Source: a virus. From it: a DNA stretch of 37,971 nt. Below the pieces are notes generated by a model. The model saw only the letters and a list, made by a program, of their open reading frames with translations. It searched no databases and was not told the origin of the DNA. Shown piece after piece: positions 1 through 37,971 of this stretch. Each line of letters begins with the position of its first letter. Position 1 is the stretch's first letter. The translations under genes were made by a program, and so were the position numbers. The stretch spans positions 1-37,971 of the IMG/VR virus record IMGVR_UViG_3300032294_000767; one strand, 5' to 3'.

Positions 1-97
1 AAGAGACATCCTAATGGAAGTCTACGAGACGGACGGAACGAACGAACAAGTTGTGGCACAAGCCACTGTAAATCTAGCCAAGCGAGTTTTAGAATAG
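1..97 (+). CDS. 3' end of the large repeat-rich tail protein (wraps around the contig join)
   Basis: Partial reading frame ending at TAG 95-97. It encodes the last 31-32 residues of the protein whose complete copy lies at 34310-37945, ending ..NLAKRVLE. It is the duplicated contig end, not a separate gene or a pseudogene. Confidence 0.9.
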   Translation, partial: RDILMEVYETDGTNEQVVAQATVNLAKRVLE

Positions 98-99
98 CC

Positions 100-117
100 T
101 TGGGGCAGATGCCCTAA
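100..117 (+). other. Small hairpin in the gap after the large tail gene
   Basis: TTGGGGC (100-106), loop AGAT, GCCCTAA (111-117) forms a 7-bp stem with one G-T pair, three bases after the tail gene stop. No T-tract follows, so it is not a standard intrinsic terminator. It may protect an mRNA end or be chance. The second copy lies at 37948-37965. Confidence 0.35.
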
Positions 118-126
118 CGAAATCCT

Positions 127-789
127 ATGGGTAAAGTATTGCACGCCAGCAAAAGCGGATATTTTCCAAGATGCCTAGTAGACACTCCCGCACTACCCCG
201 AGATAGTAATTATATTATTGGTGGGATTGAGGAAGCTATGACCCCATTTTGGAGGGTAAGAAAATGGGAGATTTCTGTGAGCGGAACTTTGGTTGCACCG
301 GGAACGGAATGGACTTTTAGCGGCACGCCAAATGAAATTTTTGGAAATCCAGCAGTTGAAAAAGAAGAAGATTTAGTTTGTTTTAATTCACAAGACAAAT
401 ATTATATAGAATTTTCATCTGGGCTTGTGCCTTGGGCTACATTAAATGGGGAGCCATTTGAAACAATCGCAAATTTATTTGTCGGACTTGGGTATCTATT
501 AGCACCATACAACACATTTGAAGCCAATAGCATTGTGAAGAATGGCGATATTTACAAGTTGCCTTTTTTTTGGGGTATTCAAACGATTCCCCTAATTTCA
601 GACCCCCTAGATTTAGTAGATCGGGTTCCAGTAGGCACATATACTTTTGATGTGCTGGGAGTTTCGACAGCTACAAAAACTCTTTACGGGCCGGATGGTT
701 ATTCTGGATCAGCCACAGCAGTAGTGTCTGCAAAAGAATACTGGTCTTACGATGGAACTTACAACACCTCTACTGGAATGCCCCTTTGA
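127..789 (+). CDS. Hypothetical protein, probable tail-associated
   Basis: 220 residues that I do not recognise. There is no signal peptide or membrane segment. Composition is rich in aromatic residues, Gly and Thr (for example WTFSGTP, YWSYDGTYNTSTGMPL at the C-terminus), which fits a beta-rich virion protein. It follows the 1211-residue tail protein after a short gap and precedes the lysis genes, a usual place for tail fibre or fibre-associated proteins. The ATG is directly preceded by GAAATCCT rather than a purine-rich ribosome site. A tail or fibre role is inferred from position only. Confidence 0.75.
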   Translation: MGKVLHASKSGYFPRCLVDTPALPRDSNYIIGGIEEAMTPFWRVRKWEISVSGTLVAPGTEWTFSGTPNEIFGNPAVEKEEDLVCFNSQDKYYIEFSSGLVPWATLNGEPFETIANLFVGLGYLLAPYNTFEANSIVKNGDIYKLPFFWGIQTIPLISDPLDLVDRVPVGTYTFDVLGVSTATKTLYGPDGYSGSATAVVSAKEYWSYDGTYNTSTGMPL

Positions 790-805
790 CACCCCCCGCC
801 TTCTT

Positions 806-976
806 ATGGAACAACTACTAGCCTTCGTTCAGTCTCAAGACATCTTTGCTTGGGTGGGTGCTTTGGTTGCCCTTCTCTCTGCCGTGATTGCCGTGGCCTC
901 TTTGATTCCGGGTGACGAGCCAGAGAACACCTTGCAAAAGGTTGTGGATTTTCTATCCAAGTTTTCTAGGAAATAA
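806..976 (+). CDS. Small membrane protein, candidate holin
   Basis: 56 residues from ATG 806. One hydrophobic segment (about residues 11-34, WVGALVALLSAVIAVASL) is followed by an acidic stretch and a basic C-terminus (LSKFSRK). Size, single membrane span and position at the head of a block containing an endolysin fit a small holin or holin-like protein, but no diagnostic motif exists. A longer in-frame start at 752 would overlap the previous gene by 38 bases and add hydrophilic residues before the membrane segment, so 806 is preferred. No clear ribosome site is visible for either start. Confidence 0.55.
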   Translation: MEQLLAFVQSQDIFAWVGALVALLSAVIAVASLIPGDEPENTLQKVVDFLSKFSRK

Positions 977-979
977 AAG

Positions 980-1141
980 ATGTGGGAGGCCATTCTCGCC
1001 TCGCTTGCTGGATTGATTGGGATTGTAGCTTGGTGGACAAAGAATCGTGCAAAGACCCGCAAGGAAAGAGACGATGAAGAAATCGCTTACAAACGCCGTC
1101 TGCGAGATACGGAAGTGGACGCTTGGATTCATCGTAGGTAG
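980..1141 (+). CDS. Small membrane protein with charged tail, candidate i-spanin-like
   Basis: 53 residues. An N-terminal hydrophobic anchor (MWEAILASLAGLIGIVAWW) is followed by a strongly charged, probably helical tail (KTRKERDDEE onward). Its ATG is three bases after the previous stop, and its 3' end overlaps the next gene, a lipoprotein in another frame, by 68 bases. An anchored charged helix overlapping a lipoprotein gene is the layout of phage inner/outer spanin pairs such as lambda Rz/Rz1. It is short for an i-spanin, so it could be another accessory lysis protein. Confidence 0.55.
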   Translation: MWEAILASLAGLIGIVAWWTKNRAKTRKERDDEEIAYKRRLRDTEVDAWIHRR

Positions 1142-1352
1142 TTTGATTTGTGGGTGTGCGACCACCCTCCCTTACGACATTGGGGAAGTGCCACACCAAG
1201 ATTCTATTTCCGATTACATTATGCGGTGGGACAAACTCGACCGAACCAAAGCAACCCCAGACGAATACAGACAGCTTTATGGGCAAACGCTCAAGACGAT
1301 TTCTCGACTCGTGGAGGAGAATGAACGACTCCGAAAGAGGCTTGACCAATGA
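1074..1352 (+). CDS. Small lipoprotein, candidate o-spanin
   Basis: 92 residues from ATG 1074, preceded by AAGGAAAGAG. A basic N-terminus and hydrophobic core (WTLGFIVGSLICGC) end in a lipobox-like ICGC, which would place a lipidated Cys near residue 28. The Cys at -2 is unusual for a lipobox. The C-terminal third is a charged helix (ISRLVEENERLRKRL) suited to coiled-coil pairing. It overlaps the preceding anchored protein by 68 bases and the endolysin by ATGA. An outer-membrane spanin partner is the best reading, and it would imply a Gram-negative host. A generic phage lipoprotein is the alternative. Confidence 0.55.
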   Translation: MKKSLTNAVCEIRKWTLGFIVGSLICGCATTLPYDIGEVPHQDSISDYIMRWDKLDRTKATPDEYRQLYGQTLKTISRLVEENERLRKRLDQ

Positions 1353-1855
1353 CGATTCGAGAGGCGGTGGAAAGGTCAAGAGGCCACATAGAAAAGTGTG
1401 AGACTAGTTTCGGGAAGAGGGTTGCGGCTTGGTACTCGGAGTTAATGTCCAAAAAGATTCCAGTTTTGATCTACTGCTCGGTGCGTACTCCACAAGAACA
1501 AGAGGAACTATACGCCCAAGGACGCACAAAGGCTGGTAGGAAAGTCACAAACGCTCGTGGGATACCCCCACAATCGCTCCACATTGACCAAGGTAAAGGC
1601 TCTCACGCAATAGACTATGTACCCCTATCCCGCACCCCGACTGGCAATCTATTGGCCTCTTGGGACGATGACCAAACCTATTCGATCTGCCAGAAGATCG
1701 CACAGAAGCACCAGCTACGGCACTTGGATTGGGAGCAACCCCACCTTGAGGACGCAACAATCTCTGGATGGAGGGAGTTAATCTCCCCACAAAAACAAGA
1801 GGTGAATAATCAAAAAGTTTCTCTAGTCAGTAAGCGTCCGTGGTCTAGTCGTTAA
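1349..1855 (+). CDS. Endolysin, M15-type zinc peptidase (L-Ala-D-Glu / D,D-peptidase-like)
   Basis: 168 residues. It resembles M15 (VanY/T5-endolysin-like) peptidases, which cut peptidoglycan stem peptides. SVRTPQEQEELYAQGRT (residues 44-60) is the typical helix region. QSLH (H78), GSHAIDYV (H86, D89) and WEQPHLE (E129, H132) supply the expected His/Asp/His zinc ligands and the catalytic acid. Spacing from H78 to D89 is longer than the usual H-x6-D, so H78 or H86 may be the first ligand. There is no signal sequence, so export would need a holin. It is coupled to the lipoprotein by an ATGA overlap. The last 20 residues look like a basic unstructured tail. Confidence 0.8.
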   Translation: MTIREAVERSRGHIEKCETSFGKRVAAWYSELMSKKIPVLIYCSVRTPQEQEELYAQGRTKAGRKVTNARGIPPQSLHIDQGKGSHAIDYVPLSRTPTGNLLASWDDDQTYSICQKIAQKHQLRHLDWEQPHLEDATISGWRELISPQKQEVNNQKVSLVSKRPWSSR

Positions 1856-1858
1856 TGG

Positions 1859-2218
1859 ATGACATCAACGCAAGGCGTGGAGAAAACCCAAAAGCATTTT
1901 ACTAAAAAGCACGAACTTCATTTAACTACTCTGCAAGTTGCGGCAGTCGAATCGATGGAGAAGAAATACAAGCGGGGAGTTGAGGAACACGGCGGGACAA
2001 AACTTTGGGAGATGCCATCGATTAAACTTGTTGAGAACGCAATCGAAGAAGCAACCGACCAGCTAACCTATCTTTTGACCCTCCGCTCCCAAATGCACAT
2101 AGTTCTTGAATTAGCGAGGGATGGATGCACAGACGAAACATTGACAAATCCTCGTGCTAGAGAGTGTTGCAATCTTATTTACACAACTCTAACTGGACAA
2201 TCTAAACCCCCCCTATGA
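1859..2218 (+). CDS. MazG-like / nucleotide pyrophosphohydrolase-type helical protein
   Basis: 119 residues, predicted all-helical. A core reading KYKRGVEEHGGTKLWE, then NAIEEATDQLTYLL, matches a common phage protein related to the all-alpha NTP pyrophosphohydrolase (MazG-like) superfamily, whose metal-binding EExxD pattern is seen here as EEATDQ. Such proteins may clear non-canonical dNTPs or modulate host nucleotide signalling. Only one acidic motif is obvious, so catalytic activity is uncertain. It overlaps the next gene by ATGA and starts the early-region block. Confidence 0.55.
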   Translation: MTSTQGVEKTQKHFTKKHELHLTTLQVAAVESMEKKYKRGVEEHGGTKLWEMPSIKLVENAIEEATDQLTYLLTLRSQMHIVLELARDGCTDETLTNPRARECCNLIYTTLTGQSKPPL

Positions 2219-2955
2219 AGCCAATTAAGTTCGTTGCTTGTGGAGACATTCACGGCGACGAACAAGACGCTCCCTCGGTAAAGGCTCTGCTCGCTTTCAC
2301 GAAAGAATACCAGCCCGATCTGGTCGTTTGCATTGGTGACCTCTGGGATTTTAGGGCAATCAGAAAAGGGGCAGGGGATGAGGAGCAAGCATCCAGCTTG
2401 CAGAAGGATTGGGATGCAGGGGAGGAATTTATTAGGGAGTTTTTTTCGTACGGAGATGAGAGGGTGTTCCTTCGTGGCAATCACGACGAAAGGATATATG
2501 ACTTGAGCCGCAACTGTCGAAGCGGAATAGCAAGGGACTACGCCAACGATGGGATTGAAAACATTGAGGCGATTATGAAAGAGACAAGGGGAAGAATGTT
2601 CCCTTACGATTCCGTTGCTGGTATCTACAAGTGCGGGACGCTCTCATTCGCACACGGCTACGGCCACGCTATGCACTCTGCCAAGCAACACAGCGATGCG
2701 TATGGAGATGTTATCTTTGGGCACACACACGCCATAGATTATTTTAGAAGCATCTCCATCGACCCTCGCACCGGGTACAACATCGGATGCCTATGCAACA
2801 AAACCCCAGAATATAACCGAGGCCAGTTGCGTAGATTGAGATGGCAACACGGCTGGGCTTATGGGATGATTCACCCAGACAAGACCCACGATGTATTTCA
2901 AGCAAGGCAGAGAGGCAACAAGTTTCATCTACCCACCAACATAAAATCGTTTTGA
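2215..2955 (+). CDS. Calcineurin-like metallophosphoesterase
   Basis: 246 residues with the full two-metal phosphoesterase signature in order: GDIHGD (D11, H13), GDLWD (D42), RGNHDE (N89, H90), AHGYGH (H147) and FGHTH (H170, H172). Members hydrolyse phosphomono- or diesters, including nucleic acids and cyclic nucleotides. The phage version is usually cytosolic and its substrate is not predictable. It could take part in DNA end processing given neighbouring ligase and recombination genes, but that is inference. ATG overlaps the preceding stop. Confidence 0.88.
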   Translation: MKPIKFVACGDIHGDEQDAPSVKALLAFTKEYQPDLVVCIGDLWDFRAIRKGAGDEEQASSLQKDWDAGEEFIREFFSYGDERVFLRGNHDERIYDLSRNCRSGIARDYANDGIENIEAIMKETRGRMFPYDSVAGIYKCGTLSFAHGYGHAMHSAKQHSDAYGDVIFGHTHAIDYFRSISIDPRTGYNIGCLCNKTPEYNRGQLRRLRWQHGWAYGMIHPDKTHDVFQARQRGNKFHLPTNIKSF

Positions 2956-2956
2956 T

Positions 2957-3232
2957 ATGAAACCACGAAATCCTTGGCAAGAACTTTTAGTCACAGCAAT
3001 CAGAACGAAGATTGCACCGCCACGACCAGATGGATTTTTCACGAGAGAAGAGATTGCGAAGGAGTGGGGTCTAAAATTAAACACAGCAACTCGCCACCTA
3101 GACACCCTGCTCAAGCAAAAGAAGGTGGAGATGATTCGCCATATGTCCGTCATCACATCAAAGGACGGAGAGAAGTTGCTACGAAAGCTGAAGATGTTTA
3201 AGATTATCCCCACAAAGTCCCCTCGCAAGTAG
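2957..3232 (+). CDS. Winged-helix DNA-binding protein
   Basis: 91 residues, basic. The segment GFFTREEIAKEWGLKLNTAT followed by RHLDTLLKQKKVEMI has the spacing of a winged helix-turn-helix: helix, turn, recognition helix, then a wing. A transcriptional or replication-regulatory role in early expression is likely. It starts one base after the preceding stop and is followed by a non-coding gap holding a perfect palindrome, which could be its operator, though that is speculative. Confidence 0.6.
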   Translation: MKPRNPWQELLVTAIRTKIAPPRPDGFFTREEIAKEWGLKLNTATRHLDTLLKQKKVEMIRHMSVITSKDGEKLLRKLKMFKIIPTKSPRK

Positions 3233-3235
3233 CGT

Positions 3236-3255
3236 GTTTATAGGGACTTATAAAC
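3236..3255. promoter_or_regulatory. Perfect inverted repeat, candidate operator
   Basis: GTTTATA (3236-3242), 6-base centre GGGACT, TATAAAC (3249-3255). It sits in the 84-base gap after the winged-helix gene. Its core TTATAGGGACTTAT recurs with one inserted T in the control region at 11688-11702, so both may bind the same regulator. It could also fold as an RNA hairpin, but no T-tract follows. Confidence 0.5.
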
Positions 3256-3316
3256 AATCGTTAAGATAAGATAAAAAAAGAGTAGACAACTTGCGGAAGT
3301 GTGTTAGGGTGTGGGT

Positions 3317-3550
3317 ATGCAAGAAACAACAAGCAACACCGAGGTGAGTGCGGTTAAAGTCACTCGCAGATTTGAGCGTTTGAATGATTTGATATGCGAT
3401 TATAAGCACCTATGGGGCGATAGTTATCGCTTGGAAAAATGGGTGGATGAATACAATCGCCTTCGCCGTGACCATCGTGAAGTTTTTAACAAGTACTGCG
3501 AAAAACACGGATATTGCCCAACGCATAATGGATACGACACGCTTGCCTAA
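3317..3550 (+). CDS. Hypothetical early protein
   Basis: 77 residues from ATG 3317; a GTG at 3311 would add two residues. It is unrecognised, charged and probably helical, with two Cys-containing patches near the C-terminus (YCEKHGYCPTHNGYD) that might bind metal. It is the first gene after the palindrome-bearing gap. TAGACA (3285-3290) and TAGGGT (3307-3312), spaced 16 bases, could be a weak promoter, so this may be an immediate-early gene. Confidence 0.65.
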   Translation: MQETTSNTEVSAVKVTRRFERLNDLICDYKHLWGDSYRLEKWVDEYNRLRRDHREVFNKYCEKHGYCPTHNGYDTLA

Positions 3551-3575
3551 CCCCTAACCAAGAAAGAAAAACCAA

Positions 3576-3662
3576 ATGACTAAAATCCTAATAGCTTATA
3601 TCATCGGCCTAGTTGTAGGTGCTGGCTCAACCCTTTTCATAGTTGAGCAACTCCTAAAATAA
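3576..3662 (+). CDS. 28-residue membrane microprotein
   Basis: MTKILIAYIIGLVVGAGSTL is a single hydrophobic span followed by a short polar tail ending EQLLK. The upstream AAGAAAGAAAAACC is purine-rich. It fills the gap between two genes precisely. Small single-span phage proteins of this type often act on host membrane complexes, but no function can be assigned. Confidence 0.5.
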   Translation: MTKILIAYIIGLVVGAGSTLFIVEQLLK

Positions 3663-3665
3663 GTC

Positions 3666-3695
3666 TTTACACAACCCCGAGAAATCCTCTATAAA
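3666..3695 (+). promoter_or_regulatory. Candidate sigma70-type promoter before the ligase-like gene
   Basis: TTTACA (3666-3671), 18-base spacer, TATAAA (3690-3695). Each box matches the consensus at five of six positions. Only six bases separate the -10 box from the ATG at 3702, so a transcript from here would be leaderless or nearly so. The first nine bases, TTTACACAA, are repeated in the promoter-like element at 11644. Confidence 0.5.
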
Positions 3696-3701
3696 CAAAC
3701 A

Positions 3702-4271
3702 ATGACATCCTCCATTCACCCCGCCAGACCACAAGCCTCTGCCGTCCCGGCTAACCACGAGGAGTTTTCCGATGGGTTCTCCATTGAGGGAAAGCTGAAC
3801 GGATGGCGAGGCTTGTTTAATCAAAAGACTGGCATCGGGTACAACCGCCACGGAAAGATCGCATCCAACCATAATCTAATGGTAGAGCGTCTCGCCAATG
3901 CTGGTATCAAAGCCCCCTACATTGATTGCGAAATTATGGGACAACGCACCAAGACTGGAAAAGGAACTATTGTTGTGATGGATGCATTCGACCCCGCCAA
4001 CCCCAAGCCTTACCCCGAGAGGATGAAGGAGATTGAACACTTGGAGGCCGTGACCTTCGATGTGCCACAGAACAAGCTCCTCCGCTTTGTTCAACTTGCC
4101 CACCACAAGATCAATTCAATCTGGGAAGAGATGAACTACCAGAACAACAAGGCGGGCGAGGTTGTTTGGGAAGGCTTTGTGATGAAGGCCACGGATGACG
4201 GCAAGTATCCATTCATTACCAACCCCAACTACTGCTCACCCGCTTGGCAGAAACAGAGGATTCGCTGGTGA
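3702..4271 (+). CDS. Minimal ATP-dependent DNA ligase-like nucleotidyltransferase
   Basis: 189 residues carrying the covalent nucleotidyltransferase motifs in order: motif I EGKLNGWRG (nucleophile K31), motif III IDCEIMG (E77), motif IIIa VVMDAFD (91-97), motif IV WEGFVMK (E157, K162) and a C-terminal W-x-K-x-R (182-186) that could be motif V. The usual K-x-D-G is K-L-N-G here, an Asp-to-Asn change. There is room only for the adenylation domain, with no OB-fold after it, so it is far shorter than typical ATP ligases. It probably seals nicks in phage DNA; an RNA ligase role is possible. The gene overlaps the next one by GTGA. Confidence 0.75.
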   Translation: MTSSIHPARPQASAVPANHEEFSDGFSIEGKLNGWRGLFNQKTGIGYNRHGKIASNHNLMVERLANAGIKAPYIDCEIMGQRTKTGKGTIVVMDAFDPANPKPYPERMKEIEHLEAVTFDVPQNKLLRFVQLAHHKINSIWEEMNYQNNKAGEVVWEGFVMKATDDGKYPFITNPNYCSPAWQKQRIRW

Positions 4272-4483
4272 TTATTTTCCTAGTCTCATTCTTTGGGCTT
4301 CTGATTCTGCAAGGGGTAAGGCTCTTTGCTAAACACATCGACCAGCAGAACTACGAGAGACGGCAGTTCTATTTGTATGTGGCCGCCGAGCTAGAGAAGA
4401 TGGACAAGATTGTGGCCGAGGGCAACCAGCCTAAACAGCCAGAGCTAATGTTGCCTAGCAAGAACTGGGTGGGGCGTAACTAA
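4268..4483 (+). CDS. Small single-span membrane protein
   Basis: 71 residues from GTG 4268, which overlaps the ligase-like stop (GTGA). A TTG at 4244 would give a longer overlap and is less likely. The N-terminus VIIFLVSFFGLLILQGVRLF is a membrane span, then a basic/aromatic amphipathic stretch and a Pro-rich tail. The function is unknown. Confidence 0.6.
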   Translation: MIIFLVSFFGLLILQGVRLFAKHIDQQNYERRQFYLYVAAELEKMDKIVAEGNQPKQPELMLPSKNWVGRN

Positions 4484-4484
4484 A

Positions 4485-4805
4485 ATGAAGTTATCCCCAT
4501 CAGCCAAGTTCGAGCTTCTATGGAAGAGTCTTGGCGGGTGGGGGCTGTTAAGGGAATACAAGTTTGCTGATGGCAGAAGATTTAGATTCGACTATTACCA
4601 CATCGAAGGCATAGCCATTGAGCTAGAGGGCGGGGTGTGGAGCAGGGGCAGACATACGAGGCCAACCGGGTTCTTGAATGATATGGAAAAATATAACCTC
4701 GCCGCCTCAATGGGTATCCTAGTTTTCCGTGTCCCATCCCACGACATCAGCACCAAGTGGCTTTCCCCGATAATCAAAACCATAAACGAAAGGAATGCAA
4801 AATGA
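4485..4805 (+). CDS. PD-(D/E)XK-type endonuclease / resolvase-like
   Basis: 106 residues. RRFRFDYYH (D36) followed by IAIELEGG (E46, E48) gives the D...ExE core of PD-(D/E)XK nucleases, and WSRGRHTRPTGF then NDMEKYNLAA supplies the downstream conserved R-H and D-xx-K residues. Small phage proteins with this plan (substrate-fold D, E-GG, G-R-H, D-xx-K-x-N) are generally annotated as Holliday-junction-resolvase-like or VRR-NUC-like endonucleases. With neighbouring ligase and recombination genes it probably resolves branched DNA before packaging. It starts two bases after the upstream stop and ends in an ATGA overlap. Confidence 0.7.
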   Translation: MKLSPSAKFELLWKSLGGWGLLREYKFADGRRFRFDYYHIEGIAIELEGGVWSRGRHTRPTGFLNDMEKYNLAASMGILVFRVPSHDISTKWLSPIIKTINERNAK

Positions 4806-4978
4806 AAGAAGGAGGCAAACCATTAGAGGCATATTCAAAAGAACAAGATGATATGCGAAGGCAAGCAGTATCAGACTGGAAAGAGCGTTACATACGCTTC
4901 GGAATATGGGAAGAGTTAGACCACCGAAGGGACAATGCGAAGGCCGAACAAGAAACAAAGGAGAAATCAAATGAGTGA
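4802..4978 (+). CDS. Hypothetical charged helical protein
   Basis: 58 residues from ATG 4802, which overlaps the nuclease stop (ATGA). It is highly charged and has no hydrophobic core or motif beyond a WKERYIRFGIWEELDHRR helix. It could be a small binding protein. Nothing indicates a function. Confidence 0.6.
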   Translation: MKEGGKPLEAYSKEQDDMRRQAVSDWKERYIRFGIWEELDHRRDNAKAEQETKEKSNE

Positions 4979-5186
4979 AGAAATGCCCACATTCTGGCAT
5001 CAAGAACCAGCCAATAAAAAATTACCAAATGAAACTACGGATGAATGGGTAGTAAGAGTGTTTGGAGCTTTCCCAGATACCGAGTTCGACCAGCGTAATG
5101 ACTTTAGGTGTTTGAACTTACCCACAACCGCAAAAGAAAATGCCGAAGGTTTTGGCATATTCGATTACGGACAAGATAAACAATAA
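4971..5186 (+). CDS. Hypothetical protein
   Basis: 71 residues from ATG 4971, overlapping the previous gene by eight bases, with GGAGA seven bases upstream. It is acidic, with FWHQEPANKKLPNETTDEW near the start. It is not recognised. It lies in the early block directly before the recombination-associated gene, which has its own ribosome site. Confidence 0.6.
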   Translation: MSEEMPTFWHQEPANKKLPNETTDEWVVRVFGAFPDTEFDQRNDFRCLNLPTTAKENAEGFGIFDYGQDKQ

Positions 5187-5205
5187 AAAATAGGAGAAAC
5201 AACCA

Positions 5206-6027
5206 ATGAATGAATTAACCAACGGCAACGGAGTCTCAACCCACATTCGCCAAGCGACTGATGTAGCTGGGGCTTGTCGTGCCATCGTAAAAGAAACTTG
5301 CCAACGCATAGGCCAGAAGGACTATGTGCGAGTTGAAGGCTGGCAAGCAATCGCAGTCGCTCACGGATGCGTAGCAAGTGCAAGAGATGTTGAGCGTCTT
5401 GAGGACGGCTATCGTTGCATCGGTGAGGTCAAGAGGATGGACAACGGCCAAGTAATCTCAAGTGCAGAGGGGTTCTTGGGTGATGATGAGGCTATGTGGG
5501 CAAGCCGCCCAACCTACGCCAAGCGAGCGATGGTTCAGACCAGAGCAATTAGCAGGGCTTGTCGTTCAGCATTCGCACATATTGTCGTGCTAATAGATTC
5601 TAAATTGAGTACGACCCCGGCAGAGGAGATTCCTATTGGCGGGTTCGAGGACATCAACACGGACAAGTACGAGCAAGCACCGAAGCCAGTTAAGTTAGAT
5701 ACAGTAAAGGCAGACTTCATTAGCAAAGCAGACCTAGCAGACATCACAAACAGGTTGAATGGTGTTGTGGTAAAAACCAATAGTGGTGAGCCTAGGGATA
5801 TGGAATTGAAGTTCGGTAAGCACAAAGGCTCGACCCTTCGTGAGATCGCCGCCTTTGGCAACAAGGGCTTGGATTACTTAGAGTGGTTGAGCAAGCAAGA
5901 CCTCAAGCCCGGTGCAGATGGTAAGCCCTACAAGAACGACATCATCAGAAACGAAATCATCGCAGAGATTCTTGCGGAAGCAGACTCAATACAGAAAGGA
6001 AAGCCCGAAGATGAAATCCCATTCTGA
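5206..6027 (+). CDS. Recombination-associated protein with ExoX-C-like domain
   Basis: 273 residues, with AGGAG nine bases before the ATG. The N-terminal half contains VEGWQAIAVAHGC, AEGFLGDDE and YAKRAMVQTRAISRACRSAF; this last pattern resembles the conserved helix of phage ssDNA-annealing/Rad52-like and related recombination proteins. The C-terminal part (about 205-270) has LKFGKHKGSTLREIA and GLDYLEWLSKQ, a small domain also found at the C-terminus of exodeoxyribonuclease X-type proteins. A role in ssDNA binding or recombination fits the adjacent ligase and nuclease. Family assignment of the N-terminal half is tentative, and no nuclease catalytic site is visible. Confidence 0.6.
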   Translation: MNELTNGNGVSTHIRQATDVAGACRAIVKETCQRIGQKDYVRVEGWQAIAVAHGCVASARDVERLEDGYRCIGEVKRMDNGQVISSAEGFLGDDEAMWASRPTYAKRAMVQTRAISRACRSAFAHIVVLIDSKLSTTPAEEIPIGGFEDINTDKYEQAPKPVKLDTVKADFISKADLADITNRLNGVVVKTNSGEPRDMELKFGKHKGSTLREIAAFGNKGLDYLEWLSKQDLKPGADGKPYKNDIIRNEIIAEILAEADSIQKGKPEDEIPF

Positions 6028-6187
6028 CTTAATCCAAGACATCATCAACGATGCGATGAGCAAGGCCGCCGCCCTCGAAAGGGAGCGGTGTGCCGAACTT
6101 GTCCAACGACTGGCAGACGGAACGGAAGATCAAGTCATCCAAGACATTCTCAATGAGGTTGTCGTAGCCCTTCGGAGGCTGGGATGA
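6011..6187 (+). CDS. Hypothetical small helical protein
   Basis: 58 residues from ATG 6011, overlapping the preceding gene by 17 bases and the next by ATGA. It is all-helical with HSDLIQDIINDAMSKAA and IQDILNEVVVALRRL. The repeated IxDI pattern suggests a two-helix dimerising protein. The function is unknown. Confidence 0.55.
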   Translation: MKSHSDLIQDIINDAMSKAAALERERCAELVQRLADGTEDQVIQDILNEVVVALRRLG

Positions 6188-6402
6188 GCATTGATGTCGA
6201 TGTTCCAAAGCTAAAGTGGTCAATGCTTGAATGGCATACAGCCAAGGAGAATCCCAAAAAAGATGAAAGAATACTTATGGAATCTGGCGGTGTGGTCTTT
6301 AGCGGTAGGTATCTCGATGGTCGCTTTGTGTGTGCGTTTGGCGAGGTGCTTAAAAAGGACATTCGGCTCTGGTCAAGCTGGCCGACTGCACCCAAATGGT
6401 AA
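6184..6402 (+). CDS. DUF551-like protein
   Basis: 72 residues. The pattern EWHTAKENPKKDERILME, then VVFSGRYLDGRFV, then a closing W-xx-x-P (SSWPTAPKW) matches the small DUF551 family common in phage early regions: a W at the start, a P-x-x-x-E/D-x-x-V/I-L strand and a final WxPxP-like motif. The biochemical function of this family is not established. It is coupled by ATGA to the upstream gene and overlaps the next by seven bases. Confidence 0.65.
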   Translation: MSIDVDVPKLKWSMLEWHTAKENPKKDERILMESGGVVFSGRYLDGRFVCAFGEVLKKDIRLWSSWPTAPKW

Positions 6403-6548
6403 CTTTCCTTTTATCCATAGGGAGAGCTTTGTGGGACTTGTTCGTCATCGGTTTAGGGTGCTTGAGTCTCTATCTCCTAATCATATTCGTGAGCGGAGCA
6501 TTGTGGGATTTAGCAAAAGATATTCTGGAAAGGATTAAAAAGAAATGA
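6396..6548 (+). CDS. 50-residue membrane microprotein
   Basis: ATG GTA ACT at 6396 opens a frame through to TGA 6548 that fills the gap between two genes with overlaps at both ends. It encodes a long hydrophobic segment (ALWDLFVIGLGCLSLYLLII) and a basic tail ending ERIKKK. Exact tiling makes it more likely to be real than the 103-residue frame covering the same bases. The function is unknown. Confidence 0.55.
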   Translation: MVTFLLSIGRALWDLFVIGLGCLSLYLLIIFVSGALWDLAKDILERIKKK

Positions 6549-6754
6549 GCGTTAAAAGATTAAAGTTAGTAGATGAGTTTCACGCAATCGTGTCGAAAAG
6601 GTTAAAGGATTTGTTCAAGGACTTCGACCACGCCAAGCGGGAGAACTACAAGGACATCATCAGCCACCTCGACTACTCGCATCGTATCACTAAAGAGCTA
6701 TTAGAGCGAGCCAAGAAGTACCAAAAGATAGATATGGAAAAGGCCAAGAAATGA
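6545..6754 (+). CDS. Hypothetical basic helical protein
   Basis: 69 residues, Lys-rich and predicted helical (KRLKDLFKDFDHAKRENYKD). The ATG overlaps the previous stop (ATGA), and the gene ends in ATGA with the next. A nucleic-acid or protein-binding accessory role is possible; nothing specific is seen. Confidence 0.6.
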   Translation: MSVKRLKLVDEFHAIVSKRLKDLFKDFDHAKRENYKDIISHLDYSHRITKELLERAKKYQKIDMEKAKK

Positions 6755-6909
6755 AGTTGCTTTCAATCCTACTCTATCACCTCGGGGATATAGTCAGCAT
6801 CACCCTTTGTCATTGGCGTTGGGGCGGCTGGCTCTACCAGAAGCTGATGTTGCTATCAGTAGATTGCGACAAGGGCTTTGATGTTTGGAAAGAGGTTAAA
6901 AACAAATGA
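6751..6909 (+). CDS. 52-residue conserved-type phage microprotein
   Basis: The pattern MKLLSILLYHLGDIVSITL, then LYQKLMLLSVDCD, then FDVWKEV resembles small phage proteins of the form LLYxLGDxVS...LYxxLMxxSxxLD...WK that recur next to replication genes. It is probably an amphipathic, membrane-associated helical pair. It is flanked by ATGA overlaps on both sides. The function is unknown. Confidence 0.65.
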   Translation: MKLLSILLYHLGDIVSITLCHWRWGGWLYQKLMLLSVDCDKGFDVWKEVKNK

Positions 6910-7673
6910 GGCGTGATTCATTCTGGTTTCCATTTGAGCCTAACCGCTGGCTGGCTAATGAGAAGCTGGCATTGGTAAGCCTTGAGGCCAAGGGGCTATG
7001 GATTCACCTATTGTGCCTTATGTATAAGGCCAACGCCGGCGGCAAGCTAACCATCAACGGACACATACCCACCCCCGAACAGATAAGCAGAATGGTTGGG
7101 CAAGATGCCAAGCCTTTACTGCAAGAGCTTGAGGTTGCTGGCGTTTATGAGCTAAAGGATGGGGCAATCTATCACGGAGGAGTGGCCTCTGGACTGGCAA
7201 AGATGGAGGAAAGATCGGCTGGATATGCACGAAGGATGAACCATAGATCGTCCATCTATGTACCATCTATGAACCATCTATGTACCAAAGATGAGCCATC
7301 TATTGTATATAATAATAGTAATAGTAATAGTAACAATAATAGTAAGATAGATAACAAGAAAGAGAGAGAGGGCTTACGCCCCACGCTCGCTGAATGGATT
7401 GCCTTTGCTAAAGAGATCGGATGGAGGCAGATGGACGCAGAGTCGGCTTTTGATTACTACCAGAGCAACGGATGGAGGGTCGGAGGCAGGGCATCGGTTA
7501 AGGACTGGCGAGCGTGTGCAAGAAACTGTCAGCGGAGGAGCAACCAACAACCAACAAAAGGAAACAACCAACCAATGAAGAAACCAATCAAGTCGGGGTG
7601 CGAATCCCCACCAACCTATAAATTAGCCGGATTCAACACCCATAGCGACTGGGTAGAAGCGGGGTGTCCGTGA
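6906..7673 (+). CDS. Replisome organiser / replication initiator-like (DUF1376-type N-terminus)
   Basis: 255 residues. The N-terminus (SFWFPFEPNRWL, then LSxEAKGLWIHLLCLMYKA) resembles the winged-helix DUF1376-like domain found in phage replication proteins. Residues 130-150 are an Asn/Ser linker (NNSNSNSNNNS). The C-terminal helical region (AFDYYQSNGWRVGGRASVKDW) has the Y-x-x-x-x-W...W-x-A pattern of DnaD/DnaT-like replisome proteins that load host helicase. The linker region also contains 11-bp iterons and an AT-rich tract, as in lambda O. It would bind its own gene and recruit the host replisome. Confidence 0.72.
   Translation: MRRDSFWFPFEPNRWLANEKLALVSLEAKGLWIHLLCLMYKANAGGKLTINGHIPTPEQISRMVGQDAKPLLQELEVAGVYELKDGAIYHGGVASGLAKMEERSAGYARRMNHRSSIYVPSMNHLCTKDEPSIVYNNSNSNSNNNSKIDNKKEREGLRPTLAEWIAFAKEIGWRQMDAESAFDYYQSNGWRVGGRASVKDWRACARNCQRRSNQQPTKGNNQPMKKPIKSGCESPPTYKLAGFNTHSDWVEAGCP
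7241..7306 (+). repeat. 11-bp iterons inside the initiator gene, candidate origin
   Basis: Six consecutive 11-base units start at 7241, 7252, 7263, 7274, 7285 and 7296. Units 2 and 4 are CCATCTATGTA, unit 3 differs at one base, unit 6 keeps CCATCTAT, and units 1 and 5 are degenerate. An 11-base period (about one helical turn) is out of step with codons, so the repetition is unlikely to be driven by the protein. The array directly precedes an AT-rich tract. Confidence 0.65.
7307..7350 (+). other. AT-rich tract with AGTAAT repeats, candidate DNA unwinding element
   Basis: About 44 bases composed almost wholly of A and T with ATAGTA/AATAGTA repeats, immediately 3' of the iterons and encoding the Asn/Ser linker. 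An iteron block followed by an AT-rich block inside the initiator gene is the arrangement of lambdoid origins. Confidence 0.55.
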
Positions 7674-8071
7674 ACTACCCTCAAGATATGGTTTTAGCGG
7701 CAACCATCCACCGGGTTAAGCTATGCGAGGACAAATTGCGTGAGTTTGAGCAAATGGTGACCACACTCACCGCTACAATGGCACAAAATCGAGCAGAATT
7801 GGCCTCTAAAGGGCTTGAAAGGTTCGTAATAGGGGTAACTACCCCCCTAGACATCCCAAAAGAGCTTATTCCGACCTATGGAAAGGCTGGGGCAAGGCGA
7901 AATCGTGAATACTCCACAGTTAAGAAGCGATGGACTCTGTGGAAGCACCAACTCGATAGCGGAATGTCGATGAGCGAGCTTGCAAGAGCTTGGGGAGTTC
8001 ACAGAACAACAATTATGTTTGCCAAAAAGCAAAAGTTCATAGTTCGTAAGGCGAAAGGAGGCTCACGATGA
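7670..8071 (+). CDS. Helix-turn-helix protein
   Basis: 133 residues from GTG 7670, which overlaps the initiator stop (GTGA); GTG 7664 would add two residues. The N-terminal half is a helix (VKLCEDKLREFEQMVTTL). The C-terminal half contains SMSELARAWGVHRTTIMFAK, a good helix-turn-helix, and a very basic end (KFIVRKAKGGSR). It is likely to bind DNA as a regulator or replication accessory protein. It overlaps the next gene by ATGA. Confidence 0.6.
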   Translation: MNYPQDMVLAATIHRVKLCEDKLREFEQMVTTLTATMAQNRAELASKGLERFVIGVTTPLDIPKELIPTYGKAGARRNREYSTVKKRWTLWKHQLDSGMSMSELARAWGVHRTTIMFAKKQKFIVRKAKGGSR

Positions 8072-8334
8072 TTGCTATGATTGAAGCAGAGCAGTTCGAG
8101 TTGCCTTTTATGAGGACAACGCATCCAGTAAAGACGGAAGGCCACGACCAGAACGCTCGCATCCTAGCCCACTTGCAGTCTGGGAGAACGCTCACGGCTT
8201 TGGAGGCACTCGATTGGTTCAAGTGCTTTCGATTGGCAAGCCGAGTCTGTGATTTGCGGAAGGCTGGTTACGATGTGCAGAAGCGAACCATAAAGACGAA
8301 CAGCGGGAAGAATGTTGCGGAGTATTATTTATGA
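8068..8334 (+). CDS. Helix-turn-helix domain protein
   Basis: 88 residues. The segment NARILAHLQSGRTLTALEAL followed by FRLASRVCDLRKAGYDVQKR is the signature of a small phage HTH family (iL..L..G..lT..eAl..f...RLasRi.dLr..Gy.i). It probably binds DNA; the role is not known. It is coupled by ATGA to both neighbours, the second being the DNA methyltransferase. Confidence 0.7.
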   Translation: MIAMIEAEQFELPFMRTTHPVKTEGHDQNARILAHLQSGRTLTALEALDWFKCFRLASRVCDLRKAGYDVQKRTIKTNSGKNVAEYYL

Positions 8335-9407
8335 ACTACGAAATCAAACAAGGCGATTGCTTGGAAGTTCTAAAAACTATTCCTAGCGATTCGGTAAATT
8401 GTTGTATCACATCACCCCCATATTGGGGATTGAGAGACTATGGAACTGCAAAATGGGAAGGAGGAGATGGAAATTGCAAACATACTATTAGTCATTATTC
8501 AGACAACTTAAAACCAGATTGTGATAGACCAGTTCGAGGAGATAGAAGTTTGTGTATAAAATGTGGTGCAAAAAGAATTGACTCGCAAATTGGACTTGAG
8601 CTTACTCCACAAGAATATGTCGAAAAGATTGTTTTGGTATTCCGTGAGGTGAGAAGGGTTTTAAGGGGAAATGGAACGCTATGGCTAAATTTGGGTGACA
8701 CATATTCAGCCCAGCGATGGACAAAGAAAGGGGAGACAACAACCCCGGCACAACCAATGAACGGAATGAGTGACACTTGGAGGGCGATAGCACCTACAAA
8801 AGAAAGTGGTTTGCCAGACAAGAACCTTGTTGGAATCCCTTGGCGTGTAGCCTTCGCACTACAAGCAGACGGATGGTATTTACGCCAAGACATTATTTGG
8901 CATAAGCCGAACCCGATGCCAGAGAGCGTTACTGATAGATGCACCAAGGCTCACGAATATATTTTTCTTATGAGCAAAAATCCAAATTATTATTTAGACA
9001 ACAAGGCAATACAAGAACCCTGCACAACGCAAGAGGTAAGGCCATCGGCCATTGTTAGAGATAGGGTTTATGGATACAACAGCAAGCAAGCGGCGTTGGG
9101 AAGGGCGAGAGGTGGCGAAGAAACGCCAGAGCCATCAACAAGAAACAAGCGAAGTGTTTGGTCGGTAACGGTCAAGCCCTACAAAGAAGCTCACTTCGCA
9201 ACATTCCCCAAGGAACTCATAGAGCCTTGCGTATTGGCTGGATGCCCTAAAGACGGAACAATCCTAGACCCATTCGGAGGTAGTGGAACAACGGCAGAGG
9301 TGGCAATCGAGAATGGGAGAAATGCGTTACTTATAGAGCTTAATCCAGAATACATCGAATTAGCAAAGACAAGAATAAGCAATACGCAGACAAATCTATT
9401 CTGTTGA
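8331..9407 (+). CDS. Site-specific DNA methyltransferase, beta class (N4-C or N6-A)
   Basis: 358 residues. The catalytic motif TSPPYWGLRDYG (SPPY at 28-31) is N-terminal, and the AdoMet-binding motif DPFGGSGTT (313-321) is C-terminal, followed by IELNPEYIELA. This order defines the beta class of amino-methyltransferases. A Cys/His-rich insert (C49, H51, C64, C75, C78) between them may bind zinc. No cognate restriction enzyme is adjacent, so it is probably an orphan that protects phage DNA or controls expression. The target is not predictable; SPPY is common in m4C and some m6A enzymes. Confidence 0.9.
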   Translation: MNYEIKQGDCLEVLKTIPSDSVNCCITSPPYWGLRDYGTAKWEGGDGNCKHTISHYSDNLKPDCDRPVRGDRSLCIKCGAKRIDSQIGLELTPQEYVEKIVLVFREVRRVLRGNGTLWLNLGDTYSAQRWTKKGETTTPAQPMNGMSDTWRAIAPTKESGLPDKNLVGIPWRVAFALQADGWYLRQDIIWHKPNPMPESVTDRCTKAHEYIFLMSKNPNYYLDNKAIQEPCTTQEVRPSAIVRDRVYGYNSKQAALGRARGGEETPEPSTRNKRSVWSVTVKPYKEAHFATFPKELIEPCVLAGCPKDGTILDPFGGSGTTAEVAIENGRNALLIELNPEYIELAKTRISNTQTNLFC

Positions 9408-9462
9408 ATAACCCAAAACCAACCCTTGCCTCAATAAAAACTCAAAGTAAGTTGCAAACTCA

Positions 9463-9762
9463 ATGAACGAAGCATACACAACCCCAGAGGCCAAGGCCAA
9501 CGGCATACTTTCAGACCGCTACCCCGGCAAGGAACTGGAAAAGCTCTACTCCACGACTCGCAACCAAGCCACAATTGATATGCTACGAGATGCCGTGTTC
9601 ACCCTAATCACCAATGAGATTCCGACTTGCACGATTGCAGAGGTGCTAAAGAAAACACACGGGGCAATTCAATACCACCTTCGATATTTAGAGGGAAGGG
9701 GCAAGATCAAAAGGCCGAACAAGCGATGCCATTGGACGGAGGTTAAACGTGAAAATCAATAA
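9463..9762 (+). CDS. Winged-helix DNA-binding protein
   Basis: 99 residues. TCTIAEVLKKTHGAIQYHLR followed by YLEGRGKIKRP is a typical winged-helix recognition helix and wing. It may regulate early genes. A 55-base gap lies upstream with no convincing promoter. The next ORF start overlaps its 3' end by 14 bases. Confidence 0.65.
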   Translation: MNEAYTTPEAKANGILSDRYPGKELEKLYSTTRNQATIDMLRDAVFTLITNEIPTCTIAEVLKKTHGAIQYHLRYLEGRGKIKRPNKRCHWTEVKRENQ

Positions 9763-10303
9763 GATGGAACTGAAGAAGATTGAGACCGAGATCGATAGGC
9801 TCAAGACCCCGATTGACAACGCAGAAGGCAAAAGAACTAAAGGGGACGAATCACCCTCAAGACGCTACCGCCACCTATGCGAGCGACTCCACTTCTTAAC
9901 GATGAAAAAAGCCATCATCATCCTAGCCATCACGCTCTTATGCTCAAGCCAAGCGGCGAACATAATGATTCAAAGCCCAAAGCCAGCAACCAAGAAAACC
10001 ATCAGGGCTCGCATCACGGCATACTGGTTGGGTGAGGACGAGTTTGGGTGGAAAAGCTCTACTGGAAAACGGTTGGTTTCTGGCAAATCTTGTGCAGTAG
10101 ACCCCAAAATTATCCCCTACGGCACGACCCTGCTTATCGAGGGCAAAGCATACCACGCTCACGACACCGGGACGGCGGTTATCTCACGGAAGGCATCGGG
10201 CAAAACCAAGCTCCCAGTTGTAGACCTTTTTTATGCCACGGAACGGCAAGCGAAGCGAGAACTGGCGAGGGTGGGACGGACAGCGTTAGTGGAAATCCAA
10301 TGA
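9749..10303 (+). CDS. 3D-domain (RlpA/MltA-like) secreted protein; internal start at 9902
   Basis: 184 residues as an open frame. From M52 (ATG 9902) there is a clear signal peptide (MKKAIIILAITLLCSSQAA), so the exported form is probably 133 residues. The mature part has the three-Asp double-psi beta-barrel pattern: CAVDPKIIPYGT (D118), HAHDTGTAV (D139) and VVDLFYAT (D159), as in 3D-domain and lytic-transglycosylase-like proteins that act on peptidoglycan. The upstream 51 codons encode a charged helical piece (KKIETEIDRLK, RRYRHLCERL) that may be a separate or alternative product. It lies far from the lysis cassette, so an early cell-envelope role is possible. Confidence 0.7.
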   Translation: MKINKMELKKIETEIDRLKTPIDNAEGKRTKGDESPSRRYRHLCERLHFLTMKKAIIILAITLLCSSQAANIMIQSPKPATKKTIRARITAYWLGEDEFGWKSSTGKRLVSGKSCAVDPKIIPYGTTLLIEGKAYHAHDTGTAVISRKASGKTKLPVVDLFYATERQAKRELARVGRTALVEIQ

Positions 10304-10836
10304 ACCACCACCAAGGCCAAGACCCAGCCGACAGCATCTTGGCAAGCTATACGCCCAATATGGCTGACCACATCGACACCCTAGAAGATCGAGTGAAAGA
10401 GCGACTAGCCCAGATGAAGGCGATGAATCCAGCCATTGACCTCGACCAACTAGCCAAGCTCACGGCAGAGGTGGTGGAGCAGACCATCAAGCACGAAGGC
10501 GATTCGCAGATGTTGAGGCATAGGCGGGACGATACCTTGGATGAGGCACTACTAGCCCTAGCATCGAACCGAAGCCCAGACAGCCTAACCTCAATAGCAA
10601 AGCGTTACATCAACCCAAGTACCGGCAAGCCCTACACACGAGCGGCTATCTCGGCTCGCCTTACGGAGTTAAGCCAACGAACCGGGCTGGTTTTACGCAT
10701 CCAGCGGAGCGAAAGGGTACGCCAGATTTACAAGGAACGAGCCTTGAGGGTTCACAAAAAGAGGCGGGAGGAATGCCCAAAATGGAACAAGGAAGCGTGG
10801 GAAAAAGGCATTAAAAAGCGAGGTAAAAAACGGTGA
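10300..10836 (+). CDS. Hypothetical helical, probably DNA-binding protein
   Basis: 178 residues from ATG 10300, which overlaps the preceding stop; the longer frame from 10048 lies inside another gene. The middle is helical (DTLEDRVKERLAQMKAMN). LTSIAKRYINPSTGKPYTRA followed by AISARLTELSQRTGL looks like a helix-turn-helix with an inserted loop. The C-terminus is very basic (ERALRVHKKRREE, KKRGKKR). A regulatory DNA-binding role is likely but no family is recognised. Confidence 0.6.
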   Translation: MNHHQGQDPADSILASYTPNMADHIDTLEDRVKERLAQMKAMNPAIDLDQLAKLTAEVVEQTIKHEGDSQMLRHRRDDTLDEALLALASNRSPDSLTSIAKRYINPSTGKPYTRAAISARLTELSQRTGLVLRIQRSERVRQIYKERALRVHKKRREECPKWNKEAWEKGIKKRGKKR

Positions 10837-11123
10837 CAACTGGCTCAAAAGTAGTGTGCGTGGACGACAGATTCCCACCCGACATCCTCGCCTTTTACAA
10901 CGCCCTGCCCAGCAAGGATAGGCACTACACAATAAGGGGCATAGGGATAGGGGTAGCATTGAACGGAGAGGCAGGGGAAGTGGTGGTCTATTTGGACGGC
11001 ATAAACAACCCCTTAAGCACCACCCCGCCACACCCGGAGCGAGGCTTTGCCCAGCATAGATTTCGAGAGATAGAACCACCCGCAGAAGTCGAGGCCGAGG
11101 AGTTGGCCGAGGCTTACGCATAA
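10833..11123 (+). CDS. Conserved-type phage hypothetical protein
   Basis: 96 residues from GTG 10833 (GTGA overlap). The pattern KVVCVDDRFPPD, then LPSKDRHYTIRGI, then VVYLDGINNP, then ERGFAQHRFREI matches a widespread small phage protein (VxxVDdxFp...Lp.kg..YtIR.i...Ei.NP...E.gF...RFR). No function is known for it. The acidic Ala/Glu tail (EVEAEELAEAYA) is typical of an appended linker. Confidence 0.65.
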   Translation: MTTGSKVVCVDDRFPPDILAFYNALPSKDRHYTIRGIGIGVALNGEAGEVVVYLDGINNPLSTTPPHPERGFAQHRFREIEPPAEVEAEELAEAYA

Positions 11124-11141
11124 CCAAAAGGACATCCTAAA

Positions 11142-11615
11142 ATGAGTGAAAAACAGATCGGAATGGAGCTACAAAAGACAGTCAAGCAGTTAGAAAAGGC
11201 CAAGGAAAATGCTATACAACAGATGGGGGAGGCCATCGGACTGGCGGCTGACGCTGGCGACATCCTCCTATCGGCAAGGGTGGAGGGGCTAAACCTCGAC
11301 ACCATCCAAGAAATAGCACAAATAAACGGTGAGCAAGCTAGGCGGTATGAGCGTGTGGCAAAGGCAAGGCCATCCCTACAAGCCCCTAGCCCTAGTGGCC
11401 TCAAGCAGTTGGCACTATGGACTGGGCTACTACCCGACCCCATTGAGACCAGCAACCCCAAGGCCGAGCAAGCGTGGCACTCCTACATCATCAAGGCACG
11501 ACAATGGCTGGCAAGAAAGAGCGTAACCCATTGGACACAAGCCCAAAAGACCCAGTTCCTTGATGAAGCACGACCCATAGTAGAGGCATACAAAGAGGCA
11601 GGGGGGGAGCTATGA
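11142..11615 (+). CDS. Hypothetical helical protein
   Basis: 157 residues. A long N-terminal helix (ELQKTVKQLEKAKENAIQQM) is followed by LDTIQEIAQINGEQARRYER, reminiscent of a helix-turn-helix in DUF3102-like regulatory proteins, and a C-terminal helical region. The upstream AAAAGGACATCCTAAAATG places a ribosome site (AAGGA) before the start. It is the last early gene before the non-coding control region. Confidence 0.55.
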   Translation: MSEKQIGMELQKTVKQLEKAKENAIQQMGEAIGLAADAGDILLSARVEGLNLDTIQEIAQINGEQARRYERVAKARPSLQAPSPSGLKQLALWTGLLPDPIETSNPKAEQAWHSYIIKARQWLARKSVTHWTQAQKTQFLDEARPIVEAYKEAGGEL

Positions 11616-11643
11616 TAAAAGGCATATGCGACTTACGCAAGTT

Positions 11644-11673
11644 TTTACACAAGGCACAAGTGCGACTTATAGA
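11644..11673 (+). promoter_or_regulatory. Candidate promoter in the control region
   Basis: TTTACA (11644-11649), 18-base spacer, TATAGA (11668-11673). It shares TTTACACAA and the 18-base spacing with the element at 3666-3695. The second TGCGACTTA copy overlaps the -10 box, where a bound regulator could block or help RNA polymerase. Confidence 0.45.
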
Positions 11674-11682
11674 AGCAGGGTC

Positions 11683-11739
11683 GTTGATTATAGGGTACTT
11701 ATGCATGAGTAGGCATAAGTTGTTGATGCTAGGGTACTT
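11683..11739 (+). repeat. 18-bp direct repeats flanking an inverted repeat
   Basis: GTTGATTATAGGGTACTT (11683-11700) and GTTGATGCTAGGGTACTT (11722-11739) differ at two bases and are 39 bp apart. Between them ACTTATGC (11697-11704), loop ATGAGTAG, GCATAAGT (11713-11720) is a perfect dyad. This layout suggests cooperative regulator sites. Confidence 0.6.
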
Positions 11740-11788
11740 TAGGAGACTCCTACAAGGCCAAACCCTCCCAAACAGGTTCCGAGGTGCG

Positions 11789-11821
11789 AAATTTCTGTAC
11801 GAATTAACCTAGAAATTTTTT
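11789..11821 (+). terminator. Weak AT-rich hairpin with T-tract
   Basis: AAATTTCT (11789-11796), 14-base loop, AGAAATTT (11811-11818), running into six T residues. The stem is AT-rich, so termination would be inefficient. It may attenuate transcripts entering the packaging operon. Confidence 0.3.
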
Positions 11822-11864
11822 GTGTTAAAAATAATCAACAAATCTTGCGTAACTTTTTAGACCT

Positions 11865-12329
11865 ATGAAATATCCCTCTTTAGTAACAAAGAAAATCAGC
11901 GAGCTTTCACCAGCAAAATACAATCCTAGAAAAATTACTTCTGAGGCTTTAGGTAGGCTCACAAAATCTTTGAGCGAACTTGGGAATCTCCAGCCGATAA
12001 CTTGGAACGCAAAAACTGGGAACATAGTCGGAGGCCATCAGAGGTTGAAATGCTACGAAGCACTTGGAAAAGATGAGGTCGATGTGTGGGCGGTGTGGTT
12101 GGATGAGACGCAAGAGAAGGCGGCCAACCTTGCCCTTAACAAGTTGAGTGGTGAATTTGATATGCCACAACTCAAAGACATCCTAGAGGAACTGGATGCA
12201 GGGGAAATCGATATTGATATTACCGGGTTTAGCTTGGATGCGATTGGAAAGATGATGGAGGCAACTAGCCCAGAGGATCAAGAAGGTGGAGGGGGCGAGA
12301 AATGTTTGGCGTGTGGAAAGCCCTTGTGA
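11865..12329 (+). CDS. ParB/Srx-like N-terminal domain protein
   Basis: 154 residues. ISELSPAKYNPRKIT (NPRK at 20-23), then LSELGNLQPITWN and GNIVGGHQRLKCYEALG (GGHQR at 56-60) are the hallmark boxes of the ParB-like nuclease/CTPase fold. Phage proteins of this type sit beside terminase genes and are thought to act on DNA; partition is unlikely without a ParA. The C-terminus carries CLACGKPL, a lone C-x-x-C knuckle. It opens the packaging operon after the control region. Confidence 0.8.
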   Translation: MKYPSLVTKKISELSPAKYNPRKITSEALGRLTKSLSELGNLQPITWNAKTGNIVGGHQRLKCYEALGKDEVDVWAVWLDETQEKAANLALNKLSGEFDMPQLKDILEELDAGEIDIDITGFSLDAIGKMMEATSPEDQEGGGGEKCLACGKPL

Positions 12330-12332
12330 GAA

Positions 12333-12932
12333 ATGCGACAATCAGAACTAGCGAAACTATGGGGAATATCTGGGGCGGCGATAAACAAGCTAGTAAAGGC
12401 GGGTATGCCACTCACAAGCGAGGCAGAGGCTCAAAGCTGGAAGATCGCAAACCAAAAGCGAGTAGGCAGAAAACAACTTCTAATCCCAGCACCATCCCCG
12501 ATCTCCTCAGAGCCATCGAAGGAATCGGATGTCGAGTCATACAAATCGACAAGCTCGCTTGGACGATTGAATCGAGCGAAGCAAGCCGAGGTAGTTGCTT
12601 ACTCGTTGGTAGCTACAGCGGCCACAAACAAAAACCCAGTTGCGATGAGGTCAGCAGTTCAAGGATGGGGAGAAGCAAAAAAGCGAGTCGCAGAGGCCGA
12701 AATGGAACACGCCCGATTCGAGGAAGTAACCAGAGTGCTAGTGAGAATGGACGAGGTGCGAGAAGTGTTCGGCAAATGGCTGGGGGCAATTAGAAACCTA
12801 ATGGACGCTATGCCTTCGAGCTTGGCCGCAAGAGCAAACCCCAGCGACCCAGAATGTGCTAAAAGGGCTATTCAAGAGGGCATCGATCAAATCTTTGTGA
12901 CCATTCAGAAAGCAGAAGGAGCGTTCAAATGA
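12333..12932 (+). CDS. terS: Terminase small subunit (Nu1-like)
   Basis: 199 residues. The N-terminus QSELAKLWGISGAAINKLVK followed by AGMPL is the winged helix-turn-helix of lambda Nu1-type small terminases, which recognise the packaging site. The rest is helical, with a Pro/Ser linker (about 50-70) and a C-terminal helical region (VRMDEVREVFGKWLGAIRNL) for oligomerisation and contact with the large subunit. Position just upstream of the GpA-like large subunit supports this. A 163-codon frame over the same bases is a shadow. Confidence 0.8.
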   Translation: MRQSELAKLWGISGAAINKLVKAGMPLTSEAEAQSWKIANQKRVGRKQLLIPAPSPISSEPSKESDVESYKSTSSLGRLNRAKQAEVVAYSLVATAATNKNPVAMRSAVQGWGEAKKRVAEAEMEHARFEEVTRVLVRMDEVREVFGKWLGAIRNLMDAMPSSLAARANPSDPECAKRAIQEGIDQIFVTIQKAEGAFK

Positions 12933-13003
12933 ACGAGTGCTTTATTGTTTTGCTAGTAGCAATCGCAATCCTAGGTATAGTGCTTCCATTCTTTGACCGA
13001 TGA
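12929..13003 (+). CDS. 24-residue membrane microprotein
   Basis: MNECFIVLLVAIAILGIVLP then FFDR. The ATG overlaps the terminase small-subunit stop and the TGA overlaps the HNH gene start, so it tiles exactly. It is a single hydrophobic span of unknown function. Exact overlaps at both ends argue for translation. Confidence 0.45.
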   Translation: MNECFIVLLVAIAILGIVLPFFDR

Positions 13004-13305
13004 AACGCACCCCACTTAAACGCAAAACCCCACTCAAGCGAGGCGGGAAACTACGCCGAGTATCTGCAAAGAGAAAAGGCCAGAACGAAGTCTATAAAGG
13101 TGTGCGAGAGAAGTTTCTAGGCAACACACCAGTCTGCCAAGTTTGCCAGAGCAACATGGCGAGCCAAGTTCACCATAGGCGAGGTAGGTTCGGGGATAGG
13201 CTAAATGAGGTAGAATTTTTCTTGGCGGTTTGCTTCGAGTGCCATCATCAAATTCATATGAACCCAGCTTGGGCATATGCAAAAGATTATCTGGTTAAGA
13301 GATGA
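13000..13305 (+). CDS. HNH endonuclease
   Basis: 101 residues. A basic N-terminus (KRTPLKRKTPLKRGGKLRR) is followed by the zinc/HNH core: C46-x2-C49, SQVHHRRG (H58, H59), then C78-x2-C81, H82 and H86 (CFECHHQIH). Phage HNH proteins beside terminase genes are known to aid cleavage of packaging DNA at the terminase site, as in HK97 gp74. This one sits directly between TerS and TerL, coupled by ATGA on both sides, so a packaging accessory nuclease is the best call. Confidence 0.85.
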   Translation: MKRTPLKRKTPLKRGGKLRRVSAKRKGQNEVYKGVREKFLGNTPVCQVCQSNMASQVHHRRGRFGDRLNEVEFFLAVCFECHHQIHMNPAWAYAKDYLVKR

Positions 13306-15092
13306 ACCAGATTGATGAAGCCAAGAACTTTGCTCGTCTTTTGTTTGAGCCAAGGGAACAACTTTCAATTCCAGAGTGGGCAGAGAAAAACTTAACGCTT
13401 TCCGCAAGAGTTACAAACATACCCGGAGCATATTCAACAACGCTCACACCCTATGTCCGTGAACCGCTAGAGGCTTTTGGCGATGATTCGATTCGGCGGG
13501 TCGTGTTGGTATGGGGGGCACAAACAAGCAAGACCACAACGATTCTAGCTGGCCTAGCGTACCGAATAGCAGAGCGACCTTGCCCCGCCTTGTGGGTTAT
13601 GCCCAGCGAGCATTTAGCTAGATCGTTCACGGAAACTAGGTGGTTGCCGATGATTGACGATTGCCCAGCCCTAGCCAAAGAGAAACCAGACAACACCGAC
13701 AAAATAAAAATCCTAGAGCAACACTTCAAACGATGCTCGGTCTGGTGGGCTGGCACAAGCCCCTCTGCTCTTTCTAGTCGCTCGATTGCTTTGCTTTGTA
13801 TGGATGAGGTGGACAAGTTCCCAGAGCAAGCGGGGTCGGGTCGAGAAGCCAACCCAGTTCAATTAGCAGAGGCTAGAGTCAGCACCTATCCAAACCATCT
13901 CATCATAGCAACCAGCACCCCGACAACTGCCGATTCGATTATTTGGAGTGAATGGCAAAAGGGCGATATGCGTTTCTACTTTGTTCCTTGTCCTCATTGT
14001 GGGCATAAACAGAAGCTGGTATGGGGGCAAGTGAAGTGGGATGAGTCGGCAAAGATCGAGGATGGCGTTTATGATTTTAAGCTGGTAAAGTCCTCTACCT
14101 ACTACGAGTGCGAGGGGTGTAAGGAAAAGATTACAGACGGACAGAAAACCAAGATGCTTCGAGAGGGCGAGTGGAGGGCAACCAACCTAAAGGGCGAACC
14201 AGCTAGACGCTCCTACCATCTCAACGGCCTATATGCCCCTTGGGTTAGCTTCGGAAGTTTAGCGGTGAAGTTTCTGCAAGACAAGCACAATGGAATCATC
14301 GGCCTACAGGATTTTGTGAACCGAGTTCTAGCCGAGCCTTGGATGGAACACGAAAGCGAGAAGATGGAGATTGTGGCTGGTGACTACAAGATGGGCGAGG
14401 TTCGGATGGGTGAGAAGCTGATTATGGCTTGTGATATTCAAGAGGCAGGGGGCTTCCACGCTTGGTGTGTTGTAAGGGCTTGGGATTTGGAGGGTAGGTC
14501 AAGGCTTGTGTGGGCAGGGCGGTTGGAAACTTGGGGAGACATCCAAGCCAAGGCAGAGGAGTTTGGGGTAGAGCATAAATGCGTTTTCTGCGATTCGGGC
14601 GATCAAACTAGAGATGTTTATTTGAATTGTTGTAAGAATGGCTGGATGGCGTTGGTCGGTTCAGATCGAGCCAGCTTCTCCGAAATTGTAGATGATCGAA
14701 AGCTCCAACGCCCCTACGCTAGAATCGCAAATGGAGACCCCTTTAGCGGTAAGGCAGTTCAATCCAAGACTGGATGGAAGTGGAAATTCTGCCCAGTTTG
14801 GCGGTGGTCGAATCCATCCATCAAAGACATCCTATCCAACCTATTAAAAGAACCCGGCTACATAGCTTTGGATACCCCAGATGTTTGGCGAGTGCATATC
14901 GAAGCAGAAGTGAAGGTGCGGGTGAAAAATCCTATGACTGGAAGGGAAAGGCTTGTATGGAAGCAGATAGGGAAAAATAATCATTTGTTGGATTGCGAGT
15001 GTATGGCAATCGTGGGTGCGGCCTTATATGGTCGATTGAAAGTCTCCCCCGCAAGTTTGACAGAAAGTGAGTTTGATAATGGCGAAGGGTGA
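13302..15092 (+). CDS. terL: Terminase large subunit (lambda GpA-like)
   Basis: 596 residues. The ATPase part has Walker A GAQTSKTT (72-79), adenine-side motif WVMPSEHLARSF, Walker B ALLCMDEV (D168, E169) and the coupling strand IIATSTPTTADSII. A zinc-finger-like insert follows (C230-x2-C233, then CEGC). The nuclease part has MACDIQEAGGF (D378) and FCDSGDQT (D431). The protein powers DNA translocation into the prohead and cuts genome ends. GpA-type terminases often make cohesive ends, so a cos site near the control region or TerS gene is plausible but not located. Confidence 0.95.
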   Translation: MNQIDEAKNFARLLFEPREQLSIPEWAEKNLTLSARVTNIPGAYSTTLTPYVREPLEAFGDDSIRRVVLVWGAQTSKTTTILAGLAYRIAERPCPALWVMPSEHLARSFTETRWLPMIDDCPALAKEKPDNTDKIKILEQHFKRCSVWWAGTSPSALSSRSIALLCMDEVDKFPEQAGSGREANPVQLAEARVSTYPNHLIIATSTPTTADSIIWSEWQKGDMRFYFVPCPHCGHKQKLVWGQVKWDESAKIEDGVYDFKLVKSSTYYECEGCKEKITDGQKTKMLREGEWRATNLKGEPARRSYHLNGLYAPWVSFGSLAVKFLQDKHNGIIGLQDFVNRVLAEPWMEHESEKMEIVAGDYKMGEVRMGEKLIMACDIQEAGGFHAWCVVRAWDLEGRSRLVWAGRLETWGDIQAKAEEFGVEHKCVFCDSGDQTRDVYLNCCKNGWMALVGSDRASFSEIVDDRKLQRPYARIANGDPFSGKAVQSKTGWKWKFCPVWRWSNPSIKDILSNLLKEPGYIALDTPDVWRVHIEAEVKVRVKNPMTGRERLVWKQIGKNNHLLDCECMAIVGAALYGRLKVSPASLTESEFDNGEG

Positions 15093-15312
15093 TTTCATTG
15101 GGCTACCCCTTGCCACCCTAACTTCTCTTCGTGATAAGTATGTTACTTGTTTAGAGGCGATTGCGGTGGCGGGTTCAAGCTATTCGATAGCTGGTCGTTC
15201 GTTTTCAAGAGCGAATCTCGGTGAGGTAAGAGATACGATTGCGGAATTGACCCTAGCCATTCAGTCTGCTAATGGTACTCGTATCCGCACAACTTACGCA
15301 AAGTTCTCGTGA
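15079..15312 (+). CDS. Head-tail joining protein, gpW-like
   Basis: 77 residues from ATG 15079; GTG 15067 would add four and overlap the terminase further. The pattern LTSLRDKYVTCLEAIAVAGS, SYSIAGRSFSRANLGE then VRDTIAELTLAIQ matches the lambda gpW family (L..L...y......G..yS..grs.t.anL.evr..i..L). gpW forms a ring under the portal after packaging. Position between terminase and portal is the lambda order. Confidence 0.75.
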   Translation: MAKGDFIGLPLATLTSLRDKYVTCLEAIAVAGSSYSIAGRSFSRANLGEVRDTIAELTLAIQSANGTRIRTTYAKFS

Positions 15313-18300
15313 AAAAAGCACAGCTAAACTTAATAGATAAAGCCGTAGCTTTTCTGAACCCTCAAGGGGCAGTTAATCGGATGATTGCACGGCAAAAGCT
15401 CGTCAACTTCTCCTACGATGCAGTTAAATATACAAGGGAAAGAAAAGGGCCGAGTTCGCTTTCTGGTGCGGAAGATTATCGCTCTAACTACGACCGAGTA
15501 GAATTGATGAAAAGAGCGAGGGACTTGGCAGAGAATGTTGGCCTTGTTCGCTCCATCCTAATGAAGTTTGCAAGCCACACCGCCGCAAACATCTCCTACC
15601 AAGCCCGAACCGAGAACCCAGAAGTCAATACAGAGGTTGAGGCGTATTGGGCAGAATGGTTCGATAAATGCGACCTAACCACAAGACATACTGGCTCAAC
15701 GCTTATGCAGGTGGCGATGATGAGTATGTTGCGGGACGGAGATTTTTTGTTTTGCCTCGTGAGAGACAAGGACGGCAACCTAAAGATTCAAGGCATTGAG
15801 GCAGATAGATTAGGAGACCCATTCAAGGTTTATACAAGCCTAGACTTGATCGGTGGAATCCATATTGATCGAGATACTGGTGCTCCAAGTGCCTACGATA
15901 TTTATAATCGAAGCATTGGGGATTTCTACACCTACCAGACAACCATTCCATCAAGCCAAGCCTTCCACTTGTTCGACCCACTCCGCATCGACCAGTACCG
16001 AGGAATATCTGCTTTCCATACCGCAATCAATGACGCAACGGACATTTACGATATTATCAACTTTGAGAAGATGGCCGCAAAAAATGCAAGCTCCCAAGCT
16101 GGAATTGTGAAGCGGAATAACAACAATGCCTCCGATCTCTCAAGTCTCACAAACGATGAAGACCTCAATGGCAACACGATCAAACTAGAGGCGATTGAGT
16201 CTGGCAAAATCTCCTACCTAGAACCGGGTGAGGATATTGTTTTCCCCGATGGGCCGAGCCGTCCCTCTGGTGCTTTTGCAGAGTTCCACAAGATTCTATT
16301 GAGGAACATTTGCCTTGGCCTTGGCATCCCTTACAGCTTTGCCGTAGACCCATCCGCTATGAGTGGCCCGACTGCTCGCCTTGAGATGCAACAAGCTGGA
16401 CGCACCTTCCGCAGATACCAGAAGCTACTAGATGATAAGGTTCTTCGACCCATTAAGAACATCGTTATTGCTGATGGGGTAGCAAGGGGATTGATCGAGA
16501 ACAATGTAGGAAGCAGAACGACTAGGGGCATTTTCAATTTCGGGGCGAATGTATCTATTGATTTAGGCAGAGAATCCGCTTCCGCAATCTCCGAGTTCAA
16601 GACTGGCCTTCGCACCGCCGCTGACATCTACGCCGAGCGAGGCCAAGACTTTGAAAGTGCTATGCGACAAAGGGCTATTGAGGCGAAGCTAGTTAAGGAT
16701 TTGGCTGGGGAATACGAAGTTTCAGCCGACACGATTTCCGACATCGCCGCAGAGGGATTGACCAGAGATTCACAAAAAGCACAAGCAACCCCAGCCGAGG
16801 GCGAGCAGACACCCGCTGGGCAACCTTCGGACGAGGATATGCTTGGTGGTGCTTCGCTCAATGGGGCACAAGTCGCATCCCTTATCAATGTTATCAATGC
16901 CGTGGCTATGGGTGCGGTTTCCAAGGAGGGTGCAGTATCTATCATCACCGCCGCCTTCCCGACCATCAGCCCAGACCAAGCAAGGGCAATCATCGCTGGG
17001 GTCAATATCGGAACAACCATCCCAACCACCAAAGAGGAGAAACAGCAGATTGGGAAAGACCAAGGCGGGGATACTTCGGGAGGCTCAACACCCCCAGCCC
17101 CAGAACCTACCACGCCCCCGACCGCCCCCGCTGGCACTTCTCAAAAAAAAAGTAATTTAGAGATTCTGGAAAGCCTCGACCCTGCATCTATCAAGATGCT
17201 GATTGAGGGGATGATGGGTGGGATTGAGTTGGCGAAATACGATGGGATTGATTTTACCCCACCACAAGGGGCTAGGGATGCCGCTAAAAGAGCCTTGGAT
17301 GTGAGGGAAGGCAAACCAGCCAGCCAACGAGGGATGACCCCAGTAGGCATCGCTAGGGCTAGGGATTTGCAAAATGGGGTGAAGATGTCTCCCGACACAG
17401 TTCGCAGAATGAAAGCCTTTTTCGATAGGCACGAAGTAGATAAGAAGGGTGCAACTTGGGACGAGCAGGGTAAGGGCTGGCAAGCGTGGCACGGATGGGG
17501 TGGTGATGCTGGGTATGCTTGGGCAAGGAAAGTGGTTGGACAGATGGAAGCAAGGGACAAGAAAACAGAGTTTGTTGCTGGCAGAGATTGTGGGCAAGAT
17601 GAGGGTGGGACTTTCGGGCCAGACAACAAGTGTGCGGAGGGTTACGGCAGACCCCCACTCAAGGGAGGATATACGCCAACCCGACCCGGTGGGAAATTCC
17701 CCAAGGATTACAAGAGACCAACACCGCAGGGTAAGACGGAAAAGCCGAAAGAAGATGTAAAAAAAGACAAGGCTAGTAGTAAGGCTAAAATCATTGAGAA
17801 AATGAAGAGTGGTGGGCTTACTAATGTTGAACTACCAGCCGATAATGATACGGCGTTGAGAATAGGCAAATCATACGATCTCTTGAGGGAAAGGGGTTAT
17901 GACATTCCCCCGCCGAGAGAAATAAGAGTGGCCTCACTAGAGGGAGAAACACTTGCTCAAGCACAATCATCCTTTATTCTTGGTCAAGTAGCCGATCAAA
18001 ATATAACCTTTAACTCAAGATTCGATAAGACTGGGGCAGGAGGATTTGAACAAACAGTAAAAAAATCAGTAGAGCAGGGGTGGTTTCAAACAGATGATCT
18101 TTTGTCTCACGAATATGGACACACCCTGCACCAAAAGCAAATTGGGTACAAAGAAGCAAGCTCGCTTATAAAAGAAAAGTTTGGCCGTGGTGGCGAGGGA
18201 ATGAAGAATAGCCAGATAGCGGGAAGGGTGAGCGATTACGCCACAACAAATCCAATGGAGTTTGTTGCAGAGGTATTTGCTGGACATATCAATGGCAAGA

Positions 18301-18359
18301 AATACGATGCAGATGTGATGGAATTATACAAGAAATACAAAGGCCCAGAACTAAAATGA
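15309..18359 (+). CDS. Portal protein (lambda gpB-like) fused to a C-terminal metallopeptidase-like domain
   Basis: 1016 residues, about twice the length of lambda gpB. Residues 1 to about 480 are a lambda-type portal (VGLVRSILMKFASHTAANIS, IQGIEADRLGDPF, LLRNICLGLGIPY, SGPTARLEMQQAGRTFRRY). A Pro/Thr-rich linker follows (to about 615), then two phage head-protein modules: TPPQGARDAAKRALDVREGK...SPDTVRRMKAFFDRHE and GRDCGQDEGGTFGP. The last 200 residues contain HEYGHTLH (H934, E935, H938) and, 46 residues on, MEFVAEVF (E984, E988), a gluzincin-like zinc site. The extra domain could be packaged and injected, or act in maturation. No frameshift separates the parts. Confidence 0.88.
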   Translation: MKKAQLNLIDKAVAFLNPQGAVNRMIARQKLVNFSYDAVKYTRERKGPSSLSGAEDYRSNYDRVELMKRARDLAENVGLVRSILMKFASHTAANISYQARTENPEVNTEVEAYWAEWFDKCDLTTRHTGSTLMQVAMMSMLRDGDFLFCLVRDKDGNLKIQGIEADRLGDPFKVYTSLDLIGGIHIDRDTGAPSAYDIYNRSIGDFYTYQTTIPSSQAFHLFDPLRIDQYRGISAFHTAINDATDIYDIINFEKMAAKNASSQAGIVKRNNNNASDLSSLTNDEDLNGNTIKLEAIESGKISYLEPGEDIVFPDGPSRPSGAFAEFHKILLRNICLGLGIPYSFAVDPSAMSGPTARLEMQQAGRTFRRYQKLLDDKVLRPIKNIVIADGVARGLIENNVGSRTTRGIFNFGANVSIDLGRESASAISEFKTGLRTAADIYAERGQDFESAMRQRAIEAKLVKDLAGEYEVSADTISDIAAEGLTRDSQKAQATPAEGEQTPAGQPSDEDMLGGASLNGAQVASLINVINAVAMGAVSKEGAVSIITAAFPTISPDQARAIIAGVNIGTTIPTTKEEKQQIGKDQGGDTSGGSTPPAPEPTTPPTAPAGTSQKKSNLEILESLDPASIKMLIEGMMGGIELAKYDGIDFTPPQGARDAAKRALDVREGKPASQRGMTPVGIARARDLQNGVKMSPDTVRRMKAFFDRHEVDKKGATWDEQGKGWQAWHGWGGDAGYAWARKVVGQMEARDKKTEFVAGRDCGQDEGGTFGPDNKCAEGYGRPPLKGGYTPTRPGGKFPKDYKRPTPQGKTEKPKEDVKKDKASSKAKIIEKMKSGGLTNVELPADNDTALRIGKSYDLLRERGYDIPPPREIRVASLEGETLAQAQSSFILGQVADQNITFNSRFDKTGAGGFEQTVKKSVEQGWFQTDDLLSHEYGHTLHQKQIGYKEASSLIKEKFGRGGEGMKNSQIAGRVSDYATTNPMEFVAEVFAGHINGKKYDADVMELYKKYKGPELK

Positions 18360-18835
18360 TAATTCCTAAAGACTTATTCAACGCAGATGAGTATGATAAG
18401 CAATTTGAAAAATATCTAAAGGGTCTTTACGGCATAAAGGACGAAAAAGAACTAGCCCGACCAGTCTCCCAAACCCCTGCCCCTCCCAAGGAACGAATCA
18501 AAGGCTCAAAGGAGAACCCAGAAGGCACGGCATCGACCAGAAGTAAAGCTGGCGACATTGAGATTTCAGCGGAGAACGAAGAGGCATTGAAGAACAAGAT
18601 TGCCGAGTTCAAAGACAAGCACCCCTCACGGAAAGCCCCTACCCTTGGAGCATTGAAGAAAGTGTTTCGCAGGGGGGCGGGTGCGTTCTCGACTAGCTTT
18701 AGGCCAACGATTACCGGGGGAAAACCCAACTCACGCAACGCTTGGGCGATGGCAAGGGTGAACAAGTTTCTCAAGATGGCTGGTGGGGGTGAGGTTAAGA
18801 AGTCATACCGAGCGGCAGACGGCGATCTTCTTTGA
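18356..18835 (+). CDS. Hypothetical head-operon protein
   Basis: 159 residues, coupled by ATGA to the portal-peptidase gene. The N-terminal half is charged and linker-like. The C-terminal half has a compact basic module (APTLGALKKVFRRGAGAFST, then NAWAMARVNKFLKMAGGGEV) that I associate with phage head-gene neighbourhoods, often as a C-terminal domain of maturation proteins, with W-x-x-ARVxxFL as the core. It may be a head accessory protein. A role as partner or inhibitor of the adjacent peptidase domain is possible from position only. Confidence 0.6.
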   Translation: MIIPKDLFNADEYDKQFEKYLKGLYGIKDEKELARPVSQTPAPPKERIKGSKENPEGTASTRSKAGDIEISAENEEALKNKIAEFKDKHPSRKAPTLGALKKVFRRGAGAFSTSFRPTITGGKPNSRNAWAMARVNKFLKMAGGGEVKKSYRAADGDLL

Positions 18836-18852
18836 CACTAGCTCGATGATTT

Positions 18853-19926
18853 ATGCCCCTACCCCTACCTTCCGCAGACGAATCAGAGCAAGACTTTGTT
18901 TCCCGCTTTATGGGAGACGAGCAAGCCATCAGCGACTTTCCAGACGAACAACAAAGGGCGGCGGTTGCCTATTCGACCTATCGGGACGAGGAACTAGAAG
19001 AAACCGAGCTAGGTGGAGTTTCAATTTTAGAGGTTGGTGAAGCAAAAGGACACGATCTTTTCGTGGATAAGACCAGCTTGCAGACCGCCCTAAATCTTAT
19101 GAAGAGTGCCAAGAATGGGGTTAAGGTGAAGATGAACCACGGCTCTGGTCTTGAGGCCGTTGTGGGATTTGCAAGGAATCCCCGCATCGATGGGGATAAG
19201 CTAGTGGCAGACCTCCGCTTGCTCCGCAACTCGCCCCACTATGGCCTTATCAAAGAGATGGCATCGGAAGCCCCCGACCAGTTTGGGGTTTCATTGGCTT
19301 TCGTGAATGAGTCCGAGACCATCAATGGCAAAGATTACATTCGACCCCAGAGCATCGCCTCTGCTGATTTAGTTTCCAGCCCAGCCGCCACGAATGGATT
19401 ATTCGAGGAGATGGTGAAGTTTATGGAAAAACTCGGTTATGTGCAGGGGGGCAAGACCATCCCAGCCGTAGCCAAAGAAGCCGTGGAGGAAGCTCCACTT
19501 GACAAAAAGGACAAATCAAATATGGAAAACAACGATTATAAGAAAGATATGGACGAAATTAAGGTTCGTCTCGCCGCATTGGAAGATGCGATGAAACCCA
19601 AAGAAGAAATGAAGAAAGAGGAGATGGCCGAGGAAGCTCCCAAGATCGTCATCGAAAAAGAAGATGAAGATGAGAAAGAGGAGACCAAGGAAGAGATGAG
19701 CGAGGTCGTGAAGAAAGTTCTCACCGAGTTCGGCATTAAGCCCATCCCCGCCTCCCCTTCAATCGAAGTTCCTTCCGAGAAAAAGGAAGAACCCAAAACT
19801 TTTGAAGCTCTCGTGGCCGCCCATAGCGACTACGGAACAAGCAAGCTCAAGGCGATGAAAGCCGTGATGCTCTCCAACCCCAAAGAATACAACGAGGCAT
19901 TGTCTCGTGGTATTACTAAACTCTAA
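18853..19926 (+). CDS. Prohead protease with C-terminal scaffold region
   Basis: 357 residues. The N-terminus has the phage head-maturation motif DESEQDFVSRFMGDEQAIS...FPDEQQRAAVAYS. The protease core includes VKMNHGSG (H96), FGVSLAF (S147) and ASADLVSSPAATNGLF, like XkdF/S78-type prohead proteases that trim scaffold and capsid. From about residue 220 to 300 it becomes a Lys/Glu-rich coiled coil (MKPKEEMKKEEMAEE), a scaffold. An internal ATG at 19522 (M224) preceded by AAAAAGGAC could yield scaffold alone, as with lambda C/Nu3. It lies just upstream of decoration and capsid genes. Confidence 0.85.
   Translation: MPLPLPSADESEQDFVSRFMGDEQAISDFPDEQQRAAVAYSTYRDEELEETELGGVSILEVGEAKGHDLFVDKTSLQTALNLMKSAKNGVKVKMNHGSGLEAVVGFARNPRIDGDKLVADLRLLRNSPHYGLIKEMASEAPDQFGVSLAFVNESETINGKDYIRPQSIASADLVSSPAATNGLFEEMVKFMEKLGYVQGGKTIPAVAKEAVEEAPLDKKDKSNMENNDYKKDMDEIKVRLAALEDAMKPKEEMKKEEMAEEAPKIVIEKEDEDEKEETKEEMSEVVKKVLTEFGIKPIPASPSIEVPSEKKEEPKTFEALVAAHSDYGTSKLKAMKAVMLSNPKEYNEALSRGITKL
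19522..19926 (+). CDS. Possible internally initiated scaffold protein
   Basis: In-frame ATG 19522 with AAAAAGGAC about 10 bases upstream begins exactly where the protease domain ends. The 134-residue product would be the coiled-coil scaffold plus a conserved-looking C-terminus (AHSDYGTSKLKAMKAVMLSN). Lambda produces its scaffold Nu3 this way inside gene C. Confidence 0.4.
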   Translation: MENNDYKKDMDEIKVRLAALEDAMKPKEEMKKEEMAEEAPKIVIEKEDEDEKEETKEEMSEVVKKVLTEFGIKPIPASPSIEVPSEKKEEPKTFEALVAAHSDYGTSKLKAMKAVMLSNPKEYNEALSRGITKL

Positions 19927-19944
19927 TAAAAGGATAATACTAAA

Positions 19945-20304
19945 ATGGCAACAAACATTGACGGTGGTGCAATTCGCACCTTTAACTTCGCTTCGGCGAT
20001 TTCGGCTTACCGATTCGTTCAAATCGGAACAGATGGATTGGCAGTAGCGGCAGTCTCCGGCACGGCTCGTGCAGTTGGCTCTACTATTTCCGATGTAGCG
20101 GCTGGTGACAACGGTGCAGTCAAGCTGTTCTACCCAACCTTTTTTGCAACTTGTGATGTGGCGATTGCCGCTGGTGGCCTTGTGGCTACTAGCACGGCTG
20201 GCCTTGTGACAACTGCGGCGGCCAATGTTGGCATCGTCGGAGTTGCTCTCGAAGGCGGTGCGGCTGATGCAGTTATCGAAGTCGCAGTTCCCTTAACCCA
20301 GTAA
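19945..20304 (+). CDS. Capsid decoration-type protein (DUF2190/gpD-position)
   Basis: 119 residues, Ala/Gly/Val-rich with no charged clusters, consistent with a small beta protein. AAAGGATAATACTAAAATG gives a good ribosome site. The sequence (RFVQIGTDGLAVAAVSGTAR, VGIVGVALEGGAADAVIEVA) resembles the DUF2190-like head decoration family. It lies directly before the major capsid gene, the place of lambda gpD. It probably stabilises the expanded shell. Confidence 0.75.
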   Translation: MATNIDGGAIRTFNFASAISAYRFVQIGTDGLAVAAVSGTARAVGSTISDVAAGDNGAVKLFYPTFFATCDVAIAAGGLVATSTAGLVTTAAANVGIVGVALEGGAADAVIEVAVPLTQ

Positions 20305-20333
20305 TTTAACCAACCAAGAAAGAATATAAATAT

Positions 20334-21305
20334 ATGGCATACGTAAGTGGTGGTACAACGATTCGAGCAGACATCAACCAAGCGTTGATCGAAGCTCCTC
20401 AAGCCGATGTCGGTTTGATCGGTTCGCAACTTCTCCCTTTGCAGAATGTTGATGCAAAGAGCGGAACATACCTAAAGGTTCAACTCGGCGGTGCAGAGTT
20501 GCTGACCAACAATGCGGCGGCTCGTGATTCTGGTTCGGGATACAACCGAGGGATTCGCTCCTTCAGTTCTGCGAACTACAGCACGGACGAATTTGGACTT
20601 GAGGAGATCGTGCCGGACGATACCGCTAAAGACCTAAACAGGTTTTTTTCGTACGAGGCAGAAACTGCCAAGTTCTTGCTCCGTCAGTTGAAACTCTCCC
20701 ACGAGAAGCGGGTTTCCGATCTTCTCTGGGCTGGTTCGACTCCCTTCACCATCGCTGACCAGACTCGTGCAGTAGCCTACACGAACACGAACATCGCCAC
20801 GGTTGATGTGGCTCGTGACGTAGCGGCCGCCAAACTCGCTCTTAACCAGTATGGTTATGAAGTGAATTGTATTGCGATGTCTGCCAATGTGTTTGAGTTG
20901 ATCAGGCGCTCCACCCTCCTACAAAATCAGTTCTTCGGAGTTATCTCCAATACTGGTGCAAGGTTGTTGAGCGAAGCTGAAATTGCGGCGGCTCTCGGAG
21001 TTCAGAACCTCCTCGTTGGTCGTGCGGCGATCAATTCTGCTGGTAAGAACAAAGCCTACTCTGGTTCGTTCGTTGTTCCAGATACCAAGATCATCGTAGG
21101 TCAGATTGCTGGTGGTGAGTTCACCGCTGGTGGAATCGGACGCACCTTGGTTTGGTCGGGTGACTCGGCTGGTGGTTTCGTTAGCGAAAGCTATCGTGAT
21201 GAAGCTCGCCGTAGCCAAGTGCTCCGGGTTCGTATGAACACGGACGAAGTTGTGATTGACCCGAACGCCGCCGTTCGCATCACCACCAACTACTCCGCTA
21301 GCTAA
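20334..21305 (+). CDS. Major capsid protein (HK97-fold)
   Basis: 323 residues. Position after protease, scaffold and decoration genes, a good ribosome context and the composition of a coat protein all support this. Recognisable pieces are the N-terminal arm (IRADINQALIEAP), the E-loop/P-domain region (FGLEEIVPDDTAKDLNRFFS, then RQLKLSHEKRVSDLLW), an A-domain segment (NCIAMSANVFELIRRS, ALGVQNLLVGRA) and a C-terminal strand with DEVVIDPNAAVRI. The N-terminus is too short for a large cleaved delta domain, which fits the separate scaffold. The operon ends just after it with a strong terminator. Confidence 0.9.
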   Translation: MAYVSGGTTIRADINQALIEAPQADVGLIGSQLLPLQNVDAKSGTYLKVQLGGAELLTNNAAARDSGSGYNRGIRSFSSANYSTDEFGLEEIVPDDTAKDLNRFFSYEAETAKFLLRQLKLSHEKRVSDLLWAGSTPFTIADQTRAVAYTNTNIATVDVARDVAAAKLALNQYGYEVNCIAMSANVFELIRRSTLLQNQFFGVISNTGARLLSEAEIAAALGVQNLLVGRAAINSAGKNKAYSGSFVVPDTKIIVGQIAGGEFTAGGIGRTLVWSGDSAGGFVSESYRDEARRSQVLRVRMNTDEVVIDPNAAVRITTNYSAS

Positions 21306-21335
21306 AGATTGTTGTTGGTTGTTTCCTCTGAAGAA

Positions 21336-21374
21336 GGGGGAGTGGGTGAATAACCCGCTCCCCCTTTTTCTTTT
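21336..21374 (+). terminator. Strong intrinsic terminator after the major capsid gene
   Basis: GGGGGAGTGGGT (21336-21347), loop GAATA, ACCCGCTCCCCC (21353-21364), then TTTTTCTTTT. The 12-bp stem has one G-T pair and is very GC-rich. It separates the highly expressed head genes from the glycosylation island, giving lower or independent expression downstream. Confidence 0.92.
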
Positions 21375-21376
21375 AA

Positions 21377-21411
21377 TTGACATCCCCTAATAATTAGAAA
21401 TCCTAGTCTAA
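21377..21411 (+). promoter_or_regulatory. Possible promoter of the glycosylation island
   Basis: TTGACA (21377-21382) is a perfect -35 box placed just after the terminator and 30 bases before the first island gene. No good -10 box lies at normal spacing; GAAATCCTAG occupies that place. The same GAAATCCT occurs before three other genes, so a phage-specific or activator-dependent promoter is conceivable. Confidence 0.35.
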
Positions 21412-23067
21412 ATGAAAATCCCTATTTCCCTTTACCTAATCGCTGGAAATGAAGAAGCCCACATCAAGCGAGTCATTGAATCCTTTAAGCCCATCGCAGA
21501 AGAAGTTATTGTTTGTATGGCTAGGGGGTCAGCTACGCCAGACAAGACAGAAGAGATCGCCCTTTCGCTTGGGGCTAAAGTCATTCATTACAAAAATAAG
21601 AAAACTGATTGGCCACACATAGACGATTTCGCAACAGCCAGAAATACAGCCCTCGATGCTTGCAAAAACGAATGGTCTATTTGGGTAGATGCAGATGATG
21701 TAATGGCAGAGGATGGTGAGAAGGTTTTGCAAGAGGGATTGGAACAAGCCGAGAAAGTAGGAGCTGAAATTGTTTGCTTTCGTTATCTGGTTGAGAATGC
21801 CGGGTTGAATCCTATTCGAGAGATGGCCTTGCGTAAGGGGTGCGGTAGGTGGAGGAACAGAGTCCACGAAGCCCTTGAGCCAAACGATAGGAACAAACTA
21901 CTAGCCATTGATAAGATATTTAGGATTCATCGCCCGATTACAAGCAAGGCAGATTCGGCAGATAGAAACCATCGCATCCTAGCAGACGAGCTAACCTCTA
22001 CCCCATTCAATCTTTACTATCAGCACCAAGAGTTTTTCTTGAGGGGTCAAGTGGATAAAGCGATTGAGGTGGGGGAAAGAGCCTTGGCATTCCCAGACCT
22101 AGACGAGACTCTTAAATATGAGCTTCTATGCAACCTTGGCAGATGCTCACCCAATGAGAAGCGGTTTAGATATTTGGGGGAGGCGATTGGGGTCAATCCT
22201 GTTCGCAGAGAGGCTTATTTCTATTTGATGGCAGAGTATTCGGCTAGGGGAGACTGGGCAAAGGCTTGGCATTCTGGAAGGGCTTGTATGGCTATGCCCA
22301 AGCCGAATCTTCACTATTGGAATCAAGTTCACGCAATCTACGAATGGCAAGCCCTCGATGGATACCGAATGGCCTCTATCTGCTACAACCAAAAAGAGGA
22401 AGTAGCCAAGCTGATGAATATGTATCCCAAGCCTAAGATAAGTATTGTCCACGCTACAAGGGGAAGGCCACAGTTGGCCTTCCAGCGGAAGATGCAATGG
22501 CTAGCCTTGGCAAAAGAACCCCTAGCAGTTGAGTGGTTGTTTATGGTCGATCACGATGAAGCAGTTGATTACACCCCGCACGAAGGCAAAAGAGTTAATC
22601 CGGGTGGAATTATCAATGCTTGGAACGAGGGGGCAAAGATGGCTAAAAGCGAGGTTATTGTGCAAATGAGCGATGATTGGAGTCCACCGAGGTACTGGGA
22701 TGCCCTAATTTTGAGCAGAATCGACAACCTAGAGGCCGAAAGAGTGCTGGCAGTATCAGATGGCCTTCGGACTGATAAACTGCTTTGTATGGCTATCCTA
22801 ACGCAAAAGAGACTCCGCAAGCAGGGGGGGTATATGTTCCACCCAAGCTACCAAGATTCGGACGGCATATACTCCGATAACGAGTTCACAGAAAGAGCTT
22901 ATGCCGATGATTGCGTAATTGAGGCTAGGGACTTGGTGTTTAGGCACGAAAACCCTATGTTTGCAGGGGGTAACCCAGACGAACAACTAAAGAACCACAA
23001 CAAGCCAGAATACTACGAGAAAGGAAAAGCTATCTATGAAAAACGCAAAGCAAATAATTGGGTGTAG
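21412..23067 (+). CDS. Two-domain glycosyltransferase (GT2-like) with TPR-like middle
   Basis: 551 residues. Domain 1 (1 to about 230) is a GT-A glycosyltransferase: ISLYLIAGNEEAHIKRVIES, DDFATARNTAL and the metal/nucleotide-sugar site WVDADD (93-96). The middle (about 200-330) is helical and TPR-like. Domain 2 (from about 339) starts ISIVHATRGRPQLAFQRK and has a second acidic site, MSDDWSPP (D421, D422), then GGYMFHPSYQDSDGIYSDNE. It probably builds a glycan on a virion or cell-surface acceptor. It opens a five-enzyme island behind the capsid terminator. Confidence 0.85.
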   Translation: MKIPISLYLIAGNEEAHIKRVIESFKPIAEEVIVCMARGSATPDKTEEIALSLGAKVIHYKNKKTDWPHIDDFATARNTALDACKNEWSIWVDADDVMAEDGEKVLQEGLEQAEKVGAEIVCFRYLVENAGLNPIREMALRKGCGRWRNRVHEALEPNDRNKLLAIDKIFRIHRPITSKADSADRNHRILADELTSTPFNLYYQHQEFFLRGQVDKAIEVGERALAFPDLDETLKYELLCNLGRCSPNEKRFRYLGEAIGVNPVRREAYFYLMAEYSARGDWAKAWHSGRACMAMPKPNLHYWNQVHAIYEWQALDGYRMASICYNQKEEVAKLMNMYPKPKISIVHATRGRPQLAFQRKMQWLALAKEPLAVEWLFMVDHDEAVDYTPHEGKRVNPGGIINAWNEGAKMAKSEVIVQMSDDWSPPRYWDALILSRIDNLEAERVLAVSDGLRTDKLLCMAILTQKRLRKQGGYMFHPSYQDSDGIYSDNEFTERAYADDCVIEARDLVFRHENPMFAGGNPDEQLKNHNKPEYYEKGKAIYEKRKANNWV

Positions 23068-23290
23068 GAAAGCAAAAAAGGGAGAGAATACGAAGGGGCT
23101 TGGTATGATTACCTTCGGCAAGTCTCGTCTCGACAAAACCAAGTATGTGCTAGTCGATATTACCTATGATGCAAGGGCAGGGAAGGAATTGTATGAGGCT
23201 GGGATGATTGCCTTGAAGCACGACCCAGAATCCGTGATTGAGTACGCAATCAAAAAAGCATTAGCTGGGATGGCGAAATGCAAGAAGTAA
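23036..23290 (+). CDS. Hypothetical small protein in the glycosylation island
   Basis: 84 residues, overlapping the glycosyltransferase by 32 bases and the methyltransferase by 13. A second start at 23105 would give 61 residues with a compact fold (MITFGKSRLDKTKYVLVDIT, IEYAIKKALAGM). It is not recognised. The tight overlaps suggest co-translation with the island. Confidence 0.55.
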   Translation: MKNAKQIIGCRKAKKGENTKGLGMITFGKSRLDKTKYVLVDITYDARAGKELYEAGMIALKHDPESVIEYAIKKALAGMAKCKK

Positions 23291-23886
23291 CCATTCACGA
23301 TTCATTTGGAAAAGCCCTTGCAAAATATAGTGAGGGGCTGGATGTTGGCCTAGAGATCGGGGGAGGAACCGGGGATGGCTCAACTCAATGTATTAGGACA
23401 AAAAGGCTATTCAGCATAGAGAACCACCCAGACCGCATTGGCAGGCACTCAATGAATCTATCCGCAAGAGGTGGCGTTGCCATCAACGGCACAGCAACCC
23501 TATCAAAGCTATGGATGAACAAGAACGATATCGAGGAGTTTTACCGAACCACCAAAACAAACCTCAACCAATACCCCCTCGAAACAATCCTAGGATGGCA
23601 CAATGTCTGCCTAGAGACTGCTTTCCCTTATTCAACCAACGCAATCGAGGACATTCACTTTGAGCATAATGTGGACTTTAACTTTGTGCTAATTGATGGT
23701 TCTCCTTTTTCGGGCGAGGCCGAGTTGCGTTGCGTCCGTCCTTTCCTAGCGGAGAAGGCAATCATCGCCTTGGACGATGTGAACGACATTAAGAACTTGG
23801 CGAACTACAACAAGCTCAAGGGATTTGCTAAACTTCTTTGGGAGGATTGGTCGGTCCGTAATGGTGCGGCCATCTTTGAGCTATGA
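23278..23886 (+). CDS. SAM-dependent methyltransferase (class I)
   Basis: 202 residues. VGLEIGGGTGDGSTQ (23-37) is the AdoMet-binding loop, ending the first strand with an acidic residue; LFSIENHPDRI gives the acidic end of strand 2; FVLIDGSPFSGEAELR and AIIALDDVND are later strands with conserved Asp residues. The order resembles FkbM/Mtase_24-like enzymes. Within a glycosyltransferase cluster, sugar O-methylation is the natural guess, though protein methylation cannot be excluded. It overlaps both neighbours. Confidence 0.75.
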   Translation: MQEVTIHDSFGKALAKYSEGLDVGLEIGGGTGDGSTQCIRTKRLFSIENHPDRIGRHSMNLSARGGVAINGTATLSKLWMNKNDIEEFYRTTKTNLNQYPLETILGWHNVCLETAFPYSTNAIEDIHFEHNVDFNFVLIDGSPFSGEAELRCVRPFLAEKAIIALDDVNDIKNLANYNKLKGFAKLLWEDWSVRNGAAIFEL

Positions 23887-24545
23887 AAATAGCTTGGCTA
23901 GCGGCACATAGGGCAATAGGAGAACAGCATTTTAGAAAGAAAGAGCTTTGTGACTGGATTAAAAATATCAAGAATGTAATGAGGCAAAATTCTGGCATCA
24001 TTTACAGAATTTACATTATTGAACAAGCTGACGAAAAGGACTGGAATAGGGGTATTTTATATAATGCAGGATATTATGTGGCGGCCACTGACGACAGGAA
24101 CTTTCTTTTTATAAATTGTAACACAGATTATACCATTCCAGAGGAGCCTCTCCCAGATGAGTTTTATATGCACAAAGATGGATTTTTAGATTTGCACGGA
24201 TATGAGTGTGGGCTTGGGTCTTTTTGTGCGTTTTATATGGATGCTTTTGAAAAGTGTAATGGATTCCCAAACAACTTTTGGGGATGGGGTGGCGAGGATT
24301 ATGCCATTAAAAAAAGGATAGATTTTTCTGGATTGCAAATTCATAGGCCAAGCAATCTATACAAAAAATGGATAAAAGAAAAACAAGATCATCCAAGGGA
24401 TGACTCAAAGAATGCGCACAATACAGAACTCGCCAATCAAATGACCAATGAAACAATGTGGGAAAGTGGACTTAATAATCTTGCTTATGAAATTGAGTCA
24501 ATTCGTCGCTATGATGAAATCGTTTGGATAAGGGTAAAATGCTGA
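23883..24545 (+). CDS. GT7 beta-1,4-galactosyltransferase-like protein
   Basis: 220 residues. DWNRGILYNAGYYVA (53-67) matches the FNRxxLxNVGF box, FINCNTDYTIP (76-86) the acidic donor-site region and NGFPNNFWGWGGEDYAIKKR (126-145) the hallmark GWGGEDDD box of the GT7 galactosyltransferase family, here GWGGEDY. The enzyme would transfer Gal or GalNAc from a UDP donor. There is no transmembrane anchor, unlike animal relatives. The gene is AT-richer than its neighbours (32-37% G+C in sampled lines versus about 45% just before), a sign of separate acquisition. Confidence 0.85.
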   Translation: MKIAWLAAHRAIGEQHFRKKELCDWIKNIKNVMRQNSGIIYRIYIIEQADEKDWNRGILYNAGYYVAATDDRNFLFINCNTDYTIPEEPLPDEFYMHKDGFLDLHGYECGLGSFCAFYMDAFEKCNGFPNNFWGWGGEDYAIKKRIDFSGLQIHRPSNLYKKWIKEKQDHPRDDSKNAHNTELANQMTNETMWESGLNNLAYEIESIRRYDEIVWIRVKC

Positions 24546-25306
24546 CAATCTTTACCATCGTTCTTAATGGGATGCCATTTATTGAAAGGCATCTAGCAGA
24601 GTTTCAAAAGCTGAAGATTCCTTGGAGATGGAGGATTGTTGAGGGCGTTAGCGAGCCAGTTGGATGCACCCGATGGTGCAAGCAAATACCCGACAAATGG
24701 CACAAGGATTTCAAGAGCATAGACGGAACGCACGAATATCTTGAAAGCATCCAAGGCGGGAATGTTGTTGTCTATTCGCAAGGCAAGCCCTTTAACGGAA
24801 AGCTAGAGATGATTCAGCAAGCCTTGTTTGGGGTGGATGATGGGGTTGTAATGGAGGTGGACGCTGACGAGATGTGGAGAGCAGAACAGATCGAGGGGAT
24901 TTACGAATGTCTAAAGGGGGCAGAGGATGGGGCAACGATGCAGTTTCATTGTAACTTCTTTGTGGGAGAAAATAAGCGAGTGGTTACTAGGGAGGGCTAT
25001 GGCTCGAACTGGTATGAGTGGATGAGGGCTTGGAAGTGGGGCAAGAATGTTTGCTTTACAAGTCACGAACCGCCCCGTTTAAACATCCAGTCTCGCCTAG
25101 TCCCAAGGGGAGTGACTGAAACTTGGGGGCTAGTATTCAATCACTATGCCTATGCCATCCAGAAGCAAGTCGAGTTTAAGGAGGATTTCTATGGCTACAA
25201 GGGTCTGGTGGATGGATGGAAGGAATTGCAAAAGACTATCGGCCCAGTTCGATTGAGCGAATACTTTCCTCACCTACACGATAAGAGCGTAGCCGATGAC
25301 TGCTAA
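24539..25306 (+). CDS. Glycosyltransferase, GT2-like
   Basis: 255 residues from ATG 24539; an in-frame TTG at 24524 is possible. FTIVLNGMPFIERHLAEFQK is a GT-A N-terminal strand-helix, EGVSEPVGCTRW a donor-loop region, and VVMEVDADEMW (DADE 108-111) the metal-binding acidic motif. FTSHEPPRL later resembles an acceptor-site segment. It overlaps the GT7-like gene by seven bases and the next by 11, so it is part of the same transcript. Specificity is not predictable. Confidence 0.78.
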   Translation: MLTIFTIVLNGMPFIERHLAEFQKLKIPWRWRIVEGVSEPVGCTRWCKQIPDKWHKDFKSIDGTHEYLESIQGGNVVVYSQGKPFNGKLEMIQQALFGVDDGVVMEVDADEMWRAEQIEGIYECLKGAEDGATMQFHCNFFVGENKRVVTREGYGSNWYEWMRAWKWGKNVCFTSHEPPRLNIQSRLVPRGVTETWGLVFNHYAYAIQKQVEFKEDFYGYKGLVDGWKELQKTIGPVRLSEYFPHLHDKSVADDC

Positions 25307-25967
25307 AACAATCAAATACTCACAGAGGCTAGGAGACATCATCCGATGCCTCCCGGCTTGCAAATATCTAGCCGACCAAGGCCACGAGGTGTTCTTTGAT
25401 TGCTTGCCACAGTATCACGGCATCTTCGAGATGGTTTCCTATGTAAAGGTTGGGAACAAGGGCGATGTTATAGACCTTGAAATTTGGCCTAACAAATACC
25501 AAGAATATCGTTTCTCAAATAAGACTTGGACAGAGTTCGTGTATGCCCACCCAGAGATTAACAAGGCAGACCCAAAGGATATTCTATTCGACAAGCTGGA
25601 CGATGCCCCAGCCAAGGGATTACCAGAAGCCTATAATATGGTTGCCCCATTTGGAATAAGCCAAGGGCATAAGAGAGACCCCTTGCAAATCATCGTTGAA
25701 GCAAGGAAGAAGTGCGGTGGAGATAATTTCTTTGTCCTATGCCAAGGCGGTACGGAGATTAAGGGATTACAAACTTACACAGCCCCAAGCATCCCAGAGA
25801 TGGCTAGGGCAATAAGAGGGGCTAATGAGTTTTGGTCAATAGATAGTGGGCAAATGGCAATAGCGGCTGGGGTGAGAAAAGATAAGAAAGTTGTTTATTT
25901 TCCCCAAACCATAGATCCATTCGACAAGGACAATATCTTTATTTGGGATAGTGTAGAACTTGGATGA
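25296..25967 (+). CDS. GT-B glycosyltransferase-like (GT9/heptosyltransferase-type)
   Basis: 223 residues. YSQRLGDIIRCLPACKYLAD then GHEVFFDCLPQYHGIF resembles the N-terminal Rossmann domain of ADP-heptose:LPS heptosyltransferases (GDii..lP....l...gh.v). PSIPEMARAIRGANEFWSID then SGQMAIAAGVRKDKKVVYFP matches their C-terminal donor-binding part. It is shorter than the usual 320-350 residues. It closes the island. Confidence 0.68.
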   Translation: MTAKTIKYSQRLGDIIRCLPACKYLADQGHEVFFDCLPQYHGIFEMVSYVKVGNKGDVIDLEIWPNKYQEYRFSNKTWTEFVYAHPEINKADPKDILFDKLDDAPAKGLPEAYNMVAPFGISQGHKRDPLQIIVEARKKCGGDNFFVLCQGGTEIKGLQTYTAPSIPEMARAIRGANEFWSIDSGQMAIAAGVRKDKKVVYFPQTIDPFDKDNIFIWDSVELG

Positions 25968-25994
25968 TTGACAAGGTGACAAGGTTTCTTGGGT

Positions 25995-26312
25995 ATGGCA
26001 GGGGCAATTTCAACATCGTTCTTCACAGCCGATCTACGGCAAATGATTGGAGACTTATACACAGTTGTCACCGGGCTTGGCTCTTCTGCTGTATCTGCCT
26101 CTATTACCGACCTAACCTATGCAACAGATTTGGAGGTGGGTGGTGAGATTATTAGAGTATCTCAAAGCCTTGTGGTGGACGCTACGGCTGTATCTGTTCC
26201 GGTAATTGGGAATGTTGTCACAATAGGTGGGGTGGGTCGCATGATCGCCAACTTCACGACCTCATCGGACGCACTCTCCTACACGATTGATATAGCCGAC
26301 CAGACAACTTAA
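25995..26312 (+). CDS. Probable head-tail connector protein
   Basis: 105 residues from ATG 25995; TTG 25989 would add two. Beta-rich, with DLTYATDLEVGGEIIRVSQS and VPVIGNVVTIGGVGRM. It is unrecognised at sequence level, but it is the first gene of the tail block and has the size of lambda FII-type connectors. The assignment rests on position and composition. Confidence 0.55.
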   Translation: MAGAISTSFFTADLRQMIGDLYTVVTGLGSSAVSASITDLTYATDLEVGGEIIRVSQSLVVDATAVSVPVIGNVVTIGGVGRMIANFTTSSDALSYTIDIADQTT

Positions 26313-26313
26313 A

Positions 26314-26724
26314 ATGAGTGTTGCCATTGAGAGAGAGCTTGAGGACAGCCTCGCCTCGGCCTTTAGCATAAGTGGCCTTAATATCACAAAAAGCAACTAC
26401 GATGGGGAGCGGCTTTTGCCAAGCCTAACGATTGAGGTGGGAATAGGCTCGGAGGAGCTTTCCCCTAACTCTGGCGTGTTTAAGTGTGGAGGGACTTTGA
26501 CCTATTCAGCACGAGCCGATACAACGAGCAGACAAGTCCTAGACTCAACTTGGTTCTCAATTCTCCAAACTTTCTACCAAAGCCCATCAATAGAAAGCAT
26601 CCTAACCACAAACGATCTGAAGGTATTCCAATGCAAGGTTATGACCGAATCACCCGGCATCATCAATGATAGGCGTATTTGGACTAAAACAACCTCACTA
26701 GACATCCTTTGTACATCCAAATGA
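26314..26724 (+). CDS. Tail completion/terminator-like protein, paralogue A
   Basis: 136 residues. It aligns along its length with the next gene: LLPSLTIEVGIG, SGVFKCGGTLTYSARADTT, FSILQTFYQSPS, LKVFQCKVMTESPGIINDRR. It starts two bases after the preceding stop and overlaps the next by ATGA. Size and place fit tail-completion or tail-terminator proteins (lambda Z/U position). The function is inferred from synteny. Confidence 0.65.
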   Translation: MSVAIERELEDSLASAFSISGLNITKSNYDGERLLPSLTIEVGIGSEELSPNSGVFKCGGTLTYSARADTTSRQVLDSTWFSILQTFYQSPSIESILTTNDLKVFQCKVMTESPGIINDRRIWTKTTSLDILCTSK

Positions 26725-27203
26725 CATCACCCCAGTTTATCCTAGAAGATGCGTTGGCAGGGCTATTAACGCCAATTTCGGGGCTTAATGTGTATATTTC
26801 AAATAGAAGGGGTGGACGATTCTTCCCATATGTAACGATTAGTTCCCAGATAGGGGGTCAGCTTATCGTCCCAGCATCGGGTGTATTTGAGATACCAGTT
26901 GAGTTAAGTTATTCAGATTCAACTGTTAGGACTACCCAAGCGACATTTGAGACTAACTATTTTAATATATTCCAAGCCTTATACGAGGAGGGCTCAACCT
27001 TGGCGGCTAGGATTGAGAGCGAGACAACTAGCCTTAAAGTTTATATGGCAAGGATAACCAGCCAAACCCCAACTATCAGAAACGATAAGAGGGCTTGGGT
27101 GCGTGGGTTAAGTTTGCGTGTTATAGGAACAAGGCTATTCCCTTACATAGCATCCCTAGATTTTTCAGACCGTCGCAACTCGCAATATATCGGGGCGATT
27201 TAA
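26721..27203 (+). CDS. Tail completion/terminator-like protein, paralogue B
   Basis: 160 residues from ATG 26721 (ATGA overlap). Corresponding segments are FFPYVTISSQIG, SGVFEIPVELSYSDSTVRTT, FNIFQALYEEGS and LKVYMARITSQTPTIRNDKR, so it is a tandem duplicate of the preceding gene with a longer C-terminus (RLFPYIASLDFSDRRNSQYI). Two related copies may occupy adjacent rings at the head-tail junction. Confidence 0.65.
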   Translation: MTSPQFILEDALAGLLTPISGLNVYISNRRGGRFFPYVTISSQIGGQLIVPASGVFEIPVELSYSDSTVRTTQATFETNYFNIFQALYEEGSTLAARIESETTSLKVYMARITSQTPTIRNDKRAWVRGLSLRVIGTRLFPYIASLDFSDRRNSQYIGAI

Positions 27204-27219
27204 CAAGGAGGATGAGAAT

Positions 27220-28605
27220 ATGGCACTAGCAGTATTAGACGGAAATCAGTCAGCAACCTTTCTTTCTTCAGTAGTAACTGGGGGAGAGCATATCGTAGCC
27301 CATAGCGTTGTAAGCTTTGGGAGCAACGCAATCTCAAATATCGCAACCGCAGTCAGCGGAACTACTGTATGTGTTGGGTCAATCTCTATCTCTGGAACGC
27401 CTAGCGTTACTGGGTCGGTTTCTGTCCTTAACTTCCCCGCATCGCAAACCACGACCTTCGGGGCAGTTACCGGGAGCGTGTCGGTTCTTAATTTCCCCGC
27501 CTCTCAATCCGTAACCTTCGGCCAAGCGGTTGTCTCTGCTTCAAATATAACTGGTCTAAATAATTCAGTTGGAACGGATGGAAGCACGCCAGCCTCAACA
27601 AGCTTTATCAAGATTGGAGGCCACCAAGACGGCTCAAACTCAGTAGAACATATCGTTCACGTCTCGGCTGGTGGGGCGATGAAGGTAGATGCGAGTGATT
27701 CAACTGTTACTTTTGGGGCGATTAGAGGAACGGTCACCATCGGAAACACAGTCACGATTGCTGGAACAGTCACAGCTAACCCAACTGGAACACAGACGAT
27801 TGCTGGTACGGTGACGGTTGGGCAGATTCAAGGCTACCAACACGCAACAGCCGGAACTAGCGGCCCATACAATGCCGATGTTATTTTAGTTGGGGAAGAT
27901 ATTGAATCAAGTAAGGCGGGCGGATTGGTTGTTATTCCAGCCGCAAGAGATGGCGGCGTGCTTGGTGGACGAACTAGCCAAGGGGATGCACCTATTTGCG
28001 TTTATGGAGACAATGGAGGTGCTGTAACCATCTCTGGCACAGTCACCATCGGCTCTGCCCTCCCCGCTGGAACAAACAGAATCGGCGTGGTGACGATTGG
28101 CAACATTCAGCGTGCTGGCGATGGTGTTCAAACTTCATTACTTACAGAGGCTGGAAGCGGTTATCTTCTAACTAAAAGCACTCTAAACGCAGGGTCGGAA
28201 CAAATCGGCTCAGTCACCGCATCCATTAGCGGTACAGTTCCCATCTCCATTTCCTCCGTCACAGTTGGCAACAGCGTCACCATCGGCTCCCTCCCTTCGA
28301 TTAGTGGGACGGTCACAGCCAACACCTTCGCCTTGCAAGGCACGGCAGTAACCACCTCTAACTTTACCAGCACCACCGCCTCTACCGTGCTGGCTAACTT
28401 CAATGCGACAAGGGAAGTTTTAACTATTTTTAACGAGGGGGCTGGTAATTTGCATATCTGTGCAGGGGCAACTTGCACGACCATCGCCTATCAAGTTCGC
28501 CTATCTGCGGGGGATTACTACGAAGTGCCGAACCACCAAACGACGATCACCCACTCGGCTGTATTCGCAACAGCGGGCACGGCACGCATAGTCCAGATTA
28601 GTTAG
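27220..28605 (+). CDS. Repeat-rich beta structural protein
   Basis: 461 residues with a strong ribosome site (AAGGAGG). Short Thr/Val/Ile/Gly repeats recur throughout: GTVTIGNTVTIAGTVTA, ISGTVTIGS, SVTVGNSVTIGS, and a duplicated SVLNFPASQ. These resemble stacked beta strands of a beta-solenoid or fibre. The last 90 residues form a distinct domain (EVLTIFNEGAGNLHICAGAT...) as seen in capsid or tail ornament proteins. It is probably a virion fibre or decoration protein; no lyase or depolymerase motif is evident. Confidence 0.75.
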   Translation: MALAVLDGNQSATFLSSVVTGGEHIVAHSVVSFGSNAISNIATAVSGTTVCVGSISISGTPSVTGSVSVLNFPASQTTTFGAVTGSVSVLNFPASQSVTFGQAVVSASNITGLNNSVGTDGSTPASTSFIKIGGHQDGSNSVEHIVHVSAGGAMKVDASDSTVTFGAIRGTVTIGNTVTIAGTVTANPTGTQTIAGTVTVGQIQGYQHATAGTSGPYNADVILVGEDIESSKAGGLVVIPAARDGGVLGGRTSQGDAPICVYGDNGGAVTISGTVTIGSALPAGTNRIGVVTIGNIQRAGDGVQTSLLTEAGSGYLLTKSTLNAGSEQIGSVTASISGTVPISISSVTVGNSVTIGSLPSISGTVTANTFALQGTAVTTSNFTSTTASTVLANFNATREVLTIFNEGAGNLHICAGATCTTIAYQVRLSAGDYYEVPNHQTTITHSAVFATAGTARIVQIS

Positions 28606-28614
28606 GAGTAGGCG

Positions 28615-29100
28615 ATGCCTTTGTTTAAGAGACAAGATCCAGTTAGGATTTTCAACAATGTAGGTGCATCACAAACCGCAACAAGCCCAAGCGGTGAGTT
28701 TTTTGGAAATCTAGCTACCAATGTATCGGTCATTGATTTTCTGCCATCCAGAGTTTTGTTTTATGGCATTATTGGATTCACAACAACGCCAGCATCTATC
28801 GCTACGTCAGCTTTTTCCGTAATAATACCAGCCAGACAATTCTCTGCATCAAATCAAAACACTGGCAACACAAGAAATTGGAGCATTACAACTGACAGTG
28901 TTACACTAATAGTCTCATCAACAAACAACTATAAAATAGTAGCTTCAAGCAATTCTGTTCCGTCATCTTGGGTAACTGATTTTAATAACAACGGAATGAT
29001 CGGGCCGTTAAATGATTCAAAGATAATCAATAGTTCTGGCGGTTCATTAACCACAATCGCTGGTAGTGGTGGCTGGACGGTGGCGGAGTTCTACCGTTAA
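28615..29100 (+). CDS. Hypothetical virion-type protein
   Basis: 161 residues with GGAG eight bases upstream. Ser/Thr/Asn-rich, beta-type composition with VSVIDFLPSRVLFYGIIGF and TIAGSGGWTVAEFYR. There is no membrane segment or recognised family. It may be a receptor-binding or decoration component given its place behind the repeat-rich protein. Confidence 0.6.
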   Translation: MPLFKRQDPVRIFNNVGASQTATSPSGEFFGNLATNVSVIDFLPSRVLFYGIIGFTTTPASIATSAFSVIIPARQFSASNQNTGNTRNWSITTDSVTLIVSSTNNYKIVASSNSVPSSWVTDFNNNGMIGPLNDSKIINSSGGSLTTIAGSGGWTVAEFYR

Positions 29101-29228
29101 TGCCCATCCTCCTCATCGCCCTCTTGCTCTGCTCCTGCTCGCCAAAGCCAGTAGATCATAATAATGTGTTACCACGATATTCTGATATGGGGGCGGCCTC
29201 TGACTTGGAAAAGACACCGAGCAAATGA
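29100..29228 (+). CDS. 42-residue lipoprotein
   Basis: The ATG shares one base with the previous stop (TAATG). MPILLIALLLCSCSPKPVD is a very short signal with lipobox LCSC, giving a lipidated Cys at residue 13 and about 30 exported residues. Small phage lipoproteins can act in superinfection exclusion or as a second o-spanin. The gene ends in an ATGA overlap. Confidence 0.55.
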   Translation: MPILLIALLLCSCSPKPVDHNNVLPRYSDMGAASDLEKTPSK

Positions 29229-29365
29229 AATACCAATACACTTACGAGGACTTTATGTATTCCCTAAAATGGCTTTGCGATGAGGGCTACATAGAGAAGT
29301 TCATAGATGAAGATGGGAATACCTGCTTCCGTATCTGCGAAGGAGCAGAGGATTGTGAGATATGA
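29225..29365 (+). CDS. 46-residue hypothetical protein
   Basis: Begins MKYQYTYEDFMYSLKWLCDE and ends FRICEGAEDCEI. Acidic, with three Cys residues and no membrane segment. It overlaps both neighbours by ATGA, which supports it as a real coupled gene. The function is unknown. Confidence 0.55.
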   Translation: MKYQYTYEDFMYSLKWLCDEGYIEKFIDEDGNTCFRICEGAEDCEI

Positions 29366-29616
29366 GTGCAGATCAAGTTGCTGACTTGAGGGAGAGACTC
29401 GCCCGAATAGAAGAAAGGCAGGTCAATTTAATTGCCGTTCTTGAGCGTCACACTAGCGAAATAGCCGAATGGACTGGTAGGATGAACGGCAAGGTGGACA
29501 CCCTAGAAAGGGATGCCCATACCATCAAAACAAAGCTATGGTTGGTTGCCCTAGTGTCGGGGGCTGTATTCTCTACAATCTGGGAACTAATCAAGGTGCG
29601 AGTGTTCCCACGATAA
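29362..29616 (+). CDS. XhlA-like coiled-coil membrane protein
   Basis: 84 residues. Residues 5-55 form a long coiled coil (DLRERLARIEERQVNLIAVL, KVDTLERDAHTIKTKL), then one membrane span (LWLVALVSGAVFSTIWELI) and a basic tip (KVRVFPR). This is the plan of XhlA/haemolysin-like phage membrane proteins, which assist lysis with a holin. It forms a small envelope gene cluster with the upstream lipoprotein, within the tail block. Confidence 0.6.
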   Translation: MSADQVADLRERLARIEERQVNLIAVLERHTSEIAEWTGRMNGKVDTLERDAHTIKTKLWLVALVSGAVFSTIWELIKVRVFPR

Positions 29617-29637
29617 TTTGACACAAAGGAATATCAA

Positions 29638-29994
29638 ATGGCCGCTACAAGTATAGGACTTTCTACTGTTGCCTTTGGATTAGCCGCTGAAACTGGCGTT
29701 GTTATTCAGAGCTTCTCGCTTACACAGACAGCAGAAACAACGGAAGTCTCAAAGCACAATGGCACTCACTCTGCTGTTGCGTTTTCTGCTTACAAAAGGA
29801 ATGTTAGTCTTTCTGGTAATTGTAGTGGTGCTGTCGCCTCCTCTGGAATTGGTGGAACCCTTGCCCTAACTGGCAACACAACCGCAGTATCTAGCGGAAC
29901 TTACTTTGTGACGGATGTTTCTTTCTCACAAGCCGCCGACGGCTTCAACAGCTTTGACCTATCAGCAACCGCATACGATGGATTAAATACATAA
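29638..29994 (+). CDS. Tail tube-type protein, paralogue A
   Basis: 118 residues preceded by AAAGGAATATCAAATG. Ser/Thr/Ala-rich beta protein sharing with the next gene an MAATxIG start, GVVIQSFSLTQTAETTEVSK, AVAFSAYKRNVSLSG and a closing ADGFNSFDLSATAYDG. Position before the tail chaperone is where major tail (tube) proteins lie. I call it tube-like on synteny and size, not on a motif. Confidence 0.6.
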   Translation: MAATSIGLSTVAFGLAAETGVVIQSFSLTQTAETTEVSKHNGTHSAVAFSAYKRNVSLSGNCSGAVASSGIGGTLALTGNTTAVSSGTYFVTDVSFSQAADGFNSFDLSATAYDGLNT

Positions 29995-29995
29995 T

Positions 29996-30349
29996 ATGGC
30001 CGCCACAATCATCGGAAATAGCACAGACCTAGCCTTCGGGATTTCCTCCGCACAAACCGGAATGGTGATTCAGTCCATCTCTTCCTCTGCCTCTGCTGAT
30101 GCAGTTGAGCTAAAGAATAAGGGAGGGGATGTTACGGCGGTAGTGTTCCGCAACAAGAAAGTCACCTACTCGGTAGAGGGTGCATATACAACCTTTAGCG
30201 GTAGCGTTGGGGCAACCATCACAGTATCTAACGGAACTAACTATGATCTGTCTGGTGCGGCCTATATTACTGAAACCGCCAGAAACCGTAGTGCAGACAA
30301 CTTTGAGACGGTATCCTTCACAGCAGTTCGATACGATGGTATAAGTTAG
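29996..30349 (+). CDS. Tail tube-type protein, paralogue B
   Basis: 117 residues starting one base after the preceding stop. Matching segments are MAATIIG, GMVIQSISSSASADAVELK, AVVFRNKKVTYSVEG and ADNFETVSFTAVRYDG. It is a tandem duplicate. One copy may form the tube and the other a cap, ring or surface variant. Confidence 0.6.
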   Translation: MAATIIGNSTDLAFGISSAQTGMVIQSISSSASADAVELKNKGGDVTAVVFRNKKVTYSVEGAYTTFSGSVGATITVSNGTNYDLSGAAYITETARNRSADNFETVSFTAVRYDGIS

Positions 30350-30368
30350 TTTTAACCTAGAAATCCTT

Positions 30369-30755
30369 ATGCAAGAAAAAATCCTCTATACTCGAAACAT
30401 CAAGCTCGCCTCAACCCTCGCCACATTTGGCATCCCCTTTAGAGAGAAAGAGCCAATGGCCGTCATTGAGGATGCAGACGATAACAACCGCAGAAGCGTT
30501 ACATTCTTCTTTAGCGACCTTCCTAGTGGTCTTGGCGGAAAGATCGTTGATATGTGGGAAAAGGGCTGGTCAGCTATTACGAACCACGATGACCCCATAG
30601 CCTATTGCAGAGCCGTACTAGAAAACCGAGAGCGTCTTTTAGACGCTATGAATAACGCCACCCCCCTAGTCAAAAAGCAGTTTGGGAAAGCTACCTTGCT
30701 AGTTAGCAAGAACGCATCCCCAGAACTACGAAAGAAATTAAGCAAATACCTATGA
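30369..30755 (+). CDS. Hypothetical tail-block protein
   Basis: 128 residues, beginning MQEKILYTRNIKLASTLATF, with a basic C-terminus (SPELRKKLSKYL). It is unrecognised. It lies between tube-like and chaperone genes, coupled by ATGA to the latter, so a tail assembly role is likely. The ATG is preceded by GAAATCCTT instead of a ribosome site. Confidence 0.6.
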   Translation: MQEKILYTRNIKLASTLATFGIPFREKEPMAVIEDADDNNRRSVTFFFSDLPSGLGGKIVDMWEKGWSAITNHDDPIAYCRAVLENRERLLDAMNNATPLVKKQFGKATLLVSKNASPELRKKLSKYL

Positions 30756-31132
30756 ACCTAGACCTACAAAAAGATGAGGAGATTCTAAACAAGGCACTCG
30801 ATAAATCCTTTGTCATAAACGAGAGAATGTTTAAGGGAAGCAAGGTTGGCAAGTTCACCCTTGGCACACGAATTGTGATGAACCAGATTCGTGAGGAGGC
30901 AGACACTACAGAGTTCTTTATTTGGTCTAGCCTATATTGCCTAACCCATCCAAGATCGGAGCTAGTGAAGTTGGCTTGGGACAAGGCCAAGTTTAGGGAG
31001 GCGGTTCTGAATTGGTCTGACGAGTTTAATGAGGCTGATTTTATTGAAGGGGTTAAGATTGTAGACGAAATCTTTTCTGAAATTGCAGAGGCTCGTGTTC
31101 AGACTAACGGAGGGAACGACTCCCCAAAATAG
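30752..31132 (+). CDS. Tail assembly chaperone, short form (gpG-like)
   Basis: 126 residues, mostly helical and acidic (EEILNKALDKSFVINERMF, EFNEADFIEGVKIVDEIFSE). It sits between tail-tube-like genes and the tape measure, as lambda G does. It ends SPK-stop with the slippery heptamer CCCAAAA on its last codons. Such chaperones coat the tape measure during tail assembly. The short form is the main product. Confidence 0.75.
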   Translation: MNLDLQKDEEILNKALDKSFVINERMFKGSKVGKFTLGTRIVMNQIREEADTTEFFIWSSLYCLTHPRSELVKLAWDKAKFREAVLNWSDEFNEADFIEGVKIVDEIFSEIAEARVQTNGGNDSPK

Positions 31133-31335
31133 TACAGCCAGCCGGGATTGCTTCGTCCGTCTGGCTATTCGCAAAGGAGTTCGGTTGGACAGCAGAGCAA
31201 GTGTTGTGGGAGATGGCAGAGGTGCAACTTGTTCAGCTAGAACACGCTATGCTTGTCAATCGTGGGATTGATGTCAGAAGGCACAACTCTAACGCAGTAA
31301 ATATAATTGATGATATTCTTGACGATAGACAATAA
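30752..31335 (+). CDS. Tail assembly chaperone, -1 frameshift product (gpGT-like)
   Basis: Slipping back one base at CCCAAAA (31123-31129) bypasses the TAG at 31130 and enters a 68-codon frame ending at TAA 31335, giving a 194-residue fusion. The added part (SSVWLFAKEFGWTAEQVLWE, then QLEHAMLVNRG, then NIIDDILDDRQ) resembles the T-domain of G/GT chaperones. This extension has no start codon or ribosome site at its beginning, so it is otherwise an unexplained open stretch. The tape measure block follows. Confidence 0.78.
31123..31166 (+). promoter_or_regulatory. Programmed -1 ribosomal frameshift signal
   Basis: Slippery heptamer C-CCA-AAA in the zero frame (31123-31129), a 6-base spacer including the stop TAG, then a hairpin: AGCCAG (31136-31141) pairs with CTGGCT (31161-31166) and CGG (31143-31145) with CCG (31157-31159), with one C/T mismatch between. 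Heptamer, spacer length and stem all match the known layout. Confidence 0.78.
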
Positions 31336-31339
31336 ATTT

Positions 31340-32038
31340 ATGGCTAATGTATTTAAGTTGGATACTAGGGATTTCAATAGAACTATCGATAAGTATATTG
31401 AATTGCGTAATGCTGATTTTCTAACAGAAGTTAATAGGAGAGCCGCCAACATTATTATGAAGGCGATGCAATACACGAAAAGGACAAGCCCAGAAAGAGT
31501 GGTTAGAGAGCTTGGAGCAATTCGGCAAGTTAGAAGGCTAAAGGGAGGGACTGGAAGAGAGACAAAGGCCAAAAGAAATAGGGATTTCTACAAGGGGAGT
31601 CCGGCTGGATATAAGATATTTAATTGGAGGAGAAAGAATAGGCCACAAAGTTTGCCCCCAAAATTGCGTGGAGGTGGATTGGGTGGCAAGGGAATGGGTC
31701 AAAAGTATGATAGTTTTGTAAAATCTGTTAGGCGTTCTTGTGGTTATATTGTTGCTGGCTGGCTACCCGCATTGAATAGGTATAAACAACAAGGAGTAAA
31801 AAATACAAAAACTGATATTAAGAAACAGCCATCCCCAAAAACTTCCGCTGGAAAGGGATATGCTGTGCCAGCACAAAGGGCTGGGGATTTTATTAAGACC
31901 ATATTTGCAAACACGGCCAACGCTGTTGATAAGATTGGGGTTGCCCCCCTTCGGCTTGCCTTCCGACTAGAAGAGCAAGATATGAAAACATATATAGAGC
32001 GTAAGGAGCAAGAGAGGCTTAACAAGCTCAAGAGATAA
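31340..32038 (+). CDS. Hypothetical basic tail protein
   Basis: 232 residues from ATG 31340; the longer frame from 31307 would run into the frameshift extension. Very basic throughout (RRLKGGTGRETKAKRNRDFY, NWRRKNRPQSLPPKLRGGGL). The N-terminus (FKLDTRDFNRTIDKYIELRN) faintly recalls HK97 gp10-type tail-completion proteins. It overlaps nothing upstream and is one base from the tape measure. The function is not clear. Confidence 0.6.
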   Translation: MANVFKLDTRDFNRTIDKYIELRNADFLTEVNRRAANIIMKAMQYTKRTSPERVVRELGAIRQVRRLKGGTGRETKAKRNRDFYKGSPAGYKIFNWRRKNRPQSLPPKLRGGGLGGKGMGQKYDSFVKSVRRSCGYIVAGWLPALNRYKQQGVKNTKTDIKKQPSPKTSAGKGYAVPAQRAGDFIKTIFANTANAVDKIGVAPLRLAFRLEEQDMKTYIERKEQERLNKLKR

Positions 32039-32039
32039 T

Positions 32040-33332
32040 ATGGCCTTTAAGTTAGAGGGAGAGGTAGTAATTGACGGACGCAAGGGAACAACTGCGTTAA
32101 AAGACCTTCAGAGAGAGGCCAATAAGACATCTGATACTTTCCGCAGGGCTGGTGGCAATACCGAGCGACTAGGGAAAAGCCTTCTTTCCCTCGGCCTTAA
32201 TGCTGGCAAGGCAGGGACATCCTTGGGGTCGTTGGCCAGACTTGGTACTGGTGGACTGTTTGGGGCGGCTGTCCTTGGCTCAATCAATAAGTTTGGAGAA
32301 ACAGTCAAACAAGCCTCAACTGACTACTACCAATCCCAGAAAGCCTTGTCAGATGCCTTCGAGATGTCGTTTAAGAGTACAAGCGTTGAGCAAGCACAAG
32401 CTGGACTAGAAAAGACAGAGGACACGATTGAGTCTTTGCGGGGCAAGATCACCCAGCTTGGGGCTTTTGGCGGGATACTCAAAGGCATAGAAAAATTTAC
32501 TGGGATAAATCTTGGGGTGGGGGATACAGAGAAGGCATTGAAGGACGCAAGAGCAAATCTAATCATACTTGAAAGTACAGTTGAGGCCAGAAAGAAAGAA
32601 TCAGACGCAACAAAGACTCTTGAGGGTCAACTAGAGGCTCTTGAGCGACAAAGCAAAATAAATGCTATTGATATAAAAAATCAAGCATTAAAGGGAGACA
32701 TTTTAGACGAAAATTCTTTGATTGCTTTTGATGCTCTTCAAACTGTTGAACTTGAAATTACAGCACAAAAGGAACTATTAAAAACACTAGAATCAATAAC
32801 TGGTGTAAAAAAGAACCAAGAGGCTATTGACAAGAGTCTTGCTTATTTAGCAGACGCTAGGGTTCGCAGGGCTCAAGCAGAATACAATTTGGCAAAAGCA
32901 AATAACGATGCAAATGCAAAACGATCAAAACAATCACAAGAAGCTGGCGGTGGCCTGTTGGGTGCAAGCAGGGCTGGGCAACAAGCCCTTGATACAGCAA
33001 GGAAAGTAAGGGCTAGAGAGGTGAATAAAGAAGATTTTAGAACGCAAGATGAAGTGTTTGAAAAGATGAAAAAAGAGGAAAATGTTAAGAGGAAGGCACA
33101 AGGATTGCCACCATTAACAGCCCAGAATATGCGGGAAAGGGTGGCCGCACAACAAGCCGCAGGGGAGATGCCCCTGCTATCTGAAAAGCTGGGAGCGATG
33201 CAAGGCGGGACACCAGCAAGTCAAGTTGCCGCAGAAAAAGCAAAGGGCGGGGGTGGGGCAGATATGCAGAAATCACTATTAGACGCAATATCGGAACTTA
33301 ACAAGAAGCTACCAGCCGCAGTAGCCCAATAA
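32040..33332 (+). CDS. Tape measure protein (short)
   Basis: 430 residues. The N-terminus (FKLEGEVVIDGRKGTTALKD, LQREANKTSDTFRRAG) is a typical tape measure start, followed by a small Gly/Ala hydrophobic patch (GTGGLFGAAVLGSINKFG) and long coiled-coil stretches (LEGQLEALERQSKINAID, VRRAQAEYNLAKANND). It lies after the G/GT chaperone as in lambda. At about 1.5 angstrom per helical residue it would set a tail of about 65 nm, short for a siphovirus. The Gly/Ala C-terminus is probably processed or flexible. Confidence 0.75.
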   Translation: MAFKLEGEVVIDGRKGTTALKDLQREANKTSDTFRRAGGNTERLGKSLLSLGLNAGKAGTSLGSLARLGTGGLFGAAVLGSINKFGETVKQASTDYYQSQKALSDAFEMSFKSTSVEQAQAGLEKTEDTIESLRGKITQLGAFGGILKGIEKFTGINLGVGDTEKALKDARANLIILESTVEARKKESDATKTLEGQLEALERQSKINAIDIKNQALKGDILDENSLIAFDALQTVELEITAQKELLKTLESITGVKKNQEAIDKSLAYLADARVRRAQAEYNLAKANNDANAKRSKQSQEAGGGLLGASRAGQQALDTARKVRAREVNKEDFRTQDEVFEKMKKEENVKRKAQGLPPLTAQNMRERVAAQQAAGEMPLLSEKLGAMQGGTPASQVAAEKAKGGGGADMQKSLLDAISELNKKLPAAVAQ

Positions 33333-33336
33333 TTAT

Positions 33337-34017
33337 ATGCCAACAACCATTCTCTCCAATATCTCATCATTTGAATTTGAGCCAGACATCACGACAGACA
33401 ATGGCCGTGATGGGATTACGGCTTTTCAATTCTCTGTTGTTGGTTCGTTTTCTGCACTCAATTCAAACTTTTCTTTAGATCAAGTATTGACCGGAGTTCC
33501 AGATCAGCCACCCGGTAACTTCCGTGTTGTTCGCAGAAATATGAGTCACGTAGCTGGGGATACAGCAGATGGGCTTTATAGGCTTCAAGTATCAGCAGAG
33601 GGTGGAACTGGGGATAATTCTCTTTTTATTCTTGAGACCTCCTTTCAATACCAGCGAGAAATTGTGTCTGGTATTCTCACCATCGGAGCAGAAACTGCCT
33701 TCCCCCAGCAAGTAGGCATTCAATACATTTTAGAATGGCTCTCTCCCACAGTAACAATCACAACCAACAGCCAGCAAGAGGATGTTAACGCAGTTCAAGA
33801 AAGGGTGAGGGAGTTGGCTAGAATTACGCCACCACAGATCATTCGCAATAAACCCCCCAATGAACCCGCTCGACCGGGGCGAACCTCACGACAAATTGAT
33901 GGGCCGGGCATAGACCTTGACGCTACCAATATTGTGGGTTCATCAGTAGAAACCGCCGGTGGTCTTTTCAGAGTTAGAGCCTCTGCGGCGAGGGGACAAG
34001 TGGAGCTTAATCTATGA
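33337..34017 (+). CDS. Minor tail / tail-tip protein (putative)
   Basis: 226 residues, beta-rich in the first 140 (SFEFEPDITTDNGRDGITAF, FILETSFQYQREIVSGILTI), then a helix (EDVNAVQERVRELARITPPQ) and a Pro-rich linker before a short C-terminal strand region. It is unrecognised. Its place between tape measure and the large tail protein suggests a tail-tip component. It overlaps the next gene by ATGA. Confidence 0.6.
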   Translation: MPTTILSNISSFEFEPDITTDNGRDGITAFQFSVVGSFSALNSNFSLDQVLTGVPDQPPGNFRVVRRNMSHVAGDTADGLYRLQVSAEGGTGDNSLFILETSFQYQREIVSGILTIGAETAFPQQVGIQYILEWLSPTVTITTNSQQEDVNAVQERVRELARITPPQIIRNKPPNEPARPGRTSRQIDGPGIDLDATNIVGSSVETAGGLFRVRASAARGQVELNL

Positions 34018-34292
34018 GGAATGGAGGTGTTGGTGCTTTTGTTGTTGCTCCTACGCTTGCAGATAATGGCGTTATTACGAAGAAATACCTTCGTGATTTA
34101 GAGGCCGCCGTAAGGCAACGAACTCCAATAGCAGGGGCGAATATAGATATTAAGGTAACCGACGGCAGTTATGTGATATCTGCAACAGCGGGGGCATTGG
34201 TTGGGGGCGGGGCGGCAGGGTTTAGGGAGGTCACCCTTACTGTCTGCTCCAATGGCACGCCAGCCACAATCACGGTTCTTGCCAAGAATTGA
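34014..34292 (+). CDS. Hypothetical small tail protein
   Basis: 92 residues coupled by ATGA. It has KKYLRDLEAAVRQRTPIAGA then NIDIKVTDGSYVISAT, a helix followed by strands, as in small adaptor proteins beside fibres, and a Gly-rich turn (GALVGGGAAGF). The function is unknown. Confidence 0.55.
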   Translation: MRNGGVGAFVVAPTLADNGVITKKYLRDLEAAVRQRTPIAGANIDIKVTDGSYVISATAGALVGGGAAGFREVTLTVCSNGTPATITVLAKN

Positions 34293-34309
34293 CAAGGGCA
34301 TAGTCTAAA

Positions 34310-37300
34310 GTGAACTCTCAAGAGCTATTTCTGGATGTGTCTAGCGGGAGATTTTTGGATGGTCAAAGCACCATCCCAATTAGCAAGCCAACAATATTTT
34401 CTGATGAGCAAAGGAATCTAAAAATCAATGTTCTTCAAGTAAATAAAAATGTTGTTAGCCCAAAGCAACCGGCTGATGACAGTTCTTTTAGGGCTAGGCT
34501 TGGTACTACGGCATTGAAACTGTCAGATGGTCAAGCCGTAAGCACACAGCCAATCAACACGACTAGAGCTACTGCAACAATAGTGACATCGCCAGCATCT
34601 AGGACAGTTGGTTCAGCTAGGATATTTACATATACACCAGTAACAGCTAATATTATTTCCTCGATAGCAACCTTTCCAATCGTTACTGGGGTATTTAGAT
34701 TGAATGTTGATTATGTTGCACCAGTCACAGCAAGTGTTACGGCAGGGTTTGCAATACCCACGCCAACCATAATTACTCGACCCCTTCAATATGTGGATTC
34801 TGGGATTGCGGCTAGTTATGAATTATCAGACAATTCAGTAAGAGTTAATCCAGACCTAGCGCAATCATTAAACACGACAACAACAGCAACATTTGTTTCT
34901 TCTATTTTGTCTGGTGAGGTTGTTGGTATAAATATTATAAATAGGGGCAGGGGCTATCCAAATGGAACTTATAGCTTAAATGTTTCTCCATCTATAACAA
35001 CTGGGGCAAGCTTTACCGCAACAGTGTCTGGTGGTGTGGTTACAACAATATCAATCGTCACTGGTGGATTTGGTTATTCAAACGGCCCATTTGATTTAGT
35101 ATTTAGTGCAACTACTGGAACTCCTGCGGCGGCAACCGCATCAGCCGTAAGCGGCTCAATCAATCAAATAACTATTACTGATGGTGGAACTGACTATTTG
35201 ACTGCCCCAAGCGTAACCCTTGCCGCACCAACAGCAGGAACAGCGGTTGCAACAGTTGTTGCAAGTGGTGGTTTTATCCAGTCACTAACAATAACAAGCG
35301 GAGGATTTGGATATACAAATGCTCCAACTGTAACGCTTTTCCAGCCCACTAAATCATTGGCTAGTCTTACTAATCAGATTGTAGATTTGGGTTGTAAGGG
35401 GGTTAATACAAACACGATTTCACTTGAATTCAGCGACCCAGATGGAGGTCAGACACCACCCACATCTAAAAGACCAGTTGCATCAATACAATATACTGGT
35501 GATAGCACCTTGTGGAGAATTATTATTAGCGATGTTGGGTATGGCTATTCCGCAACTCCAACAGTATCACACGGAGATATTTTGGCATATTTGCCAGTAA
35601 TAAAATCTGGGTTTTCTGTAACGGATTTAACAGATGTACGAAATGTTAATAATGTATTATCATTGCTTGGCGATACCACAGCTTATGGTGGGGGCAGTTT
35701 TAGTAATGTTCAAAACAGCACTATTACTACTTTTTCTGAAACTGCTGCAAAAATTAACCTTGGTGGACTTAAAATTGGATTTGACCCCCGCACATTATTT
35801 GTCGAGAATAGCAAATGGATTACTGGCGGCTATTCACTTGATAACGCATTCCGATATGTAGTTGCAGACAAAACATCTAGAGGTCAGAGGAGTGATGACA
35901 AAAGAATTCAAAAGGCCCTTCAGTCGGCATCGGGAGTAATTAACAAATCAGCGGAGCTTCTAAATTCTGTTGGCGTTGTTGTAACTGGCTCTATTTACGA
36001 CCCCCAACAAAATAGAGTATTTACACCAGCAGAATCTAGCGGGCTACCTAGTTCTGGGGCTATTAGTGCGGAAGCGTATAAAAAATATTTCCCCCAAGGA
36101 ACAAAAACAAGCATAAGGGGTGTTACTGTGGTCGGCAGTAAGGTTGGCCTACCTGCAAGTGCGAACACTAATGATGTCTCTAATTTCCCAAATCCACAAC
36201 ACGATAAATTTGCTGGTAAAAGTGCCTTGGTTGCCCTTGTCCCAAAAGATAGGAGCATTGTCCCGACAAGATATGCGGTTATGCAGATTGTTATTCCACC
36301 AAGAGATACATCGTATCTAGTTTCTGTTTTAGACTTTAATCCAAGCAATCAATCTTATGTGGACTTTGGAGGTGGAAGATATACACCAGAGTTTAGGGTA
36401 TTGGATGCTGGTGCTGGATATCCAGCAACATATACTAAATCATACGACCTAGTTGAGCTTGGTTCGCTGACCAGCGACCCAGTTATATTTGAATTTAGCG
36501 GCACTACTGTTTATACTATGCCAGCGACTCTTGCCGATGGATTTATTGATACGGCTTTTTCCAATCCAGCCAGCATCGCCACTCGCCCCGGCCCAGCCGC
36601 TGTGCAATATCTATTGGGTGGCGGGGGTGTTGGATACACCAGAAGCACAAATATTGCATTCCAAAGCGTCCAAACTCTTGGCTTGGTTCGATCTGTCAGT
36701 CTGCTTAATGCTCCAGCCTCTTATTCAGATGGGACATATAGCTGTTCTGTGCAAGCCCCTGCCTCTGGAACGGCGGCACAAATAGACTTAATTGTTAGTA
36801 GGGGCGGGACAAAATCTCAAATTGTTGTTGTAAATGGTGGTAGCGGATATACTTCTGCTCCCATTGTTACCGCCCCAGCACCAAACTTTATTAGTGGTCA
36901 AGTGAGAAGTGTTTCTGTTTTGACTCAACCTCAAGGATATTCCATTGGGCAATCATTCTCCCTTTCAGTTCCGACCAGCCCGATTGACGGAGGACAAGCC
37001 GCTGTTCTGTTCACACAATCTGACTCTGGCTCTGTAAGCGTAGTTATTGAAAACCCCGGCTTTGGATACCAAACAGCACAAGTTGCCACAGCACCAGACC
37101 CAGATAGGAGATTAGAATCTGGATTCTTAAATACCCTCGAATTGCAAAATAGCCCTAACGGATACATAGTTGGACAATCTTACTCCTTGCAAATTGGGCA
37201 AAGCCCACAATCGGGAGGAAACGCAGTTGCAAATCTTATTAAAGAATCAGAATCTAAATATATATTCCAGATAGTCAATGCTGGTGCTGGATATGTCTCT

Positions 37301-37945
37301 GCCCCTATTGTAACAGCACCAAGCCCAGACGCACCCAATGGACTGCTTTCGTCAGTAGCTATAACGACTATGGGTGCTGGGTACGCACCGGGAACATATG
37401 AAGCCACAGTCGGCACAGCTCCGTCTGGGGGGCAGACTGCCAAGGTTGATTATGTTGTTGATGAGAATTTGAGTGGTGAATATATTATTGTGGAGAGCGG
37501 TAAGGGATATACTTCAGCACCATCTATTTCTGTTCCGACCCCAGCAGGGTCTGTCATTTCCTCTATTTCTATCACTTGTGCTGGCTCTTATTATACTAGC
37601 GATAATTATGGTGTGACAATCCAAGATGCGACTGGTTCTGGTGCTAGGCTAGATGTCCCGACAATACAGAATGGGCAGTTACAAAATATCAATGTTCTAG
37701 ATAAGGGTTATGGTTTTACAGATAACCCAGCAATTATTTTCCCCAAGCCTCCCATACCACAAACTCCACAGTTACAAAGAAATCAACTAGACCTAACCTT
37801 CAACATCACCACCGCCTCGGCCAACGCCATCTTATCCACAGCTACGCAAAGAGACATCCTAATGGAAGTCTACGAGACGGACGGAACGAACGAACAAGTT
37901 GTGGCACAAGCCACTGTAAATCTAGCCAAGCGAGTTTTAGAATAG
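34310..37945 (+). CDS. Large repeat-rich tail protein (fibre or tip)
   Basis: 1211 residues from GTG 34310. Gly/Tyr repeats of two alternating kinds occur at about 207-345, 400-415 and 698-1140: type A like GYSxGxYxLxVxxAPxSGxxA and type B like INxGxGYTSAPIVTAPxP. At least 16 units are visible. A non-repeat domain (about 430-690) includes KINLGGLKIGFDPRTLF and YAVMQIVIPPRD. The last 60 residues (LDLTFNITTASANAILSTAT) are a separate end domain. Such GGxGYxxAP repeats occur in large phage structural proteins. It is probably a tail fibre or tip that sets host contact. The gene is continued by bases 1-97. Confidence 0.82.
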   Translation: MNSQELFLDVSSGRFLDGQSTIPISKPTIFSDEQRNLKINVLQVNKNVVSPKQPADDSSFRARLGTTALKLSDGQAVSTQPINTTRATATIVTSPASRTVGSARIFTYTPVTANIISSIATFPIVTGVFRLNVDYVAPVTASVTAGFAIPTPTIITRPLQYVDSGIAASYELSDNSVRVNPDLAQSLNTTTTATFVSSILSGEVVGINIINRGRGYPNGTYSLNVSPSITTGASFTATVSGGVVTTISIVTGGFGYSNGPFDLVFSATTGTPAAATASAVSGSINQITITDGGTDYLTAPSVTLAAPTAGTAVATVVASGGFIQSLTITSGGFGYTNAPTVTLFQPTKSLASLTNQIVDLGCKGVNTNTISLEFSDPDGGQTPPTSKRPVASIQYTGDSTLWRIIISDVGYGYSATPTVSHGDILAYLPVIKSGFSVTDLTDVRNVNNVLSLLGDTTAYGGGSFSNVQNSTITTFSETAAKINLGGLKIGFDPRTLFVENSKWITGGYSLDNAFRYVVADKTSRGQRSDDKRIQKALQSASGVINKSAELLNSVGVVVTGSIYDPQQNRVFTPAESSGLPSSGAISAEAYKKYFPQGTKTSIRGVTVVGSKVGLPASANTNDVSNFPNPQHDKFAGKSALVALVPKDRSIVPTRYAVMQIVIPPRDTSYLVSVLDFNPSNQSYVDFGGGRYTPEFRVLDAGAGYPATYTKSYDLVELGSLTSDPVIFEFSGTTVYTMPATLADGFIDTAFSNPASIATRPGPAAVQYLLGGGGVGYTRSTNIAFQSVQTLGLVRSVSLLNAPASYSDGTYSCSVQAPASGTAAQIDLIVSRGGTKSQIVVVNGGSGYTSAPIVTAPAPNFISGQVRSVSVLTQPQGYSIGQSFSLSVPTSPIDGGQAAVLFTQSDSGSVSVVIENPGFGYQTAQVATAPDPDRRLESGFLNTLELQNSPNGYIVGQSYSLQIGQSPQSGGNAVANLIKESESKYIFQIVNAGAGYVSAPIVTAPSPDAPNGLLSSVAITTMGAGYAPGTYEATVGTAPSGGQTAKVDYVVDENLSGEYIIVESGKGYTSAPSISVPTPAGSVISSISITCAGSYYTSDNYGVTIQDATGSGARLDVPTIQNGQLQNINVLDKGYGFTDNPAIIFPKPPIPQTPQLQRNQLDLTFNITTASANAILSTATQRDILMEVYETDGTNEQVVAQATVNLAKRVLE

Positions 37946-37971
37946 CCTTGGGGCAGATGCCCTAACGAAAT
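37849..37971. repeat. Terminal direct repeat (circular-contig overlap), copy 2
   Basis: Exact copy of bases 1-123, covering the 3' end of the large tail gene and the following hairpin. It shows the molecule is circular or circularly permuted and complete. Confidence 0.93.

Follow-up and report, generated by a model that had tools for sequence, protein, structure and literature searches.

A divergent lambda-style cos site with short cohesive ends and diversified candidate cosB/TerS types in an uncultured phage group

What is the function of the non-coding stretch at positions 11616-11864 of the virus record IMGVR_UViG_3300032294_000767 (37,971 nucleotides, the whole of which is called the window here)? 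A preliminary description of this DNA proposed a control region combining a late promoter with terminase recognition (cos or pac). The gap does lie at the boundary between replication and packaging, as had been stated, with early or replication-side genes on one side and terminase genes on the other (Table 1). It was also said to be the only sizeable non-coding region, which is incorrect. A non-coding-looking gap of 261 bp at 29101-29361 exceeds it, and other gaps lie at 31133-31306 (174 bp) and 3551-3701 (151 bp). A 66-aa open reading frame filling the gap (11612-11812) was rejected as a gene. This frame spans the cut described below, and its length ranges from 24 to 73 aa across relatives. 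Its mismatches at codon positions 1, 2 and 3 number 29, 44 and 31, as against 123, 106 and 457 in the upstream gene, and it shows no coding constraint. Downstream, the terminase large subunit (TerL) has GpA_ATPase and GpA_nuclease domains. A gpA-type TerL together with a Nu1-type small subunit (TerS), the latter a weak match, corresponds to a lambda-like terminase; a search from TerS by sequence gave no PDB match to lambda gpNu1. In many relatives, for instance L004, L018, L021 and L025, terS is set apart from the ParB-like gene by inserts of about 0.7-1 kb, and additional inserts were seen between terS and terL.

The position of the genome ends was sought in assembled IMG/VR contigs and by sequence comparison, with contig ends standing in for read ends. 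According to the PhageTerm study (PMC5557969), cos ends come to lie at the limits of assembled contigs, except where contaminating circular or prophage DNA is present. A TerL protein search gave 80 close IMG/VR relatives (identity 94-100% over the best segment). When contig starts were read directly, 30 TerL-side contigs from 25 metagenomes had GGTTCC as their first bases, which is exactly window position 11775. Simple blast mapping placed 22 contig starts at 11775 and used any other position at most twice. Right-arm contigs were gathered by a search with the gene that flanks the gap on its opposite side. Eighteen of them, drawn from 16 metagenomes, stop precisely 9 or 10 nt beyond the 11775 start point, with the end sequences GGTTCCGAGG (8 contigs), GGTTCCCAC (5), GGTTCCGAC (3), GGTTCCTAGG (1) and GGTTCCAAAC (1). 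About half of the relatives have 9-nt instead of 10-nt ends. Three complete linear contigs carry one sequence at both ends: GGTTCCGAGG (10 nt) in G002 (34,765 bp), GGTTCCAAAC (10 nt) in G016 (35,975 bp) and GGTTCCCAC (9 nt) in G003 (37,477 bp). Furthermore, an Illumina adapter abuts GGTTCC directly in L029, and the first three adapter bases (AGA) directly follow GGTTCCGAC in L096.

When libraries are end-repaired, 5' overhangs are filled in and the cohesive sequence appears at both ends, whereas 3' overhangs are removed (PhageTerm, PMC5557969). By this logic, the identical 9 or 10 nt at both ends point to short complementary overhangs of the 5' type, and the nicks would have 5' polarity. The 30 left-end and 18 right-end contigs define unique, fixed termini at one site. 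The preliminary description had proposed a read-end pile-up as a check on terminase recognition. As approximated with contig ends, the ends cluster inside 11616-11864 and not elsewhere, which sharpens that claim to cos, not pac, with a cut at 11774/11775. Some relatives, and the window itself, assemble across the cut site, as is expected for intracellular circular or concatemeric DNA. Two kinds of irregular end were also seen. In L247 and L248 (contig G014, 35,011 bp), adapter-like sequence joins the left end 7 nt inside the overhang and the right end keeps its full 9 nt, suggesting that one overhang was partly lost during library making. In L020 (1-70) and L030 (3-67), a short inverted copy of terS (window 12676-12745) is joined to the left arm at the contig start, which looks like an amplification or assembly chimera.

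Table 1. Features in and around the gap (window coordinates; signed positions are relative to the top-strand cut)
Feature	Position	Strand	Details
Upstream gene	11142-11615		157 aa, no assigned function
Gap between genes	11616-11864
Variable block	11616-11737		TGCGACTTA pair and, of the two TAGGGTACTT copies, the first and part of the other; from alignments of relatives
Dyad TAGGAGACTCCTA, candidate cosQ	11740-11752		GACTCCT at -30..-24
AACA flank, left of the top-strand cut	11771-11774	+	Counts at -4..-1: A48, A52, C53, A51 of 54
Cohesive end GGTTCCGAGG	11775-11784	+	Top-strand cut 11774/11775; predicted bottom-strand cut 11784/11785; 10-nt 5' overhang
Conserved spacer, bottom-strand cut to half-site 1	11785-11803	+	TGCGAAATTTCTGTACGAA; family consensus CGCGACTTTTTTGTGCGAG
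Candidate cosB half-site 1, TTAAC	11804-11808 (+30..+34)	+	Core varies with the TerS recognition helix
Candidate cosB half-site 2, GTTAA	11824-11828 (+50..+54)	-	Inverted copy; compensatory change
CTTGCGTAAC element	11844-11853		Shortly precedes the ParB-like gene in most left arms; inverse of TTACGCAAG (11633-11641)
ParB-like gene, separating candidate cosB from terS	11865-12329	+	phrog_620, E 1.3e-41
Terminase small subunit (TerS)	12333-12932	+	phrog_57, E 2.2e-11
Terminase large subunit (TerL), lambda gpA type	13302-15092	+	PF05876, PF20454, phrog_15

How is this cut recognised? On the right, the bottom-strand cut is followed by C/T-GCGA-CTTTTTTGTGCGAG. The anchor on this side lies 25 nt from the top cut in 9-nt members and 26 nt in 10-nt members, and its distance from the bottom cut is therefore constant. 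On the left, the distance from the dyad at 11740-11752 to the top cut is usually one longer in 9-nt members (anchor 33 vs 32). The dyad thus usually keeps a constant spacing from the bottom cut as well, and it is the top nick, AACA/GGTTCC, that has shifted by one base. Beyond the spacer, two half-sites form an inverted repeat whose arms change together across the aligned relatives, as in TTAAC/GTTAA, TTGAC/GTCAA and GTTTC/GAAAC. Paired bases make up 87.9% of cells compared with 70.4% in shuffles (0/500 shuffles), and 19 cells are changed on both sides compared with 4.8 in shuffles; shifted registers score far lower. This count omits the class of the window itself, in which the half-site spacing is one base longer. 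In the TTTAG class, there is a one-base mismatch between the half-sites. For the TTTAG rows and a few others, in which the automatic finder put the second half-site in the wrong place, the assignment was made by eye from the alignment. The CTTGCGTAAC element farther right is missing in L054, L067, L074, L118 and L119.

The half-site core was found to follow the recognition helix of TerS, a variable part of its N-terminal HTH-like region (WGISGAAINKLVKAGMP) that differs in type among relatives. Twelve helix types occur in 55 distinct rows, and each has one core. The core is TTGAC with helix DAGQLSR (17 rows), TTAAC with NVSRAAIS (10 rows) and GISGAAIN (7 rows), TTTCC with LVKSEIS (8 rows) and TTTAG with LT[RK]GAISQ (5 rows); the remaining rows hold rarer types, each likewise with one core. 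Helices scanned later agree: VSRARICT has TTAAC, the same as ISRARVCT, and MDKGQISK has TTGTA again in three more loci, whose cut-site sequences differ. The sequence of the cut site assorts freely with TerS type (L292). At least six cores occur among relatives (TTAAC, TTGAC, TTGAT, TTTCC, TTTAG and TTGTA). Most relatives bearing differing cores have TerL proteins at least 94% identical. Several cores occur within one metagenome, and four TerS helix types were found among the cos-ended contigs of metagenome 3300022752. In a partial Mantel test, which does not remove shared ancestry, core and helix correlate at 0.44 given ParB (0/2000 permutations); core and ParB given helix correlate at -0.04. 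One pair of relatives, L003 and L001, illustrates this pattern. Their ParB proteins are 98.7% alike, and their half-site cores and TerS helices differ. In 50-bp steps, their DNA agrees at 60-72% over +1..+100, at 84-100% through ParB and at 50-70% over +551..+750 (70% in the last step), where the DNA-reading region of TerS begins.

Because the half-sites change together and the core follows the TerS helix despite a conserved ParB, the inverted repeat at 11804-11828 is likely the docking site of TerS (cosB). Could the repeat instead be an RNA hairpin in the ParB-terS leader, or an autoregulatory operator with no part in packaging? Complementary half-sites with compensatory changes would equally be expected of an RNA stem or of a dimer operator. 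The stem, however, has only 5-6 pairs around a 14-15 nt gap, the repeat keeps a constant distance from the bottom cut, and its sequence tracks the TerS recognition helix and not the adjacent ParB gene. This alternative is considered unlikely, and an operator role for TerS itself could coexist with docking at the same repeat. With the repeat read as a docking site, recognition appears to be type-specific, each kind of phage reading the DNA of its own kind. A further proposal is that half-sites and TerS recognition domain form a matched module exchanged around the ParB-like gene, with TerL, cosN and the cosQ-like dyad held in common, and that the modules are natural compatibility types. We put this at somewhat short of an even chance.

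To the left of the cut, the repeats are present as first described. The TGCGACTTA pair lies at 11627 and 11661 (34 bp apart), and the GTTGATnnTAGGGTACTT pair within 11680-11700 and 11719-11739 (39 bp apart, 18/21 identical). The dyad CTTATGC...GCATAAG lies at 11698-11719 and the palindrome TAGGAG-A-CTCCTA at 11740-11752. Among 400 dinucleotide shuffles, exact 9-mer repeats were as numerous as observed in 12 and a 21-mer repeat was as good in one; a chance origin is unlikely for the GTTGATnnTAGGGTACTT repeat, and the case of TGCGACTTA against chance is marginal. Are these repeats the core of a packaging signal? Most lie in the variable block at 11616-11737, which differs among about 55 aligned relatives and is missing in several. 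In L087 and L045, for instance, the block is gone and the preceding gene has its stop codon near the dyad at 11740-11752. Since the block varies and can be missing, it is not the functional core, and the repeats were rejected in that role. The dyad at 11740-11752 (TTAGGARRCTYCY-like) is among the best-conserved blocks of the right arm and is probably cosQ, judging from its sequence and position.

Elements resembling ACTTACGCAAG (TGCGACTTACGCAAG-like) were scanned for with 2 mismatches allowed. The window holds 18 matches compared with 7.9 expected, and none of 100 shuffles reached as many. Copies in the gap lie at 11627-11641, 11697-11707 and 11844-11854, and further copies lie elsewhere in the window. 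Some relatives have up to three copies in their right arms and others have none. These elements are possibly the binding site of some protein. Their enrichment, with several copies in a gap between early and late genes, speaks for a gap devoted mainly to transcription control, with repeats bound by phage regulators at a late promoter or operator and an incidental cut site. Yet the block that bears elements is missing in relatives such as L087 and L045, and a promoter would not explain why contig ends cluster in the gap. The promoter-like element noted earlier was not recovered by a sigma-70 consensus scan of the gap, no terminator was found there, and an Rfam search returned nothing useful. 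Late-promoter control from the gap has no support, and a mainly regulatory gap is improbable, slightly more so than the hairpin or operator.

Taken as a whole, the reading of the gap as a cos site is held with high confidence. It draws directly on the fixed termini, the common terminal 9 or 10 nt, the conserved flanks, the covarying half-sites and the match between helix and half-site. A terminase of the lambda gpA type would recognise head-to-tail phage DNA at the gap, with TerS sitting on the inverted repeat (cosB). TerL would nick the top strand at 11774/11775 and the bottom strand at 11784/11785, a stagger that gives the 10-nt 5' cohesive ends. On this reading, the terS/terL side is the left end of the chromosome and, as with lambda, is presumably the first part to be packaged. 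The dyad at 11740-11752 would probably act as cosQ when the next cos arrives. Two other packaging modes are very improbable. Direct terminal repeats are suggested by an exact 123-bp repeat at the window ends (1-123 and 37849-37971 are identical), yet this repeat lies in the region of the gene at 34310-37945, three relatives (G015, G001 and G005) read through it as a single copy, and relatives end at 11775 instead, where the physical ends share only 9 or 10 nt and no long direct repeat. It follows from the end identity and the single-copy relatives that the window was assembled as a circle, that the genome is 37,848 bp long and that the 123 bp are an assembly overlap, not a physical repeat. Headful packaging starting near the gap would suit the position of TerS and TerL just downstream, since pac sites are commonly located within or close to terS, yet both arms end at fixed bases, right ends at +9 or +10 are not permuted or heterogeneous, and the linear contigs have identical 9/10-nt ends with no permuted redundancy.

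How does this site compare with characterised cos systems? A DNA search in named phages and a TerS search gave no match, and among the matches listed, TerL relatives are at most about 34% identical. A host search of genome contigs found no relative. Akkermansia phage Moulinsart was tried as an end comparison and set aside, as its record ends are uninformative. A lambda-like cosQ is 7 bp long, highly conserved and located left of cosN. GACTCCT here and lambda cosQ GGGTCCT both occupy -30..-24 (lambda record right end) and agree at 5/7 bases. As in lambda, a gpA-type TerL is paired with a Nu1-family TerS (weak match), the cut lies directly upstream of the terminase genes, and a common terminal sequence is found, as from 5' cohesive ends. 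The CGCGnnTTTT-like sequence right of the bottom cut is comparable with lambda CGCGGGTTTTCGC at the same place. In lambda, cos is composed of cosQ, cosN and cosB, and TerS, by binding cosB, brings TerL into place for nicking cosN (PMC4669245). The predicted TerS-specific site here is likewise right of the cut, on the terS side, and tracks the TerS helix.

The site also differs from lambda. The ends are 9 or 10 nt (GGTTCCGAGG or GGTTCCGAC) and of different sequence, whereas those of lambda are 12 nt. Between cos and terS lies a ParB-like gene, joined in some relatives by other genes. The candidate cosB consists of a single compact inverted repeat (+30..+54), unlike the R3-I1-R2-R1 array of lambda, in which R3 covers bp 50-65 at a critical distance from cosN (PMC9026076). 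Just one conserved inverted repeat was seen in the 80 bp that precede the next gene, a stretch in which the three R sites of lambda and the IHF site separating R3 from R2 were not found. Two-fold rotational symmetry covers 10/16 bp of lambda cosN (PMC9026076); in CA/GGTTCCGAGG/TG, mirrored pairs number 3/7, fewer than in lambda. Given the 9/10-nt ends, the lack of an R3-I1-R2-R1 array and the weaker cosN symmetry, the site falls outside the lambda-like cos group in its published definition. Phage N15 has a cosB of one critical R3 and a distant inverted copy. The site resembles it in having a simple cosB without the three-site-plus-IHF layout, and differs in having two inverted half-sites whose starts are 20 bp apart. 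Lambda and 21 have common cosQ and cosN and differ in recognition helix and R sites (PMC4669245). The specificity types of lambda, 21 and N15 likewise combine common cosQ/cosN with a helix and cosB site that differ together (PMC4669245), and in contrast to that set, at least six cores with predicted specificity occur here among relatives, with several in one metagenome. As far as sequence can show, the mode of working is the same as in the lambda system, and the site is best described as a divergent cos of the lambda style, with short ends (9/10 nt) and candidate cosB/TerS types that have diversified in nature.

An uncultured phage group has thus gained defined genome ends, an overhang length and a candidate packaging-recognition site from assemblies alone, and contig ends pooled across many metagenomes can map cos to the base. 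The 9- and 10-nt ends of close relatives indicate a top nick that moves with AACA/GGTTCC while the bottom nick usually keeps its distance from the dyad. Furthermore, the relatives offer a natural series of matched helix/DNA-site pairs, with over a dozen helix variants and at least six cores. How does terminase specificity evolve, and what limits cross-packaging? The matched pairs are useful for both questions. If the types are true compatibility types, their coexistence in one habitat would stop co-infecting relatives from packaging each other's DNA, and the types may be under diversifying selection.

Follow-up and report, generated by a model that had tools for sequence, protein, structure and literature searches.

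Virion glycosylation has been described for the mycobacteriophages Che8, Corndog and Myrna (Freeman et al. 2023, as reported in the accessible parts of PMC11600133, PMC12363180 and PMC12619734), and in cluster O mycobacteriophages three tandem glycosyltransferases encoded downstream of an O-methyltransferase are credited with modifying the capsid and the tail tube (PMC11600133, in excerpt). Among bacterial enzymes that carry a TPR part, the Listeria flagellin GlcNAc transferase GmaR glycosylates flagellin (PMC9638930, in excerpt), and in the Caulobacter flagellin glycosyltransferase FlmG the TPR part binds the filament-forming acceptor, flagellin (PMC7591256, in excerpt).

Here we examine a run of genes at 21412-25967 in an uncultured phage (record IMGVR_UViG_3300032294_000767, positions 1-37,971; this whole 37,971-nt stretch is called the window). 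An earlier note had proposed a 'five-enzyme' glycosylation cassette of overlapping genes, inserted behind the capsid terminator. The cassette and its place were borne out, with six ORFs on the + strand following the terminator in a tight run and neighbours overlapping by 4-32 nt. Four of the products are of glycosyltransferase type, one is of O-methyltransferase type and one has no assigned function (sm84); five is thus correct for the enzyme-like genes, although there are six genes in all and the first has two GT2-like domains.

Gene content and enzyme classes

21330..21370, + strand: rho-independent-type terminator in the gap between capsid gene and cassette, an 18-pair stem followed by a T-rich tail
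21412..23067, + strand: GT2x2, 551 aa, with an N-terminal GT2 domain (residues 1-196), a TPR region (about 200-311) and a C-terminal GT2-like domain (about 340-551)
23036..23290, + strand: sm84, an ORF of 84 aa with no assigned function
23278..23886, + strand: MT, SAM-dependent O-methyltransferase-type protein, 202 aa, by predicted fold and weak Pfam similarity
23883..24545, + strand: GT7-type protein, 220 aa, with PF02709/PF13733 and a GWGGED box; the slot gene of this phage
23883..24545, + strand: borders of the slot, from ATGA at 23883-23886 (MT stop/slot start) to ATGCTGA at 24539-24545 (GT2b start)
24539..25306, + strand: GT2b, second GT2-type protein, about 255 aa, with PF00535 among its members
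25296..25967, + strand: compact GT9-fold protein, 223 aa, by predicted fold

The terminator region (21300-21400) folds at -44.6 kcal/mol (z -7.0), a value equalled by none of 200 shuffles, and promoter-like sites between 20300 and 28000 were not above shuffles (8 against a mean of 10.6). Upstream of the run, the MCP gene matches the PHROG major head protein (1.7e-26); the downstream tail genes are named by gene order and composition, the PHROGs scan having returned no tail call among the downstream proteins scanned. The location among structural genes suggests late expression and, together with the lack of promoter-like sites above shuffles, favours a role in the virion. In gtr-type phage serotype conversion a membrane flippase and a membrane glycosyltransferase are at work, whereas none of the six run proteins has a hydrophobic stretch (highest 19-aa mean 1.19) and their Pfam matches include no transport, polyprenol or polymerase family, which favours cytoplasmic protein glycosylation. 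Neither a sugar-nucleotide gene nor a base-hydroxymethylating gene was found among the 41 window proteins scanned, a set that leaves out some small ORFs. This agrees with the earlier suggestion that sugar donors come from the host, although two relatives carry an NAD-dependent epimerase inside the slot.

The N-terminal domain of GT2x2 matches PF00535 (Glycos_transf_2) at 2.7e-14 (53.9 bits against a curated cut-off of 23.3), and the C-terminal half matches PF13704 at 1.6e-5 with 25.7 bits, below the cut-off of 27.5. GT2 enzymes have a conserved acidic D-x-D-type motif, and across 22 sequences of GT2x2 both WVDADD (W91 to D96) in the N-terminal domain and SDDW (S420 to W423) are invariant. Profile matches in the PDB comprise GmaR (1.3e-11) and SunS (1e-8), its closest glycosyltransferases of solved structure, together with TPR proteins. 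GmaR has an N-terminal glycosyltransferase domain followed by TPR, in the same order as GT2x2, with a linker and antirepressor domains where GT2x2 has its second GT2-like domain. SunS, an SPbeta prophage-derived glycosyltransferase that acts on a small peptide, aligns only to residues 6-232 of the 551. FlmG likewise unites TPR and glycosyltransferase within one protein, but it is of GT-B type with the TPR first, and we draw an analogy here, not a claim of homology. Partial matches to GT2x2 occur in 10 isolate-phage records at 23-27% identity.

For GT2b we took the ATG at 24539, common to relatives, as the start, the mechanical ORF start being TTG at 24524. PF00535 was detected in 14 of 19 GT2b members at E<=0.1 (best 7.8e-7), with the window protein itself at 15.9 bits, below the cut-off of 23.3. 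A D-x-D-E motif is invariant in 19 sequences, and comparison of the GT2b and GT2x2 profiles gave a weak match (E 0.012, probability 3.5). The last protein probably belongs to the GT9 class, judged by fold, as none of 19 members matched a Pfam family at E<=0.1. Its AF2 model (pLDDT 90.5) matches WaaF (Z 15.4; 217 of 223 residues at 3.2 A), WaaC (14.6) and a GT9 protein (14.4), and RLGD is invariant in 19 sequences. PDB sequence searches with the GT2b and GT9 profiles gave no match at E<=0.1. Over the GT9 heptosyltransferases WaaC, WaaF and TibC, fold Z scores to the phage protein are 12.9-15.4, and these enzymes have about 300-390 aa against its 223. The acceptor of TibC is a protein, and its presence among the fold matches favours a protein acceptor here.

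MT appears to be a COMT-like class I SAM O-methyltransferase, firmly by fold and weakly by Pfam: the AF2 model (pLDDT 87.9) matches rat COMT (Z 15.3; 149 residues at 2.2 A), and Methyltransf_24 reaches E<=0.1 in 16 of the 17 members, 0.0065 being the best value, with the window protein scoring 14.4 bits, below the cut-off of 26.3. The MT profile matched neither PDB sequences at E<=0.1 nor the Methyltransf_24 proteins of the slot, and sm84 gave no match below E 0.05 in Pfam or among the PHROGs. The GT7 protein is above cut-off for both PF02709 (9.9e-15, 54.4 bits against 23) and PF13733 (1.7e-8, 34.6 against 27), and aligns to beta4GalT1 over residues 18-212 (1.3e-22). It shares the GWGGED box of beta-1,4-galactosyltransferases, as had been noted, whereas the DVD that forms the DxD metal motif of beta4GalT1 is not recognisable in it, this stretch being deleted in the HMMER alignment, with NCN nearby by eye.

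The enzyme classes first read from motifs therefore stand, for the N-terminal domain of GT2x2 and for GT7 by Pfam, for GT2b through PF00535 in 14 of 19 members, and for GT9 and MT by predicted fold. Of the checks that the earlier note had proposed, fold searches led to WaaF and rat COMT, and HMM searches put the N-terminal domain of GT2x2 and GT7 above cut-off but left GT9 with no family and the C-terminal half of GT2x2, MT and the GT2b of the window below cut-off.

Conservation and exchange at the slot

The scans for relatives kept the best 80 of 235, the best 80 of 217 and the best 80 of at least 212, a choice that makes the set lean to near kin. With capsid or terminase as the query, 51 distinct relatives were found, and in all 51 GT2x2 is no more than 2.5 kb away from the capsid gene; when the window and all loci, including those found by GT2x2 itself, are counted, it is behind that gene in 74 of 74. 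The idea of an inserted block, to be compared with relatives lacking it, thus had to be given up, as GT2x2 was kept throughout (51/51). MT, GT2b or GT9 is absent in 12 of 68 GT2x2-to-tail intervals, so the pathway is not fixed; sm84 was found in 61 of the 68 by tblastn, which may miss some. Full-length ORFs of the core genes are present in 77/77, 78/79, 70/70 and 55/55 cases, and their median dN/dS of 0.03-0.08 (Nei-Gojobori, each gene paired with that of the window, using only pairs with dS of 0.05-1.5) indicates purifying selection, which excludes a degraded remnant. The dN/dS of GT2x2 is below that of the capsid gene.

Genome-contig scans with the MCP alignment and with TerL returned no relative. 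Against 50,697 phage records, tblastn with MCP gave no match and TerL matched 734 records, all below 60% identity, with the top-ranked at 33%; searches for isolate relatives of MT, GT2b, GT9 and GT7 gave no match.

It is mainly the slot between MT and GT2b that is exchanged, with the shared framework kept. Homology to one relative (L005) stops at 23886 and restarts at 24538, and homology to a slot-less one (L163) stops at 23885 and restarts at 24539. In relatives the borders are overlapping start/stop codons, ATGA at the entry and ATGCTRA-like at the exit, and the slot takes one to three interchangeable genes. Among 81 distinct blocks (those with GT2x2 and GT2b, including loci found by GT2x2 and GT7 queries; intervals without GT2b were dropped), 27 have an empty slot, 49 have methyltransferase-type genes there, 3 have GT7 and 2 have radical SAM plus epimerase; C2mt (22 blocks) was called methyltransferase by eye, its representative being without a Pfam match. 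The 48-block subset from the first two scans is made up of FkbM+M24 (13), empty slots (13), C2mt (9), M24 (5), FkbM (3), a radical SAM set (2), and GT7, FkbM+D7796 and C2mt+GTx82 (1 each). A literature search returned nothing on this phage group or such a slot, which is weak evidence of novelty given that most subscription papers were beyond reach.

Co-inheritance with the tail genes and the candidate acceptor

29638..29994, + strand: TT118, probable tail-tube protein and candidate acceptor, S/T-rich (29%), by position and composition
34310..37945, + strand: large tail-end protein, whose presence follows GT2x2 class

TT118 is probably the tail tube, by gene order and composition; its gene is followed by a pair of small ORFs that overlap and by a gene of tape-measure-like type, and the protein has no PHROG match. 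A 461-aa protein downstream has 26% S+T and a variable length.

The three core glycosyltransferase genes are inherited with the tail genes, and not with the head genes or the intervening MT. On trees built in quick mode, the tail-tube type changes 3 times each on those of GT2x2, GT2b and GT9 and twice on those of T107 and T136, against 8 changes for MT, 9 for sm84, 11 for MCP and 8 for dec119. Tube type agrees with GT2x2 class in 37 of 39 cases, and 5-6 of 6 independent pairs on the MCP tree go the same way (p 0.03-0.06). The discordant records, L057 and L065, have A-type tubes with class B GT2x2; they came from whole-record searches, which overturned an exceptionless agreement of class and tube (15/15, 20/20). 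In Mantel comparisons computed without these two records, and leaving out class B TT117 entries, which are the same ORF as TT118, GT2x2 distances correlate with those of the tube (r 0.93, n 35) and the 461-aa protein (0.51, n 25), against 0.16 for MCP (n 77) and 0.23 for dec119 (n 72). For class A alone, r is 0.81 with the tube (n 15) and 0.68 with MT (n 29), and for class B alone 0.20 with the tube (n 20) and 0.87 with MT (n 46). Between the classes, the TPR region is the most divergent part of GT2x2 (50% identity against 59% and 73%), which favours a tail acceptor. The large tail-end protein is present in 7/7 class A records (window included) and 0/15 of class B, which would suit a receptor-related role.

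We propose, at a probability of about 0.58, that the products of the run act late and in the cytoplasm to O-glycosylate and methylate the phage's own virion; the most probable target is a tail protein, with the tube as best candidate. Of the two targets put forward in the earlier note, own virion or host surface, the GmaR/SunS-like GT2-TPR half and the co-inheritance of glycosyltransferases and tail support the former; the constancy of GT2x2 behind MCP and its dN/dS lower than that of the capsid gene also favour it. GT2x2 would act first, holding the acceptor by its TPR region, as has been suggested for GmaR and demonstrated for FlmG and flagellin, and adding the initial sugar. Further sugars would come from the second GT2-like domain of GT2x2, from GT2b and from the GT9-fold enzyme, and the common MT would O-methylate the glycan. 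Slot genes (other methyltransferase types, GT7, radical SAM plus epimerase) would then alter the outer decoration, the overlapping codons being kept. Points against are L057 and L065, the class B r values, the link to the tail-end protein, the call of the tube by order and composition, a GT7 with no recognisable DxD, and the absence of MT, GT2b or GT9 from 12 of 68 intervals. More tentatively, this may be a glycan-diversifying locus, in which the primer enzyme, which binds the acceptor and is matched to tail type, stays constant and the cargo slot is exchangeable; relatives would differ mainly in the methylation or capping of a shared tail glycan, with a logic like that of bacterial O-antigen loci.

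The co-inheritance could instead be neutral, with breakpoints favouring the capsid terminator and the MT/slot stretch, and would then be uninformative on the acceptor. We give this somewhat worse than even odds: both the slot and MT undergo free exchange, GT2b and GT9 lie next to the tail genes, and L057 and L065 are exceptions, yet sm84 and MT also lie between GT2x2 and the tail with a far weaker tail link, and divergence between classes is greatest in the TPR region. Such linkage is compatible with virion glycosylation and takes away one of its supports. That the cassette modifies the host surface (e.g. LPS core or capsule), sparing progeny from debris and keeping off superinfecting phages, the tail link reflecting the receptor used, seems unlikely. 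The nearest relatives by fold of the GT9-fold enzyme are indeed LPS heptosyltransferases, and GT2x2 class tracks the large tail-end protein (7/7 against 0/15), but the six proteins have neither hydrophobic stretches nor matches to transport or polymerase families, the first enzyme resembles the protein-modifying GmaR and SunS, and the place among structural genes suggests late expression.

Within the virion, three acceptors other than the tube come into question, each rich in neither support nor likelihood: taken together, the capsid, a protein that decorates it and the S/T-rich protein of 461 aa are rather improbable. The cassette adjoins the capsid gene, mycobacteriophage capsids are reported to be glycosylated (accessible parts of PMC11600133, PMC12619734 and PMC12363180), and the 461-aa protein has 26% S+T and varies in length; GT2x2 distances, however, track the tube (0.93) more closely than the 461-aa protein (0.51) and show little relation to MCP (0.16) or dec119 (0.23), values that leave out L057 and L065. 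Glycosylation of modified phage DNA bases is very improbable: phage glycosyltransferases that hypermodify DNA exist (cited in PMC12619734, in excerpt) and this phage encodes an N6/N4 DNA methylase, but the 41 window proteins scanned (some small ORFs left out) include no base-hydroxymethylating gene, and the glycosyltransferases co-inherit with tail genes.

Relation to known virion glycosylation systems

If glycosylation of the virion is correct, the range of such systems would grow beyond actinobacteriophages to take in a large group of uncultured phages, whose cassettes would form a natural series with a shared framework and differences in single decorating enzymes. Co-inheritance and TPR divergence would together offer a testable way to predict the acceptor of phage glycosyltransferases, and the question would arise why environmental phages vary their surface sugars, be it for host, grazers, particle binding or receptor masking.

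Like the mycobacteriophage systems, this cassette combines phage-encoded tandem glycosyltransferase genes with a methyltransferase, and a virion acceptor, here proposed, would be common to both. Unlike them, it has its glycosyltransferases between capsid and tail genes, keeps GT2x2 throughout the relatives examined, and frames with its glycosyltransferases a slot exchanged at codon-exact borders; the likeness drawn here is one of gene content. On our best reading, the cassette represents virion glycosylation of the mycobacteriophage type in a variant form, one whose decoration slot is exchangeable.

Organization and content of the cassette

The window, a virus record, carries a perfect 123-nt direct repeat at its ends (1-123 and 37849-37971) and so looks like a circular assembly of ~37.8 kb, which is probably complete. 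It encodes a large terminase of the GpA type and a lambda-type portal (15309-18359; 1016 aa), whose portal domain is accompanied by a long C-terminal extension with a separate PHROG match at 643-770. An N6/N4 DNA methylase (8331-9407) and a ParB-like protein (11865-12329) are both encoded upstream of the terminase genes, and ARAGORN found no tRNA genes in the window. The region of interest is arranged as follows:

20334-21305, major capsid protein
21330-21370, strong terminator between the capsid gene and the cassette
21412-25967, + strand, cassette of six overlapping genes, followed by tail genes

Tail candidates downstream, called from gene order and composition, comprise two S/T-rich proteins (117-118 aa), a pair of small ORFs that overlap and a tape-measure-like protein of 430 aa; PHROG support for these calls was not found in the window's downstream proteins scanned. 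A 461-aa S/T-rich protein (26%) with repeated motifs, encoded at 27220-28605, has counterparts in 17 relatives, with lengths from ~235 to 578 aa.

The earlier note described a run of GT2-, GT7-, GT9- and methyltransferase-type genes after the capsid terminator, and profile or predicted-fold matches support these classes for five of the six genes. The first protein, GT2x2, with two GT2-like domains, matched PF00535 at 2.7e-14, with a second GT2-type match under the cut-off at residues 340-395. Against solved structures its profile matched GmaR (1.3e-11, residues 1-196) and SunS (1e-8, residues 6-232), and residues 200-311 matched TPR proteins. No Pfam or PHROG family was found for the 84-aa sm84. 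The methyltransferase MT has weak Pfam support and a predicted fold (pLDDT 87.9) resembling catechol-type O-methyltransferases (Z 15.3, with 149 residues aligned at 2.2 A). The GT7 protein matched beta4GalT1 at 1.3e-22 and retains GWGGED, but its activity is uncertain because the DVD stretch is deleted in the alignment. For GT2b, 14 of 19 members matched PF00535 at E<=0.1 (best 7.8e-7). The compact GT9-fold protein has no Pfam match; its predicted fold (pLDDT 90.5) resembles WaaF (Z 15.4), WaaC (14.6), a GT9 protein (14.4) and TibC (12.9).

A shared framework with an exchange slot

Scans that used capsid, terminase, GT7 or GT2x2 as query gave at least 225 loci, many overlapping on the same contigs, in a set that leans to near kin. 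In all 51 distinct contigs recovered with the capsid or terminase query, no more than 2.5 kb separates GT2x2 from the capsid gene (74/74 when the other loci and the window are added), which argues against the earlier view of the cassette as an inserted block. MT, GT2b and GT9 are all present in 56 of 68 distinct GT2x2-to-tail intervals, with at least one missing in 12. As an example of another arrangement, locus L054 (2821-5865) keeps GT2x2 and sm84, with MT-GT2b-GT9 replaced by proteins that by eye appear GT-like, thiamine-enzyme-like (two) and radical SAM-like.

Between MT and GT2b is a slot with exchangeable content. Among 81 distinct blocks it is empty in 27 and holds C2mt (a putative methyltransferase with no Pfam match) in 20, FkbM plus Methyltransf_24 in 13, Methyltransf_24 in 7, FkbM in 6, GT7 in 3 (including the window), a radical SAM/B12 protein with a weakly DUF7796-like protein and an NAD epimerase in 2, C2mt with an unassigned ORF in 2 (both lacking MT), and FkbM with a DUF7796-like protein in 1. 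Homology between the window and the relative L005 ends at 23886 and returns at 24538, and that with the slot-less L163 ends at 23885 and returns at 24539; these breaks coincide exactly with start/stop overlaps. At the entry border, the stop codon of MT and the start codon of the slot share the sequence ATGA in all 52 filled blocks with MT, while at the exit the stop of the gene preceding GT2b falls within GT2b's first seven bases in 81/81 blocks, filled or empty, mostly as ATGCTAA or ATGCTGA (66/81). GT7 gives direct evidence of module exchange, as the window's copy is 98% identical to those of phages with just 62-63% identity to the window in GT2x2.

A second variable site, between the capsid gene and GT2x2, holds an insert of ~0.8-1.3 kb in 19 of 74 blocks with a capsid gene (e.g. 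L102:11565-12720 and L103:8454-9484) and is unfilled in the window. The inserts encode a 120-280 aa S/T/G-rich protein and, in several cases, a ~95-aa protein. By eye some resemble LamG; the L102 insert protein has no Pfam match.

Maintenance and co-inheritance with the tail

The cassette genes are maintained. Full-length ORFs were found for GT2x2 in 77/77, MT in 78/79 (cut in L194), GT2b in 70/70 and GT9 in 55/55 cases; sm84 reaches 90% length in 59/73, and 13 of the remaining 14 are 74 aa long. Measured against the window, median dN/dS is 0.050 for GT2x2, 0.076 for MT, 0.031 for GT2b, 0.071 for GT9, 0.074 for GT7 (one pair), 0.148 for sm84 and 0.144 for the capsid gene. Full-length ORFs and low dN/dS together rule out a degraded remnant, one of the cases named in the earlier note as refuting.

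GT2x2 sequences form two classes: the 32 genes of class A differ from the window's by no more than 17%, and the 56 of class B by 34-42%. The capsid tree (77 rows) requires at least 17 switches of class and the MT tree (75 rows) 14. Pairwise GT2x2 distances track those of the probable tail-tube gene (r 0.93, n=35) and of a small tail gene behind it (0.92, n=32), but show little correlation with those of capsid (0.16, n=77), MT (0.36, n=75) or sm84 (0.19, n=74). Within class B alone the correlation is 0.20 with the tube and 0.87 with MT, so the GT2x2-tube signal comes mostly from the A/B split. Of 39 genomes, 37 have a tube type that matches their GT2x2 class (15 A/A, 22 B/B); the other two combine class B with an A-type tube. 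Tube type changes 3 times on each of the GT2x2, GT2b and GT9 trees (39, 34 and 34 rows) and twice on the trees of the genes T107 and T136, but 8 times for MT, 9 for sm84, 11 for capsid and 8 for the gene dec119 (34-36 rows). Phylogenetically independent pairs agree in direction in 5-6 of 6 cases on the capsid tree (p 0.03-0.06); the MT and dec119 trees give 3-4 of 4 and 3/3, respectively, too few for a test. A large tail-end protein was matched in 7/7 class A versus 0/15 class B records, and an early gene in 21/22. On this evidence the three glycosyltransferases travel with the tail module, while MT, sm84 and the slot, though lying between them, are exchanged more freely. The window also has tandem paralogous tail-tube-like genes (29638-29994 and 29996-30349), a pair seen in 12/12 records with an A-type tube; in the 19 records with a B-type tube there is one match per record.

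A neutral recombination block could also account for the linkage of glycosyltransferases and tail, and the link between GT2x2 class and the tail-end protein would also suit a receptor-related role. The TPR region is the most divergent part between classes (50% identity, versus 59% and 73% in the GT2 portions), as expected if it tracks the acceptor.

Proposed pathway and relation to known systems

A glycosyl/methyl pathway acting on the virion, one of the two roles suggested in the earlier note, is retained as the best reading. We somewhat favor (probability about 0.58) a pathway that would O-glycosylate a tail protein late and in the cytoplasm: GT2x2 would prime the glycan, GT2b and the GT9-fold enzyme would extend it, MT would methylate it and the slot cargo would vary its decoration. 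As far as the literature was searched, the codon-exact exchange slot in a framework common to relatives, and glycosyltransferases co-inherited with the tail, are new.

In its predicted layout GT2x2 resembles GmaR, in which an N-terminal flagellin GlcNAc transferase domain precedes a TPR domain for which flagellin recognition has been proposed (PMC9638930); for FlmG, binding of flagellins by the TPR part was shown (PMC7591256). Virion glycosylation by phage glycosyltransferases is already known, and by analogy the cassette is best regarded as a variant of it. Cluster O mycobacteriophages have three tandem glycosyltransferases downstream of an O-methyltransferase, with capsid and tail tube said to be modified (PMC11600133, citing Freeman et al. 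2023); another paper mentions that both proteins carry glycans at their C-termini (PMC12619734). The window likewise combines tandem phage glycosyltransferases with a methyltransferase, and a virion protein is their proposed acceptor.
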